Shown in pieces: positions 1-64,000 of a stretch of DNA of 64,000 nt. The stretch's first letter is position 1, and every line of letters starts with the position of its first letter. The DNA is taken from contig OY759214.1 in the NCBI GenBank assembly GCA_963662175.1, positions 105,052,115 through 105,116,114 on the forward strand. Direction: 5' to 3'. Below the pieces are notes generated by a model that made no database searches, had not been told where the DNA came from, and was given only the letters and a program-made list of their open reading frames with translations. Made by a program: the position numbers and the translations under genes. The DNA is from Aradus depressus (Eukaryota; Arthropoda; Insecta; Hemiptera; Aradidae).

Positions 1-53
1 ACGAATGGTCTATATTGAAGAAGTACCGGTGCTGCAGACAGAGGATCACTTCG
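1..53 (+). CDS. ZNF-A cassette exon (partial, 3' part)
   Basis: This is the 3' part of a short cassette exon; its 5' end lies outside the window. It reads in the same frame as the other cassettes (RMVYIEEVPVLQTEDHF) and ends one base into a Gly codon, at a weaker donor (GTAACT) than the GTAAGT of its sisters. The match to 1757-1843 and 3296-3382 continues into the downstream intron (about 240-430 matches 2010-2230), so exon and intron were copied together. The lysine of the second psi-K-x-E motif is lost here (YIEE for YIKEE). It should splice in frame to any other cassette or to the finger exon at 7804. Whether it is still used is unknown. Confidence 0.7.
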
Positions 54-239
54 GTAACTATAACAAACATCTTCTTTCTGGGTACTAGAGCGATCCGTAG
101 ATCGCAGAACAGTCGGCGTGTATTTCCCTGGTGCAGGCTAGAACAGAAGACAGATCGTCAACATTTCTCAACAACATATTCGTTGTTCCGTTCACTTTGG
201 CCGGAGTGTCCAAACTAGATCAGAAGGTATTCCCGTAGT

Positions 240-440
240 TCCTAACTTGACAATGTTTCCCATCTAGTTCTGTTGGTTCTATGTCGGTGGTGCGATGAAG
301 ACGCGGGCTCTGCTCCTGTATTTATTCATTATTAACTAAGCAGTGACATGTGAATGAAGAAGATTTATACCACAGAAGAGATGTGTCCAGGTCCAGTGGG
401 TTCCGGTCATTCCCAGATTTACAAATCCCGTCAATCAGTA
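240..440 (+). repeat. Duplicated intron segment of the cassette unit
   Basis: Shared phrases such as GATGAAGACGCGGGCTC and TATTTATTCATTATTA recur in the same order at about 2010-2230. The two stretches lie at the same distance behind their cassette exons. About 640-730 likewise matches 3085-3180. The cassette exon therefore spread by tandem duplication of a unit of roughly 1.5-1.7 kb. The rest of 54-1000 contains no other feature I can support. Confidence 0.75.
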
Positions 441-1011
441 GATTTTATTTTTCATTTATTTTAATTTCGCCTCAATCCTCTCCGGGCCTGAATACACTTT
501 ACATTATACCGCCGTTTATATGTGGCCTTATTAGAAGTCAAAATAAAAGTTGCAGAGAAGACGAAATAGAACATATATATATATATATATATATGAAGTA
601 CGATCCTGCGCAGGTTAAAACCTGGCTGAAATGTCATTTTTGAGACGTTTGCTTTATTTAAGTGGGAACACGGTCAGTCCTATCGAATAATTGGTTCTTA
701 CCAAAATTGTTCCTTATCAAATTTACAATGCAGTATGTCCAAAGTTTACCTCAGAGAATAGAAAATAAATTTCCGCTGGAAATATTTTAAAGTAATGTTA
801 AAATTGTAACGCAAGCAACACATTTTAAATATTTTTATAGTTTTGTTATTTAAAAAAAAATATAAGTATATGGCCATTACAGGACTTTTTTATACCAACC
901 ATTTTTGTACAGATCACCATTTCCCTTCCCCTCTCAAATTAATTTCATATAGCCTGTAATATGCCAGTATGAAATGATTTTGTCCTGTAATGGCCACATC
1001 ACATATATGTT

Positions 1012-1344
1012 AGGGCGCCGCCGGTAGCTCAGTGGTACTCGTGCTTGCCTTCTGAGCTCAAGATCGAGGGGTTTCGAAACCCGGCCGAGGCCCTTAATTT
1101 ATTTTATCTGGGAGGTAAAAAAACTTAAGCACGCCGTCCTTCGGATGGGACTTTCAGCGATGGTCCCGAACCTGTACGATGTCAGGTACTCGTTAAAGAC
1201 CCCTGTCCTAGATGGATACAAATTTAGGACTCCCACAGTAAAGTCGGGCTCATGTCTACCAGAGTGACGAAAAAGCGCTCTGGTAGTAGGCGATATGACC
1301 TCGTAGTTAAAGCCCGGGCATGAGTCATAATAACTACCTAACTA
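1012..1344 (+). repeat. tRNA-derived SINE, copy 1
   Basis: The head resembles a tRNA gene with pol III boxes: A-box-like TAGCTCAGTGGT and B-box-like GTTTCGAAACCC. A body of about 250 bp follows, ending in TCATAATAACTA. An 11-bp target-site duplication (ACATATATGTT) flanks it at 1001-1011 and 1345-1355. Related copies lie at 27443, 44155, 52932, 53765, 61306 and 62955, so this is an abundant family in this genome. The TSD suggests LINE-driven insertion. Confidence 0.88.
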
Positions 1345-1756
1345 ACATATATGTTTTTTTTTAATACACATTCATTCATATTCACTATTCATTTTTGTAA
1401 CTGTAAACATTTCTTCTTATCAATTAAAGCCGAACATGAAACTAACCAGGAATCGAAGTTAACATCTTTAAAAAAGATAATCCTATAAACAAAGGTGAAG
1501 CCAGGGCATAATTTCAAGAAATACAAGTTTCCCCAAGATTTTTTCTTAGGAAGATTCCCTAAATTTCTACAACGTAAAAAGGATTATAAGAATTCTATAT
1601 TGAAAATAGATTTGTTGAAACACATAAATACATTAAATAAAAAAATAATTTACAAACAATCGATAGTACATAATCTAAAATTTTGATTTTAAGAGGATGC
1701 TCATATATATTCTTTATAAGGGTAGCGAATTTTTTCTAATTTTCTTATATTTCCAG

Positions 1757-1843
1757 GTTTCGAAGAACGCAATGCCCATGTCAAAGATGAACAAATAATC
1801 TATATTAAAGAAGAACCGGAGGTGCTGATAGAGGATAACATCG
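1757..1843 (+). CDS. ZNF-A cassette exon, 87 bp, phase 1-1
   Basis: The exon lies between a pyrimidine-rich acceptor (TTATATTTCCAG) and a GTAAGT donor. It starts with two bases that finish a split codon and ends with the first base of a Gly codon, so it is exactly 29 codons long and can be included, skipped or repeated without shifting frame. The peptide (FEERNAHVKDEQIIYIKEEP, then EVLIEDNI) is acidic and has two psi-K-x-E/D motifs, VKDE and IKEE. Such motifs are SUMO acceptor consensus sites in many insect zinc-finger proteins; modification here is inferred. Its closest relative is 3296-3382. Confidence 0.82.
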
Positions 1844-2370
1844 GTAAGTCTGTTTTATTCTAAATATTATCAACCATTTTCCTATTTACTATGAAGTCTT
1901 CGACCATAGATCTCAGAACATTTCGCATGTAAGGTCTGGTTTAGAGTAGAAGAGAACATAATTTCCAAAGATGATATCCGTTTTTCTGTTCGCTTTCGGC
2001 CAACAGTACCATGTTCGCAACGTTGTTTCCCATGTAACACTGAACACTGTCAGTTCAATGTCGATGCGATGAAGACGCGGGCTCCTCTCCTGTATTTATT
2101 CATTATTAGTTAAGCAGTGTAACATGGATGAAGAAGATTATACCAAAATAGGGTTGTGTCCGGTGGGTTCCGATCATTCCCAGATTTATAAATGCAGTCA
2201 ATCAGAATGCATCAACACTTTATTTACTCCCATACCACTTTATTTGAGTCGTAAGTGCATTTTACTAGATGCCACTGCTTATATTTAGTCTGATTAGAAT
2301 TCAAAATGAAGAGAAAATGGAGTAGGATATTTTATAAGAGATAGGACGGAACCCGGACTGAAACGTCATT

Positions 2371-3085
2371 TTGAAACCCTTTCTACTTTCTCAGCTATAC
2401 CAATTAAGTGGAAGTTATGTAATCGGTCAAATATCCTATGCGGAGTGTTCAATGGAATTTCATGTTTTCCGACCTCTAGATTCCAAATTTGAAATTGAAA
2501 AATGTCGGTGTGTCTGTGGACGAAATTTTATATGTGAATACAGAACCCTCTAACTGTTGTTTTTCAGCTAAATCGACCAAAGGGAAGGGGGGATTAGGGG
2601 GAAAGCTTAAGATAAATACTGAAATAACTGCCGATATAATGAATGTATCGTTATGCAATTTTATATGTGTGACCAAAACCCAAAAATGACAAAACCTATC
2701 GAGTTTCAGCCAAATCGGTCAAAGAGGATTAGGGGAGAGGCTTAACTCAAAAACTCTAATAACTGCCGTTGTAATGAATATATCGACATGAAATTTCACA
2801 TATAAAGTTAAACCCCAATATGGAGATAATCTGTCAAATTTCAGCGATATCGGCTGAAGGGAAGGGGGGTTCAGGGGAGGAGGCTCAATTCAAATAGTAT
2901 TATATCTTCCAAAATAATGAATTTATCGACATAAAGTTTGGTATGAGGATTAAGGAGCCCCCTCCCCTATGTAACTCAAATGTTGAATATTAGCACAAAC
3001 GGTCGACTAATATTAGAGGGGAAGCGAAAAGTTAATTGATTAATTCGTTCTGGGGAAGTACATTGCCAGTGATTAACCGACAACG
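2371..3085 (+). repeat. Dispersed non-coding repeat family R, copy 1
   Basis: This is an AT-rich stretch built from degenerate 90-110 bp subunits. Each has the pattern 'ataactgccg.tataatgaat.tatcgacat.aaatttta', then 'ttcagcc.aatcgg.caaagggaagggggg'. The same phrases recur at 6710-7010 (minus), 41355-41560, 46076-46722, 56866-56920, 58965-59150 and 63600-63745. Longer copies end with a segment like 'acattgccagtgattcaccgac'. The short open frames inside shift between copies and show no protein motif. It looks like a non-autonomous element of undetermined class. Confidence 0.7.
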
Positions 3086-3295
3086 TTTTTTAGATGTTTG
3101 CTTTATTTAAGTGCGAAAACGAATAATCCTATCGAATTATCGGTTCTTACCAACATTTTCCCTTATTACATTTCCAATTGCTAATGTGTCCTCAGATTTG
3201 ACCAATGTTATAGCGCCAGGAGGATTCTTTTATCCAGGACTCTATATTTTATTTATAACAGCAGCTAATTGTTTCTTATTTTTTTATATTTCCAG

Positions 3296-3382
3296 GTTTC
3301 GAAGAGCGCAATGTCCATGTCGAAGAAGAACAAATGATCTATATTAAAGAAGAGCCGGAGGTGCTGATGGAGGATGACTTCG
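3296..3382 (+). CDS. ZNF-A cassette exon, 87 bp, phase 1-1
   Basis: A second complete cassette with acceptor TATATTTCCAG and donor GTAAGT. It reads FEERNVHVEEEQMIYIKEEP then EVLMEDDF, and joins in frame to the finger exon at 7804: the final G plus GT gives Gly, followed by DTDGSEW. IKEE is kept, but the first motif has become VEEE, losing its lysine. It is the last cassette before the finger exon, 4.4 kb upstream. Upstream sequence at 3085-3180 repeats 640-730, placing it in the same tandem-duplication series. Confidence 0.84.
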
Positions 3383-3810
3383 GTAAGTCTGTTTGATATA
3401 TCGTGCATGCCGGTTAATGTTATCAACCGCTTATTGTGATCAAAATGGCTTGCAACCGAATGGCTTGCAATACCGATGCATTGAAATGTTTCCGTTTATT
3501 GTAATCAATATTTCGTTTATTGTGATCAATGTCGAGATCGTAAGGAGAATTATTTTTTAGCTGGTTGTTTTCAAAAATTACAAAAAACCAGCTGTTGCTG
3601 TTGTGATCATTCTCGGACCTAGTTTATGTTTCATTTTCTGGGAAGCGAAAAGACTGGAGCTAAAGTAAACATCCGCTTCTCTTACCACTAGCACTAGCAG
3701 TCAGAGCTCAGTGTGTTTTTGTCTTATCAATCGTTAATTCAAATTTCGTGCAAATTCGAATTGTTTTGTGAAATAAAGCGTTCGGATTTAAATAAACAAA
3801 AGTCGAAAAG
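3383..3810. other. Intron stretch without a recognised gene
   Basis: AT-rich intron of ZNF-A. It contains short repeats (gtttattgtgatcaa and variants at 3430-3525) and could include the outer part of the adjacent Gypsy-like element, but I see no matching LTR pair in the window. Confidence 0.4.
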
Positions 3811-5835
3811 TCATGATCTCACCTCTTCAGATAAATTAATCATCTTAAGTGTAACATCTCGTTTCTTGCAAAACCTCCGGAATTCATGTGAACTGAACTG
3901 GGGGCCATTGTCAGATACGATGATTTTCTGGAGGCCAAAACGAGCGAATATTTCTGAGAAGACAACATCAAAAACAATAGGCATACGCCGTAAATTCATC
4001 CCCTCGTTACATAGTCCATAACCCATATGAGCACAGGGTCCTTTCTTGATTGCAGACTTAAGCTTGTCTTCGAAATGGGCTGTTCTTCGACTTTCAACTC
4101 CAACTTTCGACCCCGCTTACCCGATCCGATGTTTTCTTCACTCGAACATTCACTTGTTGCTAAAGGAAATGTAGATAATGCGTATGCCGGCGCATTCCTC
4201 GATCCACTGTTATAGATTATCTCGTAGTCATATGCACCCAGTATTAGAGCTCATCGGGTAAGACGGTTCGCAGCTAGCTTAGGCACTTCTTGATGTTCCC
4301 CAAATAGTCGAATTAGGGGTTTGTGATCTGTTCTGAGATGAAAATGTCGACCAAAAAGATATTAGTGAAAATTCTTAACGGCAAAAATAATACCTAGGGC
4401 TTCCTTATCTAAAGCGCTGTATCTTTTTTCGGCGGCCTTTAACGATCTAGAGGCGAAAGCAATTGGTCTTTCACTCTTATCTAGGTACCTATGGAACAAT
4501 ACGGCCCCCAAACCCGTGTCACTTGCATCGGTACATACTATAAGTGGCAGATTTTCGTCATAATGGGCTAGGGTCGGAGAGTTCGTGAGGGCTTGCTTAA
4601 TCTCCTCTACAATTTTCTCGTCCTCCTGTGACCATTTCCATCGTATCCCCTTCTTGAGCAGGCGATGGAGTGGTGCACATTTGTCTTGAAGACTCTGCAC
4701 AAATCTGCTATAATAGTTGATAGAAGCTCAGGAGGGAGCGGAGTTCCTTAACATTGGAAGGCGACGGCATCCTTCGTATAGCCTCAATGTTGTCCTTGGT
4801 CGGATGAATGCCATGTTCATCGATCACATGCCCCAAATATCTAACCGAGTCCTGAAACCATTTACATTTTCTGATTTGCGTTCTGATTCCCGCTTTACTT
4901 AACCTCGTCAGTACTTCCCTCACTCTACTAAGGTGAACATCGTGATTATATCATCGGTAGCATGCTGCTCCTTTCACTTCTGCCAAGATACCGTCCATCG
5001 TGCGCTAGAATAAAGCTGGAGCGAATTTTATTCCGAATGGCAAACGTCTATATCTAAAATAGCCTTTGTGAGTGGCTATTATGAGAAATTTTCGTGATTT
5101 TTCGTCCACCTCCATTTGCAAGTAGGCATCTCGAAGGTCGGTCACGGTAAACTGTTTACCCCCTCTCAATTTAGCTATGAGGTGTTCAAACAGTGGTAAT
5201 GGATACGGGTCATCGTAGATATACTTATTTATACTAACCTGAAAATCTGCACATATCCGCACCGCTCCGCTGGGCTTTATCGTCACTACGATTGGTGAAG
5301 CCCATTCGATAGAAGTTGCGCTCGGATCGACCGGTTCAATAACCCCTTCATTTACCAGTCTGCTAAGCTCAGCCTCCACAGCAGATTTCAGGGCGAATGG
5401 AACAGGTCTCGCCCGGTATACTACAGGTTTACTGTTTTCATGCATCTGAATTACAGCTTTCTGTCCTGCTATTGTACCTAAGATGATGTGAAAAGATTCG
5501 AAAATTCTTTTAATAAGTCCTGTACTGACGTTGTCCTCTGGTTTGTTCGAAGCTTTGTTTTGTACCGTACAAACCTGCGCCCCAGGCGGCAACTTGAGGC
5601 CGAACGCCAATACCCAATCAAGGCCGAATAATGGAATATCATTTTTTTCAATTACGACAATGTTCAGCTTCTTACTTTTACCAAAAGCACTAACCTTAAC
5701 CCTCAATGACGTTCCGAAATGGCACTCCCCATCGATTGCTCTAAGGCAACTTATATATTCTCTTAGCGGTTCCCCCTCATTCCGGAACCGTTGGGTGAAT
5801 CGTATCTTTGCAGTCAAGGTGCGACGGCCCTGCAA
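3811..5835 (-). pseudogene. Ty3/Gypsy-type pol relic (PR-RT-RH-IN pieces)
   Basis: Reading leftward, there is a retropepsin C-terminal end with the motif PLFGLDW (about 5640), then a reverse transcriptase N-terminal half with TDLRDAYLQMEV and RRLPFGIKFAPALF (5040-5480). The RT/RNase H connection follows (4708-4923, GYxGHVIDEHGIHP-like), then RNase H with CTDASDTGLGAVL and SALDKEALGI (4362-4570), and an integrase-core piece with [12 protein letters not shown] (3811-4026). The segment that should carry the RT YxDD box (4924-5005) is frame-broken with stops, and the integrase N-terminal half is missing between about 4030 and 4200. It is an inactive copy in the last ZNF-A intron. It is more closely like the K02A2.6/Mag group than the element at 10.9-18.5 kb (inference). 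Confidence 0.85.
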
Positions 5836-6504
5836 TAGTAGCGATCTAACACCTGTACGAGTGCCCCAAAGTTCTGATTGGTTACCTGGTTTGGGTGGAA
5901 GTGGTCTACCTACATCTTGAACGGCCCAGGTCCCATCCTGGACAGCAGCAGGTCCCCGGGTTCGTCACTCTGCTGGTCCTAACAGCTATCTGGAACCTCT
6001 GTCTAATCACTAGGCTAATCACTAGATGTTCGGAGCAACATTCGCTGCGACCGCCAAACAACCATCATAACATTCTTCTATGTGGCGGGCACAAAAGCAA
6101 TTGATGGATTCATGTCGAACGGAACCACGCGTACAGTATTTTGTTCTAGTCCGAGACCCAAGCTTCCAATGCTCATCCCTGGAGGCATTAGACCCTTCTT
6201 ACCCCCACTTCTCATTCTGTCTGTATCCCCGAAGATACCCGGCCTTTCACAAGTTTCCTTGGCAAATCTAAGGAAGCTTCCCTAATCCAAACTTCTCAAT
6301 TCCTCCCTCTCTAATTTAGGGGCTGATGATAATCAGGGTAGTTTTTGGTCCTAAAGCCGTAATCTCTTTCTTTCTAATCATGTATTCTGTTCGGTGATGT
6401 GTTCTGATATGAACCCGGTCTTAAATACAGTGTACCTACTGTCATGTGAATAAAAATCTCAGTATTTGGCCAACGTTTCAGTAACTATTTATTTCCTTCT
6501 TTAG
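5836..6504. other. Flank of the Gypsy relic, no gene supported
   Basis: Contains several short open frames on both strands but no recognisable motif. It might be the decayed gag/protease part of the adjacent minus-strand Gypsy copy. I cannot support a gene. Confidence 0.35.
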
Positions 6505-6693
6505 GGTTTTATAATGACTCGAGTGGATATGTGTGGTGAATGTAGTAAGTGTTTGTCAGACAAACGGTTTTATAATGACTCGAGTGGATATGTGTGGTGA
6601 ATGTAGTAAGTGTTTGTCAGACAAACGGTTTTATAATGACTCGAGTGGATATGTGTGGTGAATGTAGTAAGTGTTTGTCAGACAAACGGTTTT
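6505..6693 (+). repeat. 61-bp tandem triplication
   Basis: Three identical 61-bp units starting GGTTTTATAATGACTCGAG (at 6505, 6566, 6627) plus six bases of a fourth. One frame of a unit reads CGECSKCLSDKRFYNDSSGY, a zinc-ribbon-like pattern, but 61 is not a multiple of three, so no frame persists across units. A CTTCTTTAG acceptor-like site precedes the array, and each unit contains GTAAGT. Confidence 0.9.
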
Positions 6694-6709
6694 GACTTTA
6701 ACATTTAAA

Positions 6710-7010
6710 TTATTTAATATGAAAGTTCATGTCGATTCATTCATGTCATCGGCAGTAATTGGGGTTTTTGAGTTGAGCCCCCCTCTCATTCCCCGATTCC
6801 ACTGAAATTTAATAAGTGTCGTCCTTGTAGGGTTTTGAATTCGCATATGAAATTTTGTGTCGATACATTCATTACGACGGCAGTTATTAGAGTTTTTGAG
6901 TTAAGCCTCTCCCCTAATTTCTTCCTACCCGATTTGACTGAAAATCGATAGGTGTCCTGTAGGGTTTTTGTCACACATAAACTTTCGTGTCCATACATTC
7001 ATTCTATCGA
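6710..7010 (-). repeat. Repeat family R, copy 2 (reverse)
   Basis: Reverse-strand copy of the dispersed family described at 2371-3085, with the same phrases (cattacgacggcagttattagagtttttgagttaa, reading the plus strand in two overlapping parts). Non-coding. Confidence 0.65.
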
Positions 7011-7252
7011 GTTCACAGACCCGCAGACAGACATTTTTTTTTATATGTGTAATCTGGAGGTTGGAAAGCATAAAATTCAGTTGAAAATTCCGCATCGAAT
7101 ATATGAACGATTACATAACTTCGCCCATACTTCGTTGCTAGAGAAGTAAAAAGCCGCAGAAATTTAACGTTGGGCTAATCATGAAATTGCAGCAAACAGT
7201 TGTGACAGCGATCGCTAAAAAACTGATACATTGTATACTTGTATTTTTTATC

Positions 7253-7770
7253 ACTATCAAACAAAGGGTTCTACTGGACAATAGACAACTGCAGCGGCAT
7301 TTTGTCAGTCTCGATGTTTGCTGGTACTATCAAAGAAAGGGTTCTACTGGACAATAGACTACTGCAGTGGCATTTTGTCAGTCTCGATGTTTGCTGGTAC
7401 TATCAAAGAAAGGGTTCTACTGGACAATAGACAACTGCAGTGGCATTTTGTCAGTCTCGATGTTTGCTGGTACTATCAAAGAAAGGGTTCTACTGGACAA
7501 TAGACAACTGCAGTGGCATTTTGTCAGTCTCGATGTTTGCTGGTACTATCAAAGAAAGGGTTCTACTGGACAATAGACTACTGCAGTGGCATTTTGTCAG
7601 TCTCGATGTTTGCTGGTACTATCAAAGAAAGGGTTCTACTGGACAATAGACTACTGCAGTGGCATTTTGTCAGTCTCGATGTTTGCTGGTACTATCAAAG
7701 AAAGGGTTCTACAGGACAATAGACTACTGCAGTGGCATTTTGTCAGTCTCGATGTTTGCTGGTACTATCA
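7253..7770 (+). repeat. 73-bp minisatellite, 7 copies, at the intron end of ZNF-A
   Basis: The phrase ACTATCAAA recurs at 7253, 7326, 7399, 7472, 7545, 7618, 7691 and 7764, exactly 73 bp apart. The first unit has c for t within GCAGCGGCATT; the other differences are single bases (agacAActg/agacTActg, actGgac/acAGgac). Each unit includes an acceptor-like CATTTTGTCAG. A single diverged unit lies at about 41925-42005, at the same place before the finger exon of ZNF-B, so the array expanded from an intron-end sequence already present in the ancestor. The frame cycles every three units, which explains the long but meaningless open frames across it. Confidence 0.95.
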
Positions 7771-7803
7771 AATTATTTATATATTTATGTCCTTCTGTTT
7801 TAG

Positions 7804-9341
7804 GTGATACTGATGGCTCCGAATGGATGGTGTGTTTTCACTGTGGTCTTATGACTGTCAGTCTAGGCAGACTTAGGAAACACATTGTTTCGCAGCATAT
7901 AAGAGCCGTCCCTCTTCAGCTGGACGTACAATTGACATCAGAAGACATTAATACCCGGACTTTGATGAAAAATGTGCTAAAGCCGGTCCAATGTACAATC
8001 TGCAGCTATAGTTGTAGAACACCTAGTAAGTTGAAGACGCATATGTTGATACATTCGGAAGATAAACCTTTTCAGTGTAATATGTGCACCCATAGTTGTA
8101 GAGATTCCAGCAATTTGAAGAAACATATGTTAATACATCAGGAAGAGAAACCTTTTCAATGCAGTCTTTGCAGTTATATTTGTAGACAGTCTAGCATTTT
8201 GAAGAGGCATATGTTGATACACACGGGAGAGAAACCATTACAATGTAAGATGTGCAGCTATAGATCTAGAGATTCCAGCAGTTTAAAGACGCATATGTTG
8301 ATACATACAGGAGAGAAACCGTATCAATGTAATATGTGCAGCTACAGTTGTAGGCAATTTATCAGTTTGAAGACGCATATGTTTAAACATACGGGAGAGA
8401 AACCATTCCAATGTAAAATGTGCAGCTTCAGTTCTAGAGGTTCCAGTAGTTTGAAGAGGCATATGTTGGTACATACTGAAGAGAAACCTTTTCAATGTAA
8501 TATGTGCAGCTATATTTGTAAACAGGCTAGCATTCTGAAAAGGCATATCTTGGTACATAAGGGAGAGAAACCTTTCCAATGTAATACGTGCAGCTTCGCT
8601 TTCAGAGACTGCACCAGTTTGAAGAGGCATATGTTGACACATACGGGAGAAAAACCTTTCCAATGTAATATGTGCAGCTATAGTTGTAAACGATCCATCT
8701 ATTTGAAGGCGCATATGCTGATACATAAGGGAGAGAAACCTTTCCAATGTACGGTGTGCAGCTACTCTTGTAGACAATCTAGCTCTTTGAAGAGGCATTT
8801 GTTAATACACAAGGGAGAGAAGCCCTTCCATTGTACGAAGTGCAGCTTCAGTTGTAGAGAATCTAGCATATTGAAGAGCCACATGTTGATACATACAGGA
8901 GAGAAACCTTTCCAATGTAAGATGTGCAACTATAGTGGTAGACAATATAGCTGTTTGAAGAGCCATATGTTGATACATACAGGAGAGAAACCCTTCCAAT
9001 GTAAGCTGTGCAGCTTCAGTTGTAGAGAATCTGGCATATTGAAGAGCCATATGTATCAACATACGGGAGAGAAACCTTTTCAATGCAAGATGTGCAGCTA
9101 CACTTGTAGGCATTCCAGCAGTTTGAAGTCACATATCATGAAACATAAAGGAGAGAAACCTTTTCAATGTAAGTTCTGCAGTTACGGTTGTAGAGAATCG
9201 AATAGATTGAAAAGGCATATGTTAATACATACAGGAGAGAAGCCTTTCCAATGTAAGCTGTGCAGCTACAGTTGTAGACATTCCAGCGGTTTGAAGTCGC
9301 ATGTCTTGAAACATATTGGAGAGAAACCTTTCCAAAGTTAG
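7804..9341 (+). CDS. ZNF-A terminal exon: 16 canonical C2H2 fingers plus one divergent finger
   Basis: The exon follows the acceptor CCTTCTGTTTTAG and begins with GT, which completes the Gly codon from a cassette exon. First comes a divergent finger, WMVCFHCG then RLRKHIVSQH (C-x2-C-x12-H-x4-H), ending in HIRAVP; it is conserved in ZNF-B. A linker of about 45 residues leads to 16 tandem fingers of the form FQCxMCSYSCRxSSxLKxHM with xHTGEKP linkers. Most fingers carry an extra Cys three residues after the second zinc ligand. The exon stops just after the last linker (EKPFQS, stop). Such proteins are expected to be nuclear and to bind DNA; the target cannot be read from this sequence. The likely reading begins at the splice site, not at upstream ATGs inside the minisatellite. 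Confidence 0.93.
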
Positions 9342-9439
9342 GAAACACGTTAATGTGAAGCCATTTCATTGAAATGTAATTCGAAAATGGATGCCAGACT
9401 AGGTTGAAATCCCGTTTGTTGTTACAAGTTGTAAATATA

Positions 9440-9445
9440 AATAAA
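9440..9445 (+). promoter_or_regulatory. Poly(A) signal of ZNF-A
   Basis: AATAAA in the context TATAAATAAAT, about 100 bp after the ZNF-A stop. The same context occurs at 43446 behind ZNF-B, supporting a shared 3' end. From 9446 to 9940 I see no gene. Confidence 0.6.
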
Positions 9446-9944
9446 TGGAACGAAATATACTCCCATGTTGATGAAGGGAAACAGATAATGCTAAAAAAAG
9501 AAAGCCCTCCGCCAAGACTTTTATGCAATAGTTTAAATAATTTTGTATTTTTGTCATTGAACATTTTCTTCTCTTCACTCACAGCAGTTTCCTCTGAAAT
9601 CGTTAGGAATTGTCCTTGGTTGATGTGGTTGCAAATTCGTGAATATATTATCAACACAATTCTCACCTCTGATCGCTGCTTCAGACGCCTCTTTTCGGTA
9701 GGAGTTAGAAGAGAAGTAGCACAGGCATCGCTCAACGTTCCATCCAAAGGACCGCGTGCTCAGTTTTTTTTTTTGTTTTTACCCCTCATCTTAATCTTGA
9801 ATATAGTAGGCAAGCACGCAACCTCTGTTCTACCATTGATTCTGTTACAAAATATCTAATATTTTATATGGTAACATTCTCATGCGGATGCGCTACTAAT
9901 TTCAGTGACTGCAAGAGATATTCACATGTGTTGGTAAGATATTA

Positions 9945-10060
9945 TGGGACGAGATTTCTCCTTGTCTTTCCACTGTTTTTTTTATTTTTGACCAGAACCG
10001 GTTTTCAACGCAACAGCGTCATCATCAGTGGTGCACCCCACATACACACATAGTGTAGCG
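9945..10060 (-). repeat. Hairpin-type repeat with hammerhead-like core, copy 1
   Basis: On the minus strand it reads CTGATGA, then TGACGC-TGTT-GCGTT, then GAAAACCGG. That is the order of a hammerhead core: CUGANGA, stem-loop II, GAAA. The same sequence forms both arms of the palindrome at 41151-41353. Such motifs are known from Penelope-like elements and retrozymes. No reverse transcriptase of that type is seen here, so the assignment is tentative. Confidence 0.5.
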
Positions 10061-10947
10061 GTTAAAGGAGAACTGACCAGCCTTTTATTTCCATGAGGAA
10101 AAGATATTCTTATCACATAGATTTTCTGGCAAATGTTTCCTTAATCTCTACTCAGTTTCTTGGGAATTTATTTTGTTTTTAATTTTTTTCTTAAGATATT
10201 TCCTACTAACTCTCTTATTTACTTTAAATTTACTTTCGTTCGTAAATTTGTGTCAATTTTTTCATTGCTGTATGTTATTTTATAAATAAATAAATTGGTG
10301 GAAGATTTTGTAATTCCTTCCTTTTTTTTTCCTACTGTATTTAGCTGTATATTTCTGTAAAAATAAGAACGTTTTTCCTTTTTATTTTTCAGTTAAACAT
10401 TAGTTGACTAGACAGTTAGTTTTTAGTTTTTTTCGTTCCAGTTATCTCGTTGATTGAGGATTATTTATTTTATTGTTATATGTTTGTTTGTAAGAAGTGT
10501 TACACGTCATTAGATGAGAAGATGTCCTTAATTTTATTCTTCTACCGCTGTGATTGGCTAGCTATTTATAAAGTTTCCTAGCAAGGACAGACTTAAAAAA
10601 AATAAAAATGCACGAGTGGTCGTATGCGACCTGCACTTGAAACCTTTGGCATAATGGCATGGATCCGCACCACAGAAGATCGTGACCCATATAGTTCCAT
10701 TACTCTCCAATGAGCCTACCAGTTAAACAACGAAGAATGAGACATTTCAATGATAACTCCACCAAACTTTAACAATATTTTGACTCTTTATAGTACAATA
10801 GTGTTTAATTTATAGTTATTTAACAAAAACTATCGAATAATGTTAACTTTCTTTGGTCATATTTAACTTTCCCGCTTCTAGTGTAACCGGACTTACAGGA
10901 CTACTTTGCCTCCGCTGAAGACTGCTGACACATCAAGTACCCTGATT
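10061..10947. other. Intergenic stretch, no gene supported
   Basis: AT-rich sequence between ZNF-A and the LTR element. Poly-T runs and short open frames only. Confidence 0.5.
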
Positions 10948-10951
10948 ATAT

Positions 10952-12284
10952 ATTATAACCATTTCCCTCCCTGTGTGAGTGCAAATCACGTAATTAATAA
11001 AATAAATAAAATTGAGATCGAAAAATTATTAAAATTGAAAATTATTTAAATCGCGACTTTAATTAAACAATGCCTGAATAGCTGAAAGCACTCCCACGGG
11101 AAGAACGGTTACAAGATCCTAACGGTTAGTTGACATCAGTAATTAACAATAATTAATTACTGTTGTCAACCAGAAGAAGCATGAGTGGGGGGGGAATGAA
11201 ATGAATCAAACCTATAACTTTAACATATTTATTTTATGAGAACATATTTACAAAACAACAATTGAATATATATATAATTTGGCCGTGTGTCTGAAGGACT
11301 GAATTATAACTTAATTACGAGGTACCTCGATACGATATCCATGGCGAATGACGGCGTGATCACCCTTTCTGGACTTCCCGTAGAAATCGTCTATTCACAT
11401 AGTCCCTGAAGATCTGCGTAGTTTCGAGGGCACACCAGAAGTTACACCCCCACTGACTTTGCACCATCCAAAATCAAAGTGTGTCTCTACGACTAATTCA
11501 CATATTCAAACTAAACTTTACAAAAGAAAGTAACGTGGTGATCACCCAAGACATGAACGAAGAAAGTTAATTTCACATATTCTAACTGATATTACTTATA
11601 GAAAAGATACGTGGTGATCACCCAAGACATGAACGAAGAAAACTCAATTGACATATTTAAACTCAACTGTACAATATAAAAAGAACGTGGTGACCAGCCA
11701 AGACATGAACGAAGAAAGTTAATTTCACATATTCAAACTCAACTGTACAATATAAAAAGAACGTGGTGACCAGCCAAGACATGAACAAAGAAAGTACTTT
11801 CACATACTGAAACTAGGCTTTACAAAGAGAGGAACGTGGTGATCCACCAAGATATGAACGAAGAATGAGTAAAACGGGGAGTGGCTTCCGATATCCGACC
11901 GTGGTAGGGGACAGTTCTCGAGACTTGATTCGTCGTCGGACTCCGCCCATTTTATTTCCAGCCAATCGCATATTACCAATTAACATCTGCCTCTAGTTGT
12001 GTGAAAACCTGGAGTAAGAAAAAAAACCTTTACTGCTTATTCCTTATACACCGGATGTAGACAATTATCTTGGCTTCCTTTCCATTGTGTCTCTATTATT
12101 CTTTATTTTCCGCTCCCAGCGATCGCGATTCTCTCGCAGGCATCATTGGTTCCGAGCATTCTCTTCCAAATGCAATTCTCGTTTATTCAACACCACACAA
12201 CCCATACTTTGCTCCTAGCGATCGCGATCCTCTCGTAGACATCGCCAGTTCTGAGCATTATCTATAGGGTAGACATGCTACAAT
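10952..12284 (-). repeat. LTR (3' LTR in element orientation), 1333 bp
   Basis: Matches 17044-18453 over its full length. It lacks one of the 76-bp units and one base near its start (ATTATAACC versus ATTAATAACC). It contains five tandem units (CGTGG at 11534, 11610, 11686, 11762, 11835), each with GGTGATCACC or a variant. A minus-strand TATA-like run lies near 11270. Short open frames such as the one at 12070 occur in both LTRs and are not coding. Confidence 0.94.
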
Positions 12285-12300
12285 ATCCCCCGTTCCCGTT
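12285..12300 (-). promoter_or_regulatory. Polypurine tract of the LTR element
   Basis: On the minus strand it reads AACGGGAACGGGGGAT directly before the LTR start ATTGTAGC. This is the expected position and composition of the plus-strand primer. From 12301 to 14060 the element is non-coding as far as I can see. Confidence 0.8.
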
Positions 12301-14060
12301 AAAATAAAATATGTCGGCTAAATGACCATTGGAAGTCACATATTTTATTAGTTTCACTTAACACTTGCTCGTTCACTGAGCATATACACTTAACCAAATA
12401 CTCAGGTATCGACCTCATTATCATGCGTGACCAAAACATGATTTTAAATTTCCTTTCGAATCGGCATGGCTTGCCTATGCATGCGTGACCAAAGCATGAT
12501 TTTACTTTACGCTGTACTTCTTGGAGTTAACCCTCTCCATTGGCAAATAACGATGATTCTATTTCTAGCATACATTCACTGACTAGTTAAAACATCCAAA
12601 AAGGCCCCACGCCTCGACAATGTTTCAACTGAATTCCCATATACCTAATCCGCTTCAACAAAAATTTGGGTTGACGAAACCCTAACCATATGCCTCCTTA
12701 GGCCTTCGACAGGTATTTACCTTCTGCCGGAACGACGACGAAATATAATAGAAAAAAATAAGCCCACTCAAATCCCATCTCAGTTTCATAAACATATGTA
12801 AATTCCGGCATCCACATTAATCCAGTAGCGAAACCCCTTCTTCAGTTCAAACAGTCAGTTCATGGCATAAAAAATAATTAAACAACTCCCGCCCCTTTAA
12901 ATGGATTCTACAAGCATCAATGGAGTGGCCCCTTCTCCGTGTGTACGATAATTAAATATTCAATTCTGGGTATCCCCTCCAGTTTATAATATATCTCCCC
13001 CTTTAGTCATGTATGCTTCGGCACCTTGCCCTAGGATTTCTTAAATAAAATAACAAAATTGACATTTGACCTACCGTGGTCGACACTGCATCATAATAAG
13101 TAAGGTCCATACCTGAATATATGTTACAAATATATTTACAAGGCTCTCATTGGGTTAACATAGCCCATCATGGTCACTAGATAAAATATGGGTCAATGTG
13201 ACATTTTCAATAGATACACACGGTCGGATACTAATACAAATATTATTTAAAAATACAAAACAAAACAGACAAATACAATTGGAAGTACATTTACCATACC
13301 TGACTACCTACAAATGTGTGTGCCATCGCCTCGCTGTCATCCTACTCAGATCCGCGTCTCCTAATCAAATTTAAATACGTAGGTATATTCCCATGGATGG
13401 CCAGTCCATATGCCGTCTGCCCCGTCCTACAATTACGTTAAATTAAAAATGACACCATTACCTAAATTAAATTATCCCATCTATCAATATAAAAAGAAAA
13501 AGACTTACTAATACTATTTAAAAAAATATCCTATTACTAAATATAAACAAAAAATTATTCTAACTTAATATCTAGAATTTAAAAAAAAACTAACCCTAAC
13601 TTATTATCTAAAATTACTATTTACAACCTGGCGATTCACTTCGGAATCTTTGAGCTCGACTAAGGGGGGTATGCTCGATGTTAAGCCCCAGGGGAGTGCC
13701 AGAATGTCCCCGTCTGCCTTATCCTATTTACAAAAAAAATAACTAAATAATAAATCCCGTGTCCCCAATAAATGTGTATGTGTGATTCTTTGTGTGTTGT
13801 TGTATAATGAGGTGTTGGCCGTTAGTGTAAAATAATAAATAATTCCCAAATAATAAAGAATAATGTCTGTTTTATGTGTGTGTGACTTTGTCTAACTGTT
13901 CCTGGGATAGCTGGGGATGGACACCCATAGAGACGTCACAAATCTCTTCCCTGACTCTAGGGCCGCGATCTCGTCTGCAATAATCGCCCCCCTAACTCGG
14001 CTGAAGTAAGATCGTTAATCTCAAAGAGAGCCCTAGCGCTTCTCTAGCCTGCTTGTAAAT

Positions 14061-15038
14061 TTATCCGCTAATACACGGCTTCTGTGAGGTCATATAAAAG
14101 ATTCCTCCTTCCGCTATGTCGCTGCCGAGATGTCCTAAAATAAAAATTTGAGGACTTTCCTTGTCTAAAATCTGATAAGGTCCTTCCCAGAATAGTAATA
14201 GTAATATTTCCCTCTTACCGGTGGATATCCGCAGAGATTGTACTAACACCTGATCGCCAATTTCTAACGTAGTCTGTTGGTGTCGTACCTCAAAGTTTTG
14301 TTTCTGTCTTTCGGCCTGTTTTTCTGTAAATTTGTAAGTCTGTTGTTGTAGTCCCGAAATGTCAGTTATCCTATTGTCTTTGATGAAGTTCACCTGCGGA
14401 TGTTCTTCACAAGTGGGGTTGCCATTAGTCGGGTAGCGGATTATGTGGTCATTGTCTGTCGATATGTCTGTTACTTCGTCCTCGTTTCTAAGTAGGTCAG
14501 AAAACTCCTGCATCAGAGATGATATTCTGACGTCGTCTAGGGAAGTTATGTTTTCGTCATTGCCTGTCGGTTTGTCTGTGATTTCGTCCTCTTTTATACT
14601 TGATGAATTTACGTGATGTGGGGCAGTCATAGTATTGTCGGGGTATGTTTGTTTGTCGATGGGCTCTTCCTGCTTAGCAGTGACTGGTAAGGATGTCTTT
14701 GCTATTGATTCTACGTTAACTGGTGATCTGATATCAAAAAATTTGTACTCGTAACCTAATCCTTGAAGTGGTCTTCTCGTGCTGATAAAAACTGGTTCCA
14801 AACGTCCATTACCGTGTCTTCCTAAACCGCTACCTTCTCGGTACCCTTGAAGCTTCAACAATGTCAGTCCGTTGTTACTGTCTGTCTTTACCTTTACAGG
14901 AGTGGGACATCTATTGTCAACGTTAGTATGTAGGTCAATGTCCCCTGTCAATCTCGTCATCATCTCTGTACCAAGCAAACTGCGTATGTCCCCCTTGAAT
15001 TTAAATTTACCTCCCCCCATAGTTTTAAGTTTGTTCAT
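14061..15038 (-). CDS. ORF2 of the LTR element: G-patch plus integrase C-terminal module
   Basis: 325 codons from an ATG at 15038. Residues about 59-97 form a G-patch (LLKLQGYREGSGLGRHGNGR, then GLGYE), a glycine-rich RNA-binding module also known at the C-terminus of some retroviral proteases. The last 100 residues resemble an integrase C-terminal domain (LEIGDQVLVQSLR, then FWEGPYQIL). Everything between protease and integrase C-terminus in a normal pol (catalytic protease, RT, RNase H, integrase core) is absent. The middle is acidic and repetitive (DNDHII, DDVRISSLMQEF). The frame is -1 relative to gag and open upstream to the slippery site, so translation as a Gag fusion is likely. Origin by internal deletion of pol with later maintenance of the frame is an inference. 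Confidence 0.82.
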   Translation of the reverse strand: MNKLKTMGGGKFKFKGDIRSLLGTEMMTRLTGDIDLHTNVDNRCPTPVKVKTDSNNGLTLLKLQGYREGSGLGRHGNGRLEPVFISTRRPLQGLGYEYKFFDIRSPVNVESIAKTSLPVTAKQEEPIDKQTYPDNTMTAPHHVNSSSIKEDEITDKPTGNDENITSLDDVRISSLMQEFSDLLRNEDEVTDISTDNDHIIRYPTNGNPTCEEHPQVNFIKDNRITDISGLQQQTYKFTEKQAERQKQNFEVRHQQTTLEIGDQVLVQSLRISTGKREILLLLFWEGPYQILDKESPQIFILGHLGSDIAEGGIFYMTSQKPCISG

Positions 15039-15062
15039 CCCACTCCTGCTACTTAGTTTTTT
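14897..15062 (-). promoter_or_regulatory. Predicted -1 ribosomal frameshift signal (gag/ORF2)
   Basis: Heptamer A AAA AAC (15056-15062, minus strand) is in the correct phase for gag codons AAA AAC and sits directly before the gag stop UAA. A 7-nt spacer UAAGUAG follows, then CAGGAGUGGGA (15038-15048). That segment is perfectly complementary, over 11 bp, to UCCCACUCCUG at 14897-14907, 130 nt further on. After a -1 slip, reading continues CTA AGT AGC AGG AGT GGG ATG into ORF2 without a stop. A AAA AAC is the heptamer used at the gag-pro junction of mouse mammary tumour virus. Confidence 0.8.
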
Positions 15063-16612
15063 ATCAAGTGGTCAACAATTGGTTTCAGGTTGTTAGCCAA
15101 CTCTCCAAGGGATTGCTTTATTTCTTTCATGTCTGTATTGACATTGTTGTCTGTCACTACCTCCATGTTTCTTACATTAGGTTTCGACTGGTTATCCCTA
15201 TAATTAGGTGGTCGATTATAATTCTGATTTGAGTCATAGTAATTACGTGGCCGATCGTAATTTGGATTTGACTCGCGGGAAGGGCCTCGGCTAAATTGAT
15301 TCCCTCTCTCTTGATTGTAGTGAGAGGTTCCCCGTGCATTCCCAGAATTGTAACGAGGTAGGTCTTGTTTGGGAAAGTTATTGTTTTTCGGAAGACTATC
15401 TGGTCGGTACTGTCTTTCCCCGCCTTTCCAAGAACTATCCTTTAATTTACAATCACGTCTAATTATGTTAGTACCTATCCTAATTATTTGCTCATGTAGT
15501 CTCTCAATAGAGATTATTCCCTGGATCCTAACTGAATTTTCGACCGTCTCTCCATAATGTTTGCTTAATAGTTCACATACGTAGCCTTCCGGAATTTTAT
15601 ATGTACTATCCTGGAGTCGTGACACTAATTTTGAAAAATGTTCGCTGGGTGTTTTATCCATATGATCGGCATAGCCTTGGGTATCAAGTTCCCTACGGAC
15701 TATAACGTCATATTTCTCCCCGCAGAACCTATCTTTGAACGCATTGACGAATTCATCAAAAGAGCGGATACTTCCTGACTTTACAAGGAACCAATCCAGA
15801 CCCTCGCCCTTTAAATGTGACTTTATAAATTCGTTCAGATTATAAAATTCTCCAATGTGACTATATGCAATTTCTAAATTTGATATGAAATGGTTGGGTA
15901 AATCCAACACATTGTTACGGAACGTTACCTTGTTACGTTCGTAATTTTTTATATACGTATTTTGGAAAGTGACGTTACTAGGTTGTTCGCGAGCAAAGGT
16001 CTGACCTGTATACCAATCCTTATGTTCTTCAGGGATGGGGAACGTCACTTGGTCATTATGTTTTGGGGTTGAGACCTGATTTTGACCCGAAACAGTATCT
16101 ATTCTCTTCGAGATATTGGCGAATCTCTTCTCACAATCGGTACGAAAAAGATTTTGGTTCGAATTTATTTCCTCGACCTCCTTATCTAAACGTTGTGTTT
16201 CTGACATGATCCTACCTGTCATTTCATGATGACAGACATCTACCATGTCCCTAACTTCAGAAACATGTTTGTCATATTTCCCTTCTAAATTGTCCTGTCT
16301 AGTTCTCAATTCTCCGGACTCAGATCGTAGAGTGCCCATCTCGCGATTAATGGATTCGATATTATTTGCCATTAACGAAATTTCTTGGCGCACACCCCTT
16401 ATCTCGGAAGTCTGTTGTCCTAGGGAATTTCCCAAGTTTCCCATCTGTTCCTGCATGGCCTTTCCCTGCTGTCCTATCTGTTCCTGCATGGCCTTAAACA
16501 TCGCCTCTAGGTCAAATTTAGGATTTTCTACCGGGGACTCCGGGGGCGTACGGATAGTTTTCCTAGACCGTGTCTGTATCGGCTCTAAGTCCGACTTCCC
16601 TTTCCCTTCCAT
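15053..16612 (-). CDS. gag: Gag of the LTR element, 519 aa, intact
   Basis: An uninterrupted frame beginning at an ATG (MEGKGKSDLEPIQTRSRK). Residues about 35-185 are a long coiled coil with a near-duplicated AMQEQxG segment. About 200-395 look like a retrotransposon capsid domain (FNAFKDRFCGEKYD, then YVCELLSKHYGETV). About 400-490 are Arg/Asn/Tyr-rich and low-complexity (NPNYDRPRNYYDSNQNYNRP). There is no CCHC zinc knuckle, so RNA binding is probably by the basic low-complexity tail, as in some Gypsy-group Gags. It ends at UAA next to the frameshift heptamer. No stop or frameshift over 1.56 kb, while pol is gone, suggests recent origin or selection on Gag. Confidence 0.9.
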   Translation of the reverse strand: MEGKGKSDLEPIQTRSRKTIRTPPESPVENPKFDLEAMFKAMQEQIGQQGKAMQEQMGNLGNSLGQQTSEIRGVRQEISLMANNIESINREMGTLRSESGELRTRQDNLEGKYDKHVSEVRDMVDVCHHEMTGRIMSETQRLDKEVEEINSNQNLFRTDCEKRFANISKRIDTVSGQNQVSTPKHNDQVTFPIPEEHKDWYTGQTFAREQPSNVTFQNTYIKNYERNKVTFRNNVLDLPNHFISNLEIAYSHIGEFYNLNEFIKSHLKGEGLDWFLVKSGSIRSFDEFVNAFKDRFCGEKYDVIVRRELDTQGYADHMDKTPSEHFSKLVSRLQDSTYKIPEGYVCELLSKHYGETVENSVRIQGIISIERLHEQIIRIGTNIIRRDCKLKDSSWKGGERQYRPDSLPKNNNFPKQDLPRYNSGNARGTSHYNQERGNQFSRGPSRESNPNYDRPRNYYDSNQNYNRPPNYRDNQSKPNVRNMEVVTDNNVNTDMKEIKQSLGELANNLKPIVDHLIKN

Positions 16613-17025
16613 TCTGATAAGAAATATATATCAAAACAATTAAATGAATTATACGGGAGGTCTGGTGCTAACCTAATTTCTATGGTGACCTGTCAGATGG
16701 CATCACAATACAACAATAGTTATAATATGTAAAATAAATGCCTACTAAATCTACATAAGAAAAAAATCAAAAACAAAAAAAAAATAAAATTATTTCAATA
16801 AATGATGTCATTCATTGTCCCTACCCTCACCCATCCTTCTTCAGTTTTGATTCTAAATACCGACTTTAAGTGAAAATATAATATTGTGGCCTAATAGGCT
16901 GGAATCTACGTTAAAAAGCAAAAAAAAAAAAATTTTTTTTAATTAAAAAAATTAATTAATTAATAAGGGACCGATTAGTGGGGTTCATTAATTATACTAA
17001 TTGGCATAATTAATAAACAAATCAA
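16613..17025 (-). other. Untranslated leader of the LTR element
   Basis: About 410 nt between primer-binding site and gag start. AT-rich with poly-A runs. It would be expected to carry the packaging signal, but I see no obvious structure. Confidence 0.6.
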
Positions 17026-17043
17026 GTCCCTGTTCGGGCGCCA
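17026..17043 (-). promoter_or_regulatory. Primer-binding site, lysine tRNA type
   Basis: On the minus strand it reads TGGCGCCCGAACAGGGAC directly after the LTR end TTAAT. This is an exact 18-nt match to the 3' end complement of tRNA-Lys3, the primer also used by lentiviruses. It fixes the element's orientation and 5' end. Confidence 0.92.
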
Positions 17044-18453
17044 ATTAATAACCATTTCCCTCCCTGTGTGAGTGCAAATCACGTAATTAATAAAATAAAT
17101 AAAATTGAGATCGAAAAATTATTAAAATTGAAAATTATTTAAATCGCGACTTTAATTAAACAATGCCTGAATAGCTGAAAGCACTCCCACGGGAAGAACG
17201 GTTACAAGATCCTAACGGTTAGTTGACATCAGTAATTAACAATAATTAATTACTGTTGTCAACCAGAAGAAGCATGAGTGGGGGGGGAATGAAATGAATC
17301 AAACCTATAACTTTAACATATTTATTTTATGAGAACATATTTACAAAACAACAATTGAATATATATATAATTTGGCCGTGTGTCTGAAGGACTGAATTAT
17401 AACTTAATTACGAGGTACCTCGATACGATATCCATGGCGAATGACGGCGTGATCACCCTTTCTGGACTTCCCGTAGAAATCGTCTATTCACATAGTCCCT
17501 GAAGATCTGCGTAGTTTCGAGGGCACACCAGAAGTTACACCCCCACTGACTTTGCACCATCCAAAATCAAAGTGTGTCTCTACGACTAATTCACATATTC
17601 AAACTAAACTTTACAAAAGAAAGTAACGTGGTGATCACCCAAGACATGAACGAAGAAAGTTAATTTCACATATTCTAACTGATATTACTTATAGAAAAGA
17701 TACGTGGTGATCACCCAAGACATGAACGAAGAATGTTAATTTCACATATTCTAACTGATATTACTTATAGAAAAGACACGTGGTGATCACCCAAGACATG
17801 AACGAAGAAAACTCAATTGACATATTTAAACTCAACTGTACAATATAAAAAGAACGTGGTGACCAGCCAAGACATGAACGAAGAAAGTTAATTTCACATA
17901 TTCAAACTCAACTGTACAATATAAAAAGAACGTGGTGACCAGCCAAGACATGAACAAAGAAAGTACTTTCACATACTGAAACTAGGCTTTACAAAGAGAG
18001 GAACGTGGTGATCCACCAAGATATGAACGAAGAATGAGTAAAACGGGGAGTGGCTTCCGATATCCGACCGTGGTAGGGGACAGTTCTCGAGACTTGATTC
18101 GTCGTCGGACTCCGCCCATTTTATTTCCAGCCAATCGCATATTACCAATTAACATCTGCCTCTAGTTGTGTGAAAACCTGGAGTAAGAAAAAAAACCTTT
18201 ACTGCTTATTCCTTATACACCGGATGTAGACAATTATCTTGGCTTCCTTTCCATTGTGTCTCTATTATTCTTTATTTTCCGCTCCCAGCGATCGCGATTC
18301 TCTCGCAGGCATCATTGGTTCCGAGCATTCTCTTCCAAATGCAATTCTCGTTTATTCAACACCACACAACCCATACTTTGCTCCTAGCGATCGCGATCCT
18401 CTCGTAGACATCGCCAGTTCTGAGCATTATCTATAGGGTAGACATGCTACAAT
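17044..18453 (-). repeat. LTR (5' LTR in element orientation), 1410 bp
   Basis: It has six tandem 76-bp units (CGTGG near 17627, 17703, 17779, 17855, 17931, 18004), one more than the other LTR, accounting for nearly all of the 77-bp length difference. Each unit contains the palindrome GGTGATCACC or a variant, followed by CAAGACATGAACGAAG. Their place between the U3 start and a TATA-like run (minus strand, about 17360) fits an enhancer repeat. Function is inferred. Confidence 0.93.
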
Positions 18454-18457
18454 ATAT

Positions 18458-18816
18458 ATCCCCTCCAGACCATCGCGCGCATTCTTGTACGGATAGCGCT
18501 GGTGTTCACATGTCTTATTGTTAGTGTTAATGAAATTATTATTGTTCTAATTAAATATATTTATTTTTAGAAACAAAGTTCAGTGTATAAGTATCGTAAC
18601 TCCGGTGAACGTAATGCTGAATAGAATAGAATGTTTTTTATTAAAAGAAGAAAAATAACATAATTCCAAGAAATATACAAAGAAAAAAAACACTTAGACT
18701 ATAGCCATTTAGGCCGTCAGTCGGAGTTGGCATTACAGATATTTGATAATGAAGAACAAAAAATATTAACTTATATAAATAAATGAAGAGAATAAATAAT
18801 CATCGTTAAATTCCTT

Positions 18817-18830
<14 letters not shown>
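18458..18830. other. Short intergenic stretch
   Basis: No gene is seen. About 18625-18780 looks like an A-rich reversed 3' end of a retroposon, without a recognisable body. Confidence 0.35.
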
Positions 18831-18956
<126 letters not shown>

Positions 18957-19029
18957 ATAAAACATACAAAAATAATAATGCGAATAATCTATATTAATAA
19001 AGCTGAAACGGGGTTTGTTTGTATGTATG

Positions 19030-20095
19030 TATGTATGTTTGTTCCAGCATCACGCCCAAACTGCTGGACGGATTTTTACGAAACTTCCCATGTAGCATTC
19101 TTTTGAGCCCGATTGAATAATAGGCTATGTGGCGTCCCAAAATTTTGATCGGGAGGGGGGGTTGTAAGGGGGGCCTAAGTATATAAATAGTGCTAACTCA
19201 TTAACTAATGGTCGAAGTGTCATGAAATTTCACATGTAGTATTTTTAAAAGCCAAGTAGGAAAAAAAGGTGTGTGGCGTCCCAAAGTTTTGAACGGAAGG
19301 GGGGGTTGTGGGGGGGCCTAAGTATAAATATAGTGCTAACTCTTTAACGGTTGGTCGGATTGTCACGAAGTTTCACATGTAGTATTCCTGAAGACCAAAT
19401 AAAAAAATAGGCGGTGTGACGGCTCAAAATTTTGTACGGGAGGGGGGGTAGTGGGGGGCCTAAGTATAAATATAGAGCTAACTCATTAACTAATGGGCGA
19501 ATCGTCATGAAATTTCACATGTAGTATTTTTAAAAGCCAAGTAGGAAAAAAAGGTGTGTGGCGTCCCAAAGTTTTGAACGGGAGGGGGGGTTGTGGGGGG
19601 GGCCTAAGTATAAATATAGAGCTAACTCTTTAACGGTTGGTCGGATTGTCACGAAATTTCACATGGAGTATTCCTGAAGGCCAAATAGAAACATAAGGTG
19701 TGTGGCGTTCCAAAGTTTTGATCGGGAGGGGGGGGGTAGTGGCGGGGGGGCCTAAGTATAAATATGGTGCTAGCTCAATAACGGTTGGTCGTATTATCAT
19801 GGAATTTCACATGTAGTATTCTTAAAAGCCAAATAGAAATATATAGTGTATATGTCACAAAATTTTGAACGGGAGGGTGGGTTGATGAGGGCCTAAGTAT
19901 AAGTATAGTGATAAGTTATTAACGGATGATCGGATTGTCACGAAATTTCACATGAAGTATTCATAAAGGCCAAATAGAAAAATAGGGTGTGTGACGTCAA
20001 AAAATTGTGAACGGGAGGGGGCTTATGGGGGTAGGCCTAAATTTGAAGATAGTGATAGGTCATTAACGGATGATCGGATTGTCATGGAATTTCAC
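19030..20095 (+). repeat. Tandem repeat of about 143 bp inside the Helitron
   Basis: CCTAAGTATA recurs at about 19174, 19317, 19459, 19603, 19751, 19892 and 20037. Units share 'attaacggttggtcggattgtcacgaaatttcacatgtag' in sections and a G-rich run (gggagggggggttgtgggggg). The units differ by point changes and G-run length. Confidence 0.88.
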
Positions 20096-20099
20096 ATGT

Positions 20100-21120
20100 A
20101 GTAGTAGTAACTATGTATTCGCTGTGGGGTTCACTGTTGCAAGACATTTACTAGCTGTGATGTCCAGCGTTCCTAATATCGTACTAGCTGTGGGGTCCGC
20201 TGTTGCAAGGCACTTACTAGCTGTAGTGCTCAGCCCCAGCGTTCCTAAAAACGTACTAGCTGTGGGGTCCGTCGCTGCAAAAGCATACTAGCTGTGATGC
20301 CCAGCGTTTCTAACTAGGTACTAGATGTGGGGTCCGCCGTTGCAGAACACATACTAGCTGTGATGCTCAGCGTTTCTAACTACGTACTAGCTGTGGGGTC
20401 CGCTGTTGCAAGGCACTTACTAGCTGTGATGCCCAGCGTTCCTAACTTCGTACTAGCTGTGGGGTCCGCTCTTGCGAGGCACATACTAGCTGCGGTGACC
20501 AGCGTTCTAACTACGTACTAGCTGTGGGGTCCGCCGTTGCAAGGCATATACTACCTCTGGTGCCCAGCGTTCCTAACTACGTACTAGCTGTGGTGCCCAG
20601 CGTTGCAAGGCATATATTAGCTGTGGTCACAAACGTTCTTAAGTTCGCACTAGCTAGGACGTCCAGCGAAGCTAAGTATTCACTAGCTGTGGTTTCCGCC
20701 GTTGAAAGGCGCATACTAGCTGTGGTGCCCAGGGGTCCTAAAAACTTACTAGCGTTACTATAGTTGAAGGACTATAAGCCTTATTCCGTATGAATAATTG
20801 AAAATTATAACATCATGAATGTACTGTTAAAGGGTAAGCGGATTGGCATGAATTTCACATGTAGTAGTAGTAACTATGTATTCGCTGTGGGGTCCGCTGT
20901 TGCAAGGCATTTACTAGGTGTGATGCCCAACGTTCCTAATATCGTACTAGCAGTGGGGTCCGCTGTTGCAAGGCACTTACTAGCTGCGGTCAATAGCGTT
21001 CCTAAGTACGCACTGGCTAGGATGTCCAGCGATGCTAAGTATTCACTATCTGTGGTTTCCGCCGTTGAAAGACTCATACTAGGTCCTAAAAACTTACTAG
21101 CTGGGGTGTTTGACGTTGAA
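20100..21120 (+). repeat. ACTAGCTGTGG minisatellite, two blocks, inside the Helitron
   Basis: Units of about 60-66 bp alternate phrases such as TACTAGCTGTGGGGTCCGC and GTTGCAAGGCACTTACTAGC. The first block is 20100-20760, the second 20870-21115. The second block repeats both the sequence before the first (ttcacatgtagtagtagtaac) and that after it (gaaggactataagccttatt), so a whole segment of about 0.8 kb was duplicated and then shortened. Open frames through it are repeat artefacts. Confidence 0.88.
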
Positions 21121-21384
21121 GGACTATAAGCCTTATTCCGTATGAATAATTGAAAATTATAACATCATGAATGTACTGTCGAGGAACTGAATAGCCTTAT
21201 AGGAGATATTGGGAGAAAAGTCAAAGTTCCCCGGGCAACGCCGGGTATTACTGCTAGTGAGAGAATAAAATAAAGACAAGAAACCAAATAAAATTAACTA
21301 AACAACATGGCGGGTAAATGGTAATAATCATAAATTACATGAAGGAAGGAGGGTCCTAGAAATTAAATTCCCGAATTAACATAT

Positions 21385-21750
21385 TTCTATATTTAGATGC
21401 AGCCCTTGCGTAGTTATAGATCAGATTCCAGTTTTTCCCATTCATAAAGCGATGAGTTCCCCTCTCCCTAAGGTAGGTTTGCCCAGCCACCTCTGTCTGG
21501 CCTCTCTGAGGACGGGACATACCCCAACAAAACGGAACAGGTCCTCCACCTCCCTCAGGTTACAGAGCGAACAGAGGAATTGCTCTTCTCTCCTGCTCAC
21601 GTTGAAATTCAGGTATGCTGAATATTGGAAGTCGCCTTTTTGGAACAATGTCAAGAAAAAAGAAGAGATTGGAACTAAATTGTAGCTAATGCTTTCCTGA
21701 AAATCCTTTCTGTTGCTATTGTGATGTATAAAAATACAAACATTCAAATT
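21385..21750 (-). pseudogene. Non-LTR retrotransposon C-terminal fragment
   Basis: A minus-strand frame contains FLCSLCNLREVEDLFRFVGV, then CPVLREARQRWLGKPTLG: the C-terminal CxxC...H/F...C motif found after the RT of many insect LINEs. No RT domain precedes it. It is a 5'-truncated copy of uncertain clade. Confidence 0.6.
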
Positions 21751-22038
21751 ATCAATGTTATAAAAATTAATTATATTTATTTATATAAAAACAAAGAAAC
21801 ACCTAAATTTGTGAATAATTATATGAAGTCGCATTTGTTTTAAAACAACCAATAGATAAAAAACAAAAGAAGACCATCAGCTGTTCTAATTAGTGTAGAC
21901 CAGTCTATGTTGTAGAAGTCTGGTGAGATGAGGTGTGAAGTTGGACAGGCTAGGAGTGAGTTGTGTTTAGGCTTAACGTGTGGTGAACGGTATAAGAGTG
22001 AAATCGATGCGCAAAGAAGGTTCCTTTATTTATTTATA

Positions 22039-23625
22039 CATATATGAAGAGCAAGCATTCAAACCGTGTTTTCTCCAAAAAAGAAAAAAAATGAGTTAGT
22101 GATTTTTCTTTGAACTCAACATTAAATGGTACAAAAATATACTATTATTTTCAAGCAAAACAAGTTGTATCCCATTATAAACCTATTTAGAAAATTCAGG
22201 TTTCACTCCAAAAGTGTTTCCTCCAGAGCCAGTTTTCAGTCAAACAGTGATTCCTCCAGCCAACCAATCAGAGCTTGTTACTGCTCACGTGACCCAGCTA
22301 TTACCTGTGTTTCTAGTGTTTCAGAGGATATGTTATTGTTTGTTTGTTTGTTTATTTTAGGGCGGTGTGCTTTTACCTAAGTTTTTATTAGTTATTAATT
22401 TAGGAATGGAAGAAATAATAGATGGTGTATTAGTGAGCACTGGAAATTGTGGAACGATTTTTCACTTATAAATTTTTTACTTTATTTTATAATTACATGA
22501 TCAGTTTTGTTCTGTTAATAATTAGTCTTATTCCATTAAAAAAATGTTATAGTAACAATAGAATGATAGAATAGTTTTTATTTATCGGCGTCCAATGACA
22601 AAGATTTTTGACGCCTTTAACTCGATTAAATTAGGTCTATGAGGTGTGTTGTTTTCATTGTGTTTATTACAGCTTCAATAGATGAGTTGTCGTCTCCGAG
22701 CATCTCATGTAGGTCCCTTTTATGCAAACCCATGGCCTTTAGTATATCCTCATATCCAGGGCACTCCTCCAGGATGTGGCTCACTGTGAGAGGCCAGGCC
22801 CCACACCCGCCACAGCCCGGGGCCATCCGTGTGGCCTACACGGAGCCGCATCAAGCATATCTCCTCCTGTCTATTCTGTCTTTCAGAGCTTTGCCATTTG
22901 TCGACATTAGCTTTGATGGACCTAAGCTTATTTGTTGAGTCCATGTTGGTCCACAAAGAGTCCCAGCTCTCTTTTATTTTGTGACGTATGCAGTTCTTTA
23001 GGTCTGGAATTGTCGTTACCACTCTTCCTTCTCCAGGCAGTGCTGCTGCTTCCCTTGCCATTCTATCCGCTGCATGGTTCCCTTCAATACCCACGTGTGA
23101 GGGAATCCAGCAAAAAACCACTTGCTTATTATCCCTTATGCAATTCCCGAGATGCTTTTGTATTTTATATACTAGGGGGCAGCGGCTGTTAAGCTGTTGG
23201 ATACTCTGAAGAGCGGAGATGGAGTCGCTACAAATCATGTAGTTCCGACCTACATCGGAAGTGACAAAACTCATTGCTTCAGCAACGGCGCTCAGTTCTG
23301 CAGTGTAACTGCTGCAATATGTGAGTTCCAATCGTTTTCATTCATAAAGTGTTTTATCCACATTGGAAACATTCAAAACATGTTTCCTCCTCTGAGTTCG
23401 GTCAAAACGTGATTCCTCCAAATTTCAAATTAATTTTCCTAATTAATTTCAAGTTCATTAGGTAAAGTACGCCTACAAATCTTCCTAGAAACAAGTAATA
23501 CAACTAAACAAACGATAATTAGGGTCTAAAACAAGTTATTTCTTAATTTATTAGTTTTTTTTTGTTTCCTGAAAAATTGTATCCGAAGGAGAAAACATGG
23601 TTTGAATGTTTGCTCCTCATATATG
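22039..23625. mobile_element. Inverted-repeat element of unknown class around a LINE fragment
   Basis: Ends 22039-22076 and 23588-23625 are imperfect inverted repeats of about 38 bp (catatatgAaGAGCAaaCATTCAAAC-type). Internal phrases (ttcagtcaaacagtgattcctcc near 22235; ttcggtcaaaacgtgattcctcc near 23397) are direct repeats. A Jockey-type LINE fragment lies inside. I could not find a clean target-site duplication. Confidence 0.5.
22620..23331 (-). pseudogene. Jockey-type LINE 3' fragment: RNase H and C-terminal knuckle
   Basis: The minus-strand frame starts inside RNase H: YTAELSAVAEAM, CSDSISALQSI, then FCWIPSHVGIEGNHAADRMA. The E, D and final D of the catalytic set are visible, but the first Asp is cut off. 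The C-terminal CGGCGAWPLTVSHILEECPG is in another frame from 22826 down, so one frameshift separates it. 5'-truncated and dead. Confidence 0.82.
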
Positions 23626-23639
23626 CCCTAAATAACGTT

Positions 23640-24406
23640 AATTTGAAGAATGGCCACTATATTAAAAAAGAAAAGAGACTAAATAGATGTAAAAATTAGG
23701 TTGTAAGATTTATTTTTGTTAATTATTTGATTTTTTTTTCAGTTTAAATCTCTTAGTTTTTAATTTTATAATGTAGGTTAAACAAATAAACCTAAATATG
23801 TGTTCTCTATAATCTATGCTATTCATTTTCCCTGTTGGCCCAGTAAGATAATTTAAAAACATTTCGATTAGATTTAATATTTTTGCAAAATTTTGAAAAA
23901 CAATATGGCATCTCTAAAAAATACGTGCACTTCTTTTTCGGAAATTACTATAGGAATCAAAGTTTAGTAAAAGACAAGAGATATAATTTCTACAGGAAAT
24001 GTGGTAATGTTACTTAAATATTATTATTAATAATTCAATTATTTTATATTTACAATTTTATTTCACATACATTTTTTTTATCACACTATATGGCTTCAGA
24101 ACCTAAATTGTAAAAAATACCTTGTACTTTCTGGGCCTAAACTCTCCATATAACGTAGGACGAGAGCAAGCGAGAAAGATAATCTGACATTGGTAACAAT
24201 CTAGAAGGTTACACAGTAGAATCCCCATCTTTCATAGCGAAGAATTATTGTTTACGATCTGTGGAAAAACTAATAAAAAATAAAGAAACAAAGAGCTTGT
24301 TGAAGTTCATATTGTCTTAGTCCACATAATATATGCAGTAGGTAAAAAAATGTATTTTTTTTTCTCATTATTTTCAGGCTAAATCCAAAGAGTTTCTAGA
24401 TAGCTA
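23640..24406. other. Intergenic stretch, no gene supported
   Basis: Strongly AT-rich; no ORF with motifs and no clear repeat structure. Confidence 0.5.
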
Positions 24407-26033
24407 CGTGGCGTTCAAAAGTATTTGCACAAGCAATATTTTACTCATAATCATAGTAAGGGACAACTAAAAAAATCATATAACTAGGTACACAAAAACC
24501 TTATTTATTTAAGCATATATTTACGTAAAACCCGTTAATGCGAAATAAGAATACATATTTTTACAACAATTTTTCTTGAAAAAGCTCCGTTCAAAAGTAT
24601 TTGCACATAATATAAAACTTGAAATAAAATTTATTATAAAATCAATAAAACAACCTATAATATTTTTAATACTTGGTATAAAGTCCATTGGCGTCTATCA
24701 CAGCCTGAAGTCTCCTTGGCATGGAATTAACTAAATTTTTTATGAAGTTAATGTCAACTTTATTCCACTCGTCCAATAAAATGTCTTTTAAATTATTTTT
24801 TTCCTTAATTTTATGTTTTCGAATGTTAAGGTCTAAATAGTTCCAAACATGTTCTATAATATTTAAATCTGGAGATTGTGGAGGGGTTTGTAGCATCCTG
24901 GGCGCATTATAAAGAAGCCATTCTCTGGTTTTATTGGCCTTGTGTTTTGGATCATTGTCCTGTTGGAATATAAAAATATTTTCCATATTCAATTTGATGG
25001 CACTAGCTCGGAGATTATGGCGCAAAATGTTGACGTACGTATCAGCAGTCATGACAGATTCAATTGGGACAAGATTGCCTACCCCATTATAAGCCACACA
25101 CCCCCAGACCATCACATGACCTCCACCATGTTTTATCGTAGGTTGACATTAAGGCGTTTAAGCTCTTTATTTGGTTTTCGCCAGATATATTTTTTCCCGT
25201 CACTTCCAAAAACGTTAAATTTGCTCTCATCACTAAAGAGGACGCTTTGCCAAAATTCCATTGGCTTGCTGAGATGGGTTTTTGCAAATTCCAATCTATT
25301 TTCCTGTTGACCTGAGAAATGAAGGGCTTTTTCCTTGGAACCCTTCCATGAAAATCAGCTTTATAGAGCGCTCTTTTTACTGTTGATTCACTCACACGTT
25401 TTTCACAAGTCAATTCGACCTTATGGACTAATTGCCAACCTCTTGTGGATGGATGTGCCTTTACTTCCCGTACGATATCCCTGCACTCCCGTTGTGTCAG
25501 AGCCCTTGGTCGTCCTGTTCGTTGCTTATTTAACGTATTTCTTGTCTCCTCGAACTTTTTTATGACAAAACGGACTGTAGAAAAATTTAAATTTAAAATA
25601 TTCCCAATTTCACGGTAGGTTTTGCCTTGGTTTCTCAATAAAATAATATTTCCCCTTACTGCCTGGGATAACTCACGTTTCTTCGGTGCCATGTTGACTG
25701 AGACTGGATTAAAATAGTAGAATATTCTGAAGAATGTTAATCCCTAATTAAGTGAGAAAGGAAATGTAAACAAAAAGAGTAAACACACTTAGGTATAGAA
25801 TTACTGTACTAATTAAAATAACCAGTATAATTTGTGCAAATACTTTTGAACGGTCTTTTTCAAGAAAAAATGTTGTAAAAATATCTATACTTATTTCGCA
25901 TTAACGGTTTTTACGCAAATATATGCATAAATAAATAACGTTTTTGTGTACCTAGTTATATGATTTTTTTAGTTGTCCCTTACTATGATTATGAGTAAAA
26001 TATTGCTTGTGCAAATACTTTTGAACGCCACAG
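24407..26033 (-). mobile_element. Tc1/mariner transposon with about 205-bp inverted repeats
   Basis: Both ends read C(T)GTGGCGTTCAAAAGTATTTG inward and are flanked by TA (24405-24406, 26034-26035). The inverted repeats extend about 200 bp. Each holds a second copy of GTTCAAAAGTATTTGCACA at its inner end (about 24591-24612 and 25830-25855), the IR/DR layout known from Sleeping Beauty and related Tc1 elements. The repeats are highly similar, so the copy is fairly young although its gene is broken. Confidence 0.93.
24666..25692 (-). pseudogene. Tc1-type DD34E transposase, frame-broken
   Basis: The N-terminal part (25692 down) has a paired-like helix-turn-helix (LRNQGKTYREIGNILNLNFS) and a GRPR hook (RTGRPRALTQ). 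The first catalytic Asp (FSDESKFNVFGSDGKKYIW) is intact but lies in a different frame between about 25140 and 25255. The last part (25115-24666) contains FQQDNDPKHK and SPDLNIIEHVW, with 34 residues between catalytic D and E. Two frame changes therefore bracket the central segment. Length and order otherwise fit a full Tc1 transposase of about 340 aa. Confidence 0.9.
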
Positions 26034-26036
26034 TAC

Positions 26037-26180
26037 GTCAGAGGACTAGTAGCGGGAGTTTTGACATGCTGTGGTGCAATTTAGAACAACAAAATCTAGT
26101 TTTATGTGAGCATTGCCAAAATTCATCTTTTTTTTTTACATTAAGTGTTTGTTTTAAGCCTTGTTCGGATTCACCTATTT
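26037..26180 (+). repeat. Segment duplicated at 44836-44975
   Basis: Phrases such as AGGACTAGTA, CTGGGGTGCAATTT/CTGTGGTGCAATTT and TTGCCAAAATTCAT occur in the same order behind ZNF-B. This suggests that the flank of the two zinc-finger genes was duplicated along with them. Confidence 0.65.
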
Positions 26181-26467
26181 TACGGAAGCTCCTTCTAGCC
26201 TATAACGCCCATTGGATTCATTAATATCAATATCTTCAGATAATCCGTTGCGTGATGTCGTCAGGATCAACCAAAACATATATTTCATCTTCACTTATCT
26301 TCAAGTCAATCTACAGACATTGCTGTATTAGTGTCTCACCAAAAAATTTACGGAATCGGTGCCAGAAAGTCCAAATATATCTCACATCTTCTCCTCAGCT
26401 ATTTTAGTTAGGATCAATCAAAACAAATATTTCATCTTCACATAGGGTGGACTATCATATTGAAAGC
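26181..26467. other. Intergenic stretch with a partly duplicated motif
   Basis: Sequence around TTTACGGAATCGGTGCCAGAA (about 26347) recurs at about 26907, on both sides of the MITE. No gene is seen. Confidence 0.5.
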
Positions 26468-26859
26468 AGTGTTGAATTCAGGTATACATCAGGGGGGCTG
26501 TCGCCCCTCCCCCCTGGAAAATGTGGCTTTTTATTTAAATAACATTTTATAAATAGGTACGAACTACGATTTATTGCTTGTTATCTGTAACTAGAAACTA
26601 GAGACGAGTGTCAATACCTAAATGTAAGCCGAATTGAACTGAGAACTGATGAAGTAAATAAAAGCTTGTAAAAACATTTGTATTTATTTTAAATGTTAAT
26701 AATATGTATATATTTTCTTAAATCCATATTGAATGTATCTCAGATACAAAATATTACTATTATGGTGTACTTCTTTAAACAACTGGCTACTTTATATTGT
26801 TATTATCCCCCATTTAAATGCCCCGCCCCCCTAGAAAAAATTTCTGAATTTAACACCGC
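26468..26859. mobile_element. hAT-type MITE, 392 bp
   Basis: Ends AGTGTTGAATTCAG and CTGAATTTAACACCGC are imperfect inverted repeats, flanked by an 8-bp duplication TTGAAAGC (26460-26467, 26860-26867). The 8-bp TSD points to hAT. No coding capacity. Confidence 0.8.
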
Positions 26860-26867
26860 TTGAAAGC

Positions 26868-27442
26868 AATATACCGACATTGCTGAATTAGTGATTTTCC
26901 AGAAACTTTACGGAATCGGTGCCAGAAGGTTCACATATATCTCATATCTTCTCCTCGGCTAATAGAAAATATTAATAATATGAGATAAAAAAAAATGAAA
27001 TTTAAAAAAACTGAAGATATAGTAAGTATTACAGGTCCCCGCTTGGCCTAAGATCAGTCTATGTATACGAAGGAAAAAAAGAAGCGTTGATAATGAGATG
27101 CTTCTTGAACGCTTATGTCTCGCCCTGATCGTGTGATTTTGAAACGAATTGACGTTAATTGGACTATAGACGTGGCCCATGTGAGGTGAGAAATACCTTT
27201 CTTCCTCCAGTGAGTTCTCAAGCGAGGACGAGAACGCCGACAAATTCTAGTTGTCAATTAAGGTAAATATAAGTGCAGCAGCTCACTTATTATATACAAT
27301 ACTTGGGGGCGGAACGGTGCCACTTTTCTAAATGTACATATAGTGTCCAGTCTGCTTTACACCTATCTACATTATACAAAATTTGGTCGGATCGATAAAT
27401 AATTATTATCTTTCAAAAAGGGAATGTAACTATGAAACTATA
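26868..27442. other. Intergenic stretch, no gene supported
   Basis: Minus-strand frames at 26959-27257 overlap each other and show no motif. I cannot support them as genes. Confidence 0.4.
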
Positions 27443-27790
27443 GGTTAAGTTAGGTTTTATGACTCATGCCCGGGCTTTAACTACGAGGTCATATCGCCTA
27501 CTACCAGAGCGCTCTTTCGTCGCTCTGGTGGACATGAGCCCGACTCTACTGTGGGAGTCCTAAATTTTGCCTACCCTAAATTTTTATTCACCTAGGGTAG
27601 GGGTCTTTAACGAGTACCTGACATCGTACAGGCTCGGGACCATCGCTTAACGTCCCATCCGAAGGACGGCGTGCTTAAGTTTATTTTACCTCCCAGATAA
27701 AATAAACTAAGGGCCTCGGTCGGGTTACGAACCCACGACCTTGAGCTCAGAAGTCAAGCACGCATACCACTGAGCTACCGGCGCCCTCTA
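27443..27790 (-). repeat. tRNA-derived SINE, copy 2
   Basis: Full-length minus-strand copy. Its head (complement of ACCACTGAGCTACCGGCGCC) lies at 27765-27786 and its tail at 27461. The TSD TATGAAACTATA is exact at 27431-27442 and 27791-27802. Confidence 0.92.
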
Positions 27791-27802
27791 TATGAAACTA
27801 TA

Positions 27803-28433
27803 TAAAGACAGACTAATATAACATTATAATGCCCCCCCCCCCCCTCCAACTTACAACAGTTTCAAATTGCTTTGGAATGAAATCATTTTAGTATTGATTT
27901 TAATTAATTAATTCCCTTTTTGGCCGCAAATAAAACATCTTCTAAAACTTGGGAACAACCAAGTGTGCTTAATATTATTTATTATTCTTAAAGCTCGATA
28001 GTTTCATTGACTGGACTACCAATCGATACTTAAGTTAGTTTGAATTATTGAACCTTCTTCTGTTGAGATGTCATGTAGTTGTTTGGCTGATATATTATTT
28101 TGTCATTCTTGTGAAGTTATTGATTAAAGGTGAGTTTTTACTTAGGAAGTGTACTGAGACTGGACACTGCATTCATCAGATATCCTACCATACATGAGGT
28201 ACCCAGACATGTCCCCTTTTTTTGATCTAGCGTTAGTCTTGTGTCTGTTGGCTCCACAAAATGTAACTAGGAGCTGTCGTTATAATGCGATGTTAGGTTG
28301 TGAATATCTTCTCTCTAACCGAGTGCACCATTAGCACTGGATCTGTATATTTATATTTTATAGTTAATGACAAAGTATAGACTGTTTCTTAGGAGATATA
28401 ATACATTTTAATAGTTATTATTTATGTTGGCAG
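27803..28433. other. Upstream region of the ZNF-B coding start
   Basis: Contains a C14 run (27832-27845) and no ORF with motifs. The acceptor at 28433 implies at least one upstream non-coding exon, which I cannot place. Confidence 0.4.
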
Positions 28434-28505
28434 GTTACGGAGACTGAAAGATGGACATTAAACAGGAACCAGATCTCTCGGAAGAAGTGAATTCTCTCAC
28501 GGTCT
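28434..28505 (+). CDS. ZNF-B first coding exon
   Basis: Acceptor TTATGTTGGCAG, 17 nt of 5' UTR, then ATG at 28451. The 18 codons read MDIKQEPDLSEEVNSLTV, and the exon ends one base into codon 19 at donor GTAAGT. The phase fits the cassette exon at 35373 (T plus AT, Tyr) and would fit any other cassette. MDIKQEP is a common N-terminus of insect zinc-finger proteins, and IKQE matches the SUMO consensus psi-K-x-E. Confidence 0.82.
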
Positions 28506-31500
28506 GTAAGTAATGTACACTAGGTGGTGTGAATCTTAAATCATGATCCATTGATATCGGTTATATTGTACACTGAGATAAACACATGGCCCAAATGCCA
28601 TACTTGCCTACCTACCTTTCTACCTGCCCAATTGCACATTCATTTATTTTTAAGTTCTTTTTTCAATACTGCCTGACTCATTTAAGGTAGGTTTGTAATT
28701 AAAATTACTCTCTAATTATCCAAACAGTCGATACTGCATCATTAGAATTTAGGGTACTTATTAATTAGCCCGACCACAGTATCAGTCCAGCTCCCGCTGT
28801 GTACACAGGTATTTTGGTGCGCTCTGCCTTCTTATTTTCTTTAGACTTTACTTCCTCAGTCCAGTGTTCAGTTATTTATTATTATTATTATTTTTTTTTT
28901 CGTATACTTCTAATCCTTTCTTGAACCTATCATCTTATTATTTATTACTTCAATCTACATTTTCTTTCATCGCCTATCTGGTATTATTTAACTTTTTTTT
29001 TTTTTTTTTTCTTTTTTTTCCTAATCATTATCAGTGTCACTCTTTGTAATTTAAAATTTTTACAGTAATTATTTTTTTTCCTCTTAAATTGTTTTCCTAT
29101 CTAAATTCTTATATTTTATTTAATTTTTTTTAAATTTTTATTAATTTTATTTTATTATTACTATTTTTTACTTTATTTTTTGTCAAATTGTAAATATGGG
29201 CAAATGCTCAAAATGTCACACGACCGTGCCCCGCGACGGCTCTGGTATCGAGTGCAATTGGTGCTCCCACATTTTTCATGGGCAATGTTCGGGGCTCAAG
29301 GACACGGACATCCAATTTTTGAAATCACAAAAAAAAATCTTGGAGTTGCCCGCAGTGTGCGGCGTCCAAGAGGGCAGTACCAGTTGACGAGCGTCCTGCC
29401 ACTCCTCAGAAGGGCCGATCAGAAGATTCCCTCCTCAAAGAACTGCTCGTCAGGGTGACACAAATGCAGGAGGAACAGAGGGACTTAATAAGGACGGTGA
29501 CCGCAAATGGAGAGGCCATCGTGGAGGTGGAACGGAGGCTCGGCTCCATAGAAGGGCAGTTTGCCGCTCTAGACGCGAGGTGTGGGACTCTGGAGCGGTC
29601 CAACCTAGAGCTCAGCACCAGAGTGGTAGATCTCGAGGCCAGGCTTAATAAGGTTGATCAAGATAGCCGACGAAACATCCTGGAGATCAGGGGGATCCCG
29701 GTAAGGCCAGGAGAATCACCTGAGAGCTTGGTCTCCAACGTCGGACTCAGACTAGGGCTCAGGCTGGCCCCAGAAGACTTGGACTACGCATTCAGACAAA
29801 GAACCCGACCGATCACTGAAGACCCACCCCAACCACCGGCCATCATAATGCGGTTTGTGCGCCAGTCCGTCCGGAATGAGGTGATCCGCCTGAAGAAAGT
29901 GAAGCGAGACTTCGGGACGCGGCACCTCGGCTGGACGGACAATCACACGATATATATAAATGAGTCGTTGACTCTCCATAATAAAGAAATGTACGCTGAG
30001 GCTAGACGGTTGAAGAGGGAGGGTAAGGTGAAGTTCGTCTGGGGGAACGGTGGCAAGGTCCTCGTCCGTAAGGATGTAGGACTGCCCGTCGTTATTATTT
30101 CTAAGCCTCCCGATTTGAATCCATTTATTTAGTTATTGTTGTTCCGTTCTCTCCCCGTTTCAAACTGACCCCCTCCACCTGGCTCCTCCCCTCTCTCCCA
30201 CTCTCTCGTTCCTCCGTCGCGCCCTCCCCCCTCCACTTCATAATATCTCAGTCTGTCCTAGCTTCTCAGCGTACATCCATTCCATCGGTTATTGTTTCTT
30301 AGTTTTCTATTATAAGCCCTATTTGAATTTTGTTTTTTGTTATTCTTTTTTTCCTTCTGTACTTTACACATATGTAAGAAGAAGTCGATGCCTAGCCTTG
30401 GTCTATTCATAAATATTTATATAATTTTACTTGATGTTTTGTTGTCTCCTAATTTCTCTCCTTTACCTCCCTTCCTCACCCCTCCCTCTACTTTGTCTGT
30501 GTCCTTTCTCATCACCTCTCATGACATATAATACCCTTCAATGTTGCCATGTTAATGCCCAGTCCCTGCCAGCCCATCACGATGAGTTCTCCGATTTCCT
30601 CCACTCAAATAGCTTCCATATCATCGGCATTTCTGAGAGCTGGCTCAAACCCTGGATCCCCTCCTCCTCCGTCTCTCTTCCTGACCACCATCTCTTCAGA
30701 AACGACCGGCTAGACAGACCTGGCGGCGGGGTTGCTATTTTTGTCCATCACAGCCTCAAGTGCCGTCGTCTTGATTCCTCATCATCCCCGCCTTCTTCTT
30801 CCCAAGTTGAATTCCTCTTCCTTGAAATACGTATCGATTCCACCAAACTCTTTTATGGAGTAGTTTACCGACCTCCTAAAGTCCCTTTTGACCCCACCTT
30901 TGAGTCAGCTCTCCTCCGTCTGATTCCCCTCTATAGTTGCATCCTGATCTCCGGTGACTTCAACTCCGACCTCATGTCTCCAGCAGCTCCCAACTCCAAG
31001 TATCTCCTGGACCTCTGCTATTCTTTAAACCTTTTCATAGTTCCCTACGCCCCGACTCATCATACCTCTACTTCTCACTCCTGGTTGGATCTCCACCTGG
31101 CTGACTCCCAACAAAAGATCAGTTCCTCCGCCCAACAGCCAGTTCCCTTCCTTTCTGCTCACGACCTTATCCAAATCTCCTACGACATACCATCTCCTCA
31201 CCTTACTCCTAGATCTTTACTCCTCCGAAACCTGAAGTCCTTAACCTTCGAGACGCTCCAAGAGGACCTTGACGCAGCGGACTGGCAAGCTATCTTTGAT
31301 CTGGCCTCAATCGACGAGAAGATGAATACTTTCAACCAGATCCTCCTGAAGCTGCTCGACAAGCACGCTCCTCTGAAGATGAGGCAGCTCAGACGACCCC
31401 CGGCCCCATGGATAACCCCAGAGATCAGGGAAATCATGAAGGAACGGGACTCTGTCCGAAGGAGGTTCTACCGATCCAAGTTGGACGTCGACTACTCTTC

Positions 31501-34500
31501 CTTCAAAGTCCTGAGGAATCGTGCCCAGTCGCTGATCAGGGCGGCTAAGTTCCTTCTGAATCTGATAGCGAAAGCACCTAACGCCATGTCAAGATGGGCA
31601 GCTCTTCGGAAGCTCTCGTTAGGTTCCCCCAAAAACCCTCCTTCTCCTTCAATCTTCTCTCCCGACACACTTAATTCCTTTTTTGTCTCCCGTCCTATTC
31701 TTCCACTAGCGTCTCCAGCTGAGATTACATCTCCCCAGCCCTTCGATTCAAATAATTTTTTCTTTTCATATATTTACCCTGACACCCTCCTAAAGATCAT
31801 CCTTAATAGTAGCTCTAATGCCCTTGGCCCTGACGACATCCCGCTCCTCTTCCTTAAAACTAGCTTACCAGTCATACTCCCAGTCCTCTTACATATTTAT
31901 AATTTCTCCCTTCAAAACTCCGTCTTCCGTTCCGCCTGGAAAGAAGCATTTGTACTTCCTCTCAACAAAGTCCCTAATCCTGAAGCTCCTAAAGACTTTC
32001 GCCCTATCTCCCTTCTGTATTCCACATCCAAACCTTTAGAGCGTATAGTTCATTCCCAAATCTCAGATTTCCTTCTTACCAACAAACTCCTCGACCCTTT
32101 CCAATCTGGTTTCCGACCCGGTTATGGGACTCAATCTGCTTTACTGAAACTAACAGAAGACTTCCGACAGGCCATTGACGCTAGACAACTTACTCTGCTA
32201 GTACTGTTCGACTTTTCCGTAGCCTTTGACTCCGTGGACCACTCCATCCTCCTCTCCAAGCTGTCCAGTCTCCCTCTCTCCAATAATGTCCTCCTCTGGC
32301 TCCAGTCCTACCTTGCAGATCGTTCCCAGTCCGTCAAGTTCCCCAACTCTCCCGCCTCATCCTCGCTTCCTCTCCACTCAGGAGTTCCCCAAGGATCCTC
32401 TCTTTCCCCGCTCCTATTCTCCCTTTTCCTCTTGGATCTTCCTCCACACATACAATTTTGTAAATACCACCTCTACGCGGATGATCCGCAGATTTATTTA
32501 TTCTTTCACCCCTCCAGTTTCCCTACCGCATACTCGCAAATATCTGATGACATCAATTCCATATCCTCCTGGGCCAAACAGAACAAACTCCTCCTTAATC
32601 CTCACAAGACTCAAGCGATAATATTAGGTAACAAAAAACTTCTCAATAACTTAACTGACCCCCCTCTCTTGACTCTGGACAACACCAACATTAACTACTC
32701 TAGCAGAGTAAAAAACCTGGGTATCATCCTCGACCAATCCCTTTCCTGGAAAGAACACGTATCCTATATTTCCCGTAAATCGTTCCAATCTCTTGCACAA
32801 TTTAAACGTTCCCGTCACTCTCTTTCTCAAAACTCCCGGAAACTCCTCGTATCATCCTTTGTTTTCCCCCATTTCGACTACGGGTGCCTGGTTTATAATG
32901 ATCTGAGTAAGGGACTCGATATCAAACTCCAGCGAATCCTGAGCGCTCATGTCAGATTTGTTTTCGATGTCCCTAGAGACGCTCATATTTCGCCCTGGTA
33001 CTCCGAGTTGAAATGGCTCAAACCCTCCTACCGCCGAAACTACCTCCTAGGCTCCTTCCTCTTCCTAATGCTTAAATCCAAAGAACCCTACTACCTCTAC
33101 CAAATGTTTCAATTCCAGTCCTCGGTTCACCAGAGGCACACTAGATCCCCTCCTTCAGACCTCTTCATCCCCTCCCATCGCTCCTCAGCCTTCCACAATT
33201 CATTCCTTGTCCAGGCCTCCTCTCTTTGGAACTCCCTGCCTCCCCCAATCCGTCACTCTCCTTCCGTGGCTTCCTTCAAATCCTCACTATTCCAATTCCT
33301 CTTCACCAAACAATCCACTCCTCTTTGATCTCTCCCCCGTATTCTCTAATTCGTCAACCTTAATTATCTAATCATTCAAATTACTTTCCCCCCTTTTTTT
33401 TTTTTTTTTTTTTTTTCTATCTCTTTCTTGTCTTTGTCATTCTCTAGTTTTATTATATTTTTTATCATATTTTCTAAATTATTCGTTCATAATCAATAAT
33501 ATTGATTTTTGGCTCATTTACACATTAATATATTTTTATTATGCATTTATTTATTTTTTATTTATCTTATTTTCTGCTTTCTAAATTAATTTTATTTGTA
33601 ACCTTGGCTGGGCATCCTTCCTTCTCTTTTATAACCAACCACCGTACTATGCTCGGTCGATTTATATTTATATTTATATATATTATCAATTTTATCTCTT
33701 TCTTAGTTGTATAGATTTGCGTTTTTTCTTTTTTACTTATTCTCTTTTATTTTTGTAGATACTTTTATTTATTTTGTTTCATCATATAGAAGTTGTTAAT
33801 TTTATGTTTTTTCCTGTTAATCTTTGCTTTTCTATATTTTTAGTTGTATAGTTTTTCTCCAATGTAGCACTAATTTTTATTTACCTACCTATCTTTTTAT
33901 TTCTTTGTTCTGATACTATATTTCATTGTTTCATTTTCATCACTCTCTGTATGTATTTATTCTTAATAATGAATAATAAAATTTATTTTCATTTTCATTT
34001 CATTTCACACCTGAATTTCCATTGTTGTAAGCTGTCTAACAGCGATAAGATAAGCTTCTCCTCCCCCCTCCCATCCCTCGACAAGTAAGCCAACGTCCTA
34101 TACGGCGCATTGTCATTTGCATTCCTGTACGAGTGACTGGTAATATTCTATGTTTTCTTTTGTAGTGCGCATGCGAAATGAGTGATCAAATTCAAATATG
34201 GGATTTGCCGAGAAGTGGGAGGAAGCGATTACGTTTTTGCAAATGAAAGAATTATTGCCGAAAACAAAACAGTGTGTGAAGGGACACGAAATGAACTTGT
34301 ACTCATTCAATTTATGGTTTCCAGATTTACTTTGTGAAGCTCCATTCTAGGAATAGATAATTAAAATACACAATTTCTTTGTCAAACTTCACTATATATT
34401 CTCAAATACTCAACTAGTTTCGCCGTGTTAAGGCATTATCAAGTTTGTAAGTGACTCTTGATAATGCCTTAACACGGCGAAACTAGTTGAGTATTTGAGA

Positions 34501-37500
34501 ATATATAGTGAAGTTTGACAAAGAAATTGTGTATTTTAATTATCTATTCCTTGTACTCATTTGATAAATCTCCTTTTTGGAAGTGCACAACTAGGCCATG
34601 CCTTAAAAAAATTGGGTTACGTGTTGGTACTTGGTTTGAAAACAGTAGAATCCCCTTCGTAACGGTTATCAGGTTTTTTTACTCTTGGGTCTATGAACTG
34701 ACATCTCTGTCTTGGTGTGAACGAGAACTGAACATGTCGGGTCCTACGGTTCCTTGTTGCTGTTCCTGACAGGAGCGCGAAAACCCTGATAGAACAAATT
34801 GAAAACCATGTGGAAACAGGCAGTGTCATAATGTCTGATTGCTGGAAGGCTTACAAAACAGAAGATCTTCAGGCTGCGGGTTTTCAACACTTCACGGTAA
34901 ACCATAAATATAATTTCTTGGACCCCCACACCGGAGCTAGTACACAACTACATAGTTGAGCGAATGTGGGGTTCGGCGAAATGGAGAAACAAGAGACATA
35001 GGGGTACTGCCCGACAACATCTCGATTCATACTTGTCCGAGTATATGCGGCGTTCAGCAGTGACAGTAGAGGGTAGTGACCCATTCCATGCACTACTCGT
35101 GACATCGCTGGATTCTGTGCTTCTTTTTGAGTTGTTGACGTTTTTTAAAATTTCGTAAGTTACCCGTATATGATGATGAATGATTTACATAAATATTTAC
35201 CCGTATATATATTTACTTAAATATAGTTTCATTAAAATTGAAAGTTTTCATTATTCTACAACCACTATCGATAAAATTGAGGTGTGGTCGAGCTAATTAA
35301 TAAGTACCGAATTAAGATTTCAAGAGAACTGTCCTCATATTTTTGTTAACGAAAGCTAATTGTTAATTTCAGATTCCGACGAACGCAATATCCTTGTCAA
35401 AGAAGAACGAATGGTCAATATTAAAAAAGACCCGGAGCTGCTGATAGAGGATGACTTTGGTAAGTCAATGGAACTATTCTCTTTTTTTATAATTCGATAA
35501 CACTGGAATAGATATCTGAACAAAACGCTTCAGGTTTTATATATATATATTATACATTCGTCTCCATTTATATTTATTAGTGACTGGGGCCAAGGGATGA
35601 GCACCGTTAGCAGATGTAGGTTCCGGCAATGATTATGTTATCATTGGTTTATTTGAATCATATGTTTTCTTCAACTATACTTGACAAATAACAATATTTT
35701 TGCGTGAAACTCAATTATCTCTTAAAAAATTTCTTTAATACCCCGGAAAAAGCTCGTCTGAGAAATTTAACGTCGAGCTATTTAGGGATTAGAACAAACG
35801 CAGTTTAGTTTCCATTCCGTCCGAGATTTTTTCTTATTGTCAGCTGTGAAAAAACCTATTCAAAAAATCATTCTTTAAACACAAGTGAAGCCAGGCCATG
35901 ATTATAAATGATAAAATATACAAGTTTTCTGAGATTTTCTCTTAGGAAGATGGACAAGTTCCTCTCTAACTGTATACATATGTATATATGAGCCGGTGAG
36001 AATGGTAGTGGTGTAAGTCATGTTTCCTTTATTTAGAGAAAATGAATGTTTCGTAAATTTGCCTATTAAAAATTAACTAAGGAAGATAAAAAGGGATATG
36101 GTTCAATTCTAGCCAACAATGCTTCAATGCTTAAAACAATAAGTTGTGCGTGCAAGTTTTAATGTTTTTTTATTAACTGGTTTCAACGGACTTAAATCCA
36201 TTACGTCACTTTTATTCTAAACCATAATAAAAAGCCTGTGAGAATGATAGTGGTGTAAGTCAAGTTTCATAATTTTGAGAAAATTAATGTTTTGTAAATT
36301 TTATTTTTGAGCATTACCAAGTGAGATAAAATGGAATATGTCTCAATTCCAACCACTAAAGCTTTAAAGTTTAATAAAATCAGTTGTCCCAGTTTTTAGA
36401 ATTTATTATTAACTAGTTTCGGGTGATCTAGTACGATAAACATTCAATTTAACCTTACTTTCTTTTCTCAATTTAAAAAATAAGTTTTGTTTTTGATTAC
36501 ATGTTATTTTGTTTATTTCTTTTCGTTTGTTTTTATAATAGTGTTTTGTGTTTTGTTTGTAACTATTATTTTCATTCGTTTTAAACTTTGTGTGTTGCTG
36601 GGAGTTCTTCATCCAGGACATGGATGCGGCAACTGTCAGCGAACCGAACATGCCAAGTACCTCTGAGATGGAGTGGCATCAGGTGCCAGTCAAAAGGAAA
36701 AACCCACCCCCATCAGATGATAATCATAAGGTGAAGGTACTGAAGGATCTTCAGGTGAGTACCAGCAACCCTTATAGTCCACTGGAGAACATGCCTTCTG
36801 AGGAGTGCAAACCACCTCCTATTTACCTGAAGACCAGTGTAAACTTTCGGGAGTTATGCCAACCGCTGAATGTCATCATAAAAGATAAATTTGAGTGCAA
36901 AACTACGGCAGGCTCCGTGATCGTTTACCTTGACACAGCGGAAGCATACCGAATGACGGTCACGCTGTTCCGAGAGAGGGGGTATGAGTTTCATACCTTT
37001 CAATTGGAGCAGGATAGGGCTTTCAGGGTGGTGATAAGACATTTACACCCTTCTGCGAGCCTCATTGAGATAAAGGAAGGATTGCGGGAGAAAGGTTTTT
37101 CTGTAAGGAACGTCACAAACGTTCTTCAAACGGGCACGAAGAAGGCTCTCCCTCTTTTCTTTGTAGATCTCGAGCCTGCAGAAAACAATAAAGAAATTTT
37201 TAACCTAGGCTCGTTGTTATATACAAGAATTAAAGTAGAAGAACCCAAGAAGAAACGGGACATTATACAGTGCAAGAGGTGCATGGTCTACGGGCATTCT
37301 CGGACCTACTGTAATAACATGGTGCGCTGTGTGCGGTGCGGCGAGCAGTCCATCCCCGGAGTGCGGGAGTCTTAAGGAGCCCACAACATGCGCGCTCTGT
37401 CAAGGCCAGCATCCTGCCAACTATAAGGGGTGCACTGTCTACCGGGATCTCAGAAGTCGGCGGAGCAACCCTGGCAGTCGACGTGCGGCCCCAGTACCAG

Positions 37501-40500
37501 CACCAGTGACCAATTCGGGGAGCCGGCTGGTCACCGCCCCGCCTCCTCAGGTAAATGGTCCTCGGGAGGCTGCCCGGCCAGCTATCCTGCCCCATTTCTC
37601 CACCAACACCATTTCTCCATACAACCCCCACTATCTTATGCACACGTCACCTCCCCACCCCCGCCTCCCCCCAAGAGGGTGCGAATGCAGCATCCCCGGG
37701 CTGACCCAGTACAGTCAGGGACCGAGCCAAACTTATTCCAAGGTATCAACGACCTTCTTTCATCCTTCATTTCTCAATTTCAAAACTTGGTCATCCCTCT
37801 ATTTTCCTTGCTCACTACGCTTATCCAAAAGTTAACCCTCTCACAGGCAGGTCCCTGATAGTGCTCCTATGGAATGCTAATGGTCTTGTTAGACATTCAG
37901 GTGAACTGACTTATGTACTTCGGGAGAGGTGAATTGACGTCGCTTTAATAACTGAAACTCACTTTACAGATTTGACCCGATTTCACATAGACGGATACAC
38001 GACTTACCGGACGGACCATCCAGACGGGACAGGCCATGCAGGAACGGCGGTGCTTGTCAGGAGAGGTTTGGTGCATCACTTTCTGCCTTCCTTCTGCGAG
38101 CCTCACCTTCAATCGACAGCGGTCGAAATCTGATCAGCTTCTCACAATTTCACACTTGCCTCAGTTTACTGTCCTCCACGCCACAACATTACTTCGCAAC
38201 ATTTCACCAACTAATTCGACACTCTGGGTAATGTTTTCATGGCCGGTGGAGACTACAATGCTAAGCACCTGGAGTGGGGATGTAGGGTCAACAACCCGCG
38301 CGGACAGACACTTAACTACGTTATGACAAATAGACGATACAGAGCTTTCACAACAACACTTCAGGAGGCGGCATGGAGCAGTAACACCTCCGCCCAACCT
38401 GTCCACATACACACACACAACGTACCACAGCACATTAGAAGACTGCTGGTTGAGAAACGCAGATGTCGTCGTCAGTGGCAAATATATAGATACCCATCCA
38501 TCAAAACACGACTCAATAGACTCACACACAAACTCAAAACAGCTATATCACAATACAAAGCAGAGACGTTTTCACTTTACACTGACACACTAGCCACTGA
38601 CGATGGATCTCTGTGGAGAGCAACCAGACGTCTACTGAACTTTCCTTCCTCCTCCTTTCCCATTCAAAACCCGGACGGAACATGGGCTAAGTCGGACGAG
38701 GAAAAAGCACAAGTATTTTCTCAACACTTAGCAGACACTTTTACACCCCATGACATTCATCATCCACTTCATAAACACATACACGACTTCCTCAACATAC
38801 CTCTACAACTGAGTTTACCGCCGAAACCCATCACTCCGTCTGAGGTGCAGCAGGCTATCCTTCAGCTTCCCAACAAGAAGAGCCCTGGTTATGATCTCAT
38901 TACTGCCAGAGTGTTGAAAAATCTTCCGCGCAAAGCTGTCATCTTTCTTACTTACATTTACAATTGCATCCTTCGCCTTTCCTACTTCCCAGTTCTTTGG
39001 AGTTTTTCTATCATTACTTTAGTTCCGAAACCAGATAAACCTAAACACATACTCTCTTCATACCGCCCCATAAGTCTTCTTCCCACTTCTTCTAAACTCT
39101 TTGAAAAAATTCTTCTTAGCCGCCTGTTACCTCTCTTCGAAGAACACGACCTTATTCCGAATCATCAGTTCGGATTCCGACAGAAACACTCAACACTTCA
39201 ACAATGTCACAGATTAGTTGATGAGATTTCCTCCGCTTTGGAAAGGAAGTGTTATTGCTCCGCAGCCCGACAGAAAATGAAACGGCGATTTTTACTACTC
39301 AAAAGACTACTAGACAAGCGATCTCAACTTCGCCTCGACCACAAACTGGGGGTCTACAAGACCGTTATCAGACCTATCTGGAAGTATGGCGTTCAGCTCT
39401 GGGGTTAAGCTAAGCCCTCACACAAAAAGAATTCAAGCCATTCAAAATAAAATCCTCCGAACAATCACCCAATGCCCTTACTACGTATCAAACATAACAT
39501 TACATCATGACCTGAACATACCATTCTTACACGAAGTTAGACAACACTTATACACAAATTTGCACAACAAGTTCACGTCACATCCGAATACACTGGTGGA
39601 AGCCATGTCGGTCCGGTCCTTGCCGGGCGGGCCTCCTCGGCGACTGAATCGTCGATGGCCGCGTGACCTCCTGCCTGAGGAGGCGGTGGTGTTGACCAGC
39701 CGTCTCATCAAGTGACTCAAGTGGTGTTTCTGTTTTTCTTTGTTGTGATTCTATTTCCTAGTTGTGATGTTTTTTCATAGTTGGAAATTATGTAATAAAG
39801 GTGGAAAAAAAAAAAAAAAAAAAAACTAGTTTCGGTGCGCTCAAAACACTTACACTACTCTCATTATACCCAAGGTATAACAATATAAATTTCTTTTGTA
39901 ATAAGCTTCAGACACTGTGATAACAGGGAATGGTAAGGCTTTTTGTAAATCTATGCTGCAAACATGAATTTAGCGAATTCTGCATCATTTCACATACAAC
40001 GCCTTACTAGATTTGCTTTTTGCAAATGTAATTCATCAGTCTCAAGCTGGCGTTTTTCTTGCGCATTTAATTCAAGAGTATTTTTTTTTTTCTTATACGC
40101 ATCGTATTTTTCGCATGTATCTTTTTTCGGTACATGAAAGTGCAAGATGATTTTTTTAATGAAAACAGATCTGTAAATGTGTTCTCTTCCTGGAACTCCT
40201 TCTTCTGTTCCACATTTTTCTGTGTACATAATATACATTTTTCTAATATTTAGTAATTCAGAGAGATACCTTCTGTTTTCATTATGTTGCCTAGTATACT
40301 GGCTTTGGTTTGATGGCAATGATTTTATATGTTGGCAAACCTGGGCCTGGTTCCCCTGGTTCCTCTTGATGGCTCTGCTCACTCGTCCATCGGAAACACA
40401 AAGTATTCAGAAAAAACATTTTACACTCGACCACGGACACTCCGTTATCTGCTTTAAAAAAAATACTTATTAGCACCACATCGTAGAACCTCTCCTTCTT

Positions 40501-43226
40501 TGCTTAATTTCATTTCTCTGAATTAACCCACAAATTTTCCCTTATAAAGTCTCCAATCCTCTTTCTCAACAGGAATCTGGTTTTGTTCAAATTGATAATG
40601 ATATTATGTTTTTGCTGGCGATAGGTAAAACTTTTAACTGAATTCACAATGTTAATTATTAGAGTAGTGATAAAAGAGCAAAAATTGTGTATAAACCCAA
40701 TTTTGAATTTTTTTGACTTACACCACTTTCATCCTCACCGGCTCATATAAATGTAAGTATCTTATATTGAATATAAATTTAATTTCTTTATATTTCCAGG
40801 TATGGAAGAATGCTCTGTCCATGTCAAAGAAGAACGGAAGGTCCATTTCAAAGAAGAACCGGCACTGCTGATCGAGGATGACTTCGGTAAGTCTGTTCTA
40901 CTCTAAGCTACACAATATGACTTTCTTCATATGACTTTCTTATTCTCTGTATTCTCGTGTTACTATTTTGTACGTGTTAATATTTTGACGCCATACAAAC
41001 GCCACAGAAACATTCTCTTCTCGAGTTAATCAGCTGATTATCTGAAACAAGTTACGACTGAAGTTACTGTTTGAAACCCTAATTACATTTTTACTATCCC
41101 AGGTGTGCTTAGTATAAGGGATAGTAAGATGTGGGACGAGATATTTCATTGAAATAAAAGACGTTGTCTTCCCACTGTTTATACCAGAACCGGTTTTCAA
41201 GGCAACAGCGTCATCATCCGTGGTACATCCCACCCAGTTGTCCTTTAACCGCTGTTCTGTATGGGTGGGATGTACCACAGATGATGACGCTGTTGCGTTG
41301 AAAACTGGTTCTGGTCTAAAATAAAACAGTGGGAAGACAACGTCTTTTATTTCTATAGTACAAGGGAAGTCATTTCGGTCAAAATTCAGTATCGAATGTT
41401 CACCGGAATTTCACGTTTTCTGTCCCTAAATCCAAAAATGAAGATAAAACATCATGTGTTTCTCTGCGTGCGTGTGTCTGTGAACTCGATAACTCCTGAC
41501 AGTATTAATATGCCGGTAATTTTTCTGATTCTGTTGAAGTTCAGGGTCCTTAAGGACTATTTACATTTAACGGTTCGTTCACCGCGGGTTCGGTCTGGAA
41601 GCGATCCAGACCGTGGCGCTCCGGGCGTGACCGCCTCATGTGAATAACCCAACAGTCAGCTAACGGTTAAAGATGGACGAGTGTGTCCAACAACATGAGA
41701 AACTACCTAATTTTTTTATGGAAATACATTGATTCCTCCCATAAAATAGATTTATGAAAATTACTGCAACAAAGTATTGAATTTTTTTTTTTCGAAAAAA
41801 TAACATCCTATTTTAGAATAAGTTACGTGCTGACCTTTTGTCTTGAGTCTGATATCAGGACATTTCTTTTTATTCAATTTTATATGAAGTAATTGGTATT
41901 ATTATTGTCGATCTGGCACAGATGGTGTGTTTTCAGTGCACTCTACTGGCCAATAGATAACTGGAGTGGCATTTTACCAATCTCTGTTTTCTGAGACTAT
42001 TAAATCGTTGAAGATATTTATTTCTTTGTTTTTTAGGTGATACTGTTGGCTTCAAGTGGATGGTGTGTTTTCACTGCGGTCATATGTCTGCAAGCCTCGA
42101 CAGACTTAGGAAACACATTGTTTGGCGGCATATAAGAGCCGTCCCTCCACAGCAGTACTTACGTTCTATTTCAAAAAATAATAGCTTTTTGATAACAAAT
42201 GTGGTAAAATCGTTCCAATGTTCATTCTGTACTTACAGTTGTAGAGTATCTTGCAATTTGAAGAGGCATATGTTGATACATACTGGAGAGAAACCTTTCC
42301 AATGTGAGATGTGCAGCTACTGTTGTAGACAAGCTATCTCTTTGAAGAGGCATATGTTGATACACACTGGAGAAAAACCGTTTCAATGTCAGTTGTGCAG
42401 CTACTGTTGTAGAGAATCTAACTCTTTGAAGAAGCATATGTTGATACATAATAGTGAGACACCATTCCAATGTAATGTGTGCAGCTACTGTTGTACACAA
42501 TCTTGCTCTTTGAAGAAGCATATGTTGATACACACTGGAGAGAAACCATTCCAATGTGAGTTGTGCAGCCACACTTGTAGAGCATCTAGCAATTTAAAGC
42601 AGCATATGTTGATACATACTGGAGAGAAACCTTTCCAATGTAAGATGTGCAGCTACTGTTGTACCCAGTCTATCTCTTTGAAGAAGCATATGTTGATACA
42701 CACTGGAGAGAAACCATTCGAATGTCAGTTGTGCAGCTACACCTTTAGAGCATCTAGTCATTTGAAGAGGCATTTGTTGATACATACGGGAGAGAAACCT
42801 TTCCAATGTAAGATGTGCAGCTACTGTTGTACACAATCTAGCTCTTTGAAGAAGCATATGTTGATACACACTGGAGAGAAACCATTCCAATGTGAGTTGT
42901 GCAACTACACTTGTAGAGCACCTAGCAATTTAAAGAAGCATTTGTTGATACATACGGGAGAGAAACCTTTCCAATGTAAGATGTGCAGCTACTGTTGTAC
43001 ACAATCTAGCTCTTTGAAGAAGCATATGTTGATACACACTGGAGAGAAACCATTCCAATGTGAGTTGTGCAACTACACTTGTAGAGCATCTAGCAATTTA
43101 AAGCAGCATATGTTGATACATACTGGAGAGAAACCATTCCAATGTGAGTTGTGCAACTACACTTGTAGAGCATCTAGCCATTTGAAGAGGCATTTGTTGA
43201 TACATACGGAAGAGAAACCCTTCTAA
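28451..43226 (+). CDS. ZNF-B: complete C2H2 zinc-finger gene (4 coding exons, 472 aa)
   Basis: Coding segments 28451-28505, 35373-35459, 40800-40886 and 42037-43226 add to 1419 nt, exactly 473 codons with the stop, and all junctions agree in phase 1. The protein has an acidic N-terminus of about 77 residues made of a leader plus two 29-residue cassettes, then the conserved divergent finger, a linker and 12 canonical fingers. A nuclear DNA-binding regulator is the expected role. The gene is paralogous to ZNF-A and lies in the same orientation. Its introns carry a CR1/L2-like LINE, a Merlin relic, and a TIR element with a nested Jockey-like LINE. The 3' end was shortened by a nonsense change at 43224. 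Confidence 0.83.
29196..30132 (+). pseudogene. LINE ORF1: PHD-like finger plus coiled coil, one frameshift
   Basis: The start MGKCSKCHTTVPRDGSG is followed by IECNWCSHIFHGQCSGL, and the last Cys pair (WSCPQC) comes after a run of A at 29328-29337, in another frame. The C4HC3 ligand set of a PHD-type finger is therefore complete but split by a one-base slip in the A run. From 29455 to 30132 the frame is open: a coiled coil (about 29455-29680) and a conserved C-terminal domain with RRNILEIRGIPV and LKREGKVKFVWGNGGKVLVR, as in LINE/FP25K-like ORF1 proteins. A sequencing error in the homopolymer is possible. Confidence 0.75.
30521..33328 (+). CDS. LINE ORF2: endonuclease and reverse transcriptase, intact
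   Basis: I take MTYNTLQ at 30521 as start; an in-frame ATG lies 90 nt upstream in a T-rich leader with no domain. An APE-type endonuclease comes first (CHVNAQSL, GISESWLKP, GGGVAIFV, SGDFNSDL, then SAHDLIQI). The RT has PKDFRPISLL, FDFSVAFDSVDH, GVPQGSSLSPLLF and the YADD box at about 32474-32485, followed by a thumb and a C-terminal RxP.SDLF...SLWNSLPP segment typical of CR1/L2-type elements. About 935 codons without a stop, so this copy could encode an active enzyme; expression is unknown. Confidence 0.92.
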   Translation: MTYNTLQCCHVNAQSLPAHHDEFSDFLHSNSFHIIGISESWLKPWIPSSSVSLPDHHLFRNDRLDRPGGGVAIFVHHSLKCRRLDSSSSPPSSSQVEFLFLEIRIDSTKLFYGVVYRPPKVPFDPTFESALLRLIPLYSCILISGDFNSDLMSPAAPNSKYLLDLCYSLNLFIVPYAPTHHTSTSHSWLDLHLADSQQKISSSAQQPVPFLSAHDLIQISYDIPSPHLTPRSLLLRNLKSLTFETLQEDLDAADWQAIFDLASIDEKMNTFNQILLKLLDKHAPLKMRQLRRPPAPWITPEIREIMKERDSVRRRFYRSKLDVDYSSFKVLRNRAQSLIRAAKFLLNLIAKAPNAMSRWAALRKLSLGSPKNPPSPSIFSPDTLNSFFVSRPILPLASPAEITSPQPFDSNNFFFSYIYPDTLLKIILNSSSNALGPDDIPLLFLKTSLPVILPVLLHIYNFSLQNSVFRSAWKEAFVLPLNKVPNPEAPKDFRPISLLYSTSKPLERIVHSQISDFLLTNKLLDPFQSGFRPGYGTQSALLKLTEDFRQAIDARQLTLLVLFDFSVAFDSVDHSILLSKLSSLPLSNNVLLWLQSYLADRSQSVKFPNSPASSSLPLHSGVPQGSSLSPLLFSLFLLDLPPHIQFCKYHLYADDPQIYLFFHPSSFPTAYSQISDDINSISSWAKQNKLLLNPHKTQAIILGNKKLLNNLTDPPLLTLDNTNINYSSRVKNLGIILDQSLSWKEHVSYISRKSFQSLAQFKRSRHSLSQNSRKLLVSSFVFPHFDYGCLVYNDLSKGLDIKLQRILSAHVRFVFDVPRDAHISPWYSELKWLKPSYRRNYLLGSFLFLMLKSKEPYYLYQMFQFQSSVHQRHTRSPPSDLFIPSHRSSAFHNSFLVQASSLWNSLPPPIRHSPSVASFKSSLFQFLFTKQSTPL
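33329..34008 (+). other. 3' UTR of the CR1/L2-like LINE
   Basis: T-rich, ending AATAATAAAATTTATTTTCATTTTCATTTC. Its last 250 bp match the reverse complement of 63748-64000 with many substitutions, showing at least two copies of different age. Confidence 0.75.
34190..35158 (+). pseudogene. Merlin (IS1016-like) transposase relic, interrupted
   Basis: Recognisable pieces in different frames: WEEAITFLQMKELLP (about 34215) and KQCVKGHEMNLY, an insertion at 34308-34549, then SPFWKCTTRPCLKKIGLRVG (34575-34640). Further on come TLIEQIENHVETGSVIMSDC (34785) with the catalytic Asp, WKAYKTEDLQAAGF, and ERMWGSAKWRNKRHRGT (34960) with the last catalytic region. This is the DDE domain of the IS1016/ISXO2 type used by eukaryotic Merlin elements. 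Several stops and frameshifts make it dead. Confidence 0.78.
34308..34549. mobile_element. 242-bp insertion containing a perfect 93-bp palindrome
   Basis: The insertion splits the Merlin relic and is flanked by an exact 12-bp duplication CTTGTACTCATT (34296-34307, 34550-34561). After 43 bp of single-copy sequence, arms 34351-34443 and 34457-34549 are perfect inverted repeats around a 13-nt loop TTTGTAAGTGACT. The arm contains GATAATGCC-ttaacac-GGC-GAAAC, similar to the hammerhead-like core in the other hairpins of this window. The variable-length TSD suggests target-primed insertion. Confidence 0.88.
35373..35459 (+). CDS. ZNF-B cassette exon 1, 87 bp, phase 1-1
   Basis: Acceptor TGTTAATTTCAG, donor GTAAGT. 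It reads (Y)SDERNILVKEERMVNIKKDP then ELLIEDDF. One clean psi-K-x-E (VKEE) is present; the second is NIKKD, degenerate. Same length, phase and layout as the ZNF-A cassettes; the upstream sequence (gaagccaggccatgatt near 35887 compared with gaagccagggcataatt near 1497) is also shared between the loci. Confidence 0.83.
36620..37545 (+). pseudogene. Jockey-type Gag (ORF1) with zinc knuckles, frameshifted
   Basis: The start MDAATVSEPNMPSTSEMEWH leads to a domain with VVIRHLHPSASLIEIKEGL and LPLFFVDLEP, typical of Jockey Gag, then the first knuckles CKRCMVYGHSRTYC and CVRCGE. The last knuckle (CALCQGQHPANYKGC, about 37397-37441) lies in the next frame, so a slip occurred near 37340-37360. The rest to about 37850 is Pro-rich in overlapping frames. 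Confidence 0.83.
37855..39715 (+). pseudogene. Jockey-type ORF2 with deleted endonuclease and RT segments
   Basis: The endonuclease start LLWNANGL (37862) has a stop at 37929. MAGGDYNAKHLEWGC (38239) carries the GDxN box, but the endonuclease breaks off at about 38345. From there to 39240 the RT N-terminal part is open (ILQLPNKKSPGYD, SSYRPISLL, HQFGFRQKHST). It then joins directly to the thumb (about 39270: LGVYKTVIRPIWKYGVQLWG); the palm with YADD is missing. A C-terminal piece (39420-39715) follows in another frame. Not functional. Confidence 0.85.
39990..40479 (-). pseudogene. Gene remnant inside the TIR element, family unknown
   Basis: A minus-strand frame with YLSELLNIRKMYIMYTEKC and HFHVPKKDTCEKYDAYKKK, preceded in another frame by ECKMFFLNTLCFRW. 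The pattern FHxPKKDxCxKY recalls proteins of unknown function that recur in arthropod genomes and are probably transposon-borne. No DDE motif is left, and a frameshift near 40300-40380 separates the parts. Confidence 0.5.
40800..40886 (+). CDS. ZNF-B cassette exon 2, 87 bp, phase 1-1
   Basis: Acceptor TTTATATTTCCAG, donor GTAAGT. It reads MEECSVHVKEERKVHFKEEP then ALLIEDDF and joins to GDTVGFKW in the finger exon. Both psi-K-x-E motifs are good (VKEE, FKEE). It lies 55 bp beyond the TIR element, which therefore inserted without harming the splice site. Confidence 0.84.
41151..41353. repeat. Palindromic hairpin repeat with hammerhead-like core, copy 2
   Basis: Arms 41151-41236 and 41262-41353 are imperfect inverted repeats around about 25 bp. 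The right arm reads CAGATGATGACGC-TGTT-GCGTTGAAAACTGG. It is the two-armed form of the single arm at 9945-10060. It lies in the last ZNF-B intron. Confidence 0.8.
41355..41560 (+). repeat. Repeat family R, partial copy
   Basis: Shares 'ccggaatttcacgttttctg' and 'gtgtctgtgaactcgataactcc' with the copies at 2371, 46076 and 63600. Non-coding. Confidence 0.65.
41925..42005 (+). repeat. Single diverged copy of the ZNF-A 73-bp unit
   Basis: CTCTACTGGCCAATAGATAACTGGAG, written here in parts as CTCTACTGGCC and AATAGATAACTGGAG, then GGCATTTTACC, corresponds to TTCTACTGGACAATAGACAACTGCAG and GGCATTTTGTC of the array at 7253. Same position, immediately before the finger exon. Confidence 0.85.
42037..43226 (+). 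CDS. ZNF-B terminal exon: 12 canonical C2H2 fingers plus one divergent finger
   Basis: Acceptor TTTGTTTTTTAG, then GT completing Gly and DTVGFKWMVCFHCG. The divergent first finger (CFHCG, RLRKHIVWRH, HIRAVP) is conserved with ZNF-A. Twelve fingers follow. From finger 5 on, types alternate: CKMCSYCCTQSSSLKKH and CELCNYTCRASSNLKQH form a two-finger unit repeated at near nucleotide identity (42805-42955 compared with 42955-43105). Finger 7 has Phe in place of the extra Cys. The frame ends at TAA 43224-43226 within EKPF, where the repeat pattern predicts CAA (Gln). Confidence 0.92.
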
Positions 43227-43368
43227 TGTATGATGTGCAACTATAATTGTAGACAATCTAGCCATTTGAAGAAGCATATGTTGATACATAAGGGATAGAA
43301 ACCATTCAAATGTGAGTTGTGCAGCTACAGTTCAAGACATTCCCATGGATTCACCGGTTTGTTCTAAT
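43227..43368 (+). pseudogene. Relic zinc fingers behind the ZNF-B stop
   Basis: Reading on in the same frame gives CMMCNYNCRQSSHLKKHMLI, then HKG with a second nonsense codon (TAG at 43296-43298 where GAG is expected), then KPFKCELCSYSSRHS and a stop. So one full and one partial finger follow the new end of the protein, both still similar to the array. Confidence 0.88.
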
Positions 43369-43445
43369 CATACTTAGTCCTAACTAAAGAGTAATTTTTA
43401 TTAGTATTATTAACTCCTCATTTTTTCGACTGTGGAGAAAATATA

Positions 43446-43451
43446 AATAAA
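43446..43451 (+). promoter_or_regulatory. Poly(A) signal of ZNF-B
   Basis: AATAAA in the context ATATAAATAAATAT, 220 bp after the stop, with the same surrounding bases as the signal behind ZNF-A. Confidence 0.6.
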
Positions 43452-43529
43452 TATATTTTCAATTTACGTATTTGTTAAAGATCACATTTATTTTTGAATA
43501 CCTGTTTTGTTCAGGAAATTTTCAACCTT

Positions 43530-44020
43530 TCTTGCCATTATCATCAGCGGTCATCCTCGGAACCATACCCAAACCGACTCAAGTGTTGCCCGGACGTTTG
43601 GAAAGTAAGCCCAGGTCGTTCGGCCGTCTGATGATTGTGACCATCGCTGCTGCCATTTATCTACTGTCCACTCTTGGACTATGTCCTTACAACGCTCTGG
43701 TCTGGACTGTCCGTGTAGTTCTTCCTCCAGGGCTAGTCGCAAAGGCTCGTCGGTGTCTGCTCTAAGTAGCACATTGCGTCTGCAGTGGTAGGAGGCGACG
43801 GCCCCGTCCAAGTCTGTCATTGGGCGGTGCTCCCGCCAGTAACTGCAGCGCTGCCATGGAGACAGTCTGATAGGCCTTTGTGACCCTTAACAGGGCTATT
43901 CTTTGTGCCTGGATGAAGATAACTCGCTGCCGTTTCGTGCGACGATGCCCATATTATAAGTTACGAGGGATTATCTCGAACCTGTGTACGGTTGAGTACA
44001 GCTGGCGGGAGCTGTTATAT
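43530..44020 (-). pseudogene. R1/I-group LINE C-terminal fragment
   Basis: Minus-strand pieces include ALLRVTKAYQTVSMAALQLL (about 43900), a basic segment around 43750, and VDKWQQRWSQSSDGRTTWAY (about 43650): the region after RT in R1-like elements. Frames change at least twice and stops occur. Confidence 0.65.
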
Positions 44021-44154
44021 TTATATTGAACTAGACAGACTCCAAAATGATATAAACATTGTGTCTTATTTGATAAAACACCTTGAACTTTAATATACAC
44101 GAAATGTAAATTTAATTTTGAGAATATAAGAGGCCAATGTTGTTTGTTTGTTTT

Positions 44155-44400
44155 TGTGACTCATGTCCGCGCTCAAACTAGGAGATCATATCAGAACGCT
44201 CCTTCGTCGCTCTGGTCGACATGAGCACGACCCTACTGAGGGTCTCGACTTTTACGTTACCAAGGGTAGGAGTTTGAAGAGATCTCGCAAAGCTTCGGGA
44301 CCATCACTCATCGTTCAATCCGAAGGGCCGCATGCTCATGGTTTTTTTACCTCCCATTTGAGGGCTTTGATCTTGGGCACAGTAGGTAAGAACGTAAGTT
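44155..44400 (-). repeat. tRNA-derived SINE, degraded copy
   Basis: Reversed tail and body (GACTCATGTCCGCGCTCAAAC, CGCTCCTTCGTCGCTCTGGT in parts) with deletions. The tRNA-like head is missing. Confidence 0.7.
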
Positions 44401-46075
44401 GATTTTTAAAGTAGTGATTAGAATCAGATCTGGTTGTTCAGTCACTGTGATTGATTAGCAGATATCACTGATCAATACTCACAATGTCCATTGACCTACA
44501 TTCCTCATACCTGCTCCCAGTTTACGCACTCAACCTCACCCTTAACTACTGAGAAATTGTGTCCATCACCATATCTGTCGCACACAATATTCTGCCACAT
44601 AATCTACCTAACTCCTTGGCATTTACAACATCCTGTGACTTCCCCTTACTCTCTGTATGGCCTCAACCCAATATATGTCATCTGGCATCCTTCACAACCT
44701 GCTAAACATTCTTGGGACATTTAGAATGGCCATGTCTGCAAACCTCTCGGACCAGTAACTAACTTGAGAACCAATTCCTTCCGTCCTACCAGCCACCAAT
44801 CTTGGATTCCTACTAACTACAAATGCATATGCTGCAGAGGACTAGTATACATGTTTTCAAGATGCTGGGGTGCAATTTGCAACAACCAATATCTTATTTT
44901 CCATGGGATTTGCCAAAATTCATAATTTTGTTTACGTTTAAATGTCCGTTATGATTCATCCATTTTTTTTTTTTTTTTTTTTTGTTTTGGACGCCGAGTG
45001 GATTCTTAAATGTTGACTTCTAATTTTTAAAATAAGTGAATGGTATATACATTTTTGGTTGAAAATGAAATGATTTCCAGGTGTGTCATCCTCTTTTTAA
45101 CGTGGAAATTGACATTTGTCTCTCATAGTTTTAAATCGAATGGATTTAGTTTTAGTATGAATCATTCGTTCAATTTTACCAAACATAACAAATTACCTTT
45201 GCTTGATTTAAAATAATGTATTATTTAAATTCGCCAAAAGGGTGACCTATGTCCCAAGGTTCATAAAGAACGCCCAAGCAAAGATCTCCCCTAAAATCTT
45301 CCAAGATCCTCTAAAACTGTCTGAATTGCGGAATGCAACACGACTTTGTAGTATCTGCTTAATTCAGCGTTATTATTTCGATACAGATATTTCAGTTATT
45401 GAGGGCTTTATCCCATTTATTGACTCTGTGAGTATCCAGGGTATGCGGTCGCCTCTGCCACAGTCCATTGGATTATGAAGGAAAACATCCAATTTTGATG
45501 CCCTCCAAGTAACATTTTACAAATTTATTAGTAGATCATTACCACCGCTTACTTCATGCCGGCCCGCAGCTTTTGCATGTTGCAACTTGATCATGTCGGG
45601 GCGTCGTGTTTTACGTTCCCGAATTTATATATGCATAAAGTGTTGGAAACCGTGTTAAGACCACCACAGCTTTTTCCAGCCTTCTTATTGCAGAATTAAT
45701 GGTTAAAAAAAAGTATATAAGTAAATTAGTAGTACATAAATTAGACACTCTCTTCATCGAATTATTATATTTTTACAACAAAGCTTAATACAAAACAATT
45801 ACATAATATTTACAATCGATCAATCATAATAACAATTAGAAATAATTAAAGCAGATGAACTGACATAATATTTACAACAAACCATAAAATAATTTCAACA
45901 ATAAAATTGTATAAAAGTAAGAAAACTTATAGAGTATATTTAATTATTTATGAAAGAACAATATAATATTAAACTATCCTATTATTTAACTATAAATAAA
46001 TACGTAAAATCAACAAAAAGTAAAAATGGCGCGACTAGTGGCGAAACATTGAATCACAATTTATTACTTGGCTAG
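44401..46075. other. Region between ZNF-B and the protease, no gene supported
   Basis: 44836-44975 duplicates 26037-26180. A plus-strand frame at 45242-45478 (TYVPRFIKNAQAKISP) is faintly like the Gypsy RT-RNase H connection but has no second motif. The rest is AT-rich. Confidence 0.45.
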
Positions 46076-46722
46076 ATTTACCAAGTATAGAAGTTATGTC
46101 ATCTGTCAGAAAATCAAAGTTCAGTTTTCACTAAAATTTCATGTTTTGCGACCCCCTTCACACAGCTATAAAAAAACTGTTCTGTCTCAGAACAGGATAA
46201 CTCCCGATATATCGACATAAAACTGTATTTGTGTATCCAGAACCCCGACACCTATTGAAGTTCAGCCAAATCGGGAAAGGAGATGAGAAAATTGGGGAGA
46301 GACTTAACACAAAACCCCAATAACTCCCAAAGTAATGAATGTATTGACATAAAATTTCATAGGCAAATCGAAAATTTCATAAGGATGACACATACACATG
46401 TTCAGTCGAATTGTAATAAGGGAAGGGGGGTTCTACTCAGAAACCCTAACAACTGGCTATATAATGACATATCAACAGGAAATTTTATATGTGAATCCAG
46501 GACTTAATAAGGACGTGTGACGTCGATTTTTATGTAAATTGGGACTTCAGGAAGGGACTCAACTCAGAAAGCCTACGTACTGTCGATGTAACGAATGGAT
46601 CAATATGAGCATTCAGAAGTCTCTCAGTAAGACACTTATCGATATTTTCAACCAAATGAGAGAGCGAAAACTTAGTTGTTTAATTCGCATTGAGCAAACA
46701 CATTGTCAATGATTCACCGACC
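46076..46722 (+). repeat. Repeat family R, long copy
   Basis: Several degenerate subunits with 'ataactcccgatatatcgacataaaa', 'ttcagccaaatcgg' and the terminal 'cattgtcaatgattcaccgac'. Comparable in extent to the copy at 2371-3085. Confidence 0.72.
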
Positions 46723-46748
46723 CATTTTTTTTTTTCTATTTTTTACAT

Positions 46749-46754
46749 TTTATT
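46749..46754 (-). promoter_or_regulatory. Poly(A) signal of the serine protease gene
   Basis: AATAAA on the minus strand, 14 nt beyond the protease stop; the 3' UTR would be very short. Confidence 0.5.
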
Positions 46755-46767
46755 TTTTGTTGTTTTG

Positions 46768-46923
46768 TCACTTCATATTGTTTGATATCCAGTCAATGTA
46801 GGAAGAGACCCGAGTATAGACACCAGGGAAGCCTGGAATGGCACATTTGAAGCCGAAGGAGACTACCCCGATCAGATAATAGGATCGGCCGACCGGCATC
46901 ATCATGGGACCTCCTGAGTCACC
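46768..46923 (-). CDS. Protease exon 8 (Ser322, stop)
   Basis: Starts in phase 0 with GDSGGPMM (catalytic Ser322) and ends [18 protein letters not shown], stop. Acceptor CTGTTTTCCAG (minus strand). Intron 7 (46924-48277) contains a TIR element with a nested hAT MITE. Confidence 0.94.
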
Positions 46924-47403
46924 CTGGAAAACAGAAGACAATCATTCCAGTTTTCTATACAAAACAACGAAGCAAAAAAAAGACATATATGGAAAAAAAG
47001 GCATATTTTTATAATTTGCTTTTGCTGCATTTGTGCAGAAAGGTCAGTAATATAATGTAAACGAAGCGTACCATCATGAGCGGACAAACATTTTTAAATG
47101 CAACGAAAGAAGGATTTACAACTATTGAAAAGTTTGTTTGCATGGTTGAACATGTACGCTTTACATGAGACTTCCCAAGAAATTAAGGCTCTGAAAATTC
47201 AAAATTGTTAACATACATTTATAGGTTGGTTTCTTATAAACGTTTTGAAAAGAGGTAAAGAAAATTAAATTACAACTCTTTTTAAATATTTTTTGTGATA
47301 TGAAAAGTAAAACAGCAATCAATCATGCAGACAGAAATAATAGGTTAAATGGCAAAAAGGGGAAGAAATATATATAGAAAATATCTCATATCTCTCTCTC
47401 AAT

Positions 47404-47434
<31 letters not shown>

Positions 47435-47998
47435 ATCTATTAGACAAAATATATATATACCCAAAGTTAATGATGAGATAACATAAATTCATATTGGTTC
47501 CAAGTTAACTTATTTAACCTAATCGCTCACTTTGGTTAAATTCAACTATAATACTATGGAGATACTTTGAAATAAGATAATTTTGCGAAATATTATATAC
47601 ATCTATATCAGGAGTGGCCAACCCGCGGCCCACCTTGAGTGATTTTACGGCCCGCGAGATTCATCACAATTTTACAAAATATCTTTTTGCACAAAACAAA
47701 AGCAAATACACGCATTGAGATGGACTTGCAAAAGCTAATTGAAAGAGTTGACAAACAAATATCTCACTAATTAAATAAATTAAATATTATTCTTATTATT
47801 ATATTAACTATGTTTATATCTATGAATAATAATAATTCATTATGTTTTAAATTTTCTCTCCAAAAATTTTTCATAGTGTGTCCAAATCTAATACGGGGAT
47901 ATATAATTTTATATGCGGCCCGCGGGATTATAATGCATTTCAAAAGTGGCCCGCAAGATCATTTGGGTTGGCCACCCCTGATCTATATATAGAGAGAT

Positions 47999-48058
<60 letters not shown>

Positions 48059-51000
48059 GTATATATAGATGAAATATATATCATATTTCAAAAGGTTTCC
48101 GCAGTATTATCGTTGAATTTAACCAAAGTGAGCGACTATGTTAAATAAGTTAACTTGGATCCAATATGGCTGAGTTTATGTTGTTTCGTCATCAAATTTG
48201 GGTAATAATGACAATAGGTGAGACGAGCGTCCTCAAGTAAACTATTACTATTTACATTTATTTAAAACATGTTTTACCTGGCAAGCATCTTTGCCTCCTC
48301 TTTGATATCCAGCACACAACTGTCTCTCTATGATGTTGGCACCTTTGGCAGAGTAGGATTTGTTGCAAGAATCGTTATCCACAACAGGGACTTGAACCTG
48401 CAGTAGCTCATTTGAGGCAGGTCCTCCTGCAAAACCATTTGAAGAACTTAGATATTTTTCAAACATTTCAAATTATTTCACTCCTATCGTAACAATGAAA
48501 ATATCTTTCATAAAATTTCAAACAAATTGTTCTGAGAATTGAGAAAATATTAACATAATCTCACTCATTATATTGTGAGGCTATGCTTTTAACAGTTCAT
48601 TCCAAAAGCTTACTGTGGTAATCCATATTCTAGTTATCAAAGTCGATCCTTGTAAACCAGTCTTAATAACCTCATATTCAATTAGACCCACTGCTATGTT
48701 TATTAAATTATATACCTAAATTAAACAGTATATTAATGATAGGACACTAATAAATAAATGGATATATGTATTATTTTCAAATTTGAAATGGCACTTTGCC
48801 TTGTTCTATAGGGTTGACAAGAAGTCATCCTATTGTGTGAATTTGGGATCGCCGGTAGCACAGTGTATAGCTTTAGGAGCGTTGATGTCGCGGCGTTGTC
48901 CTGTTCCCACGACAGCTAATATAGCTTTAGGAGCGTTGATGTCGCGGCGTTGTCCTGTTCCCACGAGAGCTAATGTAGCTTTAGGAGCGTTGATGTTGCG
49001 GCGTTGTGCTGTTCCCACGAGAGCTAATATAGCTTTAGGAGAGTTGAAGTCGCGGCGTTGTCCTGTTCCCACGACAGCTAATATAGCTTTAGGAGCGTTG
49101 ATGTTACGGCGTTGTGCTGTTCCCACGACAGCTAATATAGCTTTAGGAGCGTTGATGTCGCGGCGTTGTCCTGTTCCCACGACAGCTAATATAGCTTTAG
49201 GAGCGTTGATGTCGCGGCGTTGTCCTGTTCCCACGACAGCTAATATAGCTTTAGGAGAGTTGAAGTCGCGGCGTTGTCCTGTTCCCACGACAGCTAATAT
49301 AGCTTTAGGAGCGTTGATGTTGCGGCGTTGTGCTGTTCCCACGACAGCTAATATAGCTTTAGGAGCGTTGATGTCGCGGCGTTGTCCTGTTCCCACGACA
49401 GCTAATATAGCTTTAGGAGCGTTGATGTCGCGGCGTTGTCCTGTTCCCACGAGAGCTAATGTAGCTTTAGGAGGGTTGATGTTACGGCGTTGTGCTGTTC
49501 CCACGACAGCTAATATAGCTTTAGGAGCGTTGATGTCGCGGCGTTGTCCTGTTCCCACGACAGCTAATATAGCTTTAGGAGGGTTGATGTCGCGGCGTTG
49601 TGCTGTTCCCACGACAGCTAATATAGCTTTAGGAGGGTTGATGTCGCGGCGTTGTCCTGTTCCCACGAGAGCTAATATAGCTTTAGGAGGGTTGATGTCG
49701 CGGCGTTGTGCTGTTCCCACGACAGCTAATATAGCTTTAGGAGCGTTGATGTCGCGGCGTTGTCCTGTTCCCACGAGAGCTAATGTAGCTTTAGGAGCGT
49801 TGATGTCGCGGCGTTGTGCTGTTCCCACGAGAGCTAATATAGCTTTAGGAGAGTTGAAGTCGCGGCGTTGTGCTGTTCCCACGACAGCTAATATAGCTTT
49901 AGGAGGGTTGATGTCGCGGCGTTGTGCTGTTCCCACGACAGCTAATATAGCTTTAGGAGGGTTGATGTCGCGGCGTTGTCCTGTTCCCACGACAGCTAAT
50001 ATAGCTTTAGGAGGGTTGATGTCGCGGCGTTGTCCTGTTCCCACGAGAGCTAATGTAGCTTTAGGAGGGTTGATGTCGCGGCGTTGTCCTGTTCCCACGA
50101 CAGCTAATATAGCTTTAGGAGGGTTGATGTCGCGGCGTTGTCCTGTTCCCACGAGAGCTAATGTAGCTTTAGGAGGGTTGATGTCGCGGCGTTGTCCTGT
50201 TCCCACGAGAGCTAATGTAGCTTTAGGAGGGTTGATGTCGCGGCGTTGTCCTGTTCCCACGAGAGCTAATGTAGCTTTAGGAGGGTTGATGTCGCGGCGT
50301 TGTCCTGTTCCCACGAGAGCTAATGTAGCTTTAGGAGGGTTGATGTCGCGGCGTTGTCCTGTTCCCACGAGAGCTAATGTAGCTTTAGGAGGGTTGATGT
50401 CGCGGCGTTGTCCTGTTCCCACGAGAGCTAATGTAGCTTTAGGAGAGTTGATGTCGCGGCGTTGTCCTGTTCCCACGAGAGCTAATGTAGCTTTAGGAGG
50501 GTTGATGTCGCGGCGTTGTGCTGTTCCCACGACAGCTAATATAGCTTTAGGAGGGTTGATGTTGCGGCGTTGTCCTGTTCCCACGAGAGCTAATGTAGCT
50601 TTAGGAGGGTTGATGTCGCGGCGTTGTGCTGTTCCCACGACAGCTAATATAGCTTTAGGAGAGTTGAAGTCGCGGCGTTGTCCTGTTCCCACGACAGCTA
50701 ATATAGCTTTAGGAGAGTTGAAGTCGCGGCGTTGTGCTGTTCCCACGACAGCTAATATAGCTTTAGGAGAGTTGAAGTCGCGGCGTTGTGCTGTTCCCAC
50801 GACAGCTAATATAGCTTTAGGAGAGTTGAAGTCGCGGCGTTGTGCTGTTCCCACGACAGCTAATATAGCTTTAGGAGAGTTGAAGTCGCGGCGTTGTCCT
50901 GTTCCCACGACAGCTAATATAGCTTTAGGAGAGTTGAAGTCGCGGCGTTGTGCTGTTCCCACGACAGCTAATATAGCTTTAGGAGAGTTGAAGTCGCGGC

Positions 51001-54000
51001 GTTGTCCTGTTCCCACGACAGCTAATATAGCTTTAGGAGAGTTGAAGTCGCGGCGTTGTGCTGTTCCCACGACAGCTAATATAGCTTTAGGAGGGTTGAT
51101 GTCGCGGCGTTGTGCTGTTCCCACGACAGCTAATATAGCTTTAGGAGAGTTGATGTCGCGGCGTTGTCCTGTTCCCACGAGAGCTAATATAGCTTTAGGA
51201 GGGTTGATGTCGCGGCGTTGTCCTGTTCCCACGACAGCTAATATAGCTTTAGGAGAGTTGAAGTCGCGGCGTTGTGCTGTTCCCACGACAGCTAATATAG
51301 CTTTAGGAGGGTTGATGTCGCGGCGTTGTGCTGTTCCCACGAGAGCTAATATAGCTTTAGGAGCGTTGATGTCGCGGCGTTGTCCTGTTCCCACGACAGC
51401 TAATATAGCTTTAGGAGCGTTGATGTCGCGGCGTTGTCCTGTTCCCACGACAGCTAATATAGCTTTAGGAGCGTTGATGTCGCGGCGTTGTCCTGTTCCC
51501 ACGACAGCTAATATAGCTTTAGGAGGGTTGATGTCGCGGCGTTGTGCTGTTCCCACGAGAGCTAATGTAGCTTTAGGAGAGTTGAAGTCGCGGCGTTGTG
51601 CTGTTCCCACGAGAGCTAATGTAGCTTTAGGAGAGTTGAAGTCGCGGCGTTGTGCTGTTCCCACGACAGCTAATATAGCTTTAGAAGGGTTGATGTCGCG
51701 GCGTTGTGCTGTTCCCACGACAGCTAATATAGCTTTAGGAGCGTTGAAGTCGCGGCGTTGTCCTGTTCCCACGACAGCTAATATAGCTTTAGGAGGGTTG
51801 ATGTCGCGGCGTTGTGCTGTTCCCACGACAGCTAATATAGCTTTAGGAGCGTTGAAGTCGCGGCGTTGTCCTGTTCCCACGACAGCTAATATAGCTTTAG
51901 GAGGGTTGATGTCGCGGCGTTGTCCTGTTCCCACGACAGCTAATATAGCTTTAGGAGCGTTGATGTCGCGGCGTTGTCCTGTTCCCACGACAGCTAATAT
52001 AGCTTTAGGAGGGTTGATGTCGCGGCGTTGTCCTGTTCCCACGAGAGCTAATGTAGCTTTAGGAGAGTTGAAGTCGCGGCGTTGTGCTGTTCCCACGACA
52101 GCTAATATAGCTTTAGGAGGGTTGATGTCGCGGCGTTGTGCTGTTCCCACGACAGCTAATATAGCTTTAGGAGCGTTGAAGTCGCGGCGTTGTCCTGTTC
52201 CCACGACAGCTAATATAGCTTTAGGAGGGTTGATGTCGCGGCGTTGTGCTGTTCCCACGACAGCTAATAAGGCTTTAGGAGCGTTGAAGTCGCGGCGTTG
52301 TCCTGTTCCCACGACAGCTAATATAGCTTTAGGAGGGTTGATGTCGCGGCGTTGTCCTGTTCCCACGACAGCTAATATAGCTTTAGGAGCGTTGATGTCG
52401 CGGCGTTGTCCTGTTCCCACGACAGCTAATATAGCTTTAGGAGGGTTGATGTCGCGGCGTTGTCCTGTTCCCACGAGAGCTAATAAAGCTTTAGGAGAGT
52501 TGAAGTCGCGGCGTTGTGCTGTTCCCACGAGAGCTAATATAGCTTTAGGAGAGTTGAAGTCGCGGCGTTGTGCTGTTCCCACGAGAGCTAATATAGCTTT
52601 AGGAGCGTTGATGTCGCGGCGTTGTCCTGTTCCCACGACAGCTAATATAGCTTTAGGAGGGTTGATGTCGCGGCGTTGCCCTGTTCCCACGAGAGCTAAT
52701 GTAGCTTTAGGAGGGTTGATGTTGCGGCGTTGTGCTGTTCCCACGAGAGCTAATATAGCTTTAGGAGAATTGAAGTCGCGGCGTTGTCCTGTTCCCACGA
52801 CAGCTAATATAGCTTTAGGAGCGTTGATGTCGCGGCGTTGTCCTGTTCCCACGAGAGCTAATGTAGCTTTAGGAGGGTTGATGTTGCGGCGTTGTCCTAT
52901 TCCCACGACAGCTAATATAGAATATGAAATTGAGGGCGCCAGTAGCTCAGTGGTCTGTATTCTTGCCTTCTGAGTTCAAGATCGTGGGTACGAAACCCGG
53001 CCGAGGCCCTTAGCACCTTAAGCACGCCGTCCTTCGGATGGGACGTTAAGCGATGGTCCCGAGCCTGTTCGATGTCAGGTACTCGTTAGACACCCCTGCT
53101 CTCTAGGTGAATAAAAATTTAGGGTAGGCCAAATTTAGGACTTTAGTCGGACTCATGTCTACCAGAGTGACGAAAGAGCGTTCTAGTAGTAGGCGATATG
53201 ATCTCGTAGTTAAAGCCCGGGCATGAGTCATAATAACTAACTAAATATAGAATTTAAATGAAATACTCAAACTTAAAACCTATAAGGCATTATTTAAAAT
53301 TATTATCAATATTGCTGCTTCCGACTGACTGTGGCCGAATAGATGTAACTAGTAATTTTACCTGTACTTGTAGACCCCCAGCCAGCAACAAACGGGGCTT
53401 TATTTTCCAAGTTCAGAGATCTCATCTCGGGAGATTTGGGGAGACAAATAGGTTGAATGAATTCTAAATAAAATGAAAAATAAAATTAATACGTTAAATA
53501 AATAAAAAGATGATATTTTGAATTTTATTAACGTTTGCTTACGAGTGAAGGTGACTGGTTGCCGAAGTTTTACCAAACCAATGTCATCCAGTTTAGATCC
53601 TTTGCTGTAGTTTGGGTGTGCCAAAGTTCTCTCGATAGCAACATCAATGACATTATTAACTCCAGAATTTTTGTTTATTTCGTGTTCTCCCAGGCGAACT
53701 AGAGTCCTAAAAACAGATGTACAATTTACCTATATACTTATATAAGTATTTATCGATAAGGTAGAGGGGCGCCGGTAGCTCAGTGGTATGCGTGCTTTTC
53801 TTCTGAGCTCAAGATCGTGGGTTCGAAACCCAATCGAGACCCTTAGTTTATTTTATCTGGGAGCACGCCGTCCGTCGGATGGGACGTTAAGCGACGGTCC
53901 CAAGCCTGTACGATGTCAGGTACTCGTTAAAGACCCCTACCTTAGGTGAATAAAAATTTAGGGTAGGCAAAATTTAGGACTCCCACAGTAGAGTCGGGCT

Positions 54001-57000
54001 TATGTCCACTGGAGTGACAAAAGAGCGTAGGGGGTATGACTTCGTAGTTGAAGCCCGGGCATGAGTCATAAAACCTAAGCTAACCTCGATAAAGTAGTTC
54101 AGGTCATTTTTGAGTTGTCGACATTTTCTTATACAAGTTTTCACACTCTTTCATATTTTGAACTCGGATAACTGAAAATACAATATTGAGGGCTTAAAAT
54201 GTACATAACCATAGAATTATAGAATTTTCATTTTTTCTCAAATGTTTAGTTTCAGAAGTATGATCATTTGAAATGTTTTAGTACTGATCTATGATTTTGG
54301 TGTTGTTTCATAAATGCAGACCAATAATATGAAACGAAAAACCAGAAGTTCAGAAGCTACTTTTTAAGATGTGAACGAAACTTTCAAATGGGTGTTTTTT
54401 AAAAATCAATAATTCTGAGATGTCCCACTTCTCAACTATACTGTATCGATATATACGAAATATAAAATATAAAATAAAAAATGGCGTAAAAAGGCAAATG
54501 GCGGGAGCAGGCAAGTTATTCAAGGATTCAGTTTGAAGAAATATTATTCATTTCGACCCTTCTATGACCCCCCTCCCCTTCTCGTTCAAAATGAGAAGAT
54601 CCCACGTAATATACTGGGCTTATAAGGATGCTACACCCTCACTCCAATGCTAAAACCACGAATGTGCAAATTTTACAATTTTCACCTTTGCCTTTACGAA
54701 GTGCAATTTTCGGTAGAGTTGGTTGACTGACCATCTTATTTCACTAAAGTGACCCAAGGAAAAACTTTCCGTCTAATTCATTTTGGCATTGGAGTGACGA
54801 CATGTTAAATTTCATGAAAATCATTAATACATTACTAACATTTTCATGCCAGAAAGAGGTGGGTCGACACAATGGGCAGCAGTTAAGACGAATCTATCAG
54901 AGATGAGAGCACCTCCACACTGCCACAGGGGCCCTGGGTTGTTGTTAGTTCGGAACCCAAGGAGAGCTATCCACGGCCAAGCACCTGCAAATATACACAA
55001 ACAAAGTTAGAATACTCTCATCAACTCACAATACAACTAGCAACAGTAAAATCTTCAAAATTGAACATAACTGCTACTAAAAACGGAGAATATACCAGTT
55101 TAACCGTTGTATTATTCCCCAAAAAATATTAAATTAAAAAAAATAACATTTCTGGCTATACAAGGAAGACCGAGAATTTTACCGATCTAATTCAAATTTG
55201 GCTTTACCAGAGTAATCTCATTTGAAACCCAAAAGGCTGGTCACAAATATCGTGGAACCTCGCTTAGCGAGCACCTCATATAACGAGTAATTCGCATAAC
55301 GAGCAAAACAAATTGTAAAAAAATTACTCACTTAAAGAGCGACGTTTCACATAACGTGCGCATGCTGCATCAGTCTTTGTTTAGCACTTGTTCCGCTAAC
55401 ATCTTAGTGTAGCTTGCGATCACACATTACCGTAGTTTACATTATAATTTATGTATATGAGAAAAATTGTTTCGCTTAACGAATGTTTAGCGTTACGAGT
55501 AAGATTCTGAAACGAATTATCCTCGTTAAGCGAGATTCCACTGTATCACCATAAATGGTCTTGCATTCTAGAAAACTTTTTTTTTTTTAATATTCTCTAT
55601 TTCACAAAGTAAATATAAAATATGGGAGTACTTTCGGTCTTGCTAACATCTTCAGCCAAAACTTAACAAATACTAACATTTATTTAATCGTTTTTAGTAT
55701 TTGTTAAGTGTGGCTGAAGATGGTAGCAATACCGAAAGTACTCCCATGTTGTATATATATTTTGTGAAATAGACAATATTTTAAGAAACATACCTTATTC
55801 TTTATTTTTTATCAAGTCTTTACAATATCTCTACAAAAAATGTTAAGTATACACGTATGCACCTTGATCAGAAGGAACTCCACCAACGATTTTTGTTTCT
55901 TGTCCAAAATATTTGGTACCGCATTGGGTTGGCGATAGAATATTTGAATAAAGATCACTAGTAATGTTATTCGTAACAGTTCTCAGCTTCCTACTGGGAC
56001 AGCAAACATCTGAGGGCCTCTCAGAACTGCATTTGGATCTGAAATCATATTTATGGGTTAAAATCATATTTATTAGTAGGTTACCCGGCTTTGTCCGGGA
56101 GTAACTGGGTAGTATTACTGTAGTTGAAGCTAATTACGTGCGATTTCCGGATGAAGAATATAAAATATATAACCCTTCGTTTCCATCTCGCTACCTCTCA
56201 CTTCCTCGCTACACCAACATGTTTATTCTTCTATTTGATTCAAATTTTAGCAAACAAATTCATACAATAAAAAAGGCTTAAAATGGAAACGTCTTCGATA
56301 CTGATTATCTAACTTGTAAATCTTGATTTTTATATTCTTTTTTAAATTTATTTTATCTTCTTCTATATATTTATTAAGATACATTTATTTTCGTATGGTT
56401 TCTTCATAATGGAGCTGTTAATTTAATTACATATAGTCTGACCTCTCACAGATTTCATTTATATTTGCTAGGCGGCTTTCGAGGTTGCTATCATCATCAG
56501 GCAATCTGATAAAATAATTTTGAAATTAAGTATCATAATTAAAATCTTTTAATAAATAAAATTAAAATAAATATTTTTTAAAAAATTGAAATAAACGTGC
56601 ATAAAAAATATCTAAAAAACTAACAACATTAACATTTTAAAATTTCGTGGATGGAGACAGTTATGTTATTCCTGCCCATGTTTATTTTAACTTTTTTAAA
56701 GAATGTCTATAAATATTTTTTTAGATTTTAATTGTATTTATTAAAACATTTCAATTATGTTAATTTCAAAATTATTTTATCAGACTGCCTGATGATGACG
56801 GCAACCTACACCACGTACATTTATATTTATAAACACAAGCTAACAATCTATTATCTTTGTATAATGTTGGCATGGGTGGGGAAGGGCCTAAACTCAAAAA
56901 CCCTAATAACTGCCTATGTTACACTAGTTTACAAAATAAGAAAAAAATTATGTCCCTCCTGTAACTTTTATATTGTTTAATTCAGTTGCAACAACTAAAC

Positions 57001-60000
57001 GTAAACATATATTTTTTTTAACTTTATCACGTCAGAAACAAAAGTTATCATCACATTTCATTTTCGGACTACCCACAAGTTGGTTCTGAATTCATTCTAA
57101 AATTTTGATGCAGTATAGTGTTCAGAATAATAAAATGTATTTTCAAAACGTCAAAAAGGTTTTGTAAAGTACATCCTGGCCGTTTTTGTTACGTTTGTGG
57201 TGAACTTATTACATCTAAGAAAGGATATCCCATAACGGAATCACTCAAAGAAGCCTATTTTTGTTATTTCAAAATATCGGTATCTCACCAGGACAAAAAG
57301 TGGACTCCTCGCCTATTTTGTGAAAGATGTAGAAGAACACTAAGCTCCTGGGCTGCAGGTGGAAACAGATCTTTGAATTTTAATATGCCAATGATATTGA
57401 GGGAACCATCAAACCACGAAAATGACTACTACTTGTGTCTTACTAAGACATTTGGTTTTAATAACAAGAACAAAGATAAAATTATACATGCAGATGTTCC
57501 TTCGGTTACTAAACCTGTCTGCAGTTCAGACAAGCAGCAAGTTCCAGAACCTCCCGGTTGTTCCAGCAAAACCTTAATGACTAACACGGAATCCGGAGAA
57601 GTTCAAATTCAAAGTCAAGGTAACATAAGTTCAGATGAATTGTTTCATGATGATGAAGAACCACACATGGTAACTCAGTCTGAACTAAATGATTTAATAA
57701 GAGATTTACACCTATCTAAATCCAAAGCTGAATTACTAGCTTCACGACTGCAACAATGGAGGTTACTTGCTCCCAACACAAGAGTTACTATGTATCGTAC
57801 GCGCAGTGAATGGTTTTCAACATATTTCAAGAAAGAAAACGAATTTTGTTACTGTTATGATATAGTTGGGCTTTTCAAAGAAATGCAGCAGCCTTATAAG
57901 CCAGAAAATGGCGGTTATTCGTTGATTCATCGATTTCACCAGGATCTTAATTTTTTGAGCAAAATTATCAAGGATACTGGGACCAGGCCATGTTAGGTGA
58001 CTATTGCTGGTCTATTATAAGTAAGGTGACCAGACGTCCCGTTTTGAACGGGACAGTCCAGTTGTCCCGAAATATATGCTCGGGGTGCTTATTTGTCCCG
58101 TTTTACAAATATTTGGTCCCATATGTACTTTTGACAGCATCGAGTTTGCTTCCTAAATTCCATTCATTGGTGATGAATGAATCAACAGAATTAAATCTTT
58201 AAAAAATGAATCAAAACCTACCACTAATAAGTAATAACTAATAAGGCATGAGAGATTGATAGCATCGGCCGTTCCAAGTGGACTGAAGAGAAAACTTCTC
58301 TGCATCAGAGATGGGTTGAAATATTTCTTCATTTTGCAAATTAAAATGTCCCTATCAAGAATATTGCACTGATGGTTTCATTTTTCTTGTCCTTACCAGG
58401 AACAAACGCACCAGTGGAACGAGTTTTCTCAATTATTAATGACATTTGGTCACTAGAAAAATCTCAAATGAAAATGTCGACCCTTAAAGCAATGATGCTA
58501 GTAAAATGTAACTTTGCAATGGGTTGTGTACAGTTTTTAGATTTCATCAAAAAAAAAGCCTGATATTTTGAAAAAAATTCACTCATCTCAAAAATATGAA
58601 AAATAAACATTGAAGTCAGTTTTTTCGACAATATTTTTTTCAAGTGGTATCAAGTTTATTTCTAAATGTAGTCTGATGATATTATATTGAATAAAATAGT
58701 ATTTCATATATATATATATTGGTAAATAGTATTTTTTTAAGGGTGTCTCTAACTTCCCGGATATTGTGGGTCCCATTTTGAGAATCTCATAATCTGGTCA
58801 CCTTAATTATAAGGGACACAGATACAAAAAAGTACAAGAAAAAAGCTAAGGCAATTCATTTTTAATTTTTTAAATATTTTTGTAAGCATTTTTTTTCATA
58901 GTTTTTTAAAACTTAGTGCACCTCAATTGTAAAGAAAAACACTTTTCATTTCAAGGACAAAAACCTTGTAAACCAGTGTTATGAATGTATCGGCACAAAG
59001 TTGAGTACGAGGCTTCAGAAGCCATGATGTAATGTAAGTCAACTGTTGAGCTTTAGGCCAAAAGGTCGACTAGTTTTGGAATTTGGATGGGAAGTAAAAA
59101 GTTAATTGATTAATTCGTTTTGGGGAAATACATTGGTGATTCACCGACACTCCGGTGACAACTCAACATCCAATTTCTGACAAACTAAATAACATCCTCT
59201 ATACCTCGTACAGCTGGGAAAGTGAAATCAATATGTGAAGGAAGTTGTTAAAATTTACGTTTAAACAATCTGTTGGAGATGCAGTATTAGTTGAAAACAG
59301 GTGTGACGTAAATACAGATACATACTTTCTCAATAACTCAATAACGGCTGGTCGACCTTTTCCTTTTTGTAACAGCTGGAGCATGCCCGGACATTGCCTT
59401 ATGTTGAGACAAAACCCATCCAGACCAGTGGCAGTGGTACACGGAGCGCCATCTGAAATATGTCACCAATAAAAACATGCCTTTCTAATGTCTAGCCCAC
59501 AAGGGGAGACAAATAAACAAAATGTGTGTTCACAATATATTGTTTATTTTCAAAAATAAATAATTAAATATTAAGTAGTCCATATTGTATGCAATTCACA
59601 AAAATATATATATTTTTTTAAATATTAAGTAGTCCATATTGTATACAATTCACAAAAATATATATATTTTTTTAAATATTAAGTAGTCCATATTGTATAC
59701 AATTCACAAAAATATATATATTTTTTTAAATATTAAGTAGTCCATATTGTATGCAATTCACAAAAATATATATATTTTTTTAAATATTAAGTAGTCCATA
59801 TTGTATACAATTCACAAAAATATATATATTTTTTTAAATATTAAGTAGTCCATATTGTATACAATTCACAAAAATATATATATTTTTTTAAATATTAAGT
59901 AGTCCATATTGTATGCAATTCACAAAAATATATATATTTTTTTAAATATTAATACCTATCATGATCAACTTCTAAGTTGAGAAATGCGAACATATTGTGG

Positions 60001-60927
60001 AAACTTATAATTAATAAATATAACATACTCATTTTTGAAAAATATAAAGGAGGAAGATACTTCAGAATAAAAATATTCCTAACGGCACAGCCTCCATGAT
60101 TTCCAAGTTCCAAGTTAAGAGTGAGCTTATAACTAAACATGACAATATAATGCCGAAACCTGTAGTTAATTTATGTGGAATAAACAACATTTTAAAAAAC
60201 AAGTTTGTTTTATTTATTTTAAATAATTATGTTTTCGTTTTATTAGTGAGGGGAATGGTGAGAAAGAAAAACAAAAATGTGCCCGGTAGATTAAAAAAAA
60301 AAATCATAATTGGGAGGAAAATTAATTTCAAAAATTCTCCGGCGAGGTTTTTGGAAAGAGATTTCATTTTTCAGAGTTTGATATTGTAACAAGGCTTATG
60401 AGGGTTAAATGCACACAAATTTCACCCAAGTTCAAGTTTTGGTGAAAACGAATGCTCTGTTGTACCAATTACCTATCAAAAATTCTCCGTACTCGTGAAT
60501 CTAATAATATTCTTGACTGTTTTCCGAAATATCAATTTTGATGAAATTTGAAATGGTATGACATGAAGGTAAAAACATTTTAGATTTAGGTACTCCATTT
60601 TTTTGAGGCAAGATAAATACGAATAACATTGAATCCCCTTACACTTGCACATTGAACAACAGAACTTCAATTTCCGACGAGATTGATTAATTTCGTTTCA
60701 GTTATTATTTTGAAACCTAATCAGGCATCCATGACCCCAGCGGTCGAAATGTCTGTGTAAAGTAAAAGAAAAAACTCAAATGTTTAGAATTTAACATAAC
60801 TAATAATAACAATAAAACAAAATGAAAACTTACCAGATTCCTGTCTCCTCCAGCGGTTGGCATGGTGACTTTGGGACAAGTTGACAACACTGACGGCCAC
60901 CATCAATATAAATTCCCATTTTGACAT
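46768..60927 (-). CDS. CLIP-domain trypsin-like serine protease (8 coding exons, 370 aa)
   Basis: Coding segments 60927-60834, 59452-59326, 56038-55863, 54984-54840, 53706-53543, 53463-53362, 48426-48278 and 46923-46768 total 1113 nt and agree in phase at every junction. The protein has a signal peptide (1 to about 23) and one clip domain with Cys 36, 46, 52, 77, 86, 87. A linker Cys113 probably bonds to the catalytic domain. The activation site is ETK-IVGG (after Lys123) and the catalytic triad is His170, Asp222, Ser322. Asp316 at the base of the S1 pocket predicts trypsin-like cleavage after Arg/Lys. CLIP proteases act outside the cell in haemolymph cascades (clotting, melanisation, Toll activation); which one cannot be told. 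Introns make up over 90% of the locus. Confidence 0.93.
47455..48212. mobile_element. TIR element with about 150-bp inverted repeats and nested MITE
   Basis: Left arm about 47459-47580 (ccaaagttaatgatgagataac, gttaacttatttaacc, cgctcactttggttaaattcaac in parts) is the inverse of about 48085-48212. TA dinucleotide runs lie just inside both arms. No coding sequence remains; class unknown. Confidence 0.75.
47609..47980. mobile_element. hAT MITE (Charlie-like ends), 372 bp
   Basis: Ends CAGGAGTGGCCAACCCGCGG and GGTTGGCCACCCCTG are inverted repeats of the CAGGGGTGGCCAAC type, flanked by an exact 8-bp duplication ATCTATAT (47601-47608, 47981-47988). Internal GCGGCCCGCG motifs recur. Non-coding. 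Confidence 0.92.
48278..48426 (-). CDS. Protease exon 7
   Basis: Encodes [20 protein letters not shown] through [18 protein letters not shown]. It holds the C168/C182 disulfide region and the S1 specificity Asp316. Phase 1 in, phase 0 out, donor GTAAAA. Confidence 0.93.
48870..52919 (+). repeat. 54-bp satellite, exactly 75 units, in protease intron 6
   Basis: The unit is GCTTTAGGAG.GTTGA.GT, .GCGGCGTTGT.CTGTTCCC, ACGA.AGCTAAT.TA with a few variable positions. The block is 4050 bp, exactly 75 x 54, with no net length change. Because 54 is a multiple of three and the unit has no stop in one frame of each strand, open frames of 1396 codons (+) and 1358 codons (-) result; neither has start context, splice support or varied sequence. 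The array is GC- and CpG-rich inside an AT-rich intron. The left edge (GCCGGTAGCACAGTGTATAG) resembles the SINE head; the right edge is invaded by SINE copy 3. Confidence 0.96.
52915..53252 (+). repeat. tRNA-derived SINE, copy 3
   Basis: Full-length copy inserted at the right edge of the satellite. TSD ATATAGAAT lies at 52915-52923 and 53244-53252, so the left TSD overlaps the last bases of the final satellite unit. The head has GCGCCAGTAGCTCAGTGGTC and GGTACGAAACCC. Confidence 0.88.
53362..53463 (-). CDS. Protease exon 6
   Basis: Encodes [10 protein letters not shown] to [16 protein letters not shown]122-type Cys and the VAGWG motif are present. Intron 5 is only 79 bp (53464-53542). Confidence 0.93.
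53543..53706 (-). CDS. Protease exon 5 (Asp222)
   Basis: Encodes [15 protein letters not shown] to [17 protein letters not shown]. Catalytic Asp222 lies in DDIGLVKL. Donor GTAAGC. Intron 4 (53707-54839) contains SINE copy 4. Confidence 0.94.
53754..54097 (+). repeat. tRNA-derived SINE, copy 4
   Basis: Well-preserved head (GGCGCCGGTAGCTCAGTGGT, GGTTCGAAACCC). TSD CGATAAGGTAG at 53754-53764 against CGATAAAGTAG at 54087-54097. Confidence 0.88.
54098..54839. other. Remainder of protease intron 4
   Basis: AT-rich, with no repeat family that I can name and no ORF with motifs. Confidence 0.5.
54840..54984 (-). CDS. Protease exon 4 (His170)
   Basis: Encodes [11 protein letters not shown] to [20 protein letters not shown]. 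Catalytic His170 lies in TAAHC. The donor is most likely GTTAGT after AAAAT, which alone gives the right phase and the motif MTLVRLGE across the junction. Confidence 0.9.
55248..55545. mobile_element. pogo/Tigger-like MITE, 294 bp
   Basis: Ends TCGTGGAACCTCGCTTAGCG and the reverse complement of CGAGATTCCACTG match the Tigger/pogo type CAGTGGAACCTCGCTTAACG. Flanking TA on both sides. The left end has lost part of its CAG. Non-coding. Confidence 0.8.
55589..55780. repeat. Palindromic hairpin with hammerhead-like core, copy 3
   Basis: Arms 55589-55675 and 55695-55780. The right arm reads CTGAAGA-TGGTA-GCAA-TACC-GAAA-GTACTCCC, which keeps every fixed base of the hammerhead motif CUGANGA...GAAA with a 4-bp stem II closed by a GCAA tetraloop. 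The left arm is the inverse with changes in stem II. Confidence 0.78.
55863..56038 (-). CDS. Protease exon 3 (clip end, activation site)
   Basis: Encodes [16 protein letters not shown] (last three clip cysteines), a linker, [13 protein letters not shown] and the new N-terminus IVGGVPSDQ. The donor is GTGCAT, weak but the only one giving G-AWPW across the junction. Confidence 0.92.
56455..56830. repeat. Inverted pair of hammerhead-like arms, copy 4
   Basis: The left arm, on the minus strand, reads CCTGATGATGATAGCAACCTCGAAAGCCGCC in parts (CTGATGA, then CTCGAAAGCC). The right arm (about 56743-56830, plus strand) reads ACTGCCTGATGATGACGGCAACC, in parts, without GAAA. The arms are separated by about 200 bp of AT-rich sequence. 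Confidence 0.6.
57118..58021 (+). pseudogene. Relic of a repeat-family gene with CxxC zinc module, internally deleted
   Basis: An N-terminal cysteine module ([37 protein letters not shown]) is followed by [20 protein letters not shown], an acidic linker and [21 protein letters not shown] associate this layout, unverified, with proteins of unknown function that occur in many copies in arthropod genomes. Here the middle is deleted: [13 protein letters not shown] runs straight into HRFHQDLN. A slip at about 57950-57970 then moves the C-terminus ([14 protein letters not shown]) to another frame. The last codons lie beyond the hAT insertion (58814-58865). Confidence 0.62.
58014..58813. mobile_element. 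hAT transposon relic with exact 8-bp TSD
   Basis: Element 58022-58805 has ends TAAGGTGACCAGA and TCTGGTCACCTTA, flanked by ATTATAAG (58014-58021, 58806-58813). It interrupts the C-terminal codons of the repeat-family relic; removing one TSD copy would restore [20 protein letters not shown]. It carries a piece of hAT transposase, [20 protein letters not shown] (58390-58450), the C-terminal dimerisation domain. The rest of the gene is lost. Confidence 0.92.
58965..59150 (+). repeat. Repeat family R, 3' part
   Basis: Shares 'gaatgtatcggcacaaagtt', 'aaaagttaattgattaattcgtt' and 'gtgattcaccgac' with 2935-3085. Non-coding, in protease intron 2... intron borders are unaffected. Confidence 0.65.
59326..59452 (-). 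CDS. Protease exon 2 (clip domain)
   Basis: Phase 1 in, phase 2 out, donor GTATGT. Encodes [20 protein letters not shown], then [20 protein letters not shown]: clip Cys 36, 46 and 52 with the usual spacing. Acceptor CATATTTCAG-type. Confidence 0.92.
59571..59948 (+). repeat. 54-bp AT-rich minisatellite, 7 units, in protease intron 1
   Basis: TTAAGTAGTCCATATTGTAT recurs at 59571, 59625, 59679, 59733, 59787, 59841 and 59895. Units differ only at one position (gtatGcaatt/gtatAcaatt). The period equals that of the intron 6 satellite, but the sequences are unrelated. Confidence 0.95.
59949..60833. other. Remainder of protease intron 1
   Basis: AT-rich. A plus-strand frame at 60096-60389 and a minus-strand frame at 60476-60670 show no motif; I do not call them genes. 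Confidence 0.5.
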
Positions 60928-60934
60928 TTTTCAA
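60834..60934 (-). CDS. Protease exon 1 (signal peptide)
   Basis: A poly-T tract and CAG acceptor (minus strand, 60935-60937) precede 7 nt of leader and ATG at 60927-60925. It reads [20 protein letters not shown] then [11 protein letters not shown]: a basic start, a hydrophobic core and a likely cleavage near SHHA. A -1 frame ATG (MGIYIDGG) is rejected because it gives no signal peptide and the wrong phase. An upstream non-coding exon is implied but not located. Confidence 0.88.
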
Positions 60935-60937
60935 CTG

Positions 60938-61305
60938 AAAAAAAAAAAAAAAAATTACAGGTAATTATGGAACATTACATCTAAATTCCTAATAGTCGCA
61001 ATTACTCTCAAAATCTCTGAGAAAACTAATATATACATGTATGTGTATATAAATAATACATATTTATAAATGAAAAAGAACAACCTCTTCCCTTAAACAC
61101 ATTTTATACTTAAGTTTATCGGATGTTATGAAAAAATTCTTCATATAGTTCCGAATTTTGGATTGTTATTAATTTAGATTAGTTGTTGGTGTATTTTAGC
61201 AAGTTTTTCCAGCTTCGCTCGTTAAATAACTTTAGGTTGGTTCAAATGTTAATATGTTATATATACAATACAAGAACCTGTTCACATTGTTATTTAGATA
61301 GTTAT
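60938..61305. other. Upstream flank/intron of the protease gene
   Basis: AT-rich. It should contain part of a 5' intron of the protease gene. No feature is supported. Confidence 0.4.
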
Positions 61306-61530
61306 TATGACTCATATCCTGGCTTTAAATTCGAAATCATATCGCCTACTACCAAAACTTTCTCTCGTCGCTCTGATGGACATGAGTCCTACTCTACTAA
61401 AGGAGTCCTAAATTTTGCTTATAATTTTACAGTTGGGCTTATGTCCACGAGAGTGACGAATGAGGGTTCTGGTATTAGGCGATATGACCTTGTAGTTAAA
61501 GCCCGGGCATGAGTCACAATAACTAAGCCC
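61306..61530. repeat. SINE inverted dimer (two tails head-off)
   Basis: A reversed SINE tail (61306-61410, TATGACTCATATCCTGGC...) is followed directly by a forward tail (61430-61525, ...AAGCCCGGGCATGAGTC). Both lack the tRNA-like head, giving an imperfect palindrome of about 100-bp arms. Confidence 0.8.
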
Positions 61531-62954
61531 CTTGAACACAATTTGAACATTTTCATAATGCTGTCTGTATGTGATAGTGAGTTGAGAGTGTAGTGAGCGC
61601 TCTAACTCAGAACTTGAATTTTGAGATGTATAAGTCAGATGTTCTATCTAACTTATATCGGAACAGATTTTCGATCGCTCCCATCAACGCCCCTGTCATT
61701 TTCTTAGAGCTTCCGGCATATAACAGACGTTCTTTGACTTTGCAGGGTACAATAAGTTACGAAACCTGTCATCGTAATATGAATCTCTTCAATCTTTCCT
61801 ATTAATGCAAAATGTCCATACTCATTGAAAGAAATATTCTGAGAAAAACTCTATTTGATTTAACGTCCTTGTTTACTCTCCAGTGGGGCAGAAAAAACGA
61901 GTACTACCGGTTGTTGCTCTTTTCTATCTATAAAGTCCACTCCGTTGCAATGGCATTCATCACACAGAGATATAGGGGGGCAGAACTTTAAAAAAATAGA
62001 TCGATACAATTTGAACAACTGGAGACTCTGGTCAAGTATCGCTCTATGTTACAAACCGTTACAATCTATCATATAGTTTCCAACGTACCTTAGTTGAGTC
62101 CTAACGCAGTGCTGCCAACTGAACACTGAACAGTTTGCGAGTCCTTCTTGTCTTCTTGAAACTCCCCACTCCCAGCTCCCCCTTCACAGACCGGCCCCTC
62201 TGACGTCAACCCATTCTCGTCCTACATAGTGACTCACATTTCATTTTCCAAATTTTATCCTGAATGCAAGAAATTTGCCATGTATTTTTGTTTGAAGACG
62301 TCAGCCATGTTTGTGTTGGTGGTTCGGAGAAGACCGGTTATATGCGGTCATCCTGTCCTGATAACATTGAGGCGAACGGTACCATGAAATAGAAACAAAT
62401 AAAATGGTCTGCTTAAGGAAAACTAGTTTTTAATTAAAACGATCCATGGAGGGGTGTCCAGTGCTCAGAAAATCGAACAAAAAAATTTCATTATTATTTC
62501 ACTTTATCATAGGTATTTAATTAATTTAAAATAAATAATAAAATATTACATAAAAACTAAAAAAAAACCAGACTCAAAAAATAAAACTTTAAAAAAGGGG
62601 AGGGACTTGGCCTTATAAACATTTGAAATCAAACTGCAAGTCTCTAGCTGTAATAGAGGCCGACATCCCTAAACAGACTCTGATGAAACCTGAAGATCTT
62701 GGAAACGGCAAACCCGATTTCCACCAAACATGGCTAAGAACCATCTCGCAAATATCAGATTTTGAAACAAAAAACCCGCGTTGAAATCGGTTCAGCCGTC
62801 TTGGATCTACGATGACACACACAGACAAACAAAGGCTTCAAACGTATAACACCCCTCCTTTTGCGTCGGGAGTTAAAAATACGTTATGTTTATCCAGTCT
62901 AGACACTTGGACCCCAGCAAAGATGTTTTTGGAAAATACTTATAGTTGGCTATT
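61531..62954. other. Gap without a supported gene
   Basis: Includes a GC-richer patch (62100-62240, CTCCCCACTCCCAGCTCCCCC) that could be the promoter region of the protease, but no TATA or initiator is convincing. About 62613-62880 (gaaatcggttcagccgtcttgg, acacacacagacaaaca in parts) looks like the end of a repeat of unknown class. Confidence 0.4.
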
Positions 62955-63245
62955 ATGACTCATCGCCTACTACCAGAGCGCTCTTTCGTCACTCTAGTGG
63001 ACATGAGCCCGACTCTACTGTGAGAGTCCTAACTTTTGCCTACCCTAAATATTTATTCACTTTTCACTTACAATTAGAGTAGGGGTCTTTAACGATCGTA
63101 CAGGCTCGGGACTAGCCCTTAACGTCCCAACCAAAGATCGGCGTGCTCAACGTTTTATTTCAGCTTCCAGATAAATAACGTAATGGCCTCGGTCGGGTTT
63201 CGAACGTGCAATCTTGAGCTAAGTAAGTAAGCATGCTCTCTCTGT
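62955..63245 (-). repeat. tRNA-derived SINE, degraded copy
   Basis: Reversed copy with a deletion just after the tail (TATGACTCATCGCCTACTAC). The head is still recognisable (complement near 63195-63245) but has lost the A-box sequence. Confidence 0.8.
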
Positions 63246-63599
63246 GCTACTGTATAATTGCTTCCCTCAAAAGACACAGTACGTATTACCATACCTTGTC
63301 ATAAGAATTCTAATAGTTTTTTGGTTGAGTTGCAGATAGGGCGACTTCTGTGATTGTAGTTTCCCGGTGCAGGAGGAGTTTTCAATAATTTGTATGTATT
63401 CTTCTTGTCTTTGGACTATCAAACTACTCTCAGTCAAATTTGACTACTCTAGGGTAATAAGCGAAGATGCAAGAGCTTATGAACTCTGTGACGGTCGCCA
63501 TGTTGGACATTTTGAAAGATATAATAATTATATCTTTAACCAAAATTATTTTGGTTCATGTTGAGGGCTTCCATACTTGTAACTTTTTATCCCACTCGC

Positions 63600-63745
63600 A
63601 TTTCACTTTTCCAGTTATACGAAGTACAAGTGAAGTTATGTTTCCACAGGAATTTCATATTTTCCGACCCCAATTTCAAAAATTGAACAAAAAAAATCAT
63701 GTCCGTGTTTTTGTGAACATGATTGGAGCTATCGGGAGTAGATAA
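63600..63745 (+). repeat. Repeat family R, 5' part
   Basis: Matches 2380-2530 ('gaagttatgt', 'ggaatttcatattttccgacc'). Cut at its 3' side by the LINE copy that follows. Confidence 0.65.
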
Positions 63746-63747
63746 AG

Positions 63748-64000
63748 AAATTAAATTAAAATAAATTTTATTATTCTGGGACCGAGATCCCCAAAGAATA
63801 AATACATACAGAGTAAAGAACAGGAAACAATGAAATATAGTATCAGTATGACGTACAAAGAAATAAATGAATTTGTGCTACTTTGGAGAAAACTGGACAA
63901 TTATAAATATAGGTAGACAAAAGATTAATATGAAAAAACATAAAATTAACAGCTTCATTATGTTGAAAAAAATAAAAATAAAAGTATCTATATAAATAAA
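63748..64000 (-). mobile_element. 3' end of a second CR1/L2-like LINE copy
   Basis: The reverse complement matches the last 250 bp of the LINE at 28770-34008, for example CTGATACTATATTTCATTG and CTGTATGTATTTATTCTT. The element continues beyond the window edge, or is 5'-truncated there. Confidence 0.82.

What the first reader, a model, noticed from the sequence alone, without database searches (positions are those of the whole stretch)
14897..15062. A -1 frameshift module with an 11-bp long-range stem in an LTR element that has no pol enzymes
A AAA AAC sits in gag phase right before the gag stop. Seven nucleotides later CAGGAGUGGGA begins and pairs perfectly with UCCCACUCCUG 130 nt downstream (G-U pairs could extend it). 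The -1 frame runs straight into ORF2. Programmed frameshifting normally sets the Gag:Gag-Pol ratio; here the product would be Gag fused to a G-patch and an integrase tail. Retention of a complete signal in a pol-less element suggests the fusion is useful for parasitising another element's particles.
Basis: partly seen in the sequence, partly recalled or inferred. Interest (0 to 1): 0.82.

Follow-up and report, generated by a model that had tools for sequence, protein, structure and literature searches.

The report
Frameshift signal in parasitic retrotransposon
A jumping gene that has lost its enzyme genes still carries a complete ribosome-frameshifting signal, which it shares with, and appears to keep swapping with, a full-length partner element in the same genome.

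Summary
A AAA AAC (15062-15056) is in gag phase before the gag stop. Seven nt later CAGGAGUGGGA pairs with UCCCACUCCUG across a 130-nt loop; the -1 frame enters ORF2 (G-patch, integrase tail, no enzymes). Of 20,000 synonymous recodings, 7 gave an equal helix. Three related copies (RT 74-82% identical) keep heptamer, spacing and stem, with one compensated A-U to C-G pair.

The host genome has about 25 close RT copies of an autonomous Ty3/Gypsy partner; 13 junctions seen carry the same module, and one copy was checked to have protease, RT, RNase H and integrase. The pol-less junction has 217 matches. Left of the deletion the two classes share polymorphisms and hardly differ; right of it synonymous divergence is 0.31. 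Exchange of the 5' half, module included, would itself keep the signal, so usefulness of the fusion for parasitism is not shown. Hints: 97 of 101 pol-less copies keep ORF2 open, and shared indels in its tail are multiples of three. Against: substitutions show no significant selection (P = 0.10), the linker looks neutral, and in folds of 400 nt or more the stem no longer dominates.

The parts
17044..18453 (-). 5' LTR (borders within about 5 nt), with one 76-nt repeat unit more than the 3' LTR
   Evidence: direct repeat; LTR alignment; border letters
17026..17043 (-). primer binding site TGGCGCCCGAACAGGGAC; the label tRNA-Lys is recalled
   Evidence: sequence directly after the 5' LTR
15053..16612 (-). 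gag, 519 codons plus TAA; weak capsid similarity to Ty3 capsid and Arc
   Evidence: Ty3_capsid E 0.0012, below cutoff; Arc E 0.0044
15056..15062 (-). slippery heptamer A AAA AAC in gag phase
   Evidence: exact in 116 of 118 held copies
15049..15055 (-). 7-nt spacer, starting with the gag stop codon
15038..15048 (-). 5' arm CAGGAGTGGGA of the long-range stem
14897..14907 (-). 3' arm TCCCACTCCTG of the long-range stem
14061..15071 (-). ORF2, -1 frame, 336 aa stop to stop (325 aa from its first ATG at 15038)
14748..14879 (-). G-patch domain (residues 65-108 of ORF2)
   Evidence: Pfam PF01585 E 3.3e-9
14468..14490 (-). left deletion junction: the autonomous copies part from the pol-less copies here
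14064..14400 (-). integrase C-terminal tail, by homology to the tail of the autonomous partner
   Evidence: SH3-like hits in the partner's tail, below cutoff; no Pfam hit in the window's own tail
12285..14060 (-). 3' region without a reading frame over 75 codons; its first part is also in the autonomous copy
10952..12284 (-). 3' LTR (borders within about 5 nt)

Best explanation
This is the gag-pol -1 frameshift signal of a Ty3/Gypsy retrotransposon family, carried by a young, high-copy, pol-less derivative. Ribosomes reaching A AAA AAC are stalled by a long-range stem that starts about 7 nt downstream; most end at the gag stop, a minority slip back one base. In the autonomous partner this makes Gag-G-patch-PR-RT-RH-IN; in the pol-less element it would make Gag-G-patch-integrase tail. 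The pol-less element probably supplies its own Gag and takes enzymes from the partner, and the two exchange their 5' halves, probably by template switching in shared particles. Shown by sequence: the signal, the partner, the deletion, the stem's recurrence in related copies, the lack of differentiation left of the deletion. Inferred: frameshifting activity, co-packaging, mobilisation in trans, any role of the fusion.
For: Heptamer, spacing and stem. In L120, L122 and L126 the heptamer, a 7-8 nt spacing and the stem recur; over five sequences 58 of 60 cells pair versus 36-48% when slid, and one pair changes A-U to C-G. ORF2's first ATG is not conserved in those three, which speaks against reinitiation. 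Autonomous copies have the same module and G-patch (13 of 13 autonomous-like junctions held; G-patch start), and the one examined, L012/L079, continues with PR, RT, RNase H and IN. 217 matches to the pol-less junction against about 25 close RT copies. Net divergence between classes is 0.0021 or less in 9 of 9 windows from 15738 to 14614, then 0.057 with 5 fixed differences in the window at the junction; 27 shared polymorphic sites; 2,447 of 6,670 site pairs in pol-less copies show four gametes. Synonymous divergence 0.025 in the gag end versus 0.31 in the tail. No clear substitution between the two LTRs.
Against: No frameshifting was measured. In folds of 400-900 nt from the heptamer the stem has probability 0.16 or less, and with upstream sequence 0.0 in L122, 0.04 in the autonomous L012 and 0.19 in L126. 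Only one pair changes on both sides, in few and related sequences; 48 of 500 shuffles match the covariation score. A relative at 62% RT identity has a local hairpin instead. Gene conversion between genomic copies could mimic template switching.
Confidence: 0.82

Rival explanations
1. The fusion is useful to the pol-less element: Gag-G-patch-integrase tail, made at a few percent by frameshifting, enters the partner's particles and favours packaging or integration of the pol-less RNA, as reported for the mouse IAP 1-delta-1 fusion.
For: 97 of 101 pol-less copies keep ORF2 open to its natural end (the first 103 codons were selected for by the search). In the linker and tail the 7 indels shared by two or more copies are all multiples of 3, while 0 of 3 shared in the noncoding 3' region are (Fisher 0.008). 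A 108-nt in-frame deletion ends at the junction. Pairwise dN/dS in the tail is 0.44-0.50. IAP 1-delta-1: the fusion acts in cis (PMC6466679, passages).
Against: After correction for the mutation spectrum, shared tail variants show no significant lack of amino-acid changes (41 of 63, expected 45.9, P = 0.10). The linker has dN/dS 0.88 within pol-less copies. The shared indels may not be independent: a 12-nt and a 54-nt deletion sit side by side in 6 copies each, and three insertions lie within 8 nt. Copies are young, so open frames may be leftovers. Exchange with the partner keeps the 5' part anyway.
Confidence: 0.3
2. The signal is a passive relic: the pol-less copies are recent and the module has simply not had time to decay.
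For: The window copy's LTRs show no clear substitution; the first search found 40 of 40 scored copies (of 257 candidates) identical over 191 nt.
Against: The tail is diverse (72 distinct tails in 101 copies) and far from the partner's (dS 0.31), so the lineage is not brand new; shared polymorphism with the partner in the 5' half points to exchange rather than youth alone.
Confidence: 0.3
3. ORF2 is not reached by frameshifting but by reinitiation at its first ATG, 14 nt after the gag stop, or from a spliced RNA.
For: An ATG lies at 15038-15036, overlapping the end of the 5' arm.
Against: That ATG is absent in L120, L122 and L126, while heptamer, spacing and stem are kept.
Confidence: 0.08

Closest known systems
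-1 programmed frameshifting between gag and pol of animal LTR retrotransposons
   Same: Heptamer in gag phase before the gag stop, pol in the -1 frame; 28 of 51 surveyed animal retroelements had pol in -1 (PMC5009743, passages).
   Different: The stimulator is an 11-14 bp stem closing a 126-152 nt loop; that compact hairpins or pseudoknots are usual is recalled. In the window's element no enzyme lies downstream.
Mouse IAP 1-delta-1 elements
   Same: Pol-deleted, responsible for most new insertions, dependent on proteins in trans, with a gag-pol remnant fusion (PMC6466679, passages).
   Different: There the deletion removes part of gag and pol and makes one fused frame; here gag is whole and the fusion needs frameshifting.
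Wheat semi-autonomous RLG_Sabrina_SA and RLG_WHAM
   Same: High-copy Gypsy elements encoding Gag but no RT or integrase, living beside an autonomous family (PMC9744471, passages).
   Different: They keep a protease, and the word frameshift does not occur in that main text; here protease is lost and the frameshift signal kept.
Non-autonomous endogenous pararetroviruses of grasses
   Same: Region-specific recombination homogenises partners (PMC5491270, abstract).
   Different: There noncoding regulatory regions; here the gag end, frameshift module and G-patch coding region.
HeT-A of Drosophila telomeres
   Same: A mobile element with only a Gag-like protein, whose expression needs frameshifting (PMC5009743, passage).
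   Different: A non-LTR element, with frameshifting needed for gag itself, not for a pol remnant.
PEG10 and PNMA (Ma3, Ma5) genes
   Same: Ty3/Gypsy-derived genes that keep frameshifting; Ma3 and Ma5 encode no Pol domain (PMC5009743, passages).
   Different: Immobile host genes, not a mobile high-copy family.
G-patch of type D retroviruses and of plant Gypsy elements
   Same: G-patch in a retroelement polyprotein; found in plant Gypsy consensuses of seven species (PMC9289625, passages).
   Different: Here it lies at the start of Pol, about 120 residues before the protease motif; that retroviral G-patches follow the protease is recalled.

Membership tests
-1 programmed frameshift signal | X XXY YYZ heptamer in the zero frame with an open -1 frame | tested here: met
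-1 programmed frameshift signal | Stimulatory structure about 5-9 nt downstream | tested here: met
   spacing 6-8 nt in 5 of 5 sequences aligned; stem conserved with one compensated pair
-1 programmed frameshift signal | Stem stable in its natural RNA context | tested here: inconclusive
   0.99 up to 300 nt, 0.08-0.16 at 400-900 nt
-1 programmed frameshift signal | Measured frameshifting | not testable with these tools
   needs a reporter or peptide data
Ty3/Gypsy LTR retrotransposons | LTRs, primer binding site, gag | tested here: met
   gag similarity weak
Ty3/Gypsy LTR retrotransposons | PR-RT-RH-IN order with a Ty3-like RT | tested here: met
   in one autonomous copy, L012/L079: Pfam order (RVP 20.2 bits, cutoff 20.7); best solved RT matches 4ol8 (E 1.7e-21) and 7q5b, named Ty3 Gag-Pol
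Ty3/Gypsy LTR retrotransposons | The window element's own enzymes | tested here: not met
   no PR, RT, RH or IN core found; hence a non-autonomous derivative
Betaretrovirus-like Pro with G-patch | G-patch after the protease (recalled) | tested here: not met
   G-patch at residues 54-97, DSG motif at residue 216 of the partner's ORF2
Semi-autonomous partner system like IAP 1-delta-1 | Pol-deleted class outnumbering a full-length partner in one genome | tested here: met
   217 junction matches versus about 25 close RT copies
Semi-autonomous partner system like IAP 1-delta-1 | Single fused gag-pol frame | tested here: not met
   116 of 118 held copies have the exact heptamer before TAA; L010 and L049 are fused by one extra A
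Semi-autonomous partner system like IAP 1-delta-1 | Mobilised in trans | not testable with these tools
   inferred from exchange of the 5' half

The most novel reading that the evidence does not exclude
A mobile parasite selected to keep ribosomal frameshifting although it has no enzymes left: it makes its own Gag plus a few percent of a Gag-G-patch-integrase-tail adaptor that enters the partner's particles or integration complex, while its 5' half, with a long-range frameshift stem, is kept compatible by steady recombination with the partner.
Probability: 0.27. Interest if true: 0.72.

Novelty: new variant of a known kind. Interest (0 to 1): 0.52.

Why it matters
It is a natural case in which one frameshift signal serves an autonomous element and its more numerous pol-less derivative in the same genome. 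Because the two classes seem to share alleles freely up to the deletion point, the genome itself records exchange between host element and parasite, and the deletion point separates inheritance from selection: right of it the pol-less tail evolves apart from the partner's, so its frame-keeping can be tested with more copies. The long-range stem, recurring in related families, would also be an unusual stimulator for an LTR retrotransposon (as far as I recall).

Tried and rejected
Protein searches with gag (2,924 candidates) and ORF2 (1,008 candidates) found nothing at E 0.001, and two scans of viral contigs found no relative. Rfam has no match in 14000-15200. Within-family conservation as proof of the stem was dropped: about 20% of 11-nt windows nearby are equally invariant. 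Fold energy of the segment was dropped as evidence (z -0.37). dN/dS as proof of selection on the tail was dropped after spectrum correction. L123, L127 and L128 did not reach or contain the gag-pol junction and were left out of the stem alignment; L121 (62% RT) has a local hairpin and L124 (51%) no A6C heptamer, so neither was in it. A window-wide count of 11-nt inverted repeats (bases 1-48000) is swamped by simple repeats (2,080, of which 138 have three or more kinds of base).

Papers. Seen as passages: PMC9289625, PMC9744471, PMC5009743, PMC6466679. Abstract and section list: PMC5491270. Listings only: 4 of 4; 20 of 729; 15 of 22; 12 of 38; 12 of 28; 8 of 13; 2 of 2; 1 of 1. Among the titles listed none describes a G-patch at the start of Pol of an animal Gypsy element or a frameshift signal kept in a pol-less mobile LTR element; apart from the passages named I did not read those papers, so absence from print is not shown.

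Full report
What is there. On the minus strand of the window lies an LTR element with LTRs of about 1.33 and 1.41 kb that differ by one 76-nt repeat unit and no clear substitution, a primer binding site directly after the 5' LTR, an intact gag (16612-15053) and ORF2 in the -1 frame (15071-14061). Pfam finds a G-patch in ORF2 (E 3.3e-9) and no enzyme. The gag heptamer A AAA AAC is followed after 7 nt by CAGGAGTGGGA, whose exact complement lies 130 nt further.

Is it more than chance? Of 5,000 dinucleotide shuffles 1 reached 11 Watson-Crick pairs at a fitting distance. Of 20,000 recodings that keep the protein, 7 had a helix as long for the window, 4 for L125, 3 for L120 and 6 for L122; L126 has stops and was left out of this null. 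The fold energy of the 191-nt stretch is ordinary (z -0.37); that of L120 is z -1.21 (25 of 200 shuffles as low), that of L122 z -2.94 (0 of 200). The stem dominates in stretches up to 300 nt from the heptamer (0.99) but not with 400-900 nt (0.08-0.16 in the window, 0.08 to 0.0 in the autonomous L012). With upstream sequence it has 0.58 in the window, 0.04 in L012, 0.89 in L120, 0.0 in L122 and 0.19 in L126. A ribosome at the heptamer would have cleared upstream sequence (inference), but downstream competition stays an open point.

Copies in the genome. The window belongs to a 698-Mb assembly, G000. A protein search with the ORF2 start scored 150 of 281 candidates, all 150 without stops in the matched part; about two thirds have an open frame of 336 aa, 9 of 150 one of 1,264 aa, and two more 1,259 and 1,184 aa. 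The long one examined, L012 with L079, continues after the G-patch with protease (RVP E 7.7e-4, just under its cutoff, DSG motif at residue 216), RT, RNase H and integrase. That is the autonomous partner. Its RT is nearest to Ty3 among solved structures. A pattern over the pol-less junction has 217 matches with up to 3 mismatches and 0 for the reversed control; the RT search (150 of 1,693 candidates scored) shows 23 copies at 95% identity or more and two partial ones at 97%. Of 118 held copies (of 150 listed, the window's own included) 98 are of the main pol-less type, 13 autonomous-like and 7 have other deletions; three of these 7 share a further 108-nt deletion and were added to the 98, giving the 101 used below, and four were left out. 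Each of the 13 lies beside an RT match.

Conservation inside the family. Heptamer exact in 116 of 118; L010 and L049 carry one extra A that puts gag and ORF2 in one frame (867 and 852 aa open). Arm 5' unchanged in 118, arm 3' in 117, L061 having a C-to-T that keeps a G-U pair. This has little power, as a fifth of nearby 11-nt windows are as invariant.

Related families. L120 (RT 82%), L122 (78%) and L126 (74%, partial RT) have the heptamer, 7-8 nt spacing and an 11-12 bp stem at the matching place. A fifth sequence, L125, has arms like the window's although the RT near it is 78% identical and broken by stops, so it is a mosaic or a nested copy. On the alignment of the five 58 of 60 cells pair, against 36-48% when slid; one pair is A-U in two and C-G in three; 48 of 500 shuffles reach the covariation score. 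In window against L122 both changes are synonymous in ORF2 (Arg AGG/CGG, Pro CCT/CCG; read). ORF2's first ATG is not kept in L120, L122 and L126. L121 (62%) has the heptamer and a local hairpin; L124 (51%) lacks the heptamer. So the long-range stem belongs to a group of related families and is not universal.

Exchange between classes. In nine windows from 15738 to 14614 the net divergence between pol-less (101) and autonomous-like (13) copies is 0.0021 or less; in the last window, at the junction, it is 0.057 with 5 fixed differences. Twenty-seven sites are polymorphic in both classes (two or more copies of each allele). Within the pol-less copies 2,447 of 6,670 site pairs show all four combinations. 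Synonymous divergence between classes is 0.025 in the gag end, 0.045 in the ORF2 start and 0.31 in the tail (tail: 101 against 9 autonomous copies). Most held pol-less copies share one junction, and their tails differ from the nine autonomous tails, so repeated independent loss does not easily explain the shared polymorphism; exchange does, most simply by template switching in shared particles (inferred; gene conversion is not excluded). The signal is then kept in the pol-less class without any need for its own use there.

Is the fusion used? For: 97 of 101 pol-less copies keep ORF2 open to the natural end, the start having been selected for by the search; 5 of 101 have a stop in the last 224 gag codons, L010 and L049 aside. 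Of 13 indels in linker and tail 9 are multiples of three and the 4 others are in single copies; all 7 shared ones are multiples of three, against 0 of 6 (0 of 3 shared) in the noncoding 3' region (Fisher 0.011 for all, 0.008 for shared). Some of the 7 may be one event split by the alignment. dN/dS among pol-less tails is 0.44-0.50, in the gag end 0.18. Against: the linker has dN/dS 0.88; with the mutation spectrum considered, shared tail variants are not significantly short of amino-acid changes (41 of 63, expected 45.9, P = 0.10); singletons against shared variants gives Fisher 0.10; and the window copy is young. In mouse IAP 1-delta-1 a gag-pol remnant fusion helps in cis (PMC6466679, passages), so the idea is sound but unproven here.

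Verdict. A -1 frameshift module, complete in sequence, with a long-range stem conserved in related families, in a pol-less derivative of a Ty3/Gypsy element whose partner sits in the same genome. The kinds are known; the combination (whole gag, kept frameshift signal, G-patch at the start of Pol, exchange up to the deletion point) is a new variant as far as the searches named here go.

Noticed in passing
window 48720-52973, both strands: A minisatellite of short units is open on both strands (1,417 and 1,381 codons), with repeats such as NIALGGLMSRRCPVPTTA.
   Followed up: no
window 18996-21165: Two further tandem arrays, spacings of about 143 nt and 66 nt, beside the 5' LTR.
   Followed up: no
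L010 and L049: One extra A in the heptamer fuses gag and ORF2 into one frame; 2 of the 118 held copies.
   Followed up: partly
window 14400-14064 and the same stretch in 101 copies: The pol-less integrase tail is a diversity hot spot (72 distinct tails, dS 0.07) between regions of low diversity: gag end and 3' noncoding p-distance about 0.007.
   Followed up: partly
G000 contig C14: 40 of 150 RT matches (my count from the listing) lie on C14, many in short frames, while the 150 rows show none there; it may be a degenerate or heterochromatic chromosome (guess).
   Followed up: no
L121 525-651: A family at 62% RT identity has the same heptamer before its gag stop but a compact local hairpin, so the stimulator type seems to have changed between families.
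   Followed up: partly
L125 (G000 C2:49350340-49350790): A junction like the window's family lies near an RT stretch only 78% identical and broken by stops, perhaps a mosaic or nested copy.
   Followed up: no
window 7650-9341 and 42012-43226, + strand: Two long zinc-finger reading frames of similar style.
   Followed up: no
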